A program made the translations under genes and the position numbers. A stretch of 64,000 nt of DNA from Liolophura sinensis (lineage: Eukaryota; Mollusca; Polyplacophora; Chitonida; Chitonidae): the NCBI RefSeq assembly GCF_032854445.1, contig NC_088295.1, positions 81,388,644 to 81,452,643 of the forward strand, read 5' to 3'. This document shows, piece after piece, positions 1 to 64,000 of this stretch (position 1 is the first letter of the stretch; every line of letters starts with the position of its first letter). The notes below the pieces were generated by a model, which had not been told where the DNA came from, searched no databases, and saw only the letters and a program-made list of their open reading frames with translations.

Positions 1-1397
1 TTCTTTTTGCCAGTCGCCTGCATTCAGCTGCCTGTAGAATCAGTCATACTCGCTATCGCAATTGCTTGTCTTTAGTGACACGCACGAACGCAAGCTCTAC
101 ATAGTGATATGTTGTAGGTCAATATTATTGCAAGAAAATGCAGTTAGAATACTTGTTCTAAATCATACCGTTAAACTCTATAAGCCTTGTTTCGACACTC
201 ATTGCCTCGGGTGACGTCCTGGTTATTCAGAAACAAGCGGCATGTTGAGCAATGGGCGTGGAGAGTACTTTGTTTTACAACAGGCACACCAACATGCTGT
301 TGAAACAAACTCCACATAGTCATACTGCTACACTACTGTCTCAGCGAACAGACTACATTGTTTTTTTTTTCATAACAGAATTTCTTAACATGTAACTCTG
401 TTAAGACTATACTGCTGTGAGATCATATACTACAAGTGATAAAATAAAATTCGTTTATGATGGATATTATACTAAAACGTGCGAACGATATCAAATATAT
501 TTCGTCAGAAACAATTTAAGTCGATAGCAGTTTAGGTAACTGGTGTCGCCCTTCGACAAAACATGTTGAACTCCGCCCAATATCCAGCATGCCACTAGTT
601 TCTGAAAAAGTATCACGTGACCCATGGCAATGACGTCTTAGTGTCGAAACGAGGTTTATGGAGTTTAACATTATAAATTAGAAAAAGTGTTCTAACTTTA
701 TTTTCTTTGCAATAATGTAAACCTACAAGATATCGATGTGTAGAGCTTGTGTTGTTATGTGTCATTAAAGAAAGGCAACTGTGATAGCAAGAATGACTGA
801 CTTTACAGCTGTATATAGGCGAATGGTTAAAGGAAACAGGCTTTAGTTTATAAGTGTGGTCATAACGAGTCGGCCCTTGGCTCAAGTTCTCGTTCGCTCC
901 CCGCCGCCAATGAGACTTTCGGTCTGCTCGGTCTGCCTGTGCCATAATTAGCCATTGACATCGCGTGTTCCTCCCCAGACTAGCACATGTACAGTGAATA
1001 AGCAAAAGTTTGGTCATAGGTCACTTACCGAAGGCAACCAATAAAGATAGCGGTAAGCGAATTAATGTGGATACTTGTCTACGTCTCCAGAAACATAGAA
1101 ATTGTTGAAATCGTTAGGTGACAGGCGTGCAAATACATGTAGCTATGTACCATGAATGATGAAACTGTTCTAGGGTAGAGAAATTACTTTGCTTATATAT
1201 TTCTCACATACCTGTGTCTTTTGTTTTCACAGATGCTGCCCAAGAAATGATGATATGTAAGTATATGGAACATTTTCAATATAGTAAGGTATACGCACTC
1301 TGCTTATGAGCTTTTTAGCACTGTTAGTGTAACACACAAATGACTACTATGTGTATTACAGGTTGATAACTTTCAAAACCAAACTCAGGTTTCATGA
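1..1397. other. 5' end of window, no gene recognised
   Basis: AT-rich single-copy-looking DNA. Short open frames on both strands show no family motif and no convincing splice structure. It may contain the promoter and upstream exons of the lectin that starts at 1398, but I could not place any. Confidence 0.4.
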
Positions 1398-1799
1398 ATG
1401 CACACGTCTGAAAATACGTTTTTTCTAGTTATTTGTTTGTGGTGTATAGTTTTTATTTGTTCCAACCCCATAGGTGAATCTGGTCGTCTGGACTCTAATT
1501 ACTGTGCTGGAAAAGGAACCATGAACGACTGTTTCGCGGAACCAAAAACCGCCACATTCAAGACGAAATTCCTGCGTGTTCCGGAAGTGACGTTGGGCTT
1601 GTCCAAGCTGAACATTGACAACATAGACAACACCAGAATCAGGCTGGACGAGACGGTGACGACTAGTGAGTTATCCCTCACCTTTGTCTGTATGTGGGGG
1701 ACGGGAGGAGACAGGGGTCATTGCTACGCAGCCTCTGCCAACTGGATGGCCTGTGGAATTGTGGATGTGGAGACATGGAACTTGGAGAATCAAGTCTAA
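1398..1799 (+). CDS. Secreted H-type lectin domain protein
   Basis: The 133-codon frame opens with a hydrophobic segment (residues about 8-22) suited to a signal peptide. An H-type lectin domain follows (about residues 28-125). Family features visible are the N-terminal SGRLD-type strand, the F-x-T-K-F-x-x-x-P-E-V-T-L-G-L-S-K-L core, the central strand ending in R-I-R-L, a T-T-S-E-L-S-L-T-F strand and the closing S-A-N-W-M-A-C. H-type lectins of this size (about 100 residues mature) form hexamers that bind GalNAc-type sugars; in snails they act in egg and haemolymph defence. Six cysteines in the mature part suggest disulfides. The start is uncertain: the bases ending at about 1472 (pyrimidine-rich, then CCCATAG before GTGAATC) would also make a fair splice acceptor, so residues 1-25 could be intron and the true signal peptide could lie in an upstream exon. 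Domain call is firm, exact 5' end is not. Confidence 0.72.
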   Translation: MHTSENTFFLVICLWCIVFICSNPIGESGRLDSNYCAGKGTMNDCFAEPKTATFKTKFLRVPEVTLGLSKLNIDNIDNTRIRLDETVTTSELSLTFVCMWGTGGDRGHCYAASANWMACGIVDVETWNLENQV

Positions 1800-2159
1800 C
1801 TTACGCTTAGATACGGAATAGATGAGCGGCAGCCGAAAATGTCACCATCGTAGTAAAGTGACTCCGTGCAGTACTTGCAGCAGTAGACGTAATGCGCAAG
1901 AGTTGGCACCTAGAAAAGCTTTGTTAATTAATATCTAGACATATAACTTAACTGCTTCAGTAAAAAAGAAATGTTAATTAAAACCTTAGAACCAAGACCG
2001 TGTGTGCAGTGTTTTGATTTGGAATGGTTCATTATCGGTCAAAAGTATAAGTATCAGTTATATTTTATATCAGGTTGTACTGAAATTCCTGGCTGATAGG
2101 TTGTAAGTCAAAACAATTATTGTCCCGATAGGTGAGTGAAAGATAATCAAATCGCAAAG

Positions 2160-2335
2160 ACTGTTTGACGGATTTCCACCGCTCTTTTATCTAGTGGTGC
2201 TTCACTGAGACGACTTACCGAAGTTAAGTAAGTCGCCCCGCCCGGGCCGTTGTTCTGATACCAGTCAACCAGTCGTTGAAATATCCCCTTGATGCTGAAC
2301 GCCAAGCAACGAAGCTACACCTCTTCAAAGGGGAA
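2160..2335 (-). repeat. 5'-portion fragment of tRNA-derived SINE (family B)
   Basis: Read on the minus strand this matches the body of the SINE at 3526-3850: the parts around TTCAGCAT, GACTGGTTGAC, the GGGGCGACTTACTT core and TAGATAAAAGAGCGGTGG. The 3' tail and most of the tRNA head are missing, so it is a decayed copy. Confidence 0.6.
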
Positions 2336-3511
2336 ATCTTATGTTATAGCACAACTGATGGAAGTCAGCCACCCAAAACTAACACGATATAATACAGCGT
2401 GCCATAAATTGGAAGACTGCACGGTAAGAATCTTTACAAAAGTAATCAGGTTTAACTTAGTCATATGAAGAAGTTGTTACGGTATTGAAAACAGCAACAG
2501 AAAACAGACTCAGTGACTCAATATTACAATGTAAACAATGCTTTATATATAAAATGAGACGTACAGTTTTACAGACAGTTCAACAACAACAACATAAAAA
2601 AACATACACATCAGTATTACCGGTCTTTAAAAGTTTCCAGTTCACCTTTGCATCCCAAGGAACGTATTCCAGGAGATCCAACGTAAAGACCATGGGATAA
2701 ACACACAATTCACACAAGTCACAAATTGTCCCAGTCAGGTACTTCGTTAGGTTAGCGAACGCGAACACAGTACACAGGTTACACAGAACTGGAACAGTCA
2801 AGCCTTTGAATGACGTCACACCCGCGGAGCACAACACAGGGTAAATCCAGGCATGGAGGTATAATCCACTTTAGAACAGTCACAGTTCCCGCAGAAACTC
2901 ACAAACGAGCCGTTCAGGGACGTAGGGTAATGTCACCTTGTGGCAGAACGAACGTCCTTTGCAAAACTGAAAACAGGTGAGGTCAGCGTATTAAACAAAT
3001 TACACAGTCAACACTGTATAATCATAATAAAGATCCGAACACCAATAAACGTGACTTCCGCAGAAATTCACTTAAACCAGACATCAGTACAACTGTGGCA
3101 CACAAACGGTGCCGGCATAGAAATCTGTCCTCCCAAACGAAACTGGCATCACCAGCTCATATCAATATAATGGACTCGATACGAGAGCGTCCCCTGTGGA
3201 TGCAGCAAAAATACCTCCACTCTGCACAGAAAACACGGCTTATATACGTTCCAGGTGGATTCAAATATTCTTAAACACAGAATTAACAGCCAATGAACAG
3301 CCAATGAAATAAACAAAGCATTGAACAAGGTGCTTTCGATCCGGCCCGTGCTGTACACATATAACAGGGCCTGTTATGCTTTCACAAAGGTCCGCAGACT
3401 AACAGTACATGAAAACGTTAAATAGTCATACATAACAAAGTGCGTTGTTGAGAAATGTAGCTTTGCACTAATGACGGAGTAATAGGCCTAATCATTTTTT
3501 TTCTGTTTTGT
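2336..3511. other. No gene recognised
   Basis: Both strands have only short frames without family motifs. The composition is slightly richer in C and A on the plus strand than its surroundings. An old transposon fragment is possible, but nothing is identifiable. Confidence 0.3.
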
Positions 3512-3525
3512 TCAAGACCAACTCA

Positions 3526-3850
3526 CCGGTCTCGATAGCACAGTTGGTAGAGCGTCCGCTTGGGGAGCGGTAGATCCAGGGTAATTTCTGGGTCGAGCCA
3601 CACCTAAGAAGTTGCAGCTTCAGCATGATAGTGCAATGACTGGTTGACCCGTATCAGCATAATGGCTCTGGCGGGGCGACTTACTTGCCTTCGGTAAGGC
3701 GTCTCAGTAAAGCAGCCCTAGATAAAAGAATGGTGGAAATCCGTCCTGCAACAAGGAGGCACATTACATGCATTGTAAGGATTCCTTCCTCGTCATATGA
3801 CTGAAAAATTGTTAAGTACGACGTTAAACCTTAAGCACTTACTCACTAAC
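3526..3850 (+). repeat. Full-length tRNA-derived SINE (family B)
   Basis: The head carries pol III signals: an A box like TAGCACAGTTGG followed by TAGAGCG, and a B box like GGGTCGAGCC. The body is shared with copies at 2160 and 21145. The end is the tail AATTGTTAAGTACGACG with a run of CACT/CTAA units. The flanks TCAAGACCAACTCA (3512-3525) and TCAAGATCAACTCA (3851-3864) look like a 14-bp target-site duplication with one mismatch. Confidence 0.8.
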
Positions 3851-3864
3851 TCAAGATCAACTCA

Positions 3865-4048
3865 TACTACATGGCTTCCTCCTCGGTCGTACATCCGGAA
3901 GATCTTCCAGCAACCTGCTGATGATCATGGGTTTCCTCAGGGCTCTACCCGGTTTCCTCTTCCCATAATGCTTGCTGCCGTCGTATAAGTGAAACACCAT
4001 TAAGTAGGGCGTAACAAAACAACCAAATAAATAAATAAATAAATAAAC
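3865..4048 (+). repeat. 5'-truncated tRNA-derived SINE (family A)
   Basis: This has the 3' half of family A: GGCTTCCTCCTCGG, the AACCTGCTGATGATCATGGG block, CCGTCGTATAAGTGAAA and a tail of AAATA repeats. It abuts the family B copy, whose presumed target site resembles the family A sequence around the B box, so the two are probably nested. Confidence 0.75.
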
Positions 4049-4515
4049 AATGTTTTTATCTCATCGACCGTGTCAAATACCGGTTAATTAATGTGGTGCA
4101 TGATTATTTACGCAGTGCATTTGCCGGAAATAAGAACTCTGTGTTGTTCTTACCTGTGGACAAGTCATTCAAAGATATCCACCTCTCATCTTTCACTGAT
4201 CACACGCGTTATTGAAAGTTTTGAAAGTTTATCAGCGTAAGATCAGTTTCACTGAGAAACATTAAGTGTTGGTCTATGGTCTAATGGTCTATGTCTCTTC
4301 CACAGTGGCAAAAGGCGAGTGATCTCTATGTTTAAGGCGACTTGTGAAAACTTATCCGCGCTCCCCAATGCGTGTAACGTTACACGTCACGTGAGGCGCG
4401 CCAACGGACCAATGCTCGCGCGTGCCGCGAATGGAGTTCACATATGGTTCAGTTTTGGCGTGACATGAAGTTGCAGGAGCTGCTCTCGTGCGTGACATCA
4501 GTTTTGGCGCGAAAT

Positions 4516-4822
4516 GCTCACCCATTGGTCAGTTTTGGCGCGAAATGGAGCTGAAGGAGCTACTCTCGCGAGTAGTAGTATAGTAGGTTGCAAACGTGTT
4601 TTATAGTGGAGGGATTTATGGAGGTATTTGCACATCGAGGCGCGCCAAACGAACCAGTGAGTGCAGCTCCTTCAGCTCCTTGTCGCGCCAAAACGGACCC
4701 ATGGGTTTGCGTCTAAACTGACCAATGGGTGAGCTTCATTTCGTTCGCGCCAAAAACTGATGTCACTCGCGAGAGTAGCTCCTTCAGCTCAATTTGGCGC
4801 CAAAACTGACCAATGGGTGAGC
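4516..4822. repeat. Inverted repeat, 57-bp arms
   Basis: The arm 4516-4572 (GCTCACCCATTGGTCAG... ending CTCTCGCGAG) is repeated in reverse complement at 4766-4822 (CTCGCGAGAG... ending CCAATGGGTGAGC), with a few mismatches and a spacer of about 190 bp. A second pair, about 4478-4525 against 4730-4770, follows the same logic but is rearranged. Confidence 0.75.
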
Positions 4823-4930
4823 TGTATTTCGCGCCAAAACTGAACGTCGGCTAGTAAAGTTAAGTTGAACAACCCCTTTCGCTCCATTTCGCGCCAAAAA
4901 TAACCAATGGGTGAGCAACCCGCGCGTCGC

Positions 4931-5232
4931 CTTGTAAAGTTGAGTGTTGAGCTGTGTGGCGTCAAAACGGACCAATGAGGTGGTTGGGTTGGATGTTTTT
5001 TTTCCCGCTCGGTTATTTCGTTGACGTTCGCGTTGCGTCGTCCAATGAGCGAGGAGCAGTGTCATTGAGTGCGCACTGACCCTGAGCGAGAAGGGAGAAA
5101 AACGTCAGCTTGTAAAGTTGAATCTTGAGCTGTGTGGTGTCAAAACGGACCCATGAGGTGGCTGGGTTGGGTGTGTTTTCCCCGCTAGGTTATTTCGTCG
5201 AGGTCCTCGCTGCGTCGTCCAATGAGCGAGGA
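4931..5232. repeat. Direct repeat, two 124-bp copies
   Basis: Copies at 4931-5054 and 5109-5232 both run from CTTGTAAAGTTGA through GAGCTGTGTGG, CAAAACGGACC, GGTTATTTCGT and TCCAATGAGCGAGGA. They differ at scattered bases, and the start-to-start distance is 178 bp. A shorter related stretch begins at about 4849. Confidence 0.8.
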
Positions 5233-5682
5233 GGATGAGGGAGTCGTGCTCAAGAAGAGAACAAAAAATAACATTGTATAGAATAACATTGTATAGCATT
5301 GTGTAGTATAACATTGTATTGTATAACATTGTAACAGTGTGTATAGTATTAGATTAGTATTGTATAGTATTATAGTTTTAGGTAGGCGTGTAAAAAAAAC
5401 AAACAAAAAAAAAACATCACAAGAGTCGCTGACATCGATTTGACAACAGGCATTTCTCTGTGTAATATTTTTTTTTGCGGGGCGAATTTCTTCACCCACC
5501 CTGTTTGCAGCCAGGGAAATCACGTGGTCTCTAGCTTCTGGATTGTCTTACAGAATAGCTTGTCATGTCACATACTTATCTGTTGGTATCGGCAGTCATA
5601 CCTTTTCATGTATGTGCAGAATCGAAAAGCGGCGGGCGATGACCTAGCGAGCATTATGACAAGTGGGCTTATGTTAATTAAT

Positions 5683-5946
5683 TGATTTATTTATATGGTT
5701 GGTATTTTACGCCGTACTCAAGAATATTTCACTTATACGACGGTGGCCAGCATTATGGTGGGTGGAAACCGGGCAGAGCCCGGGGGGAACCCATGACCAT
5801 CAGCAGGTTGCTTACAGACCTTCCCACGTACGGCCGGAGAGGAAGCCAGCAAGAGATGAACTTGAACTCACAGTGACTGCATTGATGAAAGACTCCTACG
5901 TCATTATGCTGTGCTAGCGGCTAATCAACTGAGACACGGAGGCCCC
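5683..5946 (-). repeat. tRNA-derived SINE (family A), near full length
   Basis: Read on the minus strand, the head is GGGGCCTCCGTGTCTCAG with an A box like CTCAGTTGATTAGC and a B box around GTTCAAGT. Conserved blocks follow: TACGTGGGAAGGTCTG, GGTCATGGGTTCCCCCC, CATAATGCTGGCC and ACGGCGTAAAAT. The A-rich tail lies at about 5683-5690. Confidence 0.82.
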
Positions 5947-6983
5947 AGGATTATGTTAATGAGAATGTCATCATTTTGCTTAGTGTCTACGCGGCGATGC
6001 CCCCGTCTAGTGCGGACACGTCACCTCAAAAAAGGACTTTTCTTTCTCAGTTGGTATACCCAAACACTCGCCGTAGTATAAACACATGCCGTAATTCGTA
6101 CTATAAATGGTCCAATTTTCGATACTTGAGATTTAGTGGTGAACTGCTTTCGAAGTGGCACAGCGAGTGTTACATAAGCGTATGCTTCCAAGTAATAAGC
6201 TTATTTTATTACCTATATGTTGCCTAACACGTTTCTGTGGTCATATTCTCTGGATTTGGTGTGTTTTTTTTATGAAAAATTGAATAAAATAATAATTACT
6301 GGACATCATAGATGGCGTGACGCGAGGCGCGTGACGTCTGGAGCTAATCGTGAATTGATTCAGGTCGACTCGATCGGAGCGAAGCTGTTGTGTCTCCAAC
6401 ACGCGGAAAAGTTATCACTTTGTCCAGGTATGTACCGAATAGTTGTGTTTGGTCGATTACATCTTGTGATCCGTGGATGTCCGAACTACTGTGTGTAACT
6501 GACAGTCGTGTACATGGGCTTGACAGGCAAGCATAACTTTTCACACGGGTATAGTTCACCCGGCACGGAGAGTCATGTTTCACCAGATTTCTTCTATCTC
6601 CTAAAACCGAGGCGTCTCAAAACAATTTATTATAATATTATAGCCACTCTCTTGATCCGCAATTGTTTTGCTGTGTGGTTTGGATCTTAAAGCATTGATG
6701 ACATGACAAGGCTCAAACATGTTTGGTATGGAACGAAACATTTTAGGACAGTTTTAACATGGGGAATAAATCTGGGGGTGTATTATCATTGTATAATGAG
6801 TAACTTCCCCTGAATCCCCTGAATTTTATGGAGCGAAACATATGAATGTCAGAGATTTAATTTAATCAGGCATTACTATACGACTGTAAAATCCTGGATC
6901 AATAAAGCAATGTTTTGTATTTTCATTTTTGTTTATGTTTTATGATTATATTTATTTATTTATTTATTTACTTGCTATTACAG
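5947..6983. other. Unassigned interval with a CpG-rich patch
   Basis: No gene is recognised. The stretch 6305-6426 is CpG-rich and ends in a good splice donor (CCAG then GTATGT at 6427), so it could be a 5' exon. There is no extended ATG frame in it, so it is left unassigned. Confidence 0.25.
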
Positions 6984-7115
6984 AAGCAACGAGCCAGAGC
7001 CATCGTGGCCTTTAAGGACCTTCACTGTCCATCTTTCTGGGTGTCCAACGTGCAGCCCGGGCAGACCGAAAACAGACGGACAGGGGCTGATAACCTAGCC
7101 TGTGTATACTTTTGA
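6984..7115 (+). CDS. Candidate terminal exon, product unknown
   Basis: A strong acceptor (long pyrimidine/ATTT tract, then TATTACAG ending at 6983) precedes a 43-codon frame ending in TGA at 7113-7115. The encoded segment starts KQRARAIVAFKD, contains HCPSFWVSNVQPGQ and ends ACVYF. I recognise no family. The only support is the splice signal and a codon composition more gene-like than its surroundings; it could be chance or a transposon fragment. Confidence 0.2.
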   Translation, partial: KQRARAIVAFKDLHCPSFWVSNVQPGQTENRRTGADNLACVYF

Positions 7116-7335
7116 AGCTTGTTCACTGAATGGAGCCGATCTCATTTTATAATTGATCACGCCAGTATTTTAATCCACCACGCTATATTTATGTAGCGTT
7201 GTATTGTTTGTGACGTGCTAGAAGGAGTTCTTGTTTATTATTTTACAACATATCGCGTGAAGTAAAATGCAATTTGAGGAGAGTGTTTAACGGTCAAGTT
7301 AAGGAGTTTTATTTATTTGTGGATAATGGCTAACT

Positions 7336-7470
7336 TACATTTATTTATTTATTTGATTGGGGTTTTACGCCGTACTCAAGAATATTTCACGTATACGACG
7401 GCATTGGTGAGAGACCCCTTGGTCATTACGCTATGCTAGCGCGCTAACCAACTGAGCCACGGAGACCCCG
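7336..7470 (-). repeat. SINE (family A) with internal deletion
   Basis: The A-rich tail and 3' end (GATTGGGGTTTTACGCCG to TATACGACGG) are joined directly to the tRNA-head part (GCATTGGTGAGAG to CACGGAGACCCC). About 130 bp of the usual body is missing. Confidence 0.8.
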
Positions 7471-9418
7471 GCTAACTTATAAGGTAAAATGATGTCATTT
7501 AGTTGTTTGTTTAGTTGGTGTGTCATTTTTCCCTCTCGGCGAGCCAAGTCCCAGGCATAGACCTAGTCCAAGAAGTATTTTAGTGACAATTAGTTATGTT
7601 GCAGGGGCGTCGCCAAGGCGGGGTCGCCACGTGCGAACGACCCCCCTTTCTGGGTGGGCCAAAAAAAAAAAAAAAAAACCAAGAGAAGAAGAGAAAGACA
7701 AGGAAAAGAAACCCCAGGCCATTTAGTAACTGGGGACCGATATTGGGGCCATGTCATCATGTCATTTGGGTATAGGCCTAGCTAACAGAATTCCCTTCCT
7801 TTATGAGTTTGTCTGATTTGGGTTTAATTTAGAGTTGCCTCAATGCAGGAAATAATAATGTAATCGACTTATGCCGCATCTTATCACAGCGTTGTCCTGG
7901 ATCTGGACACAGACCCCCATTACAACTTCCGTTTTTCGGTAGGGAAAAACTTCCGATATTTCTCTAAATGGTTGCTTTTGAAAAGTCTAAAGTGCTTTCT
8001 CAATGTGATTTTTTAAAACTTTTCTTGCAGATAAACATCTTGTCTTTCCAAAGATGTTGACCTGATGGAGATATCTTGAACGGTATATGCACTGCAAAGC
8101 TTCAAAGTTCAGAGTTTTTTTACCCTGAAAAAAAGACACATGTCCAAGATGGGGGTACCCCAACTTGAATTCATCCAACTCCAAAGTTTCCGCATGTATC
8201 AAGCCCTAATTTTGCCTGTGAGGTTCAGAAGTGTCAGGAATTATGTGGTGCAAAAATTATTGATTTTGAAAAAAGTTGGCTGGTGTGATAGGACACAGAC
8301 CCCCATTACAGCTTCCGTTTTTCGGTAGGGTAGTTCTGTATTTTAGGGTATAAAGTCTTTTTTTTTTGCTCCCAGGCGTCCATTTTTGGTGCACAGGTGC
8401 ATGCTTGGTATTAAAATGCTGGAAACTGTCTAAACTTTGAGGAGGTATGAGCTTTATTGATGAAAGTTTGGAATTCTGGGTGAGAGGACACAAGGTGTGA
8501 GGTAGTGATGAGGCTGCGAGTGATGTCCCCTTGGCGTTGCTAGGCACGCATCCCAGCTGCCGGCATGGAAAGGTCCAGATTTTGACGGTCAACCTATGTC
8601 AAGACTTTTATGGCTTGTTTCTCCCAGGCTGGGCCAGGTATGCACCAAAGCTTATTGGCCACGGAATGTTTGGGACTGAGCTACAGTGCTAGACGTTAAC
8701 ATTGTCGCTTATTGAAAATTAATGGGGGTCCGAGGCCGTCTACAAAACTACTGTCTTCAGCAAAGGGGAATAACTTCGTAAAAGACGAGTTTCACTACGC
8801 ACAATGCTTAAAACGAACCAGTGCTGACATCAGACACGTGTGCGATCAACCTTTTTTCGTCCAAAGATGTCAGGCCCTGATATACGGCGGATCTTCAAAC
8901 GAAAAGCTACTGACATAACTGATGAAGGGTAGTTTTCTGTCAAAAATCTAGTACAGTAAGATACATGAATTGCAATGCATAGCGGCAAGTGTGACACACA
9001 ATTACTTAAATGTTGTTGTTGTAAACGAAGCCATGCTACACTGATATTCTTTCTAGTTGATTTATTTTTTAATAAAAACGAGTTAACACATACGGCCCAT
9101 AACAGGAAAGTCAAATCTGTGATAACTGGAGAATACACAAATACTGAATTACTTAACGAACAGCTCTGTCAGCTGCCGCTTTTAGCCAGACAGCTATCAG
9201 ATGCCTTACTCTGGGTTTCTCCCAACCATAAAAGTGACAAGCCGTCATATGAGTAAAAACAAAGTCCGAATAAGGCGTCAATCAATCATTCAGTCAGTCA
9301 GTCAATCAATATTACCTGGAACATAACTAAAATGGACCGTACAATCTATTTGTAAAAAGAGTGAAAGAAGTGAAGAATTGCATATTTTTATGTGACGCCA
9401 CATTGAAAATATTTTGCT
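7471..9418. other. Repeat-derived intergenic DNA
   Basis: Around 7600-7680 is a segment (GCAGGGGCGTCGCCAAGG, then a run of C, then poly-A) resembling a motif often seen in marine-invertebrate transposon remnants. Two 40-bp direct repeats lie at 7905 and 8291. No gene is supported, and the short frames lack family motifs. Confidence 0.35.
7905..8330. repeat. Pair of 40-bp direct repeats
   Basis: GGACACAGACCCCCATTACA plus the next 20 bases occurs at 7905-7944 and again at 8291-8330 with one mismatch (AACTTCC versus GCTTCC). The 346 bases between them show no coding capacity. Confidence 0.75.
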
Positions 9419-11628
9419 GTGGCTATTATAGAAAATGTCACCAGGAACCAGGATTTATTGAAGGCAGATAACGTGGAACTGGCTTGTCAAAACCTGGAAA
9501 ATATCAGCACTGAAGAAAAATGTGGAATATTAGTAGGTCTCTTTCAACCTGATCATACATTCCAATTCCCCACTACCAAACAACATGGATGCAATGGAAG
9601 GTGCAGGTTAGACTACTTGCATTCAAACTTTAAAGATAGCCAGTTTGTTGACGGCATTTTCTGTCTACCATGCTCATTACTAACTTCCCAGGACAAGCGA
9701 AAATCGCTACAGCACTTTGTCAACAAGGGGTGCCGTTCTTGGTATAACATGAAAGAAAAACAGAGACACCACTGTGAAACCAGATATCATCAACAGGCCG
9801 TCATGGATTTAGAACATTTTAGAACAAGATTTGAAAAACAGGACAAGACCGTACCTCGTCTGATAAACAACGAGCTTCAAAACCGCTCAGAGAAGTACCA
9901 GGACATACTCCTGCGCATTGCGCAAGCTGTCGACTTCTGTGGTAGGCAAGGCACAGAGAAGACGTTCTAGAAACATACCCATACCAGAACCCAGGAAATT
10001 TCCTCGCCTTCCTACGCCAGTTTGCAGAGGAAGACGAATTGCTGAAGGGCCACATGACACAGCCTGCGGCCCAAAATGTGACATATCTGTGAGCCGAATC
10101 ATAAAATGAAATGATACATGTGATAGGTCACAGTATTATCCAAGCCGACATTATAGAGGAAATCAAAAGCGCTGGGTTTCACACTCTTATGGTAGATGAG
10201 GTGACATCCAGCAACGACGAACCCATGTCCGCATGTAATTGCTTCGTTGATTCCAAAAATCAGATTCGAGAAGAATTTTTGCGGTTTCTGGACCTCCATA
10301 GGATCACGGGCGAAGCCATCTGCAGAGCTATTCTTGATTTTTACAGTAAGGTAGGAATGGATATTCAAATGTTGCGTGGAACATGCTATGACGGTTGCTC
10401 TAGTATGTCAAGCATGGAGAAAGGTGTTGCTGGTCTAATTCTAAAACAAGCGCCTATTGCTACCTACACGCACTGTAATGCTCATATTTTGAATCTTTCA
10501 ATCGCTTCCAGCTGTCAGGACCTTAACATCCAACATGTTCTCGCCACGATGAAAGATATAGCTATATTTATCAACTATTCTCCCAAACGCGAGAGCCTGT
10601 TAGAGATGGTAGCCAGACAACGGGTTGAACATTTAGGCACCAGAAAAGTGACCGTGGGATAGAAAGATGGTCAGAAAGAGATAAGGCATTTGAACATTTC
10701 TACCTGACTACCGTTCCTTGTGGAGTGTTCCGAGATCATTAATGGTACACACCCTGACCTCGCTGCATTTGAAAACGAATTCGTTCAAGGATGGTATACG
10801 GAGTCGAAGCGAGAAGCCACTGTGCGTCTCAAGGCCGTGACAGATTTTGGTTTCATCGTCACTCTTGTGACCCTTTACCATTTCCCCCATCCTCTCCATT
10901 GTCTCACGCAGAGGTTACAGGGTCGAACGATGGATATCATCAACGCCTTTCAGAATGTGGAGGAAACTCTGTCTAACTTGAAAGTGGTTCGGGATGGTGT
11001 TGACGAGCAGTTTCACGCTGTCTACACCCAAGAGGTCAGATTAGCAGAGAAAGTAGGCCTATCTGTGATGCCGACAATGCCACGCATTGCCTGCCGCCAG
11101 AAAAATCACCAGAATCCTCCTGCTGACAACCCTGAAGGATACTTACGCTGGGCAGTAGCTAACTGTCTCCTTGATTCTCTCATCATGGAATTGCAAACGC
11201 GACCCCACACCGGATACGAAAATCGCACAAGATGTCATTAACATGTACAAAGACGATCTACCAAGTCAGCATCTCACAGATATCGAAATTCTGTGTTGGA
11301 AAAGCAAGTGGGATCGTCATCCAGAACAGGATCGACCGAACAGTCTTGCAAAAGCCCTGAGATACTGCGATGAGAATTATCCTAACCTGTCTGTCCTACT
11401 TCAAATCGCTGCTACGTTAGGAGTTACATCCGCAGAGTGTGAGCGTTCCTTCTCGACAGTGCACGCCTGAGAAGTTATCTTCGAGCAACCATGCGTTCAC
11501 CACGATTGTCCTGCCTGGCGTTGATGAATATCCATTATGGACACCCGGTAAATTACAAGAGAGCAGTTGATCTCTTTTTACGTCTCCGTCCGCGCAAGAT
11601 ACAGCAGGAAATCCTTCTGTTCAGTTGA
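9419..11628 (+). pseudogene. Broken hAT-superfamily transposase (ZMYM1-like, DUF4371)
   Basis: Domain order is that of ZMYM1-type hAT proteins. A TTF-type zinc-finger region at about 9545-9800 contains FCLPCSLL. A DUF4371 core at about 10140-10640 has LMVDEVTSSNDE, CYDGCSSMS and THCNAHILNLS. The C-terminal hAT dimerisation segment at about 11390-11560 has TSAECERSFS, LRATM and CLALMNIHYG. The reading frame changes at least four times (near 9940, 10660, 11200 and 11465), so no intact protein can be made. The catalytic region is otherwise well preserved, which suggests moderate age. I saw no terminal inverted repeats or 8-bp target duplication. It could be a dead transposon or a decayed host-domesticated copy; frameshifts from assembly error cannot be excluded. 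Confidence 0.82.
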
Positions 11629-13443
11629 AGGCGATACAGATACATTTGCAACGTTAATCCAAATGTCACAAAACCCATTCACATTGGACACCCATTCAGT
11701 TTTTGGGCTGAGAACAATTTCAGACAATTAAACAAAAGGAACTGCTTATACGTGCATGTATTATAACAGGAGTTTTAAACGGTTCTGTTGAGATAATTCC
11801 TTTCTAAATGCTACAAACATGTACACGCAGCAAATCTGTTCCAAGCTCAAAACTGATAAAGAGACTGTTTTGCTTGTGATTTACTCATACAGCTGCGGTA
11901 AACGTACTTAACTAATATTTCTATACAGTCACGTAAACATGGCCGTTTTGTTAGACTTGTTGCGTGGAAATAATGTCTCTGCCTGATATACATGTAGTTG
12001 TGTAAAAGTCAAAAGTAATAAAATGTGGACGTTAGGGTATATGTCTTCGAAATGTATTCTAAAACTTCACACATTTCCTTTATGTCGCGTATTTAGGTCT
12101 TTTACCTGCATATGATTTGTCGACAAATTGTACACAGATTTTGTTTCACATGTTGGGCCCGGCTTATGTACCGACACAGGTGGTTTGTAATTACACTCCG
12201 TTGTACTTTCTTTTAATCACAATTAATGTCCGGTGAAGATAAGAACATTTCAGAAACTTTAATACGGGTACCGCTTTAATTTGATCAATTTGTCTTCAGT
12301 GTGCTGTGAATTTGCACCAGTGGTGAAAAAGAAGAGAAAAAATAATGAAACTAAAAAAGCAACATATTTGCAGAATTGAACAATTTACACGTATTTCAGT
12401 TTGAAATTTTGGTCTTCTTCTGGTCTTTGCCCGGAAATCGCCAGATTGCGTCTCCGGCCATCTAAGAACCCAAGGACTTCCGGGGCCGCCTAGGCCCCTG
12501 GACCCTCGCCTTGTTGGCGGGAATAGTCGACCCCTCCCTTGAGAAATCCTGGCGAAGCCTATGTGTTGTATACGTATTTTTACCATTTCCACGGTGTTTA
12601 AGTAACCTGATGACAGTACAAGTGTCTTTAATGTAAACGGGATATGATAATCGTTTGTTTGTTTATTTGATTATTAAACTGTGTTAAATGACAAGTTGCT
12701 CATATTTTTGTATATAAACAGTTCCTCTCTGTAGCGAAAATTTTACACATTTGTCCATATATGTATTACCCGAGGAGTATATACGGTGTACGGACGAAGT
12801 AATTCAAATGAAAATCCATGTGTGTAGTTTCATGCATTTTTTGCATTAAATACAAGTAGGCTTGTATGTATATATGTACACACATATGAAATAGATTATA
12901 TAATGAATAAAGGTATAATTTTTTGTTCTAGTTTGTTGTGCTAGCGGTTGTTCTAAACCTCTCGCCTAGCAAGTATTTAGTGATACGTATACTGTTTAAA
13001 TCCTTTATAGGGCCATCACTGGTCTAGAGTTGAAATCCAGATCGCGATTTTTGGATACGGCTTTAGGTCAGTAACAGAATCAGAAATACCATTTGTGAGA
13101 GAGAATTTCAGGGGGAATAACCCTGGGCTGCTTTTTAACACGGCTGTAGACGGAAACAGCCTTTGCCGCTGTGTAGTTAATCTAAGCCCACATTGAGAGA
13201 GTGTGAAGATGTCCTCTGTAGAAATGAGTCAGTTTGACTTCATGAATTATTAAGTATCTCCAGGAATCAAGCATGTGTGATGTGGTCAGGAAATATTGTA
13301 TCTTTCTTCTGTTAGGGTAACTGGGAAGCAGGGAGACGGTCTCGTCTCCCCTGAAAAACATATATATATATATATATAACATCAAACACGCCAGTTTACC
13401 GTGAACATAAAAGCCACCTGTTTTGCATTCTCCTTTTTTTTTT
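11629..13443. other. Intergenic; transposon-like GC patch at 12.42-12.56 kb
   Basis: Mostly AT-rich with no gene. The patch 12420-12560 is abruptly GC-rich. On the minus strand it reads AAGGCGAGGGTCCAGGGGCC followed by CGGAAGTCC, a phrase typical of dispersed repeats in marine invertebrates. A (TA) run lies at about 13361-13378. Confidence 0.35.
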
Positions 13444-14346
13444 TTACAGCAATGTATATGCATTTAACACGGAGTGTCTAAAGAGTAGTGACTCAGCGTG
13501 GTTGGAGGGTAGTCGTACCTCGTACATTAACGTACGGCGAACAATCTGTAAATAATACTGCTGAATGGGCCGCTGATCCTTGACAGGTTTCTTGATAGGT
13601 GTCTCGTTCAAAAACTGACTCAGTTGCTGATTCACGTCCTTCCCCGCCTCCCACGATAATGATGCTGCCTTGTAAGCCTGGCGCATGAAATTGACCAGCA
13701 CGGCTACCTCTTTCAGGTAACGGGTATGGGCCTCGTCCATGGCCAGCTCTCGGTCCTGCAGTAAGGGGTTGGGGGGGATGCAAGTCGTCGGGTCGATCGC
13801 GGCCGGGTGTTTAGTAGCAGCGTACGCTTTGCGCTGCATCTGGAAGAGGTGGGGCTGGAGAGCCACGTCGTGAGCATTCCACACCAAGCTAGTCAGGGCC
13901 AGCTCTGGCTTCAGCGAAGTCGGTTTTGGCTGCTCCAGACTGAATGTCACGGGCTGCTCCACCTTCACGTTGTCTTCACCGTCCCCGCCGTCGGTATGCT
14001 CTCCATTTCTTCACGTGGACAAAAATGGCGCAGTCAGGGGTAGTCAGAGTGGCAAGACACCAACCGTCGGATAACGGCTGACGCACCATCAAGCCCGCCT
14101 CGGACAGATCCGCAGCTAGTCCCTTCAACTTAGCCCAGCCCTCCCCATCGAGAACGACACGCTTGGGCGGGGAGTCCGGGTCCATGGGACATTGGAGAAT
14201 CTCACTCCTCTTGTCATCACGCACCCCCACAGCCAGAGGGCGAGCTGAAGTTTGGTCACGACCTCGCTGGGCGATGACAGGCACACCTTCTCCTTCTCGG
14301 CAGGCTGCTCTGGTAGCAGAGGATTAGCAAAAGCGGATCGTTTCAT
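13444..14346 (-). pseudogene. Unidentified coding-like region with two frameshifts
   Basis: Three minus-strand frames follow one another: about 14346-14240 (starts MKRSAFANPLLPEQ), 14240-13998 (contains VVLDGEGWAKLKGLAADLSE) and about 13995-13444 (contains ELALTSLVWNAHDV and NPLLQDRELAMDEAHTRYLK, with a stop at the 13444 end). Together they would cover roughly 290 codons. GC content is higher than in flanking DNA, and the residue pattern (regular hydrophobic/charged alternation, few repeats) looks coding. I recognise no domain. A GATTGGTCAGTTTTGGCGCC unit lies 175 bp upstream of the first ATG (14521-14540), matching the array at 4.4-5.2 kb. It may be the remnant of a mobile or viral-type element; a host gene with assembly errors is the alternative. 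Confidence 0.45.
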
Positions 14347-14431
14347 ACTGGTGACAGCTTAGCGTCTCTGGTTGGTCTGGATTGGCCTAGGCAGATACGA
14401 TGGCCGAAGTCGCCTGGCTCTCTTTCACGGC

Positions 14432-14458
14432 TCACACACACACACGCACACACACACT
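14432..14458. repeat. (CA)n microsatellite
   Basis: An interrupted CA run with one G. Confidence 0.9.
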
Positions 14459-14517
14459 CCATCTTTATCCTATTCGCGCGTACCTCAACGAAATTCAGGC
14501 GCTAACACCCCTCTCTC

Positions 14518-14545
14518 ACCGATTGGTCAGTTTTGGCGCCAGAGA
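14518..14545 (-). promoter_or_regulatory. CCAAT plus E2F-like unit upstream of the unidentified gene
   Basis: The plus strand reads ACCGATTGGTCAGTTTTGGC followed by GCCAGAG, so on the minus strand a GGCGCCAAAA site is followed by CCAAT, 170-200 bp before the ATG at 14346. The wording is almost that of 4521-4545. Function as a promoter is inferred. Confidence 0.45.
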
Positions 14546-14575
14546 GCTGATGGGAGCTGCTCAACTCGATCCTAA

Positions 14576-15731
14576 GTGACATGAGGCATCTGCTTGCCTA
14601 AAACACATTTTTTTTTCAGAAAATGACAGACACTTGAAAACACTTTGGTAAAATCTGTATTCCAAATCGATCTGTAAAAAGCAATCCAGCGATCATCCTA
14701 AAAATATATTTAAGAAATAAATGCAAATCCAATTTAAGACCCAATCTTAACTTGCAGCCATATTTCGAAAGATTATATTTAAAACATAGAACGTCTTAAC
14801 ATCACAGCCACGACCTGCAGCCCACTTGTCCCCCCCCCCCCCCCCGCCACTACACACACACAACTCACCCACCACCTCCACCCACCTACCTAGAACTGGA
14901 CGGTATAGGCCTACATATGTGTGTCCACATAACACATACACAATATCGACAGCCTGAACACAAATCTCTTAAACTGATCATATTACGACTATGTTTTTAA
15001 CTGATGCTTAAGACATTATGTTCATGCAACATAATAGTATATGTTAAGCACAACACAATACTCAGTTAAATGAACAAAGGCATTCTGTTGGAATAAAAGT
15101 CACATATAACATAAGAGTGTGTGGCAAAAACATAATCTATTCCGACATACTCCATCAAAAACAGTATTCTGTTCATTCTAACAGATTATTTTTTCCAGCC
15201 AATTAATCACTTGAGTTCTTTAGTAGCACTATGATGTACACCAAGCAATTAACCATACAAAAACTTGACAGTTTCCAATATACAGCATTCCAAACTTCGG
15301 AAAAAAAGAAAGCTTTTGTTGATTTTCCATTAACAAAAGCATCAGTCACAGTCAGCGAGAGTGTCAATATTTTACTGACGCTAATTTCTGATCGTGTACT
15401 ATCCCGCTAACAGAATCATGTATTATTCACTTCCCTAGAAACTTAACAGCGTAGTTAGAGGAAATGTAAGTCCGGTGAGAAACACGCCTCTCGACATACA
15501 ATGGTAATATCTACACAAAAGGACGAGAATTACTGAATAGGTCATCTCGTCCTTTGAACAGAACAATAGGTATTAACATATTTATCTCGCTTGATTTTCA
15601 GACCGTTGGCTCTTTCGTATGGCGCGCCATGTGCTTGTTTCATTGGTTGATCAGCTAGTGACATGCATGAAGCGTGGAGCAAGCAGTGGAGGGACACACT
15701 CATACGTTAATGGTACAATGGTATCAGAAAG
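14576..15731. other. Upstream region of the guanylyl cyclase gene
   Basis: AT-rich. It contains a poly-C run (14830-14845) and, at about 15040-15200, several TTCTGTT/AACAGA phrases resembling the MITE-like elements at 16.7 and 22.2 kb. No coding exon is seen. The promoter of the cyclase gene should lie here or further upstream, but no TATA box or other element stands out. TTTTCAG at about 15600 could be an acceptor for a 5' untranslated exon. Confidence 0.35.
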
Positions 15732-18700
15732 ATGAGGCTGCTCTGTGTTCTGTACGCAATTAGCCGGACTCTGGGGTTTGGTGCTGGAGAAGCAATTACT
15801 TTGGGATTGTTGATACCTTTTGGAAATAATGGCGATATCGGCAGGCGGATTGGTGGAGCAATGAACCTGGCCGTGGAGAAGATTAATCAAATGTCCTCGC
15901 TTTCTGCTGTACGGGACATGGGTTATAATTTCAACTTTATCTTTCGGGACAGTGCCTGCTCCGCGGGCAAGGGCATGCTGAGTCTAGTTGAACTCTATCA
16001 CAATTACAACGTTCAAGCCTTTATTGGTGAGTGAAACATTTTAGTTGAAATAGTCAAGTTTTTTCCTTGTTAGTCGTCTTTTGAATGAAAAGCATCAACT
16101 TTGGCAATTGTACATGCCTGTAAAGAGTTCTTCTGGGATGTAGTACGGGTATTTAATGACGGTTGCCGTCACATATGTCTTGGATCTATATTTAGATAAG
16201 CTGTAAGTTTTGTCACATTTATTGCTCATTCTTACAGACCGCTAAGCTGAATTAAAACATGGATTAAACGCTGATGGGTTATTTCCGCTAAATCTTACAT
16301 CAATAGCCGATGAAACATGCGAAGTGCCAATTTGCATCAGTATATTTTGTTCCATGCCTTTGCTTCCCTCATGAATAGATCACAGTTCTTACTTACCCGA
16401 TTCCTTGTAAAACGCCCTTTCTCTTCTCTTTTATTATATATTTATTTCCAGCTATTCTGTGCATGTTTGGTGACTTGTACCGGTAAACCTAATTTTGTAG
16501 TTCTTAATATATTTATCTTAGAATTTGTTCCATTTGTTTGGAACACTCATCATGTTTACCAGTATTACCGGTGATAAGAAAATAGAAGGATTTAGTCTTC
16601 ACATCTACCTGTCACATCTACCTGCACAGCATGCTGTTCTTTCTCCTGGATGCTACATGGCCTGTACATGATTAGCCCATCTGCCTTCTCTTCGCACCAT
16701 CCACATGGCCTACATCATTTATGCACTAAAAAATAGTCTGTTAAATTTTACAGAAAGTCTGTTATCTGAGTGATGAAAGAATGCGTTCTGTTCTTATAAA
16801 AACATACCGTGTCATATTCAACATAATATTCTGTTAGTCTAGTATAATCTTTATGTTGAAGTGATTGGATATATGTGCTATATTTAACAGAATAATCTCT
16901 TTCAATAACATAATACATATTAAGCAGTACTCAGACTTTCTGTTAAATTTATCAGATTGATAGATTTTTGATAATATTTCCCGTTTTGTCTATCCATGCA
17001 CATCACCATCGCATACCTTAAGCGAAAAGCAAAAGATCTTTGTTCAGATAAGGCCAACAAAGAACAACTCACTACCAGCGGAAGTGGCGATCACCATCAA
17101 TTAGTGCTAATCAGACACGTACTCAGGAATTCACAGCAACCATAACAGTTTGTCTGTGAATACCGATACGACACGTTCTATCGGCCAAACTTGGCTTCAT
17201 CACGCGGCATTTACCTAAGCCAGCTTTGTACCGCTACAATTCCGATTGGGATGTTACATGTGGTGTCATATTGTTAGATCTCACACCCAATTGCAATGCA
17301 ATAGAACAATAAGAAATCTAACAAATGTCACATCCAGCTTCAAGATAATATGCCAAATTGGAGATATTGGAATCAGCCGCAATGAAAAGGAAGATGGTCA
17401 AGTCCCCAGTGATTACCTAATAAGTGCGCTTTTCAGTACCGATTCTTAATATACTGTATTATTGTGAGTGCATGCGTTTTGATTAATTTATTAATTTATT
17501 TGTTGTTTATTTTTCTTCTGTTTATTTCTCTGATTGATGTTTAACTACGTACACAAGAAGTTGTATCTCCCTTGTGTCAATAGAAGCGTTCTCGCATTCA
17601 CCGAATTACTGTATGTTGAGTGTTTCTGGCTGAACATGCATTCTGACATAAAACACTAGTACCTGGTAAATGGCTTCGAACAGCAGTACGTGGTATATTT
17701 CACAAAACAGTAGAACGTGGTATATGGTTTCGAATGGTAGTATGAGGTATATGACACAAAACAATAGTAGGCCTACGTGGTATATGGCTTCCAAAAGTAA
17801 TGCGTAATACATATCACAAAACTGTAGTACGTGGTACATGTCTCAGAACAGTAGTGCGTGGTATATGGCCTCGAACAGTAGTACGTGGTATATGACATAA
17901 AACAGTATTACGTGGTATATGGCACAAAACAGTAGAACGTGGTATATGGTTTGGAACGGTAGTATGAGGTATATGGCACAAAACAGTAGTGCGTGGTATA
18001 TGGCATTAATGGGAGTACGTGGTATTTGGCATGAAACAGCTGTACATGATATAGTATAACAGTATAGTAGTGATACATTAGTACGTACTAATACAGTATA
18101 TGGTATCAAACAACAGTACGCGGTGTATGGTCTCAAACTGTCTTACTGCATCGACAGTAATATCGGCACGTGGTACATGACATCAACAGTAATATCTGTC
18201 TATGATATAAAACAGCAGTACATGCTATATGGCATCAAACAGTAGTGGGTCGTGTATGATTTCAAACTGTAGATATATGTACATGACATCAACAGTTAAC
18301 ATTGTCATTTGGCGTCAAACAGTAGTACGTGATATGTGACATCATCAGTAGTACGTGCTTCATAGTATCAAAAGTAGTAATGGTATACTAGTATGGCATC
18401 AAACAGTAGTACGTGGTATAGATGGACAGAAACAGTGCAGTGGCATATTTCATGCACAGCTGTAGGTGCTACATCGTATCAACAGTTGTAGTGGCATCAA
18501 AAAGCCGTGCGTGTTATATGGAATCAACATTAGTATGTGGTATATAACATCATCCGCAGTAGTAAGCATGTATATACGTATGCTTGGGGTTTAACGTCGT
18601 ACTTAACAATTTTTCTGTCATGTGACGACGACGAGTCCTTAGGTGTGCGTACATTTACTGTGCGCTTTTGGCAGGGCGAGTCCATGCCACCATGCAAAGT

Positions 18701-21700
18701 GCTGTCGCCACTGAATATCATGTCAAAAACATCAGACAAAACACCCCACCCAGTCACATTATATTGACACCGGGCCAACCAGTCATGTTTCCTTGACCTA
18801 ACCTCTCAGTGCTGAACGCTAAGCGAGGAGGCAGCAAGTACCATTTTAAAAGTATTTGGTATGACCCGACCCGGGTTTGATCCCGGATACCCCGACTTTG
18901 AAATAGTGGTAGTGGTGTATGGCATCAAACAGTAGAGCGTTGTGTATGGTCTCAAACTGTAGTAGTACGTGGTATTTGGTATAAAGCAGTTGTACATGAT
19001 ATAGTATAACAATATAGTAGTGGTGCATGACATTAGGCATTAGTATGTAGTATATGGTATCAAACAGCAGTACGTGGTGTATGGCCTCAAAGTGTCTAAC
19101 GTGGTATATGGCATCGACAGTAATATCGGTACGTGGTACATGACATCAACACTAATAGAGGTCTATGATATAAAACAGCAGTACATGCTATAAGGCATCA
19201 GACAGTATTACATGATATATACATGGTATCAACAGTAGTAGTGGTATGTGGCATCAAACAGTAGTACGTCATGCATAGTATCAACAGAAGCAGTGACATA
19301 TGGCACGAACACTAGTACGTGTTATATGGCATGAACAGAAGCAGTGGCATATGGCAACAAACAGTAGCACGTGTGAGGCATAAGCGCAAGTCGATGCATA
19401 TTTCATGAACAGTACTGCGTCATACATGGTATCAACAGTAGTAGTGGCATATGGCAACAGACAGTAGTACTTGGCATTTGGCATGAACAGAAGCAGTGGC
19501 ATATGGCATGAACAGTAGAACGCGCTACATGGTATCAATTGTAGTAGTGGACATCCATAAACAATGTCCAAAACCCGTATATGGACCAGATGGAATTGCA
19601 AAAACTTGCACGAACTGTAGTATGTGTTATATGACATAAGCGGTAATACGTGCTGTATGATAAAAAAGCAGAAGTAAATGGTAACTTGCATCATACGATA
19701 GTACATGGTATATAGCATCAAGCAGTAATACGTAGTGTGTTGTCTCCAACTGTGGCACGTAGCATATGGCATCAACCGGTAATACATGGTATACTGCATC
19801 AAGCAGTAGTTCCTGGTATATGGCGGTATCAACAGTAGTGCGTGCTAAATTTCATCAAACAGTTGTACGTGGTATATGGCATCGCCAGGAGCAGTGGTGT
19901 ATGGTATCAAACACCAGTAAGTAGTACACGGCATCAAATATCAATGGTGGTATATGGCAGCAAGCAGCTGTGTACGTTGTGTGTGGATGTCCTTTTAGTG
20001 GTTGAATTCCATGCTGGTAATGACGAAGTATTACACCTTGTGTTCTTTGCAGCTATCCATTGCGCTTTCATCTGGTGTGTGTAGAGATCTTGAGCCTTGT
20101 TTAGTTTATAGGCGCCCCGTTGTGATTCCTCCTGGCCCATATTGCCCTTTTTCTTGTTTATGTGTGTGTCCACTGCGGATGTGTCTGGTTCATATACGGG
20201 TTTTGTGCATTGTTTTGTTCAAACGCACCAGTTATGATTCTGTCTGGCCCACACTGCGCACAGTTTCCTTTATGTCCACAGCGATCTCGTTTGGTCCATG
20301 TACATGTACGTGTTTTTCACATTTTCTTTTGTCTCAACCAAATTGCACACTGTTTAGCTTATAGGAGACCGTTACGACTTTGTCTGGCCCATATTGCGCA
20401 TTGTCTTGTTTACAGGTGCCTACTGCGATTCCGTCTGTGGTCCAGGTGGTCTGTTGTCTGCCGAACTTAATTTACCTATGATCAGCTATGGATGTACCTC
20501 CACAGAGATGTCCGATAAGACCACCTACCCAATGTTCGCCCGGACAGTCGCTCCCATCACTAAGGCATCCATATTTGTTGTTGACATCCTCAAACATTTT
20601 AACTGGACCCGCATTTGTATTCTTAGCGGCGAGCAACACCTCTGGCATCTTGCCACCAGCAGTTTTAAGGTGAGTTCAGCAAAGATTGCACAAGTCTCTT
20701 CCATACCACGAGAGAGTCCAAATCTTGAAAAAAGCTAAATTCTGACACTGACAGTTTTCACTTGATGTGGTGTTTATTGAAGTTAAGTGAACGTTATACA
20801 TGGGACACTTTTTGCGCGGGTTAAACCATTGTCTTGTAAACTGAATTTGTGAAATAGCAATACTTGATAAAACAGTAGCTGTAAATAGCATTTAAAAGAT
20901 TAAATTAGCAAGAGTCGAAAAGTGAATATAGAATCAAGTCATTCGAGTTAAATGCCCACCGGTCACTTTACAGAAAGATCTGGAGGCCAGCGGTATCAGG
21001 GTGAAGAATACATATCAGGTGGGCATGTCGGAGATGGGAAGCAGTTCAACAGTTGAGAGCGCTCTGCAAGCCACAAGGGAACAAACCAGGGGTAAGAGTA
21101 CTAATAATAATAAGTAAGAGTCTTTTTACGACCTTCACTGAACGCCCCATTAGCGATCTCGAAATCCATGCGAGCGGTAGATTCAGGGTCAATCCTGGAT
21201 TGAATCACACCTAAGACCTTAAAAGAGGACGTTGTAACGTCCTCGCTTGGCGTTCAGCATGAAGGTGATAGTGCAACGACTAGTTGGCCCGTATCAGTAT
21301 AATGGCTCCGGCGGAGCGGCTTACTTGCCTTCCGTAAAGCGTCTCACTGAAGCGGCACTAGATAAAAGAGCGGTGGAAATCCATCCTGCAACAAGGAGGC
21401 ACATTACATGCATTCTAAGGATTCCTTCGTCGTCATATGACTGAAAAATTGTTAAGTACGACGTTAAGCCCCAAGAACTCACTCGCTCGACAGCCATGCA
21501 GTTTTCAGATTAGATGCGTTGTCGGTAGCATTTCGTGTAAACGGATGACATCAATCTGTCTCAGGTAGAATGACTACCTGAGTCCGGATTTTCACCGGTG
21601 ACGTGTGACTTTTGGCAACTATATCACACCATCGTCATTGCTTCATTTTTACTCTTCATGCTGTAATCCTTTATATTCAATATATTCAGTATTCATCGCT

Positions 21701-24700
21701 ATTTTTTTTGACTGTATAGTATGATCTGTCTGTTGTTTCTGTCTGTAGTGTTCTTGCTTTGTCTGTACGGAAACATGGTGGACATAGTGATGAAAACTGC
21801 TCAGACTCTGGGGATGTTGAATGGAGACTTTGTGTTTTTGTCACTGGAAGCCGAACTCTCTAATCACGTGACCACAAATACAAACACAGAAGGTCACGGT
21901 GGTCACGGAGATCATGCTTCTCACAGGCGAAAGAGAGAGGCCGACCTAGAGAAACTCTACCAATCAAGACAAAAGAGAGAAATGACGTCATCAAATATGA
22001 ACATGTCAGATGGCATGGTGCCAATGAACATGTCACATGGCACGTCGTCAATGGATATGTCCCATGACATGACAACAGGGCATACGTCCGGGAGGATGAT
22101 GGTTCCAAAAGACAGCCACCTTACCGGTTAGACTTTTATCGTGTAAAGAATCCAGCTTTTGTTTTAAAAGACTAAACTACACTCGAAAAAATGATCTGTT
22201 GAATTTAACAGAAAGTGTGTTGTTTGGGTGATGCTAGAATGTATTCTGCTATTCCAGCAGATTGTTCTGTAACTCACATATTCTATTAATTCAACATAGA
22301 TATTCTATTACACTCATAGTATATTGTGTTGAATATGACAGATTATTGTGTTGTAATAACAATACATTCTAGCATCACTCAGCTGATTAATTTTTTGAGT
22401 GCGTTGAATTTACTTTATAACATAGCCAACGTATATATTTATATAAATCCATGCCACTTACAAAATAGAGATATTACACTCTACGTTTTAGCGCAAACCC
22501 TTGTTCGTGTGTATGTTTCAGAAGCCCAAAATCGTATTTATGGGCCCTTTTGTTCCATTGTAGATATATGCACTGATACAAATCTTCAATACGAAAATCA
22601 AAAGCTACAAATCTATCACACTATACACTGCGCGTAAACAGCGCGATTGTCTACTTCGGTATTGTCCTCTAGAAGCTAACTAAGAAACAGATCATTGAAG
22701 CACAACGATCGATTTATCTCAGCTAATGAAACAGCTTCCATTAAAGTACTTCATCTATATACAGTAACTTGCTCTGAGGTAAGTATGGAAGCCAAATATT
22801 CATTATTTAGCAAATACAAACCATGTGCATTCTATGCATTATCTCTCTCGGATAGTTTTTTTTTCAGCTACATCTATTATTAATTTCAAACGCCAAATCA
22901 AGCCCCAAAGCCGTAAATTTTTTGTCCTGTATCATTATGCTATTAAATATACTTAATTTTCCTGATAGACCAGTGTACAATTTATTTATCGGTCTGAATC
23001 ACGCTTACATAAAATCCATCACATGGAAACGTCGGTGTGTACACTTATGTTGTCATTTCAAATATGTGAATCCAGTTCTGTCTGTAGCTGTTTGAAGTGA
23101 ATTTAATCATTGTTCAGCTTGAAAACACCGAAATGTATAAATAGGTGATTGATATGTTTAAAACATAAAGATAATTTGAATTCAGTCATTTTTCTGCTCT
23201 GTTTGAAATACCGGATAATGCTCTGTTTAAAAAAACTACAAAAATGTTAATTCAACCATTGTTCAGTTAGGAGATACCAAACAAAACGGTGAATCCTGCC
23301 ACTCAAACAAAAAAACAATTTGAAAAAATCAAACAACATGAACTCAGCCATTATTTTGTTTAAAAATCCAGAAAACAGTGAGGCCAGACACTGTCCTGTA
23401 TGAAAACAGTTGCAATATTTATATACACACACACAAATCGCACACATGCTAAAGGCTGAAAACCTAGCCGTTGTTCCGTTTGAAACACCGAAAATGTGAA
23501 TCAAGATGAACGTTTTCTGCTTACAAACATAAAAAAAATGTGAACCTAAAGGCTCTTCTGTTCTGGTTGAAACCCGTAGCAAGAAGTACACAATAATAAT
23601 AAAGGGTTGCCCCAATTAACACATAAATGAAAAATGACAGACACAACAATGGACCCCAATTAGGGACACAAAGAAAGAAATATAGAAATGACTAAAGGAT
23701 ATTAATGTACACTTTTATTTAGAAACGTAAAAAGATATAAGGTAATAAACTTTCTCCTGTTCTCAGGTTTCATACCCGCAAGTAACACGCCATTCAATTG
23801 TTTTACGGCACAACCTTAGTGAATACAACATACTACATGTATGATTAGCACTGTTATGGTCTAAGTCTGGTGATAGATTACTAGTTAGAATATTTTCATT
23901 ACTGTGCCCATTGATTGGATATGATATGTCAGGTCTCTTGGACGTGACGGTTTTGGAACCTCAAGACAACCCAGATTATAACCACTTCATCCACAAGGTC
24001 CGAATGGCTACCATGATGCCACCATTTTCCAGTCATCTGGACAACGAAACAAAGGTAACGGAATCGCCAAAGCACGTTCCTTAATTAACCATGGCAAAGG
24101 AATTGATCACTCTCATGAATGTTATAACTCAAAGGAATCTCAAAAGCGAGTAGTACCCTATGCGAAGCAAAACGATGATGCATGTAACGCTTTACACCTA
24201 GATGCACCAATAACTACTGTTAATGTTTACCATAAACCACATATATGTAAGAGAAAATGTATCTTGCTGTAGTGCATATGGCGGGCATCTTGGCCACTGT
24301 GGCCAAACAGTGAAGTGCAATGGGCCGCCATGCTCCAGAACGAAACCTGTCAAATCACCAGGTTTTATGCACACTTGCAACCACTCTGGCTTCTATACAA
24401 TGAATTGTTTGAAGTTGTGACGTGTTAAACATCCTTGAAAACCTTTGTCATCACTACAAGAAAAGACTTATATGCCATGACAACACAATAAAGCAAAACT
24501 ATATCTATCACACGATGAGTACTAACGAACTCAGGGACCGTTTCATGTCACATCCAGAGTGAACTTCAAACAGGGAAGTCCCATTCATGTTAATTGGGTT
24601 TTCTGATTTAGTTTAGATTTACGATGACCAAATTTCAAGGCTATGAGACAAAAGATAGAAAAAATCGATCATACACAATTCAGTTATTAGCACTGGTATC

Positions 24701-27700
24701 ACTTGACATTGGAGATAATTCGTTTGTGAAACCCATGTTCACTGACAAGGCAGATTTGTGTCTTTTTTGTCGGTTTTGTGTTCATTTTGGCTCATTCATG
24801 CTGAAATATTTCGAAGCTATGGTTTAAACTCAGTGCCGAATCTGGTAAAGAATGACGGTTTTCATTTCTTGCCGTTTTAACTTTCATGATATGCTACATT
24901 TACCTCTTTCACACTAAGTATTTTAACATTTAAGTTTGCATTTTTGATGTACTTTATTCGTCATACAGGTAGACTTGGATGCGGCCTTCCTCTATGATGC
25001 TGTTCTCCTTTATGCCCTAGCTCTGAATCGAACTCTGGCCTCCGAGGGAAATATTTCACAGGTATCAGAACACCTGTTTGGTTGGGAATTTGAAGGTGAG
25101 TACATCCACCGTCAACGGGTTCGAGCTTTGACAATAACAAACTAAGATGACCAATAAGCAAGTTTTAATCAATTATCAAAATGATCAAAATAATAGTTAT
25201 CAAATAAATTTCATCGTTTGCCTCTTTCTTCACTGCTTTTTGACAGGTATCGATGGCCTTGTGGTTGTTGACCATAACGGAGACCGTAGGCCGAACTATG
25301 TCTTAAGGAATTATGTATCTGGAAGCTATGTGACCGTCGCTCACCATTTACGGGCGTAAGTTGGGCCCATAATGCTCGTCTGGTTACTCTTATATCATGT
25401 CAACTGAATACATGCATTACATTTGCGCACACAGAGTAGGAAAAAATGCTTGAAGCAACATACTCTGTTGGAAACAACAGTTGTGATAATAATTTGGCAG
25501 CACCAGTTATTATTGCAGTATTTCTCTATTTCTTCAGAAGATAATGTAAATATATTACATTTTTGTGTGTCTTAACTGATCAAGTGTAAATGATTATATT
25601 GTTTATACACGACAGCAAAACTAATTTTTAATAATTATACACGAACCTAGGACGCGAAAAGTTAACTTTAGTGAGGAGGCGATCACTTGGCCAGGAGGCG
25701 GGAAGAGTGTTCCTCTTGGGCGACCAATCTGTGGCTGGCAAAATGAATTCTGCACTGTTTCTGTCGTGGGTGAGCTTTACATAGCTGTTGGTATTAAGGC
25801 ATCTGCATAGCCGTTTTAAATCAAATGTTAGTTTTTTAATGTGTCCTGCTGACTGTTCTGACCGCAAATTCCATGGAGATAAATTTTCTGTAATTTATAT
25901 GATTTAATATCCGTTTTAATGCAATACGTGAAATCCGCTTTTTTTATCTATGTTACATGTATTTGATAATGAAACCAAATGTAAAAAAAAGGCACACATA
26001 TATTTTGGTTAATGATTAAATGTACTGACTCAGCAAGTTTCTTGTATTATGCTACAGTTTGTTCCTATATTTGGGGAGAATGAGCTATAATCTTAAAATA
26101 AAGCCGGAAAGCATGTCGTCACATCTCGGATGCTAATATCTTTCGATAATTGTGATTTTAAATGTAACTCAGGTTAATCCCAATACATTTTCCAAAAGAA
26201 ATTATACGTCACTAGATTGTGATAGAACTCCCGTATCAACTGTGTCTAATTCTCTCACAAGGCATCATTTATTCATGTTGTTCACCTCAAACGAGCACAG
26301 TGCCTAATTTTTACATAATATACACTGTATCGCTCATTTTAGATTTATTAAAATTGAGATCAGTAAGCTTTATACCAGCATAAAACATTCGTCTTTAACC
26401 TCAGTTATGTTAACGACACATGGGAGGGAATAGCCAGTAATGGCCATGCATGAGAAAAGACCGTACTTCTTCAGGTGTATGACAAATCTGCTGGGGCAGT
26501 GACATGGGACAGTGTCCCAGCTGTCATAGAAATTCATTATTCAAAAACTTCAGTAGTTCAGCGTAAAAAAAAAACTCTGGTAAAATCTCAACACGCGATG
26601 CATGTAACAATTATACCTATGCTATATGACATTTGTTCACAGACTTAACTACGTGGATAATCGGTGGCATCTTCGGCTTTGTCGTTTTTGTGGGTATTTT
26701 AGGCCTAATATTTTTCATATATAGGTGTGTATGCTAATTGTCTTCCTTTGTAAGCTTTAATTTGTCACAGTAAATTTAGAATCCTACTCCACATGCGCTT
26801 TTTGACAACATTTCTTTGATATTTTTATTAAAAAATTCATTCCTACAATCTATAATATACCTCTGCCCACATCTACACAAATGCGCAAAGCGAAATTTTC
26901 TTGCTTTCTTATACATACAAGGTACTTGCTTTTTCTGAGTTACATGTAACTATCTTATTATGTTGTGGCGATATGATACTGACTTATAAACATTACCATT
27001 CAACCATAAGATCGGTAATTACAGTCATTTTAGTTAACCAGGTTAAACAAAGCAGCTAAATTACCCAACGTAATCTAATCGTGGGAAGTTTATAAATGTA
27101 TGCGCTTAGTACTTCCGTTGTCAGTTGTTTTTAACGAGTGCAGGTAACATGTATTGCTGGATGAATGAGAATAAAATATAACGGAATAAGAAACTTCCAC
27201 AAAACATTATGCGAAAAAAGAAAGAAATTGCTATCCACTTTATTCTTCTGAGCTGTTGAATGTAGATTTTAACTCTTAATTGGATTGGATTTAGGAACAA
27301 AAGAAATGCAGCTCGGATGTCAAGTATGGCATGGAAAATAAGCTACGATGAAATTCATCCAGTGAACAGAGGAAAGACGCTAGGATCAAGCTATAGCATT
27401 AAATCATACAGTACTGGCACAAGCAAGGTGGGTTGATGGATAAGTTCTATACTAGTAACCTACTGGTTTATGTTTGCCACATTATAGTGTCGTGTAAGCT
27501 CGTAGTAGGAGTTCACTTGCTGTTCATTTGTACAGTGGCATTTGCAACCATCCTTTATCCAGTGGCCTAGATGGAGATGCCTCTTACCGTTATACTGTCA
27601 TTTCCTGCCATTTGCAATTTCCTATCGAAGTTGAGTTAATAATGTTGACATTGTATGAGATAAATTGGAGGGAACTTAATTCACCTGTAATGCTGGCTAT

Positions 27701-30700
27701 TAGCTGATTAAATTTTTACAGGAAAGAATCGCTCTGTACAAATTACATTCCCACGAGGAATTGATGTTCAGTAGTATCTAATTATTCTCATGGTGTTTGA
27801 AGGTGGCCATTGAAGCTGAACGATGATAATGTTCTCTATATGACTTCGTTTGACAATGTATGTTTCAAAGCAGATATCAAGCTTCGAGTAATAAACTGCG
27901 AACTGCTAAGGTATTACCAGCTGTTGTCTATCTCTCCACAATTATAGAAGTATTCATATATATAGTATATTATAGAAGTAGTCATTAATGAATAAGTTAA
28001 TTGCACATGTCGAGCACATTTTGTCTATCACATTTACCAAACTTTGTTTGAATCTTGGCATCTTTGGCTTTTTAAATGAGTTTTCTTTTGAAAAAAGGAA
28101 TACCAGGTAAAGTGTACGTATGAATGTATTTGTCAGTTTCAAATACATATTAAAAGATTTTAATGTTCTGTATTGACAGAGTCAATGTGGAAGTAGCTTG
28201 ATGAATTATGACCAGATCTTCTGCCAGACAGCTTTGTATCGAGGGGGCTTGGTTTGCCTGAAGCACTTGGAAACTCGACACGTGGTTCTGAACAAGGACG
28301 TGCTTCGTGAACTAAACACGGTATCCACACACATGTTCTCAAATGTCCCACGTGTATGGATCTGTTCATGGTTTATTCAGAACACTGTTCCCCTTTGATG
28401 ACTTAAAATTTGCTGTTCGGAAATACACAGCTCTGTAGTGAAGTGATCGTTAATCACAGTTTGTGCAACCACGGGTGGACACTACATGTCCGCTGCAGCG
28501 ATTTTAGATTGGCCATAGAGCATCAGCTGGTCGTTGCGTGTGCATTGATTTTTAAGGTACCAGTACCATGCAAACACACACAGCGGCAACACATCTTCAG
28601 TTGTTTTTGAAAGGTCAATATATATACCAGCGTGTTTATATGTGTACAGGTATTTTCACTTTTTCTTCTTTCCGATATCTCAATAAATGTAAACATATTA
28701 AGATACAGTTTTGTTTACGACAGTACAGCACACGTCTACTTATAACTATATATAGTAGAAGTGTCTTTCGATTAACCAGATACAGTCATTTCAACAGGAC
28801 AATTGTCGGTCTTGTCAGCTGCTAGCATTGCAAAACCTGGCAGTGGATTTGCTCCAAGCACCGCCGACAAACTGCGTGTTTTTCTTATAGAACAATAGTC
28901 TGGTCAAATATCCATGACATCAATGCAAATAAAAGCACCTTTAACTATATGGGCCATATACATTCAGGGCACTGCTAAACTGCATGCCTTCTAAAGCTTT
29001 GCTCACACGTGTTCTTTCCTACTTGTAACCCATTATACAAGTAATCTTCACATTTGAAAATATAATATACTATGAATACCATTCCTTTTTTGTCAACAAG
29101 TTCCGTTTCGATGAGATGTGTGTACCGGTACTAAATGAATTCTTAAAGAGCTTATTCCCAATGAAATGTCGATACCCGTAAAGCTTCTCAATTTGGTACA
29201 TGAAGTGAAATCTTCCTTATTATGTCGCTGTCCATACAGGTTTACACAAATCTCGTAGATTAAGTGAAATCGTTCATCCCATGTCGCTTTCCATCCGGGG
29301 TTACATGTGAATGAGCTTTTCTCTTTCTTGTTGTAGACCAGAGAATTAAAACACCAAAACGTGAACGCGTTCTTTGGAGCCTGTGTGGATACCAAACACG
29401 CAATGCTGGTCACAGCGTACTGTCATAAGGGAAGCCTTCTAGATATCCTTGGCAGCGACAAGATCAAACTGGATCAACTTTTCAAAGTGTCGTTTGCGTT
29501 GGACATAGCAAAGGTGAATTGTGTTATAATAGTTAAATTTAGGAAGTATTATAATTGGTGCCTACGTTTTGTATGTTTAAACATTTCCTTGATTCTGATT
29601 GATCGCTAGTTCCATACAATAAGTGTTTCAAATATTGTCCAGTTTTGACAAAACTTTGTGTCCAGGTTCATTTCGTGACCTCTGCAGGCAAGTTTGAAAA
29701 CTCAATAAGGTCTATAAGTTTTGTAGACTTAGGATGGGATATAAATAGGTTGTTGTCATTATTGCAGGGTATGGAATACATTCATCGATCAGATATCCAG
29801 GTTCACGGGCGCCTGACTTCCTCCAATGTACTCATCGACAACAGATGGCAATGTAAGGTGACCGATTTCGGCTTGTTTTCCATCTTACCGCGGGAGGATC
29901 CAAAGAACTGTGGAGAATTCGCCTCTTATCAAAGTGAGAAAGAAGTGAAATAGCTAATATAAAGATTTGTCTCAAACGTCTATGTGTACAGTTGATTCCG
30001 TGGAATAAAATATCCGTATGTATGTGAGTTTTAAAAATGTATACAGATGTGTTATAACTATATGCGATGGCTCAATATTATAAGTATTATCAATATTATA
30101 TTATTAAGTGTTAAAATGGATTGCTACATGGGCAGAGGTTCAGGAACTATGGTACTGAGTAAAACGTATATTCAAGACCTCATGCAGTATTTAGTTTCCT
30201 CCCTTATGATTCATAAAGGAACATTAAGGCCCTGATGGTATGTACTATTGAGTTTAAAAACAGATGGGTCTATTGAATGGTGGTATAAAACCATTTCTTG
30301 GCTCTTAATCTTTCTTGCACATTTGTGTCATGTTTTATATATGCTTTTTTGCTACCTGTGTCCTGCTAGAGAAACTTTGGTTGGCCCCAGAGCATCTGCG
30401 GACCCCTCAGCCGGGCAGAAGTGTCCAGGGGGACGTGTACTCCTATGGCATCCTTCTCCAGGAGATAGCTCTACAGGCCGGTCCTTATGACAACGAGGCG
30501 GAAGAACCAAAAGGTATAAGCTTCCAATATCATCGCTTCTCGCAATTAATTTTTATTTAATTTTTATTTAAGATGATTCATGGATTTTAACGAAGGCCAC
30601 CTATTCTTTTGTTGTTTTACCCTAGTACTGATTGATTAGCCAGGGCATTTTTGATCAACATAAAATCTTAATGCTTAAATGTTGTCATGAGCAAAAGACT

Positions 30701-33700
30701 TAATATTTTAACATGACCTCTGTTTCCGTGTAGTCATTGTTGAGCGTGTGAAGTTGGGCTCTCAACCGCCGTTCCGCCCCAGGGTTTCGCCTCTGGCCTG
30801 CCCTGACAGTTTCCATCGCCTGATGACCCAATGTTGGACAGAGAACCCAGGCGACAGACCAACTTTCAAAACCATTCTGGCGAGTTTAAAAACCATGAAT
30901 ACAGGGGGGTGAGTTTTTAAACCTATCAGCATAAGACAGTTCAGAGGAAACATTTACAAAGGTTAACCATCACAAAATCGGAAGATGTTCAGATCGCTAT
31001 GCTCCACAATCTATACGTCCACAATTCCTATAATAATCTAGAAGATTGTTAAAAGAAATCCTAAGTATTTTGTACATAGCAAAATATTTCTAGTACATGT
31101 TCGTCAAAACTATTCGTCATACCTGTCCCTTATATAATTGTGGTACGTTATCTGGCAGTTGATTAACGCCACAAACAAGGATTTTTCACATATATGATGG
31201 AGGTCAAATTTATAGGTTGGAGGAAACTCCCTTCTACACATGTGGCCGTCAGCGAATGTAAGATTTGGCAGATGTTCTCGTGCACGTCGTCGGTCACTTA
31301 CTATTTACTGTAAACAGGGGATCTACTAACTCCCCGCGCATGCGTTGAATCCGCACCCGTTGCGTGTGTTTCGTCGTTTGGAGTCACTCACTATCCGTCA
31401 CAATCTTGACCCGTTGCCAAAAGTCATGATCCTAGTACATGTTGGCAATGAGGTCTTCTTGGAATAAATTTATTTCAACCACTGGCCTCATATTACTTCA
31501 CACAAATATCGAGGTACTATTATATAGGCCTATCGGTGCCGTGACACGATGTATCCGTCTTTCATTTATTTAAACCGGAAGGGAATATTCCTCCAACCGC
31601 TTTTGGGAAGTGGACAAGGAACTAAGAGTATAAAATGGCTGACTATGTTTTGCAATTTGTTAATTTTAAATGTTCTTCATTTCTTCCTTCGCTTTACTTC
31701 TTACCGCCACACTCGTCACATACGACTAATTCACATATATATATTACAAAGCGATTGATACCTGCTGATCCATTCTTTGGTAAATAAGACGACTGAGACA
31801 ATGTCAGATTTCACTTAAGTGTTCTTTGCAACAAATGTTGGGTAACTCACTGCATGTTTGTCAAAAAAAAGGAATCTTTGCCAAAGCCTATATTTGTCAG
31901 TATAAAATTGACTGTGTGTACAGACAAAATGATTATCAGGGTGCTTTATGTGGGATTAGTAGACTTGCCATACATCTAAATATAAAATGCATCTAAATCT
32001 GTATTAAATATACTCTGCCCTTTGTATCGCATGCAGAAAGAAAACAAGCAGTCACAGCTATACATTTATCGAAACTTTTCATTCATAAAGTAAGGATCAG
32101 TTTTGTATTATTGCTTATTGCATGTATTAGAAAGTTATGAAGGTAACAATTTTGTTAGGTGAGTGGTTTATGGTATTGGTCGTAAGTCTCAAATGCTTTG
32201 GGTTAATGAAATGGATTTCATACACAGAAAACAGCTGAGCCCTCGTTCGGAAGATTAACAACTGGGGTAATATGATTGATCAACTAAGACATAAGCGTCT
32301 GCACAAGGCTCACGCAATCACTATTTTTTTCTCTAAATACGAACTATATATATTTATATACATAGTTCGCATTTAAAGAAAAATATAATTGTGATTATGA
32401 AGTCCTAGTTTTCGATAAACAGCAAATAAAATATTGTCTGGAATAAACGGGAGTGAAATTTATTATTTGAGTTTTCATTTAATGTATGGTTTTAATAATA
32501 AATATAGTCTAGATTTCAAAGGTCAAAGCCATGAAAGGTACAGGGAAAGCTTTACCAGAGTGCTGAGTATATGCTACTTTAGTGAAGCATTATGTTACAG
32601 GAACATAATGGACAATATGATACATATGATGGAGAAGTACGCTACTCGTCTGGAGGACATTGTAGAGGAGAGGACCAAACTTCTGGTACAAGAGCAGGCG
32701 AAAACAGAGAATCTATTGTCCAGGATGTTGCCTAAGTGAGTCTGGGAGACAATGGCGTTAATCCATACTGTCCACTGACTAAGGGCCTTTCATATCTGTA
32801 AACCTCCTGCCAATACTGGAGGCCCATTATCCTTTACATTTAGTACATCACATGGTTTCTAATTACATAACCTTCAGGACACATATTTGGTATAATCAAG
32901 GCGTATATAGGTGTCAGATGTTATTTATTTATTTATTTATTTATTTGATTGGTGTTTTACGCCGTACTCAAGAATATTTCACTTATACGACGGCGGCCAG
33001 CATTATGGTGGGAGGAAACCGGGCACAGCCCGGGGGAAACCCATAACCATCCGCAGGTTGCTGGCAGACCTTCCCACTTACGGCCGGAGAGGAAGCCAGT
33101 ATAGGCTGGACTTGAACCTACAGCGACCGCATTGGTGAGAGGCTTCTGGGTCATTACGCTGCGCTAGCGCGCTAACCGACTGAGCCACGGAGGCCCCAGA
33201 TGTTACATAAATAGTGTTCATACAAAGGCTGGGCATAGGAATAACTCCCATTCAGTTTTGAAGAACTTGTATAAATTAACACTAATCAACTGATTTTGCT
33301 CTGAATTATATTTTCGATCATCATGAGATTTGATACTGACAGTTTGAAAACACAGCATGTGATAGCCTGTTATCTTTCTCTTATTTGTCTCTGGTCAAAA
33401 CTCTCTGTTGGTTCATGCAGCGGGTCTACAGCGGAGTGCCTTATACTACATATAGTTAATTTGATTCAGGATATTTTGGGACCTGGTAAAATAACATCAA
33501 CAAATTACCCTCCACACATTATGGGATCGAGTAATTTATATTCATAAATTAACTTATTCATTCATTAAGCTTACTCTTATACGATTACTGAGCTCCATGG
33601 CCGACAAAATCATTAATTCATGTGCGGTTTTGAAATTTGCCACCACATATAAGCAGGAGTTTTTATTTACATTTAGTTCGGCAAATTGAGTAGAACGTAG

Positions 33701-36700
33701 AAGACCAATCAAATATATAAATCAGCTCAACTATCCTCCAGTTTTGGTGCTATTAAACCCAGTTCGTACTGAATGAATTACCAGACACCATGTTCTACTC
33801 TTTGTTAAAATTGTTTGCAGGCTCGTAGCTGATGAGCTGAAGGCAGGAAGGACAGTCACGCCAGAATATTTTGAGGCAGTAACTATCTACTTCAGCGATA
33901 TTGTTGGATTCACAGCCCTCTCATCAAGAAGTACACCTATGCAGGTACTTTGATCGTTACTAACCGTCTCTGCGGAATGTATTACAAAGTGCTTCAGGAA
34001 AGTAGAGAACTTGGACGGTACTGATGTGCCGGACAGTAATTTGCTATCTGGCACAATTCAACCAAGGAAATTGGTGGTACGTGTGGTAAGTAGACAATAC
34101 TGTGCAAAGGCCGCGGAACGAGGCGGGGTGGGGGTACTGTAGGGATTGTTGGGGGTCGGAGGTGGTGGTGGGTGGAGCTGAAGGAGTGTTCTAAACTAGG
34201 CACCTGGGCCATCTAATCAGAGTCATATCCACCCCGCTCCAACCGCCCACTACCACCACTACTTCTCTATTTGCGTCTGAAGCACTCACCTACAGCAGAA
34301 ACAGATCTCTTAGTATACTGCTTAGTATAATGCTTTAATACTTTTGTTCCAAATACATGTGAATTCCTTGGTGGGTATGGATGTCACTTTCTAATCATAT
34401 ACCGGTGACGAACAGATGACGAATTAACTTCATATAAAAGTCGAACGTAGAGTATGGCATTTGGCCGAGGTTTACGTGAAATACACTTTAGCGTGATACA
34501 AGGAAAGGAGAATGATCATTAATGGGTCCATTAATATAAAATAACGACCCATCCTTTCCCATTTAGAACCTGTGCTGTATATGTTGTGTTGTGAAATAAC
34601 TATGAAGGTCACAAAGATTGTGTTTCTTCTCTTCCTACAAAGTGTGAGGTTCTTAAAGAATGTGAACTGCGTGCGGATGTGCATGATACCAGATACTAGT
34701 TGAATTGTATTCATTGAGTGGAGCTATGGTACAAATCATTCGTTAGAATGGGGCTGCCATTAAACCAATATATATATATATATATTCACTGAGTGACATA
34801 GGCTGCTTCAGAACCAGATAATTATGTCATTTCAGAACTTCGCAACTGCAACTACATGGAGTGAAAGGAACGTTGCAAATACTAAATTACGGTGAAGCAT
34901 CAGATAAATGAATAAAGTTATCAGGGACTCGGGATAAAGGAGGAAGGTGATAAACCTCTCCGAAAATCAGAGCTTTGTCGCACACATGAAACACATTTCA
35001 AAATCACAACCGAGTACGGAAATGTCAGGCATATCTCCATGTTTAATATCCTACCGCAATATTATCCTATGGGCGATTTATTGGTAAAGGTAACAAGAAG
35101 TCGTACTATGTCATGTGACCTGTCAAAAATGTTAGGGAACTATTTTTTATAACTTTTACTGCACGGTCGTCTAAAAAAAGCTTCACACAAAGATATTCAG
35201 AATAGACGAAAGATGAAAAAAAACTGAATGTGGTGAACGTTTGTGAACCTCCGAAGCACGATGAAACAATTGATCGGTAAACTCATGTCAACAAAGGTTG
35301 CCTACCATTTTTGACAAGTTACATGACACAGTAGGACTGTTTTTTCTTTAGCAACAAAGGTGTTCGAACCCAAAACTCCTCGATTATCAGGTGATGGACG
35401 TCACCTCATCTTGACAGGCATATACCCTATCCACACCAAGGCTTCATCTGTCCTTAGTCACTAAATCCGTGACCTTCCACTGCGTTACTCTGTGAATCTG
35501 ATTAGGTCACAGTCCATTATTTTATTTTCTTCTGGTTATATGGGTAATAAATATCTTACAATCTTTATAGAAACACTGCGGTACAACTGCGTAGTAGGAA
35601 AATATATCTGAATATATCCGAAATGCAATGCTGATGATTATGAGCAACGGGTGCAAACAAAGAATTGACATCAAATGTTTTACATATATTCACTTTTGTC
35701 CATGAATTATACAAACAACCTGTGGTTGACTTTCAACTGTTACTACTTTGGTAATCGAATGCTTACATTTCGTATCCGTAAATTTATCTTGAGAACTAGA
35801 AGATATATGCATGAACTGTCAAGTCGCAAAGGTCAGTGTTTGTTGCTCTTGTATATTATATCGTGTTTTGGCATATACACTGTTGACCATAAAGTTGGAA
35901 TAAATTAATTCGACGACTGAATTCGGAGTTATTCTAATTGTACGCGGTATTGAATGCTTGATTATGGCGTAGATATCAGCATAACACCAAATGTTGGTCT
36001 TTTCTTCACATATCAGCCTATTGTAATCTTTAATGAATCGATTATAGGCTGTAGAAAGGCGTAAAAACAAAAACTGGCATTTCAAGACGAAAGGATTGAA
36101 GGCTTTACTGCAATGTCTCCATATCACAAACATAAACGTATTTGTTCCCTTCGTATTATAAGTTACAGACAATACAGTTTGTAAGAGAAACAGTCATTAA
36201 TATCTCGTATGACCACCCCTGACACGAATCAATGCGTCAAGACGTCGTTGCATGCAGTCGACCAGATTGTTAATGAATTCAATGGGCAGAACGTTCCACT
36301 CATTGATCAGAGCCTGTGCCAGTTCTTGCAGATCCCAGGCATGTTCTATTGGGTTCATATCAGGGGAACACGATGGCCAAGGTAACTGCTCCACCCCTTG
36401 TGCCCGAAGAAATTCTCGTGTTGCAGCGGCCCTGTGTGGTGTAGTGTTGTCGTCTTGCAAACGAAAATTGTCTCCATAAACCCTTCGTGCGTATGGAAGG
36501 CAATGGTTTTCAAGGATATCAATGTACACGACGGCGTTGACGTTTTCGTCGGGCACCACCAACGGCGTTTTTCCACCATAGTGAATACCGGCCCAAACCA
36601 TTACTGAACCGCCACCCCCTTGATTGTTTTCCTGCACACAGTTATCTCGAAGGCTTTCTCCTCGCAAACGACGAACCCTTTGCCTTCCGTCCACAGGTTT

Positions 36701-39700
36701 CGGGAAGAAGCGACTCTCATCCGTGAAGAGCACATGTCGCCAATGCCCTAACTGCAATTGTCTGTGCTCCCTAGCCCAGCGAAGCCTTTGGACTCTATGT
36801 TGGGCGGTTAGGCGGGGACATTTGGTCATACATCTTGCTCGATAACCATGCTGAAGTAATCTGCGATTCACCGTTGTTCGGGAAACATTGATTCTGTAAT
36901 GCCTCCGCCACAAACGGCGAAGATGGTTCGCAGACATTTTCCGGCTTGTGCGAGAGAGATTGAGCAGTCGGCGGTCATCCCGTCTCGTAGTTAGTCGTGG
37001 TCGTCCTGGAGTTTGACGTGGCCGCAAATGACCCACGTCTCGATGACGTCTGATGATTTTGCTGACTGTACTTTGCGATATGCCTACAAAATCGGCAACA
37101 TCGGACTGTTTGTAGCCTTCTTGATGGAGGGCAATCACTCTCCGGCGTATTTGCATTGGAGTAGCACGAGGCATAGCCGGAATCCCCGCTACACTACTTT
37201 TTGTTCCATGCGAAACCGAGAACTCCGTTATGCGCGAGGTAATCTGACCTCTCCCTGAATGAAGATCACTGGAGAAGCACCAGGCACAGGGCTTTTTATC
37301 ACTACCATCAGAGCCTCTTATGTAATTCTCATATTAGCATAGAATAAAACATTTTTGTACACGTAGTAGAGAGAGATTATGCATCAATTCGTGTCGGCTT
37401 ATATTATTTTTGAGGCGAAAAATAATATTAAACTTCTGGGATTGTGGCTAAAATATTTTATTCCAACTTTATGGTCAACAGTGTATTATCACCACAGCGA
37501 TAATACGACTGTACTTCAACCTTTTTGCATGTTTAAAAGGTCTTTATTCAAGCATATTCTAAAGGCATTATTCCGTGTTGACTGATGAAATGATACTTTG
37601 AAGCCCTGAAACTGGATCCAACCAATTTAGTTTTGTCTCCAAAATGAAATTAAAAGTGTGCATAAATGACACTGAAATTTGCTGTGTCATGTGTGAAATG
37701 GTTGAGGAATTAAAGGAAGCCAACGGAATTAAAGTAAGTAAAGGGGACATGATTAGATCGAAGGAAAAGACTTTTCTTTTATTTTGGAGTGCTCTCTCGA
37801 ACCACCAAACACATGTAATGTTTACTATAATAATAAGTTAAGTGGACCAAGTTAGGGTGTCCGAGCAAATTTCAAAAAGGAGTATGAAAAGTATCGTAGC
37901 GTAGCGCTGAGACAACAAAATAAGACATCCAACTGTTCTTTTAATTGTATGAAAGAAACTGAAACAGGAAGTAAAGCTCAGCAGATACACAGCTGAAAAT
38001 AATACGCAAAAAGAGTTCTATCTCTATTAAGGTTTGTGAAATATAAGGTTGCAATTACGAACCGTATATCTAGTGTTTAGGTACTCTGACATCACAAATT
38101 TCATTCAATCATCTGGAAGACGAGAAAAAAAATTTTCGAGTAGGGCGTTACTCGCAATTTAAATGAATAATGATACTAATGTGACTTTTGTTTTCAGGTT
38201 GTTGGATTCCTCAATGATTTGTACACGTGCTTCGACACCATCATCGAGAGCTACGACGTGTATAAGGTGATGGACATATTTTTACCTCTGATGCATAACA
38301 AATTTACGATGAAGGACTATGCGTTATTGAAGCATTGTTATGGTACACGCGAACAAAGGCTATACCATTCCTTCAAAGGAATATACCATCCTTTAATATA
38401 AAACATTTTTATATTGCAAATACTCCGTGAATGTAAAAATCAATAAGCACCTGAATGTCGATAGATTTTATCGCCTCTCCACCTATATATAACCGAAATT
38501 TTTCATTCTCAGTATTGTGTAGTCATTCAAATGTATAATTATTCAGATGTGCAAATTCCTCTGTAATGATAATTGTTTCCATTTTCCTTTCGACTTATAC
38601 AAAGGTGGAAACTATTGGCGACGCCTACATGGTAGTAAGTGGTCTGCCTCAAAGGAACGGAAACCGCCATGCTGGGGAAATAGCCAGTATGTCACTAGAC
38701 CTACTCGTCGCGGTGGGCAGTCTAAAAATACGCCACCTTCCCGAAGAGAAACTAAAACTGCGAATCGGCTTACATACAGGCAAGTGTGCTCCATGTCTGC
38801 TACAGTACACCCAGACACATATAAACGCCAATAAACGACCCCTTGTCACTACATGGGAAATCGTTCCCCGCTGGTGCAGCAGTAAGGTGTGATTTTTTCT
38901 TACAAAAGACGGGGAAAACTTATTTGAATCTAATTGTAGTTTTGTGGTTCATACATTTTCTTTTATCGGAAGGCAGGAGGATAAAGTTTGAGATAGTTGA
39001 GAAAGTTTAAAATATGGTTATGTGAACCAAAATTAGTTGTGTACACGTATATATGTATGACCTTAGAGTGTTGTAAACTATTTCAAAGTGCCTTGTTGGT
39101 TGGCGCAATCATGTTTTTATAAATGAACAAACTGAAATATTTTCTAGGGCCATTGAAGCTATACATTCTAAATAATATTTCATTATTTACACTCCTATCT
39201 GCATGTAGTTGCAAGAGGTTGTAAAATGTTTACTGAACTCAAGCATATTTCACTAATTAAACGACGGTGGTCAATTTTCATGGGTGGGGGAAACCAAAGT
39301 TCACAGAATGAACCACCAGCGTTTGGCGCGTACCTAACGAGCATTCCCACATGTGATGCCCACATTTTCAGCTGCAGAGCGAACTTACTTTATGTGTTAC
39401 ATTAATGTAAGACGAGTTCATGCTCTCCAGTAAACATGTCAGACCACCTCACAAGCCCTATATGAGCGCTGTTCACCGCATTTGCCGCCAAGGCCTTGAG
39501 AACAATAGTTGCAGAAGCTCGAAATTCCCTGCCCAAGGAAGTGGGCTGCTGGTCAAACGTAAGTATATGGCCAGCTTTGTTACAGAGTATAGCAATCTTT
39601 TGCCAGGATCCTGTGTGGCAGGGGTGGTAGGGCTGAAGATGCCAAGGTACTGTCTCTTTGGCGACACAGTCAACTACGCCTCCAGGATGGAATCTAATGG

Positions 39701-41734
39701 ATTGCGTAAGTTTCACCGCAAAACTTTACCCTGAAAACATACACTATAAACGCCAACTAAAACACTTTATACTTACATCATGCTTACTTGATAAGCCTTA
39801 AACTTTAACGAATGCTGAACGTTTCAATGAATGCCACTTTTTAGTGACCTATGTCTATATGGGTTTTGTTTCACTGTGAACGCTGGGGCTGTACAATGCC
39901 TTGGAGATATTTATTTATTTGATTTATTTGATTGCTGTTTTACGCCGTACTCAAGAATATTTCACTTCTACGACGGCGGTCAGCATTATGTTGGAAGGAA
40001 ACCGGCCATGGAAATAAGCCATTGGACGCATGGCGTATCAGTATTGGGCATATAACGGAAAATATGAACAATGAGGAAAGCCAGGAGAACATCTTTGTTA
40101 TATAACGTGCAAGGGAGCAACTATAGGCCCCCTATGAATCCAATGCAGGCTTGGTTAATTCCCAATAATTAACGACACTGAAATCAACAATCAGCACCAA
40201 AACAAGAATTTAAATAATTTGAGCAATAAAAACCGTGTCCAGAGATTTGAAATCATTTGTAACTAATGTGATTAACAGCTTTGAAGATACACATGAGCCC
40301 CGAGTGTAATGCAGCGCTGATGGCCTTAGGTGGTTACCAGACTGTGGAAAGAGGAGAGGTAACTCTCAAGGTAAGCGGGGGCCTAGATCTGAGGTCTGTT
40401 TCATTCTTCCCAGCTTAGTTTTCAGAAATACAGATCTATGAGTAAGTTAGTGCTTGGGGTTTTATGTCGTACTTAAAGATCTAAACTCTTCCATTCATTA
40501 ACCTGGAAATGCGTCTTTTTGATTGTGTTGTCTTCAATATGTCCAAGCTACAAAAAAGTGTTTTCTCTAATTCTGCAGTAATTCTGGTTTCATATTACCT
40601 AAGTATGAATAATAAAGCTCATAACGTCACAATTATCACACGTGTAGCTGGCTCATCGGCAGCAATCCAAACTGAGTCAGACGTACTCGGCATCGTCCGG
40701 AAAAAGATTAACTCGCAGAAGGATTGGATTAAAAGCACTGAGATGTAAGCACCATCTAAAGAGCGACTGGTAACTTGTTGGGGAGTCTTAACTTTAATTT
40801 GTGTGTTAATAATGAACAGAAAGGAGCAATAGTCAATCACTGTGAAAAAAGGAGATGATCTTACTTTTGGGAAGAGCAACGGAGTCCACCATGGCAACGG
40901 AATGATTAAAAAAAAGAAAAAAGACACCCCATCTCAAAGCTAGAGGAGGCCATAATAATATAGTCTTGAAGCGCTCCTGAAAACCCATACTGTACAAGAC
41001 CGAAGTCATTGGAACTAGTCCATGAAAGCGCACAGAAAACCATTTCCAGGTCGATATTTCAAAAATAGTCAAGACTGCATGACTAACATAAGCTGGTCAT
41101 CTTGATGACTATCACTTTGTCAAGCTGATTCTAGCTGGTCAGAATGATCGCGCCACTGAAATCGAATATAATCTCTGACACAAAATCCACGACAGGTGCA
41201 CGACCTGTGGTATCAGTTATGTAAAGAATTTATTTATTTGATTGGAGTTGTACTGAATAATACTTCACTTATATACCTCCAATGCCAGCATTATTCTTGG
41301 GAGGAAATGGAGTAGAACCCAGGGGAAACCGACAACCATGTGCTGGTTTATGTGTAAAAGATTGTGCTGCCAAATAAAACTGTTTTAAAGGCTAAGGTGG
41401 TATTCAGCATTATACCGTTCAGCACCAGCACCAGATTGCAGCAGACATAAGCTAGAAGCAAACTAGGTATATTTTTAACAGCACAACACGATAACCAATT
41501 TTGAATCTGTAAATCCCCAGTACAAGCCAAGTTAGCTCATGAAATGGCGCCCCTTTAATGAGAAAAAGGTTTTGTTTCTTTGGGAATGTATTCTTAAACA
41601 AAGAAGTTATAAAGATTCAGTTTGGACTAATTCTTACATTCTTTGTTTCAAAGGGCAAAGGAACAATCATTTCATACTTCTTGGAAGGACGAGATGGGTT
41701 TGACAAAGTTCTGCCAGCAGTCAACGGGATTTGA
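15732..41734 (+). CDS. Receptor-type guanylyl cyclase (natriuretic peptide receptor-like), 22 exons
   Basis: A single-pass receptor that makes cGMP from GTP. Exons: 15732-16026, 20416-20669, 20974-21091, 21749-22126, 23933-24054, 24969-25095, 25247-25355, 25651-25769, 26643-26724, 27295-27427, 28180-28320, 29337-29513, 29768-29933, 30370-30513, 30734-30908, 32601-32735, 33821-33944, 38198-38266, 38605-38779, 39607-39705, 40279-40370, 41654-41734. All phases agree, giving 1104 codons. Order: signal peptide (1-19); ANF-receptor ligand domain ([13 protein letters not shown], then the juxtamembrane ITWPGG and CGW); membrane segment (about 509-534); kinase-homology domain (560-835); coiled linker with VEERTKLL; cyclase (892-1095). 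The kinase part is inactive-type: HG-R-L replaces HRD, while V-T-D-F-G-L is kept. The cyclase keeps the metal aspartates ([21 protein letters not shown]), the guanine-specifying Glu (VETIGD) and Cys ([11 protein letters not shown]), and N-x-x-S-R. Odd points: a His/Met-rich insert in exon 4 and a GC donor after exon 19. The orthologue within the NPR family is not fixed; the ligand is unknown. Confidence 0.95.
16723..16971. repeat. MITE-like element in cyclase intron 1
   Basis: The left end GCACTAAAAAATAGTCTGTT and the right end (reverse complement ATCAAAAATCTATCAATCTG) are roughly inverted. Both lead inward to AACAGAAAGTCTG. The interior carries ATTCTGTTAG-type phrases shared with the element at 22180-22403. 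Confidence 0.5.
17640..19960. repeat. Degenerate minisatellite in cyclase intron 1
   Basis: About 2 kb of loosely repeated 25-30-bp units, consensus close to CAGTAGTACGTGGTATATGG followed by CATCAAA. It is interrupted by a SINE at 18581-18900. Individual units are diverged (GTGTATGG, GACATCAACAGTAATAT and so on). Minus-strand open frames rich in Tyr, His, Val and Leu across it are by-products of the repeat. Confidence 0.85.
18581..18900 (-). repeat. SINE (family B-related subfamily)
   Basis: Read on the minus strand, the head ends in a GATCAAACCCGGGTCGG-type B box and GGTATGACC. The centre has GACTGGTTGGCCCGG and TCAATATAATG. The 3' end is AATTGTTAAGTACGACGTTA followed by AACCCCAAGCA. The middle differs from the copies at 3526 and 21145, so it is a distinct subfamily with the same tail. 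Confidence 0.75.
20047..20445 (+). repeat. Tandem degenerate copies of the exon-2 acceptor region
   Basis: Units starting near 20096, 20153, 20213, 20266, 20349 and 20401 share the pattern CTTGTTTA-x-x-TATAG/ACAG, then G-x-x-C-x-x-x-TGCGATT, then TCTGGCCC(A). The last unit contains the real acceptor TTTACAG and the first codons of exon 2 (20416 onward). Spacing is roughly 50-80 bp. Some upstream copies still end in AG. Confidence 0.6.
21145..21488 (+). repeat. SINE (family B) in cyclase intron 3
   Basis: Near full length. It shares TAGATAAAAGAGCGGTGG, GGAGGCACATTACATGCATT and the AATTGTTAAGTACGACGTTA tail followed by CACTCG with the copy at 3526. The tRNA head is more decayed, and an extra GACGTTGTAACGTCC hairpin is present. 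Confidence 0.8.
22180..22403. repeat. MITE-like element in cyclase intron 4
   Basis: The ends ACACTCGAAAAAATGATCTG and, inverted, CGCACTCAAAAAATTAATCA are imperfect terminal inverted repeats. Further in, GTGATGCTAGAATGTATT at 22228-22245 is repeated inverted at about 22361-22378. It has no coding capacity. Confidence 0.65.
23060..23590. repeat. Degenerate tandem repeat in cyclase intron 4
   Basis: Six or so diverged units carry GTGAAT-x-CAGCCATTGTT, then C-x-GTTTGAAACACCGAAAA. Clear copies lie near 23098, 23180, 23250, 23338, 23460 and 23545. Confidence 0.5.
32924..33197 (-). repeat. Full-length SINE (family A) with target-site duplication
   Basis: Complete from the tRNA-like head (reverse of GTTAACCG...CTGAGCCACGGAGGCCCC) to the AAATA tail. 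AGATGTTA at 32916-32923 is repeated at 33198-33205, so the insertion ends are exact. It lies in cyclase intron 16. Confidence 0.9.
35878..37483 (-). mobile_element. Tc1-like DNA transposon in cyclase intron 17
   Basis: A 1606-bp element bounded by TA on both sides (35876-35877 and 37484-37485). It has perfect 27-bp terminal inverted repeats beginning CACTGTTGACCATAAAGTTG and ending GGAATAAA. It carries one transposase frame on the strand opposite to the host gene. The identical terminal repeats indicate a fairly young insertion. Confidence 0.95.
36197..37174 (-). CDS. Tc1/mariner-family transposase, DD34E
   Basis: An open 325-codon frame inside the transposon. The N-terminal part has two helix-turn-helix units (about residues 5-48 and 62-115) separated by a GRPR minor-groove motif at 57-60. 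The catalytic triad is D152 (LFTDESRF), D242 ([11 protein letters not shown]) and E277 ([11 protein letters not shown]). Exactly 34 residues separate the last two. The C-terminus ends GGHTRY, as in many relatives. One anomaly is that the segment usually found between EHAWD and LQELAQAL (about 15-17 residues starting with a GRR-type motif) is missing without a frame change. This explains the slightly short protein and may abolish activity. Transposition is cut-and-paste at TA. Confidence 0.93.
   Translation of the reverse strand: MPRATPMQIRRRVIALHQEGYKQSDVADFVGISQSTVSKIIRRHRDVGHLRPRQTPGRPRLTTRRDDRRLLNLSRTSRKMSANHLRRLWRRHYRINVSRTTVNRRLLQHGYRARCMTKCPRLTAQHRVQRLRWAREHRQLQLGHWRHVLFTDESRFFPKPVDGRQRVRRLRGESLRDNCVQENNQGGGGSVMVWAGIHYGGKTPLVVPDENVNAVVYIDILENHCLPYARRVYGDNFRLQDDNTTPHRAAATREFLRAQGVEQLPWPSCSPDMNPIEHAWDLQELAQALINEWNVLPIEFINNLVDCMQRRLDALIRVRGGHTRY
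39233..39400 (-). repeat. Very decayed SINE (family A) relative
   Basis: ACTCAAGCATATTTCAC, ACGACGGTGGTCA and GGTGGGGGAAACC are recognisable family A phrases. The rest is diverged. It lies in the cyclase intron between exons 19 and 20. Confidence 0.5.
39910..40007 (-). repeat. Truncated SINE (family A)
   Basis: An AAATA tail plus the 3'-most 80 bases (TTTTACGCCGTACTCAAGAA, ACGACGGCGGTCAGCATTAT). The tRNA head is absent. It lies in the cyclase intron before exon 21. Confidence 0.8.
41228..41345 (-). repeat. Truncated, diverged SINE (family A)
   Basis: TTTATTTGATTGGAGTTGTA, CCAGCATTATTCTTGGGAGG and CCCAGGGGAAACC match family A. The head is missing and there are many substitutions. It lies in the last cyclase intron. 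Confidence 0.7.
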
Positions 41735-43056
41735 ATTCATCAAGAAATGTAGTCGTGCCCTGAATGAATGACTAAACGTTTGAGAATCGGGAGTTAATCG
41801 TGATCACTGAACATTCTAATGACTGCTCTGAGTTCTTAGAATAGAATTCCACTGGAGATTTGTGTTATACCCCATGGATTTATTTCTCGCTTTTCAAAAA
41901 TATTGTAACGTGTCGCTCAAAGTGAGTGTAATTTATTATATGCACCTATACACTGTATATGATAGGAGAGGATAGGGTATATAGGGTTGACCGACTGAAG
42001 TCAAGCGCTTGTGAAACACTGATCGCCACATACATATTACGATAGTACCTTCTGCGTGAGATAAAAGGTCATAATTCAAGCAGAATGCAGAGGGAATTTG
42101 CAGGAACTGCTTGACTCTTGCGTACAATTTCAATTTTGCAGTCAAACAATTCTGTCTGGAGGAAACAACGAGAGAGCTTTCACGAAATGCAAGATCACTG
42201 ATCGCAGATTGCATCCAAGAAGAAACATAAGACGTGAACACATTACTTGTCATTGAAATTTTGAATTGTCACTTTGCGTTACGTGTTTATACTCTTACAT
42301 ATATTTATTCTACTGTTGTTTACCGACATACTCGGAAACTTCTCTTAACACGGTCAGTTTTATGAGTGGAAGTAACCGGAATGCCCAGGTTAAATCACCA
42401 ACCTTTATCAAATTACAGACGATCGTTCTCCGGTGTGGCGTACAAATATGCACACAGTATTAATGGAGGGCAAGAACTCTTCAACGAACGTTACACTACG
42501 AAAACGGTAACAAGAGCTTCGTCGGCCCTTTACTGCCACCAAGACCCCACGTACGAACAGGGAGAGTGGAGGAACCCACAAACTCGCACCTTGTGTGTAC
42601 CAGCCATCGAAAAATGTCTAAACCACCTGGAGACGACTTGTTAATAAATCAATAATACAATCATGTTAATGAAGATAATAAGACAAATCTGAATATCTCA
42701 GCAGTGACCAGATCGAAAGATAGAAAGTTTGTGTTTCTATATTGACTCTCCTCCCTTTCTAGTGAAAAAGTGTTGCTGAAGATGACAAGTAAACCCTACA
42801 TTTTGCCATCGTGCTGTGTAAGTGTTTTCCACGTTTTATTTTATTATATGTATATTTGCTTGCAACGGGAGGAAACGACAAAACAAAACCAAACGCATTG
42901 AGTGATACGTTATTATTTATAATAATACATATACATACAAGATATGCAGATTGTTGTGTTTCACATCACAGATAAGCTTATAAATGCGTTCCACATCTGT
43001 TTCGTATAAAAATGTCTGAACATGCACTTTGTGATTGGTTTCCCCCAAGGTTTTCT
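41735..43056. other. Space between two convergent genes
   Basis: The cyclase gene (+) and the ODAD4 gene (-) end towards each other here, so this holds both 3' untranslated regions. TTAATAAATCAATAATAC at about 42640 could give a plus-strand poly(A) signal, and TTTTATTTTATT at about 42836 a minus-strand one. No further coding sequence is supported. Confidence 0.45.
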
Positions 43057-45309
43057 CTATGTCTCCGTTAAATCCTTTGTGTTCTCTGTGGCACTATTAT
43101 CAGCCTTGGGTTCTTCTTGTTCCTCTGTCTCCTTTTCTTCATCCACATTATCTGTCAATAAAAAAGTAATACATCAGTTCATAAACGACTTGGGGACATT
43201 TTGCACCCATTGTTTCGGAGTTTTTATTCTTACAACATATGGGTATATAGGACTACAGCAGAGAGTAAAGGTAGAACAGTGACGACAGTTTGATAGTTCA
43301 CATATGGTCACACGTGGCTATTACTTATAAGTCTTATTAAGCTATATCATGACTAGAGACAAGGGTGATGCCTCACGACAGCTACAACAATGCCTTGCAA
43401 TCATACCAGTGTGTTTATTAACAAAGGTAGCGTTCACTAACAAGGGTAATGTTTCTGGCAGTTCTGGCAGGATTACCACCATAACAGCAGTAAGCAAATC
43501 TGGCAGTACTATTTTGGAAGACATGGAGAGAATTCTTACCAGTTTTCTCCGTCTCTGCGTTGTCCTTGTTGTCTTTCATGTATTGGACAATTTTAGCATT
43601 AACTTCATCCATGGCTTTCTTAATAGCTACCTCCGCTCGTTCATCCCCTGCAATGTTTTAGAAGTCATGTATGTCAGTCAACAATATAGGATCACATTTT
43701 TGCAAATAATAAATTCACTTTAAATTACAAGAACTGTTCTGGGACAGGATGAAGGTCATAAATTCACAGAGAAGCGGAACTCATACAAACCAATCGAGTA
43801 AACTGTATTAAGACAACACCGATCTCTTTCTTACCAATGACTTTAGAAATATCCAAGGCTTTTTCAAAGGCCTCAAGAGCCGGTTTTAATTCTCCAAGCT
43901 TGACTGAAAGAGAAGAACAATTGCAGTTCAACAACACGTCCTGGGAAACATAATATATCAGGTAGACATACAGATGTACGATATCATCAGGATAACACAT
44001 TAGTCGATGAGAAGCAGGTATTGTATCAACATGACCAATTATGTTAGGCACATTACATGGGACTGAATAAAGGATGAAAGGCAAGCATATTGGTCATTCC
44101 ACTATGGTGTACTGATTCACCTTGACAATTAACTTCCTCACACCAGATAATTAGAAGGCATGGAGGCATCCCTCACACAGGCTGGTGATCATGAATTTTC
44201 AATCTCATGAACACGCCAATGCTTCAATATTTTTACACTTGGAATACAATTATATTTCTTTCTTGAGTTGAAAGGGAAGAAATTGGACATACTCTAAGAC
44301 ACACGTATGTTATTTTTCCTTCTTTCTCTCTTCTCACCAGTCAGAATACTAACATTTCTATGCAACCACAGCTTGGCTCTCACCTCCTCGCATTTTTATA
44401 CAATTGTTTCTTCTTTAAATACATTATAGCTGCTACTTCATATGTTTTTAATTCACATTCCGTCCCTGTTATTTTGGCAATGTATTCTTCAATTCTAAAG
44501 TATTCCACTATTTTTTAAGTAGATTTACAAGATACACGTATGTAATTACTTGTGCAGTGAATAGTTCATATGCTCATTTTAACCCACCAGACATTCAGCA
44601 GAAATGCACTAATGAGCTCACCTTGTGCCTGAGCTATTAGCACTGTAGCCTGTAGCTGCCACTGGTCATCCTCTGCCTTTTCCGCTGCATCATATGATTT
44701 TTCCCCATACTCCTGAGCTTTGTCCAGGTGTCCCAGTTCCAGGTGGCAGCGACCCACCTCATGGTACAGCCATGTGCTCTCTAGATCAGATTTGCTCATC
44801 GGTATCTTTTTCTCCCACCTACGACATCCAGATATTATTTGAATACTATTATACTTACACCAGGATATGGGAACCAAAGACCAAAAATGAAGAGACCCAC
44901 CCCCATAATACATATTAATTTCATTTATTTGCAACAGTCAGTGGTTGGAGGAGACCCGTGTGCAGTGGAATTGCTTCTACCTTTAAACCATCTTATTTCC
45001 CTACGTATTAACTATGGACAACTTTTTTGAGCATAGGGAAATTAGCCAGAATAGGGCAACAATAGTAGTACTCACACTTGAATGGCCTTGTCAAATTTGC
45101 CTGTCCTGGCATAAACTCTTCCTAAGTTATCCAAGCCTCGAGATTCAGCTTCCTCAATTCGGCTGAAATTATGCAAAAAAATTAAACCAACAGTAAAGAG
45201 TTTCGGATTAGTGAAACAAAGATTATAACAGAGATCATGAAATTTTCACTGAAAGCTTGTAACATCAGTAGAATTGAAATTCAGTGGCTGTACAGACATT
45301 TTTTTTTAC

Positions 45310-45366
<57 letters not shown>

Positions 45367-48300
45367 TGTTACCCATTTGGCACTCCTGCCTGATGATGCC
45401 ATAATAAAATGCTGAAATATTACAGTGAAAATGGTTTGTCTTTTACATGAAGTCCAACTATATCTTACTGTTTCTGTCCTATGTTAAGGTCCATGGTGTG
45501 ATGATCTTCAGCTTTGGAGTATTTCTTCAGCTCCAGGAAGGCATTCCCTAGACAACTGTGTAGGTTAGCAACCACGCTGAGCTTGTTTGTCAGAATACTG
45601 TCTGGGTAATTGTTCACCGTGGCCATACAACGCTCAGCCCTCTTCAGGCTGTCCTCAAATCGACCTTCTGCCTGTGCTGTAACACACCAATCATTACAAA
45701 CAGCTTATTAACCAATTCAGTTCTACGATTTGATTTTGATAACTTTTAGGAATACTTCTTACATGTACGGAAGTTCCAAACAGGCAGAAATGAATGGCTT
45801 ATCACAGAGTTATCACAGCTTACCACACAAATTTAAATTCCAGGAGTTGTAGATGTGCTGTGAGAGAGTATAACTGAAATGTTTGAGGGCTTAATATTGC
45901 CTTGACATCAACAATTGCCATGGACATTGAAAAACAACGGAAATTATCAGGCATTTTAGCATGTGTGGTTTTTATTTGTCACCTTTGATTTTGGTTTTAC
46001 AATGTACTACTCACATGTTTTTTTAAGAAGTCTCTAGCTCCTTAAGAAGTTATGTCGATCAAATTTTGCTCATTTCCAGACATTTCAATGCCCTCTATCA
46101 TATCAACCCCCATGGATTTTTCAAATTCAATTTAGGACTTTTTAACAGCTTCAAAACTTGTGTGAGCCCTGTTCTGATGATATCACTCACCTTGATCTAT
46201 CTTCTCTAGCTCCTTGATTATATAATCATTAGGGGACTCTTGTCCTCCTGTCTTCTGAGCCTTCCTCTGCATCACCTTTTCATGCTGCCTGGCATACATA
46301 GGCTTCTGCTGCATCCAGAATTCTGTCCTTGTGTCCAGGTATGACAAACCCTCCTCAACCAGGTCGTAAATGGTTTTCCCCGTGTCACTCCTGGGATCTA
46401 GGGAGATGAATAACGTTGAAGGTACACAAATTTACTGACGTAAAAAAATGAAAGAAAACTAGACAGCAATTTGATTTAAATCCATTCATTAGCAAGAAGT
46501 GATGACTGGAAACTTCAATCAATTAGGCAAGACTTAAATGTATCAAAATCTCCACACAAGAATCAGGCTATCAGAAACAGTGGCACTTAGATGCAACTTG
46601 ATAAAGCTCTTCATAAATTAAGTAAAAATTGAAGTATGGACTCTATTTAAATGATAATAGGACAGGCTGTTACATTATCTGCGTTCACATGCATTTTTTT
46701 GTTCAGTGTTACCAATCGTGTAAAACAACATTCGTGCTAATTTCGGACGAGGCTTTGTAAGATCACATATGTCGTAGCTAAGACTACTAACCAACTTTAA
46801 CATATTCTGTGGAAAGCTAGGGATCATTTCAGTGTACGCACCAATTTCTTTAAGCAGTTTTTCTAGATAGATCTTGTCTCCATACAATTCTCCCAGCAGC
46901 TGTTTGACAGTCTTCTCCAGGGCAGGATTTGTAATGATTTCCCTCTTGGGTTTGACTTGTTTCTGCTGCTGTTTGTTATATGAGCCATAGGTTTTCTTTT
47001 TTGTCTTTTTCTGAAATATAAAAGCAAACAAATTTACAAATATACATGCACAGGTTATTGGCTTGTATGGCTCTATATGAACAAGTTCTGTGCTCTCTAA
47101 AATAGCATTTAACCATGTGATTTACGAAGACTCTAATTTAAAGTATGATAAAAACACATACGTACCATTCAGGCATCAAGACAAGTTTGTGAATTCCTTA
47201 TCTTCACAGAATCTGACATGCCCAATATATGGCAACATTAATTTTCATTCAATTCTCAGAAAGACTCAACATAAAGGTCGTGTGCTAGTAAGTCATTCAT
47301 CCAATGATGTCACTGAGGTCAACTTGTGACACTGCAAGTCATCAGTGTCCAACATGACTTCGTATTGCACAGTTTTCATTTATTACCAGTACAGAATATC
47401 TTTGAAGCTGGACAGTTAGGTGAATAATAAATGTGAGTATTTATATTTTGTACAATTCCCCTAGCTTTATCACAACTACTAGTTCACTACATCACTACAT
47501 CACTACATAATTTTATGTTTTCATGAAATCACTCAAAGAAATATCTTACCTCATCTTGCTTTTGGAAGAAGGAGAGGTCTCCTTTCGTTGTGAGCTTTAC
47601 TGTGTCAGATGCTGCAAATAAATAAATGACACATCAAAAGAAAGTCCTTTCTGCGTTGTTTAGAATTGCTTATTCCCTTACAATTCCTCTACAATGGTGT
47701 GACCTCAAAGCCAACATTGTAATCCACACATGACCACATTTAATGCAGTGGCAAAATAATCTAATAAAATATTGACTACACTTGGTCATGGTCTATCTAC
47801 TGTGCTTTTTGATATAATAACAGTAATATAATAATAATAAAAAACAAAAAACAAAAACAAAAACAAAAAACAGCTGTGTATGCAATCAGGGAACTGTGTG
47901 TTGAACAAGTTAGAAACTTACATCCGACAGAATTATCAATGGCTTCCTGAGCCTTCTGAATACCCAGGCGGAATTCTTGCAACTCTGGTCTCAGTTTATG
48001 ACCTCTATGGTAGAACACAAGTGCCATCTCAAAGTCTCCTTTGTAATACAGTGCTTCTGCTTTTTGAAATAAACCCTAAAGAAAAAGAAAGAAAACAAAA
48101 ATATGAAGAGAGAGAATTTAGGTGGGTTACTTATGTGTTTATTATAATACACCTTCCAAATTCATGCTCATATGGACTTGAAATGGGGAACTGTATTTAG
48201 CACTCCATCAACATTTAAATTAGCTTCAGATAACAGAACATTACATTTTTGTGACTGAAAATACACAAAATCCCAGGATTTTATATATTTTCGCTCACAT

Positions 48301-49086
48301 AAATGTAATGTTAATGTAAGTTAGCTTGTAAGCTAACTTAATGCTTTCATGAAAACTAAATACTGTGCTGTTTTATTCAGCATTTTTATACCAGTCAAAT
48401 GATTTGACATGTAAGACGCGCATTATCATGTGTTAAAATGTAGTGTACAGTGTATATGAAGATTACTGATTAAGCAGACACTTTTATGATGTGGTTAATG
48501 TATATACCTTGTGATAGGTCTTGTCCTCTGCAAGGGAAGCTTCGGCATCAGCTAATGACTTGGCAGTATCTCCTAGTTTCAGATAACATTTTGAGCGAGA
48601 AACCATGCAATTCTGATCGCCAGGCTGTAGGTCTAAGGCCTGATGAGTGAAAAGAGAAAAGAGAGAAATTGTAAACATGTATATTATAGGACAGGTCTGG
48701 AATGCAGCGGAAAATTCAAGACCACAGCAAAAAAAGAAAACTTTGAGCCTGGGTTGGTTTTGACTTGACAAACTACATGTATCACATCAAACTATTTCAC
48801 TTCACATAAGTGCAACTTTCGTGACAAAGGTCCTGTCATACCACTTTCTCTTGATCTATACGTACTTTCAATGCCAAAACATTTTCCAATTGTTACAGTA
48901 CTATCATTAGAAAATTTGAATGCACCCAAGTTGTTGTTGTTAACCACCGTTATATAAATGCACGCTTACCGTTGTATAGCTGTGAATGGCCTTTCTGTAT
49001 TCCCCTTGTTTAAACAAGGTGTCAGCTTCTGCTTTATATATTTCAAAGGTGCCTTTTGGCCCTCCGTCAGATTCTTCATCATACAT
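43057..49086 (-). CDS. ODAD4: Outer dynein arm docking complex subunit 4 (TTC25), TPR protein
   Basis: A ciliary protein needed to attach outer dynein arms to the axoneme. Exons in transcript order: 49086-48970, 48639-48508, 48075-47922, 47611-47550, 47010-46842, 46397-46191, 45676-45469, 45162-45076, 44818-44622, 43903-43835, 43647-43540, 43151-43057. Every junction is in phase, giving 534 codons plus TAG. The N-terminal TPRs carry the family-specific phrases CMVSRSKCYLKLGD, ALVFYHRGHKLRP and FRLGIQKAQEAI. A Lys-rich linker (KKTKKKTYG) follows, then a second TPR block (LKRAERCMAT, LGRVYARTGKFDKAIQVW, WLYHEVGRCHLELGHLDKA, LEAFEKALDI). The acidic tail ends DLTET. The start MYDEESDGG at 49086 was chosen because the frame upstream has no ATG and the next residues match the first TPR. 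An X-box-like site lies 105 bp upstream. Confidence 0.95.
45312..45363. repeat. (TA)n microsatellite in an ODAD4 intron
   Basis: About 26 uninterrupted TA units, between exons 7 and 8 of the gene. Confidence 0.95.
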
Positions 49087-49190
49087 ATCGGCGGCACGGT
49101 TCGGGCAAGGAGGGCAACTTTCGGCCAAAATGAACAACGCAACCTTTCTCGTCTGGAGTGATCAACTTTATGAATGACAGCTTATAAAGG

Positions 49191-49203
49191 GTCGCCTAGC
49201 GAC
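49191..49203 (-). promoter_or_regulatory. X-box-like (RFX) motif upstream of ODAD4
   Basis: GTCGCCTAGCGAC is a near-palindrome fitting the X-box pattern GTNRCC-N-RGYAAC with one mismatch. It is 105 bp before the start codon. RFX factors drive ciliary genes, which fits a dynein docking protein. Binding is inferred from sequence only. Confidence 0.5.
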
Positions 49204-50714
49204 CACGCACCGCTGACGTAATCACTTACACACGCGGACATGTTCGGCCAGCTGACAAACAAAACCTCAACGGAGTTGTACACATCAGACTCAGCAGTGA
49301 ATGAAATCTAATTTCGTTTCAAATACCTGTTATGATCAGCGTTTAAAAAAGTCCAACTTCAGTCTTGTCTCACGTAGAAAGTTAATTTAATATAGACAAA
49401 TTTTGTGTGTAAAACTGTAGGCCTACATACACCATATAGGTAACCTGTGTTAGGGGCCTATGTTGAGTTTTGGTCATTTTTGCAAGAGAACAAGCTGTGA
49501 CAGATTACTGTGCGCTAAGATTAACCGCTAATCGTATAATCAGGCTTGCTCTTGTATTTACGTCATGGGACTGAAACTTATTGTAGTAATGTATGGTCTT
49601 TCCGCTTCATATCGCGAACTCATGAGTTCCCTTTTAAAGGTGGAGAAAACATATAAAACGAAAAAGCTCAGATGAAAGAGTGCGAAAAGTTATTCCTAAA
49701 TGTGGTCTTCAATATTTTTTCCGATTTTCCTTAAGGGACAAAAAAGACACTTGAAAATAATTTTTGTATGGCGGGTATTTGGGACCACCTTTTGCTATTT
49801 ATAGTCTTTGTTTAATAATGTCATAAATGAGGATGTAACACAGGTTTAATATATATTTTGGCATTAGAATTTGTTCTTTTCAGCTAACAAATGTATTAAA
49901 CCGCAATCTGGATCATATTTATATTTTTATAAATATTATCATAATGTAGGCTAAACTCATGCCTCGATAAAAACAACAAATTTACATTCAAATAAATTTA
50001 TTAGACAAGCATCACATCCTTATTTAGAATATTATTAAACAACTATAAATACCACCATAAATTTCACATTCACAAGCCTTTTCGAGGAATTCATCTTACT
50101 AGCATAACGGAGACTACATCAGAATCAAATGCCCACTGATATCATCTTAAACCACGTAGACTGCATTGATTGACATCCTTATAATCAGAGAAATGCTTTA
50201 CCCATCTTTCACTTTTAACTAAACTGTTCACGTTGATATTCAATTATATATACACTTGTGGAAATGGAAACAATACAAAACTGATCGCCAAATATGTGAG
50301 TGTCGTTTATTATTAACAAATAAATCATATATACAGAAAGACAATGATAAAGGACAATATCGTTAGCAACTGACCGAACCGACGCAGAATTCCCCAACGC
50401 GGTAGGTTATCGAGAAACTTCTACCTGGAAAAAGTTGTTATTTCATGCATCAAAGAGCGCTCATAAAATAATCAGTTCAATGGATTGAGTTAAGTGTAAC
50501 ATTTACTGCATGTATAAAACTTACCTAACATTCAGCGGTAAAAATATTGCGATACAGCTCAAGTGATGAATCATTCCCTGTGAACGGCTAATGGAAATCG
50601 GCTTCCACCATCTCGATTTGTGCGTCTGCACAAGGTCACTGAGAATCATTGATTTCATTTTATGTATATGACACCGATATCGAATGTGCTCTACCTCAAA
50701 GCTTTTATACTTGT
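49204..50714. other. Intergenic, AT-rich
   Basis: Between the ODAD4 promoter and the 3' end of the MsrB gene. No coding potential is seen. TTTATT at about 50306 could give the MsrB poly(A) signal on the minus strand. Confidence 0.4.
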
Positions 50715-52974
50715 TTAGCTTTTAGGTTTGTCCGGTATGAAGTCGAGAGAAGCACTGTTTATGCAGAATCTTTTCCCTGTTGGGCGAGGACCATCGTCGA
50801 ACACGTGACCAAGGTGGGAATCACACTGAAAAATTGAAAGTATACATCAGGTGTTGCAGTCACCTGTATGCCACTCGGACACTCCTTACAGCGTATATGC
50901 TGCTCTCTACGCTCTCTTTGCATGGCTGCTACCACTAGAGAAGTTTGACCTTTGGAGCCTGTGCGACGCATGTAGGCTTGTGTAGACTTAGCCTCACCAC
51001 TCCTGTCCTCGCACCGAACCAACCAGCATTCATCAATTATTTCAAGGTGTTGATTAGAATAATGTTGTATATATTTTAGATACTGAGAATGCATTTGTAA
51101 AAGCATTATTTGAATTATAGGTTGAGATAGATTGTTTGTGTTTTCTGATATCTCTCTCTGGCTCATAACAATGACCCAAGTGACCTCGGTGTTGTTAAAG
51201 ATTTCTGTGCAAAGTTTGTTAGTGGGGGCAGTGATGTAAAGCCAATACAGAGAGCGGAACATGCGCTGAAAAGAGTATATTCCAGTTCAGCGGAAATTTC
51301 TCGACAGCGATGGTCAAAGACTTGATTTGCTTGGACCTTTTGATTCTTATTTATTAACGCTCATTTATCAATGTAGTCCTACTTACAAAATCACCCTGTA
51401 CTTTATATACACATTAGGAAGCAAGACAAGTGATTTGTATCCTGGTGTCCGACCATAACTGGTGATTGCACCTGCGTCAAACCGAGAAATCCGGCAACAA
51501 TGACCTTTCCTCAGTCTGATACGCTACGAGCATAATCACGTGACTCTCGTGTGATTTCCGAGGAATCAGACCATTTCTTATTGGACCTTGTCAGTCGAAT
51601 GAAATAATTCCTCTATAGATAGGCCCATGGCCTCAAATCATCAAATTCATTCTAAACTTTATACTCCTTACAATTCTTTTACTCCCTTTTGACGGATGAA
51701 CAAAGAAGATCAAAAACGTTTGATGTCGTTATATTATATTAAGTTTTTCGTGGTCGAAATTCAATACATAATATAATGCACACATTTTCAAATGAACAAT
51801 TCCACCGTGGAACTTGCTTACCTGTTTACAGAGTACCTCCACCCGCACCATTCCATGTGAGGTGTCCACTTTGCTAACCACGTTGGAACCAGAACCTCCC
51901 ATTTTCATGGCTTCGTAGAATGATGGCCAACCCGAACCAGAATCGTACTTCGTTTCTGAACTATATTCAAGCAAAACATCGGTGCCCCAAGAATACCTCA
52001 GTGAATGTTATACAAACAAGTCACGCATATCCATTCAATGCCAATACATGTGCATTATTGTTATCTAATAATTTTGTTTCGTAAGCAGAACACCACGCGA
52101 AAGTAGTTCTTAAAACGTTTTAAATTGATACTTATGTAAGATGAAACTTAAATAATACACAGATTTGCTCTTGTTGAAACAACACAGCTCCTTCACACTG
52201 ACATGGGGCCTCCGTGGCTCAGTTGGTTAGTACGCTCGCGCAGCGTAATGGATCAAGAGCCCCTTTGAGTCCAGCTCATGCTGGTTTCCTCTCTGGCCGT
52301 ACGCGGGAAGGTCTGACAGCAACCTGGGGATGGTCGTGGTTTCCAGCGGGCTGTGCATGGTTTCCTCCTACCATAATGCTGGCCGCCGTCGTATAAGTGA
52401 AATATTCTTGTGAACGGCCGTAAAACAACATCAAATAAATAAATAAATCAAATCATACTGACAAACGTACATGTGCACAGGACATACCTGAATAGCGGTG
52501 CTCCACAGCCTGCACAGGTGTACACCCCAGCTCGATGATTGTGGTAAAACTCACTCTGTGAAGGGCTGAATCAGAAACACAGATTACACGTCAGTAAAAA
52601 CTTGTACAAATTAACTGTACAATTACTTATTTATTTATTTATTTATTTATTTATTTCCTTGGTAGGCGTTTTACAGCCAACATGTATTACGGTGGGGGGA
52701 AACTGGTTTAAGGAAACCTACAGTTATCCGCAAACTGCTGTCTAACCTTGCCAGTAGGAAGAGAGCTTGAGAAAAGCCTGCAAATAAAATTTAAAATTTG
52801 CTGTAGTTAGTTGCCACGCAAATTATGACGTCTAAACTGGGACTCGGAAGTCTCACCGCTTCAGTTCCCTTCTGTCTGCAGACATAATACTGTTCTGGTG
52901 TCAGCTTACGCCGCCATTCTTCAACTGTGAGTTCCAGTCTTTGCGTACCGGCATCGCACTGTTTATTGTTCCCG
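50715..52974 (-). CDS. MSRB: Methionine-R-sulfoxide reductase B (5' end not found)
   Basis: Reduces the R form of methionine sulfoxide in proteins. Exons in transcript order: 52974-52857, 52555-52488, 51960-51822, 50825-50715 (stop TAA). Family features: [14 protein letters not shown], then KGTE; the zinc-binding CxxC pair [11 protein letters not shown] and [17 protein letters not shown], the second split by the last intron; SGWPSFYEA; and the catalytic cysteine in [12 protein letters not shown]. The usual initiator exon (signal or transit peptide) was not identified upstream of 52974. Exon 2 is odd. The expected PFT residues are encoded by the ten bases 52565-52556, but including them shifts the frame into a stop. 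Starting at the next AG (52555) keeps the frame and omits PFT. Either the distal acceptor is used or there is a one-base insertion in the sequence. Which MSRB paralogue this is cannot be told. Confidence 0.9.
52204..52450 (+). repeat. SINE (family A) in an MsrB intron
   Basis: Runs from GGGGCCTCCGTGGCTCAGTT (A box region) to the AAATAAATAAAT tail. CACACTGACA at 52194-52203 and CATACTGACA at 52454-52463 look like a diverged target duplication. The region between the A and B boxes is shortened. Confidence 0.85.
52627..52780 (-). repeat. Decayed SINE (family A) relative
   Basis: A TTTATTTATT tail, then TAGGCGTTTTACAGCC, GGTGGGGGGAAACTGG, TTATCCGCAAACTGCTGTC and CTTGCCAGTAGG recall family A in order. 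It is strongly diverged and has no intact tRNA head. Confidence 0.5.
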
Positions 52975-53650
52975 CTGGAAAGAACTAAGATACAACAACG
53001 GGCTGAGTTAACTTCTGTGAGTGTTTGTGTTTAGCTGTATTACTAGCAATGTTTGAATATTTCGCTACATATCACAGATGTTTACCAAAGAATAATATGT
53101 ATGTGATCCAAATGCAACTTATTCGCAAAAGTGCAAGGAGACAGAATCGAGAAGTTGTTACTACTTCCTAAGGCCAGCATAGAGACTAAAACCAGCGCAG
53201 CAACGACAATGTGATCGTTTGCAAATAGCCACACGTGGCTGGTGAAATACACCTTTACCTGGTAAATAAAAGTTACCTCAGGGGTTTTTATTTTATAACA
53301 GTTCGTGTAAATGTTTAGATATCAGCAGATAAACGCCCATAGCATCATCTTTCAACCAGAACTACATAAAAAATATAATGATCTTCATTGTAATTTATAA
53401 GACGTCACTAGTTTAGAATTATTCAAAATGATATATTGTCATCACATAATTAGTACACCAGCAGGGTCCTAGTTATTGCATAAATACAATTTAAAGGACA
53501 AGACAGCACATGGCTAAAACATATTTCAATCGAAAGCAGGACACTCAAGCTTTCTAAAAAGTATCATACTTTATTACTTTAATGAGATTTGACCGAATAA
53601 CATGTAGAACAAAATGACAATACTGCACAAATGGCTGGTGTGAGTCGAGG

Positions 53651-53658
<8 letters not shown>
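52975..53658. other. Upstream region of the MsrB gene
   Basis: Should contain the missing first MsrB exon and promoter, but no in-frame ATG with a matching donor was found. Otherwise AT-rich and without recognisable features. Confidence 0.35.

Positions 53659-53718
<60 letters not shown>
53659..53718. repeat. (TA)n microsatellite at the LINE 3' end
   Basis: About 30 TA units directly following the non-LTR element's last coding part on the minus strand. It may have grown from the element's 3' tail repeat. Confidence 0.92.
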
Positions 53719-53719
<1 letters not shown>

Positions 53720-53721
<2 letters not shown>

Positions 53722-56069
53722 GCAAAGTGTTTAAAAAGGTAAAGGTGGTGAATTCCACTATATAAAATGCTTCAAAAGATGTAACTATTTCTGAGATAAT
53801 TAGTTCAGGTTTTGGGAGGTGATAGTGATAGTTATGTCTTAAATTTCGTAGATTAAAACTGGACATTTTAATATTAGGATGAAGTTGCTTTAGATAGCTG
53901 GGAATAAAGTTCTTTAGTGTTTTGTAAACCATTGAGACAGTTCTGAAGTTTACCCTTGCATTAAAAGGCATCCATTTCAATATATGGAAAAGAGTACAAC
54001 TTGGAATTGCGAAGTTGAAGAAAAAGTTGCGATTGAGTTTATCAAACGCCTTTTCAAATCTATGAGTATGATCCCATTAAGTTTCCCATTCACAATGGCT
54101 AAACGAAGATAAATTCTTTAAGAGGTATTTGGTATAGAGAAATAAGTATCAAGTGAAATTTTCTCGTCAATGTGTTTATTAAGTCTTTCAAAATGAGGAA
54201 CACATTTCTTCTTTGGGTGGCTATTAGACTCTGACCAACATCGGTGAAAAACTCATTAAAGGCTTCACTGATTGAACCGTTGAAAAGGATTTCGGAATCG
54301 GACATATCACTTTTAGGGTTAGGGTTAGGGTTAGGGTTAGAAAGGCTTGGGTGAATCCTATAACTTCAGCCTCTAGCTTTGGTTTGGAAAATAAAATTTT
54401 AAGTTGCTCAAGTTTTGGTAATAAATGACATATATTGAGATGAGCACGAAGGATTCCTTCAGTGGGTAAATTAAGTGACGGTGGAGCAATAGGGAGGCAG
54501 AGAGGTAAAATTTTGTTTGGATTTAATGGAACGGTACTGTGGACGGCATTTCAGAAAGGATGCATATTAGGTTGGATACATTAAAGCCATCCTCAATACA
54601 TGATAAAGCATAAATACAATGGATGAAGTTAACAGTCATATAGTCTGATAAACACATATAAGACAACATGTTGAAATAAATCTGTATTTACAATACAATG
54701 GCACTTCATTACTTGCAGATATGGAGGCTGAGGAAGAATACACATTCTATATATATATATATATATATGTAATACACATTACATGTACCAGTAACATCAC
54801 TGATTCCTGATGGGGTATAGTTACCACAGGTAAAATAGCCAAGGCAGTTATCGGCACTCTTGATAATCACTTTGCCGAAGTCCTATTCAGTCCATTCTTT
54901 GCCTTTATGCCCCAGATGATGACATTTCATACACTGAATTGGATGCTTGCGCCAGCACGAGGCTTCCAGATATCCCGGTTCACCACATTTGTAGCATCGT
55001 TCATTGTACCTCGCAGCTGACACATTCTTGGCATTTTGGTTGCGAAGTATAGGCGCATAGTGATGAATGTTCCACAGAAGTTTGGCCGTATCCTTTTGGC
55101 TTAAATGGAGGCCGTCACCTACTAGAAATTCGCTGTTCACTTTGCCACTGCGAATGCGGAACACTTTCTCATTGTCAACAAACGAAGGAATGTATTGATC
55201 CGAGAGACTGATCAGAAGATCAGAGATCTTCCTATCAGTAGGGGAAGAATCCATACGAGACAGATACAATAATCTCAATTTCTGGTATTTTCATATATGT
55301 GGTTCATCAGATCACCGTATTCATTTCATTTGTTCTGACCTGAAGAATAATTCTTTCACATCACTGCTCATCGATTTTCCCTTCACATCTTGATTTTTTG
55401 CACCTCTGAGAGTCATGGCTTGGACTCGTGGTGCAAGACCTTTTGTTCTTATACCCTGAATGATGGAACTCCCAATGAGTGGGGTGTTTGGTTCAGCCGG
55501 GTCTCCCCACCAAGTTACTGTTTGAATTCTCATAACCTTGTTGTGGTGGTGGTGGTGAAGGGGGGGCAGCTTGGGTTTTGGGTAAAAACCACCATTTTTT
55601 GGACGACTGGTGGTCTTGCATGTATTCCCAATGATCACTGTAATATTGTGCTGTTGAGCTTTTGTTCGCCTGTGAGGAGGTTGGGTCCTTTTGTGTGTCA
55701 GCTTCTGCTTTGTTCAGTTCTCCTGCCTGATTGGCATATTTTCTTGTAACTGCCTTGACTTTCTGTAGAGTGTCTCTTAGTTCTTGGACTTGTCTGTTTA
55801 GTCTTTGGATTTCACTCTCAACGAAGGCCTTGCATTCGTAAAGCTTAGTAAAACAAAGTTTGCATGAGCAATTTTCTTCTGGTTTCGTACAGATAGCTGG
55901 AAATGCTTGCTTGTTGACACAATGATGGGTTGACAGAGGTGTTGAGGTTCAAGGGGCTGGGAGATCCGACATTGGAACTGTTTTCCTGGAGTGTGATCAA
56001 GACACTGTTGGTGTATCTCGGAGTATTTTTCACCATGGTAGAGCAGTCAGGAGTGATAGGACTCCACAT
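53720..56069 (-). mobile_element. Decayed non-LTR retrotransposon (LINE), internally deleted
   Basis: Minus-strand order: an ORF1-like part from 56069, with a coiled coil at about 55860-55740 (EIQRLNRQVQELRDTLQ). Next is an SGNH/esterase-like part at about 55490-55030 (IGSSIIQGI, where families usually have GDS, and later DGLHLS). Then two zinc knuckles at about 54990-54890 (CYKCGEPGY, CMKCHHLGHK). ORF2 follows as remnants: an endonuclease start at about 54470-54345 (LRAHLNICHLLPKLEQL, then VIGFTQAFL); a pre-RT segment at 54305-54200 (ISEAFNEFFTDVG); and the post-RT tail at about 53990-53720 (LKWMPFNARVNFRTVSMVYK, SYLKQL, FLNTLP). Most of the endonuclease and the RT core are missing. Several frame changes are present. 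An ORF1 with esterase and zinc knuckles points to the CR1/L2/Jockey side of the LINE tree, without certainty. Confidence 0.8.
54313..54340. repeat. Interstitial telomeric repeat, (TTAGGG)4
   Basis: Four perfect TTAGGG units plus TTAG. It lies exactly where the endonuclease-start remnant of the LINE gives way to the pre-RT remnant, that is, at an internal deletion joint. Confidence 0.95.
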
Positions 56070-59000
56070 CTGTTAACATCCAGTCTCATGAAGTTTTAGG
56101 TCTTTCGGGAGAAATTCCCAGAAGTTGGATCATTAGAACCATTTCAGTTAAAGGAGGAAGCATTCCTTTTCTCAATGGCAGCCATATTGGAAATTTTTGT
56201 AGTCCAGAGTCAGGCCACTTTTTCACGAAATACCAGCTGACTGGAAGTGATTTTGAACTCAGAAATGTCAGAATAGTAACATTTAGGTGTCAATAGATCT
56301 TATAGTATGAGAAGTTGAACTCTTCCAGTGCTTTGCCGTAAGATTTTAGGACTTTTGCCTAGCGTATGTGCATTGTGCATTTTACACTGGCGGCCATCAT
56401 ATAGTTGCTATCAGATTGCCTAAGCTGTGCGTAGCCTTTACCCCTTCACTCCATGAAGCGATATACCAAAACACAGAACTACTGCATAAGACATCATTTT
56501 CAGATCGTTTACAACGATTTAGTTACATGTAGCCGAAGGGCAATTTCACACAGCGTTAATTGTGGGACAGGTCTGTATCATTTACGGACCACCACAAACG
56601 TAAACTCAGTTGATTTACAAAGGGTGTATTATTCAACGACGGTGTCACAATTTATGTCAGACAGTAGCATACCGTCTCCAAAACATTTTTGGTCGTTCAT
56701 TTTAGCAGTTCATTTAGTCAGCAGTTTTTAAATAACAAATATCAGGGTTAGTGCAAAATTCATTAGAGGTGCCGAAGGTTGATGGGAATGAGAAGGCGGC
56801 ATCTCGACGAACAAAGCTTTAAAATTAATTAAATCTTACGACATAATTTTTTCTCTGAATTGATTAAAACTGAAGAATTTAAATTTCGCTCTTGCGTCCT
56901 TCTCGTATACAAGAAATGTTTTTTCTGTTTTCTTTTATAAAATAAAGCCAAATTATTCAAGCCGTATCCAAGCAGAGGTGCTTTCTCTGACGTCAGCGAT
57001 AACTAGGTCAGCACTGCTTTCATCTTATAAGCCACCCGTACAAAATTGAAGCATAAAATCCAGCGACAGTCGAACGCCTTGGGCAGTCTCAGCGGTGATT
57101 AAATTTATTTCAATTTGTGTCAGAACCGAGCATGAATCTAGTTGTACAACAATCCTATTGTAATTTTATAAACATTAAATGTGGTCAAAATCACTAGTAC
57201 AACCCCTCCGGAGGCCACGACCTGAACCAGGGATACCCCGGCCGTGTATCTGCAACTAGGCTATTTAAATAGAATAAATGTAAATGATACAGTAGGTCTA
57301 AAGCATCAACAGTTCAAGCAGTGGAAGAAATATTCTGTCCATTTCCGAGAAAACTATATGTATAACTTGGGCCTTCATCGCCGAAATCTACAACTCTTTT
57401 CTGCCACAGGCTACTGCTTAGACTGTTATATGGAAAATACCTTCGACGTTAGGGAGCTAAGTAAACGTGACGTCACCTTGCTCTGGGTAATGGAGCCGTG
57501 CTGAACTTTCACTGGGTTGAAAAAAATCTAAAAAAAAATACTTAATGCGGGTTTAAGACACTTTGAATTTTGTCTTTGCCTTTCAGTGGGCATAAACCTT
57601 AATCAGGTGCTGTCTTTCACTTTAAAAGACAAAGCCCACACCACAGAGAACAATACCAGGGACGCCACGAATGTGTGATAGATGGCAAATGGTCACACCT
57701 AACCGGTGAAATTCGGCATCTTGCCAGTTTATTCATTTACATCAGTTAACCTGAGGGTTGTATCCTTACTACTCATGTCAATGGTTCGATATAACTTGGA
57801 CTTGTGCAACTCTGTTATACAGTAGCAACAAAATCTTAGCTTACGGGCTTCACTCCAGTGGAGATATCGGCCCGACACAACACCGACGGTTCGGACAGCA
57901 TTGTAGCCCCGCAATGAGATCGTCGACACAACGGTCCACGCCAGCCGCAACACAGATCCCATCAATCACCTATAGTAGCATAGTACAACAAAACCTGTAA
58001 ATGAAGAGAAATTATCAGTTTTGACAGGTTACCTCTACCACGAATACCTAACATCCCATTCTGTAAGACGAATCGGAAGTTGAGGGTCACGTGACCAGCC
58101 TTTCCTGTCTAAAACGAAATGGTCCCCCAACGTTAAACCATTGGGGAAAAGGTCACTTTTCGTCTATAAGAAAAACTGAAAATTATACAACTCGAACGGA
58201 TACAAGATCGCTGAAAGTGATTCAAAAATTGGCATTTTCCTACAACGTTGGGAGGACCGTTTTCTTCATCCATACCGTTTGTTGGGATCACGTGGTCTCT
58301 ATCTTCCGATCGGTCTTACAGAATCCCACTATCGTTGTTCATGGAAGTCCCAACAGAAATTGCTAAATTAGATGAAAATCAAATCCAACACAACCTATTT
58401 TTACCCCTCAACTGGTTTAACATCTTCGCCTTGGTGTGTGTTGTGTAACTCGATACTGCTGAACCGTGGGCAGCATTCTCGGGATTACACAACAACGCAT
58501 TCACGGCATTTGACGAGGCACGAAACAATGTTCAGCGGTATTACACAACAAACACCAAGACGAAGGCGTTTAAGTCTATTCCACCCCCAAAAATGAAGAA
58601 AATATGGCAAAAATTGCATATTTCATGCGGCTATTCTGATTGGAACGTCTTGAAACAAATGTTTCTTTTTTAACGTCATTGTGCCTGGGTGTAAAATATG
58701 AAAAATGTAGAAACAGCTGTAAACTGTGCGAAATAACACTTTTATAACTGAAGGGAATTCCGATAGTTCACCTTTATATAAATCACGAAGCAAATCTGAC
58801 AACTCACTGTATTTAATATGTAGATTTTCAACGGCCCGCAACTAACAACGGGGTAGAATACTTTATACATCAGTGAAATCCCAGTATTTCCTTCACTGAT
58901 AAAAATGATATCTTCACTAGATATCACTTTTGTTATTACATTTTGCTATTACACTGCTGGAGACCCTGAACCATGACCCACAGTTCACCTTGTCGGAACT

Positions 59001-59577
59001 ACTTTTGCACATGCCGTCTGCTACATTCATTGTCTCTTCATGCAGTCACTATCAAATCTTCGTGGATCGCATCAAAAGGCCTTGCACTTCCGCGCGATAT
59101 ACAGTTCACCAAAAAAGAGGCAGAAATTCTTCATGTGCTTAATTTACGTAAATATCTGTATTGCATTAGCATTAAGCAGCTTTGTAGAAAGTACAATTGC
59201 CTACAGGCAGCGTTTAAAACTGTAAAAAGGTTTTGTGAGCGCGGACGTGAAGGAAATTGCAGCGCGTGTGAATAGAATCAGAAAAATACGACGAAGATGG
59301 CACATTGCTTATTTTTTCACGGATGCAAACTGATACGCATTTATATACATGTGGAGAAAATGTCAGGATATAAATAACAAATAAAATATTGCACATTGAA
59401 GGTCTATATATTTTCTGTACCGGTAAGTGATATGTAGTAGGAGAATCTAGGCCCCATCATATGTCTTCCATAGGTTTGGAGCTTACGACACATAGCACTA
59501 TAAAATAATGCATATGTAAATTTTTTTCATTGAACAGCGACAAAATGTTCCGCTAACATTCGAAAATTCACAACTAT
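56070..59577. other. Intergenic, no gene recognised
   Basis: No exon with family motifs was found on either strand. The interval holds an inverted-repeat element (58087-58300) and a minus-strand Cys-rich frame at about 57977-57858 that follows a possible acceptor. The remainder is AT-rich. Confidence 0.35.
58087..58300. repeat. Imperfect inverted repeat, possible MITE
   Basis: GGTCCCCCAACGTT at about 58120 is inverted as AACGTTGGGAGGACC at about 58243. Outside these, GTCACGTGACC at 58088 and ATCACGTGGTC at 58288 are also opposed. The outer right part (CACGTGGTCTCT, then CTTACAGAAT) recurs at 5520-5562. Confidence 0.5.
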
Positions 59578-59822
59578 TAATTTATTTGATTGGTGTTTAA
59601 ATTACGTCGTAGGCCTACTCAAGAATATTTCACTTATATGACGGCGGCCAGCATTAAGCTGGGAGGAAGCCGGGCAGAGCCCGAGGGAAAGCCACGACCA
59701 TCCGCAGGATTTTGCCAGACCTTCTAAAATTCGACCAAAGAGGGCACCAGTGTGGGCTGGGCTTGAACTCACAGCGACCGCATTGGTGACTGTCTCCTTG
59801 GTCACGGCGCCGCGCTGGCAAT
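59578..59822 (-). repeat. SINE (family A), nearly complete
   Basis: A tail and 3' end with a small insertion (GTCGTAGGCCTACTCAAGAA), then GCGGCCAGCATTAAGCTGGG, CACGACCATCCGCAGG, TTGAACTCACAGCGACCGCA and a degenerate head lacking the usual GGAGGCCCC end. Confidence 0.8.
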
Positions 59823-62805
59823 TCACTTGTTACACTACGTAGTTCTGTTATTAGCTTATTTCTCTTGGCTAAGAGCTAGCATGTTGAGTTTGTATTGTGA
59901 AGATTGTGGCAGAGTGGATGTCCTTCAAGTGATGTCAAATCAATCGCGACTGTTATTCAGTTCAGTCAGTCATAACGGAGTGAGGTGTTTCACAAACTCC
60001 GTTGCAAACTCAGAGGTCTGCACGTAGTGTGGCGTTTTGCTGTAACTTCAAAATATGGGTCACACAAGTGCTTAATTACATGCTAAGGCTTAATAACCTA
60101 ACTTGGATGGACATCTCAGCTTAAGTAACGTTTTTCAAGTAAATTAAAACTTACATAATCGGGCTTCACGACTGTTACTCGTCACAACAGAACTGAGTTG
60201 GCGATTTGTACCAAAACATGCACTCAACTTAAAACCGGTTAATACAAACAGTGTCAACCAATTCGTTGTGAATGTTACAATGAATGGCTCGCATGAATCA
60301 ATACAACGATGGTGGATCTAACAAATCCACTAACTCGTTCCCCGTGTTTTTACAGATTTGTAAATATAGGTCCAAAATGATTAATAGCATAGTTTCGTGG
60401 TTGTTAGGCCCAGGTTATGAAAATACCAGCTGGTAGAACTGCAACACTCCTTAGCCTTTCATGGTTTAGATGGCAAGACTTTCGTGAATGTACTGCCAAA
60501 AGGCTCTGACACATCGTGGTCACAAGAGTTACGCAAATTAAACTGAATTAATCTGCAACTTTAAGTATAGGTTTGAAAGAATCAAAAGACAGATGTAGAC
60601 ATGCAGACATCCTCTCTAGGGAAACTACATGCATTTCAATTTTCTATTTAATCGGTTCAGAGATTAAACGTGCTGGTTCATATGCAAACGAATGAAGGAG
60701 ACTTCAAAAGGCAAATAAAGGTGCATGTATGAATCCCAATGATCTCAGTACAAGTCCCCGCAATTCCTCTGAATATGTTTACAGTTATGGCGGCCACAAA
60801 GATGCATGAGCACAGTTAAGCAAATTTCCTAATGAATATGCAAATTAATGCAACGGCAGAGCCGAAAAGGCGAAACGGCGCACGGGTCTCTATGTTTGTC
60901 TCGACTAAAGTTCTCACAATAACTGTGAATAGGATACGGTGGTCACAATGAAACAAAGAAACAAAATGCACTTCTTATGAAATACGGCCCTTGTTCGGAA
61001 AATAATTCATGACATCGCTATGAGCAAAAAACAAAACAAAACAAAAAAAAAAGCACGAGGGCTTGGGCAGACAAAACCACGACGCTGTAGCCCTTACAGC
61101 TTTAAGGCGTGGAGAAATAAAACAGCATGCAAATCACACTCTCCAAATTTCAGAAATATCTTGGCGTCAGATGTTGTGGAAAGCTGGCAAGTGTAGGATT
61201 CTGCTCGTTTTGTCAAGTCCCACGAGGTGTTACTGACAATTAGTGTTTATGTGGTAAAACATTAGTTCTAAGTGGCTCAATACTTCTTTTTTTAATTTTT
61301 CACATTTCAAACTGAAGCCTAGATTACCCAAAATAACCCTCCACACACTTTTGTGAAAATAGGACAACATTTCGAGCACTTGAATCCAAAGACTGATTAC
61401 AATGTAGGAGATCACTAAATATGCGATTAATCCGAGAGATTAGACAAAATGACGTAGGCTGCATACTTGTAAGATCGCAATAAAAGCATGTATGAATACT
61501 GATCTAACATCCAACGACACAGTTGGGAAGCCGGGCATCTCTATCTTTGAATTTACGAAAATTAGACCAGGAGTTGCAAACCTCACCTGCAGTATAATAA
61601 ATCTATACATGTACTGAGACTTGCGGACTTGGTATGCGTCTGGTTTGATCTGGGCTAGGCCGCCACAAGACCATTTCATCAGGGCATGCTTGGCCCTGTC
61701 TGTGGAAAACCTTCCGCTACAACTAAATCTTATGCTATGACGGCTAAGTCTCAAAATAATATTTCTTGAAGTCCTTTATATCACTTATAAATCTGAAATA
61801 TGCTATACATGATTTCTTTCTACCATTTACTACCACATAATTTGCATAACAAATTTCATTATTAGTAAGGCGACACTAATTTTATGTTTCATGCGCAAGT
61901 GAACGCTAGAAATATCCAGGAATGGAATAAAAATCCACATTCTTCTTTATTCGATTTTTTTTTCATAATTTTCCTGTTTTTCAATGCTTTCCAACCATGT
62001 AAATAGGCCTTGAACAGGAAAAATTGCAAGACAGTCACTTTCACAAATTGGATGATTTTAAAGATTCATTTTTGCTCTATCCTCCGAAAGATTTTTTCTG
62101 CCTGTAAAACAGTTAAACCTGGTGTTGTCTATTCCACAGCTTTTCTGGTCACAAGATCAACTCGTGCATTTAAGTTAACATTAGATTACAGACAACAAAA
62201 TGCAAACATACATATGAAAATATTTAATTCATATTTATATGTTGAGGATATAATGAGCTACATGGAAGAGCTACTGCTGCAACCAATATTCAGGAAGTAC
62301 ACATGATGATGTTATAGTTACCTATTCAAATGTGAGAATTTAAAACCAAAATAACATTCATGGTTTTCTTATCTGGTTTAATGATATATGAATGCCAGAA
62401 ATATTATGTACAGAATATATAACTAATTTTCTATCCATCAGTGTGAAGACAGATATGGTAAATGTACAAAGTATTAACAACCCACAATTTACATTGCTGT
62501 TCTCTGCTTCCTTGAAAGTGGCTGAAATCATAGAGACAATGATAGACGAAGTTGCATCAACGTTTAAGGTTGACACGCAGCATCCATTCAAGGTGCATTG
62601 CACCCAAGTCTTCTCACTGACCATATATCTGGGTTTCTTTTGTCAGAAGGAGAGACAACTTCGATGGCGCGTATGTCACTTGCACTGTACAATGGCCCAT
62701 GAAGTATAGAAGGCCACCAACACTTTCATTACAGTATCGAGATACAAAGAATGGACAAATCCACGAAATTTATGATGTCACTGGGAGTGTTATGTACACT
62801 GCACT
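59823..62805. other. Intergenic region 3' of MCM6
   Basis: AT-rich, with no recognisable exon. The 3' untranslated region of MCM6 (transcribed leftwards) should occupy its right edge. Short frames at 61440-61754 (-) and 62010-62306 (+) show no family motif. Confidence 0.4.
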
Positions 62806-63958
62806 TCATCCATCAATCACATAGTTAGGATGAACAACAAGGAATGGGTCATCTTCCCTGACCAGTTCATCTTCATCGACTTTGGAGCGAGCCTTCAGTC
62901 CTGTCTGCTTCAGTTCAATGATCACATGGTCCTGAATGGTATAACACAAAATTAGAAACCATTTCAAGCGTACTGTGAAAATTACTTTGCACACAAATCA
63001 CATGACTTATCCGTACATTGTCATGAATTAAACACAAATTTCCCTGTCCGTCTATCATCAAAAATTAAATTAAGAAGTAGTTAAAGCACGAAATGTAAAG
63101 GTCAGTAATGTAGAAAATGAAAGACTTCAAATATACGTATTAAGAATTTAGATTTTCCCCTCAGGTGTTCCTTTAATTTTTCAGTATTTAAGTCTTTCAA
63201 TCCACAGTGTAAACTGCTGAGACATTAAACTGAACAATCTATTTCACAGAAAACACAAATCAACATAGCTTACATGATGTACAAGCCTGTCAATCACTTT
63301 CTCAATGACAGTTTTCCGTTCCATGAGCTCTGCTTCCGTCTCAATATCACCCTCCAATTCATTCAGATACCAGCTTATAACCTCACTACGACGTAGTCCA
63401 CTTGACTCTGCAGCAAAATAACCAGCTATTATTCACCAAAACATCACAGACATGTTGATATTTCCAGAAATTTACCACCAGAGTGGATTAATACCTCACT
63501 GTCACTTTAAATTCTTTGCACCATACATCAATACTCATACAATGTTTCATCTTCTGAGACAGCTTCTAAGACAATCCTGGACTTCCAGTGACAAATGTGA
63601 ACACTAAAATTATTGAGCTTCAAGTATTTAACAACTTCAGGTTCCCTGTCAAGCTTAAAAGACTACATTGAGAAATGACACGACCAGAAACTACTCAGAC
63701 AGAGTTAACATACTAGGTTTGGTTAACTCCTCCCAACAAGTGAGAGAAACAAGATACAAATGTTCATAACAAGATATAAATTTGAAGGTAGAACCCCACC
63801 TTCTGAGCCCTCCTCCTTTTGCCTCATGTGCAGCACCATTAGGTTAGCCATGTGTCTGTACTCTTCATACGATAACTTCAGACCCTTCTTGGTGACAGCA
63901 CCGGAGTCTTTCTCGGGAGACTTGGCATTGGCATCCTCTGGGGCAACATTCTCTTGGT
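62806..63958 (-). CDS. MCM6: DNA replication licensing factor MCM6, last three exons
   Basis: A subunit of the MCM2-7 replicative helicase. Only the C-terminal winged-helix end is in the window; the gene continues past position 64000. Exons in transcript order: 63958-63800, 63407-63274, 62931-62806 (stop TGA), with agreeing phases. Diagnostic MCM6 phrases: LKLSYEEYRHMANLMVLHMR; LRRSEVISWYLNELEGDIET; VIEKVIDRLVHH joined to DHVIIELKQTGLKAR; and the conserved C-terminal end EDDPFLVVHPNYVIDG. The Ala/Asp/Glu/Lys-rich stretch at the start of the first exon (about EDANAKSPEKDSG) is the variable linker before the winged helix. The AAA+ helicase domain must lie upstream, outside this sequence. Confidence 0.95.
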
Positions 63959-64000
63959 CTGTGGAAGGTCAAAGGTAAGAGGGTTTGACACCATGTATTT

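Follow-up and report, generated by a model that had tools for sequence, protein, structure and literature searches.

A probably translated, Met- and His-rich loop extension with two furin-type sites in the ectodomain of a chiton receptor guanylyl cyclase

The window analysed here, which is the whole stretch of 64,000 nucleotides of Liolophura DNA, holds a receptor guanylyl cyclase gene whose exon 4 carries at its 3' end an insert of 78 codons (21892..22126, + strand). This insert is rich in methionine and histidine, it bears two furin-type sites, and it is likely to be translated as an extension of an extracellular loop. We regard this loop extension as a genuine feature, unusual but modest as a variant within a known receptor family, and missing from the paralogs compared. 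As to its origin, we lean towards a coding extension of the exon that would have been gained through a shift of the splice donor, giving a flexible and probably cleavable loop that is perhaps alternatively spliced. If translated, the insert would clearly exemplify how a receptor ectodomain can acquire a large loop, built from repeats and potentially cleavable, probably by donor shift, and it would open a testable way towards a guanylyl cyclase made of two chains or responsive to metal. To our knowledge, few ligands are known for the receptor guanylyl cyclases of molluscs. If the insert is only an intron, it is a warning against reading open repeat DNA beside a weak donor as protein.

A chiton genome of this genus, that of Liolophura japonica, has been published (609.5 Mb, 632 scaffolds; PMC11068029). 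By its domain content the gene in our window is a receptor guanylyl cyclase, as the original prediction had it, since the ANF-receptor, kinase-homology and cyclase domains are all matched by Pfam. Exons 1 to 7 can be joined on the + strand with AG/GT borders and matching phases. Exon 1 (15732..16026) has a start codon, a signal-peptide-like start and the first part of the ANF-receptor domain, which is matched by Pfam ANF_receptor, and it ends at the donor TTG|GTGAGT in phase 1. The domain continues in exon 2 (20416..20669; Pfam E 1.4e-17; donor AAG|GTGAGT, phase 0), in exon 3 (20974..21091; donor GGG|GTAAGA, phase 1) and in exon 4, which in its long form (21749..22126) comprises the end of a strand and the insert, and has its donor CCG|GTTAGA at 22127. 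Exon 4 is in phase 1 at both its start and its end, and it is compatible with exon 5 (23933..24054; donor AAG|GTAACG), for which the counterpart exon of a paralog is GLLDITFEDDYNHTEYLLF. Exon 6 (24969..25095) also belongs to the ANF-receptor domain, and exon 7 runs from 25247 to about 25355, the position of its donor being approximate. Altogether, the ectodomain matches Pfam PF01094 (ANF_receptor) over nearly its full length, with an E of 8e-54 when the insert is included and 5e-55 when it is left out. The kinase-homology exons (~29337-30912, + strand) belong to the same gene as the guanylate cyclase exons; one of them matches PF07714 with an E of 7.6e-9, and more kinase-like exons were found besides. 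The exons of the catalytic domain (33800..39735, + strand), once joined, match PF00211 with an E of 1.2e-55, and the usual catalytic motifs, NYASRME among them, are all intact. Within the parts of the cyclase gene that were read, no sign of decay was found.

The content of the insert was correctly described in the original prediction, and its elements can be read in frame on the + strand. A His cluster of 12 residues (21889..21924) is followed by the site RRKR|E (21925..21936), then by RQKR|E (21967..21978), both of them true matches to the furin consensus, and finally by three 27-bp units, MNMSDGMVP, MNMSHGTSS and MDMSHDMTT (21997..22077). Methionine and histidine make up 19 of the 78 residues (24%), against 7.3% in the remaining ectodomain (binomial p 2.5e-6). 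When the insert was shuffled 20,000 times, two R-X-K/R-R sites arose in only 13 cases; the remaining ectodomain holds none. The three MxM motifs, on the other hand, do not exceed what the composition gives, as about 14% of the shuffles contain three or more. We also noted within the Met repeats two N-glycosylation sequons (NMS), which had escaped the earlier reading.

Part of this content goes back to repeats in the underlying DNA. The Met part is, at the DNA level, made of the three tandem 27-bp units, and the word CATG occurs 6 times in 120 bases where about 0.5 would be expected. Depending on the register, CATG is read as ATG (Met) or as CAT (His), so that the joint richness in both residues has partly a single DNA cause. 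The upstream His cluster is mostly written in CAC codons and is a feature separate from the CATG repeats. The two dibasic sites lie in purine-rich DNA on a 14-nt near-duplicate, the DNA of the RQKR site being an 86% copy of that of the RRKR site, which lies 42 bp upstream; because of this near-copy, they are not independent inventions. The insert is single copy, no other copy of its DNA or of its protein being found in the genome by a search that skips simple repeats, and an origin from a dispersed repeat or a transposon was set aside on this same search, which gave no second genomic copy. As a separate observation, long repeat arrays are also present in intron 1 (17606-19844, - strand), where their translation gives CHIPRTTVL-like units.

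The insert falls into a variable extracellular loop of the ANF-receptor domain, between the strand ending in DFVFLSL and the strand LLDVTV. This placement, already proposed from the letters alone, is borne out by the alignment of the flanks with the corresponding loops of NPR-C, NPR-A and the paralog. In NPR-C (1jdn) the flanks are FFNIELF (~250) and SLQTVTLL (~272), and in NPR-A (GC-A, 1dp4) they lie at ~242 and ~280. Over the ectodomain, the chiton gene has the ANF-receptor domain in common with NPR-A (E 6e-16) and NPR-C (E 2e-15), and it shares with GC-A the kinase-homology and cyclase domains as well. Their loop is about 20-38 residues long and has no Met repeats, whereas that of the chiton gene reaches 97 residues in the long form (19 in the short form discussed below). 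In the chiton paralogs L070, L068 and L066, 29-33 residues separate FVF from the intron. Since the loops of the paralogs and of the NPR proteins are ordinary compared with the 97 residues found here, the extension comes to about 65-78 residues relative to the paralogs, somewhat less than the 85-90 first estimated.

The paralog on scaffold 1 (88494869-88504500; L048/L056 and L070) is the closest to exon 4, with 53% over 30 residues. In L070, the intron has the same position and phase as in our gene, and the next exon starts with GLLDITF where ours has GLLDVTV, but its loop of 29 residues lacks the insert and includes a helix-like segment, ARRSALDIAM. The original prediction had named the lack of His, Met and dibasic residues at this loop in close relatives as a sign against it; the relatives compared here are all paralogs, distant ones from the same genome, and in these the insert is indeed missing. 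Just upstream of exon 4 of this paralog there is a minisatellite with units of about 50 bp (L070, ~850-1450), which ends near the splice acceptor.

Exon 4 has a second donor-like site, which was absent from the original prediction. This site, GAAG|GTCACG (21893..21894, + strand), is in phase, it falls in the alignment where the closest paralog ends its exon (scaffold 1:88503594; ..ALDIAMEG|GTGAGA, then GLLDITF), and its use would skip exactly the insert. With a textbook donor matrix, 22127 scores +0.8 and 21893 scores -0.6, both below the other donors of exons 1-6, and two such weak in-phase donors have the look of alternative 5' splice-site use or of a displaced donor. They also allow the insert to be read as an intron. 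In this first alternative, which we hold to be improbable but worth serious weight, the real donor would be at 21893, the loop would be short and ordinary, and the open frame with its histidines and methionines would be a chance product of a CATG-rich minisatellite, the six CATG words within 120 bases being in keeping with such an origin. Indeed, the short junction NTEG|LLDVTV fits the AMEG|LLDIT of the paralog better than does the long junction HLTG|LLDVTV, the nucleotides GAAG|GT being identical, and the short form matches Pfam ANF_receptor slightly better than the long one (187.4 against 183.5 bits). However, GTCACG is a poor donor and the weaker of the two, and the short loop would be about 10 residues below those of the paralogs and would be deprived of their helix-like segment.

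The statistics of the insert itself bear on the same question. Its codon score is 0.02 per codon, against 0.13-0.21 in exons 1-6, which puts it clearly below most of the neighbouring exons, and the synonymous codon score is neutral, which favors the intron reading. Against that reading, 9 of 167 open intron windows reach the codon score of the insert, and the 78-codon frame stays open up to the donor at 22127, with the stop falling at the donor, and the openness and the fit of both splice phases reported from the outset thus hold. An equally open frame is found in about 0.7-0.8% of the intron windows of this gene, and in 0.08% of them such a frame also ends at a phase-1 donor as strong as this one or stronger, the latter being a rough figure obtained from overlapping windows. 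The G+C content also argues for an exon, as it falls from 49% within the insert to 30% over the 234 bases after 22126, a drop that comes at 22127 and not at 21893; a G+C content as high as that of the insert is found in 6.8% of the intron windows. From these properties of the DNA, we consider translation of the insert likely. A small intron within exon 4 was also envisaged and rejected, as a reading of the region by eye showed no acceptor preceded by a pyrimidine tract.

According to the donor-shift explanation that we favor, the ancestral exon 4 would have ended near 21892 at the older donor GAAG|GT. With the loss of the consensus of this older donor and the presence of the downstream donor at 22127, 234 bases of repeat-rich intron would have become coding, and the older site at 21893 may still yield a short isoform. 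The similarity between the start of the insert and the start of the paralog intron is not significant (p 0.15), which counts against exonisation, but such a lack of similarity is expected because of divergence. In the long form, the loop would act as a flexible His/Met-rich tether bearing the N-glycosylation sequons, and during passage through the Golgi a furin-like convertase could cut it at RRKR, at RQKR or at both. The cut receptor would then be made of two chains that stay associated, as in other receptors that are cut in a surface loop. Furin-processed receptors of the cell surface include the insulin receptor, Notch and similar proteins; as in the chiton loop, the insulin receptor and Notch have R-X-K/R-R|E in an extracellular segment, where cutting may leave two associated chains. 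Cleavage of the chiton loop is plausible as judged from the consensus. In a single-sequence fold of exon 4 alone, which is of low reliability (pTM 0.24), the dibasic sites are in a helix and not in an open loop. Our literature search found no furin-processed receptor guanylyl cyclase of such a kind.

The repeats could also have built the loop without any change of donor. The insert would in this case be constitutively coding and present in chiton orthologs, and it would have grown inside the exon by 27-bp and 42-bp duplications into a flexible linker with no special function. Such a history, to which we grant a small chance, agrees with the 27-bp tandem units, with the 14-nt repeat at a distance of 42 bp and with the variable length of the loop at this place among the paralogs and NPR-A/C, but it leaves unexplained why a donor-like site lies exactly at the position used by the paralog.

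Chitons handle iron and copper in bulk, and the original prediction had likened the insert to the extracellular copper-binding segments of CTR1-type transporters. This resemblance stands for composition, the CTR1-type ectodomain (Pfam Ctr; human SLC31A1) and the insert being both extracellular and rich in His, Met, Ser and Asp, and it fails for homology. Indeed, the local alignment of the insert with the Met/His-rich N-terminus of the chiton CTR1-type gene is no better than with shuffles (p 0.16). Beyond composition there is thus no alignment to a CTR1-type transporter, nor a Ctr domain, and both the topology and the gene family differ; no relative of the insert was found in Pfam (including Ctr, PF04145), in the PDB or in this genome. 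Exon shuffling from the CTR1 gene was discarded, since the insert is single copy as DNA and as protein and the CTR1 similarity is compositional. The chiton CTR1-type gene itself (C13:23167350) has as its Met/His-rich N-terminal exon HMMNAGDHSGHSMSGMDMGGSSGGVAMDHSGHGNLSMEHSMM (L059, reverse complement from 5336).

A receptor that senses metal, in which the His cluster and the Met repeats would bind Cu(II)/Cu(I) and in which occupancy or furin cleavage would gate the cyclase, strikes us as very improbable. In its favor, the insert does recall the N-terminus of the chiton's CTR1-type gene, and its His and Met-x-Met/MDMSHDM units resemble the copper-handling clusters of human CTR1, whose ectodomain binds copper through His-Met-Asp clusters (PMC8867124). 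However, composition explains the similarity to the CTR1 N-terminus, the MxM count is no higher than composition gives, histidine and methionine come in part from the one CATG word, and there is no link between the loop and the binding of a ligand. The composition permits a weak binding of metal, from which sensing does not follow, and any such binding by the insert would, speculatively, be a side property of its His and Met content. We give still less credence to the combined idea of an exonised, furin-cleavable and metal-binding loop through which extracellular copper or a convertase would gate cGMP, possibly in one splice isoform only. Searching the literature for a receptor guanylyl cyclase linked to copper brought up none.

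Several other features of the window were seen by eye around and within the cyclase gene. Upstream of it, frames at 10105-11470 (+ strand) look like a hAT-type transposase or a domesticated relative, and one of its introns holds a mariner/Tc1-like transposase with an intact-looking frame of 378 residues (36197-37333, - strand). Exons of a gene for a TPR-repeat protein (MYDEESDGGPKGTFEIYKAEADTLFKQGEYRKAIHSY...) are found at 43400-49161 on the - strand, and this protein is possibly a TTC25/ODAD4-like ciliary protein.
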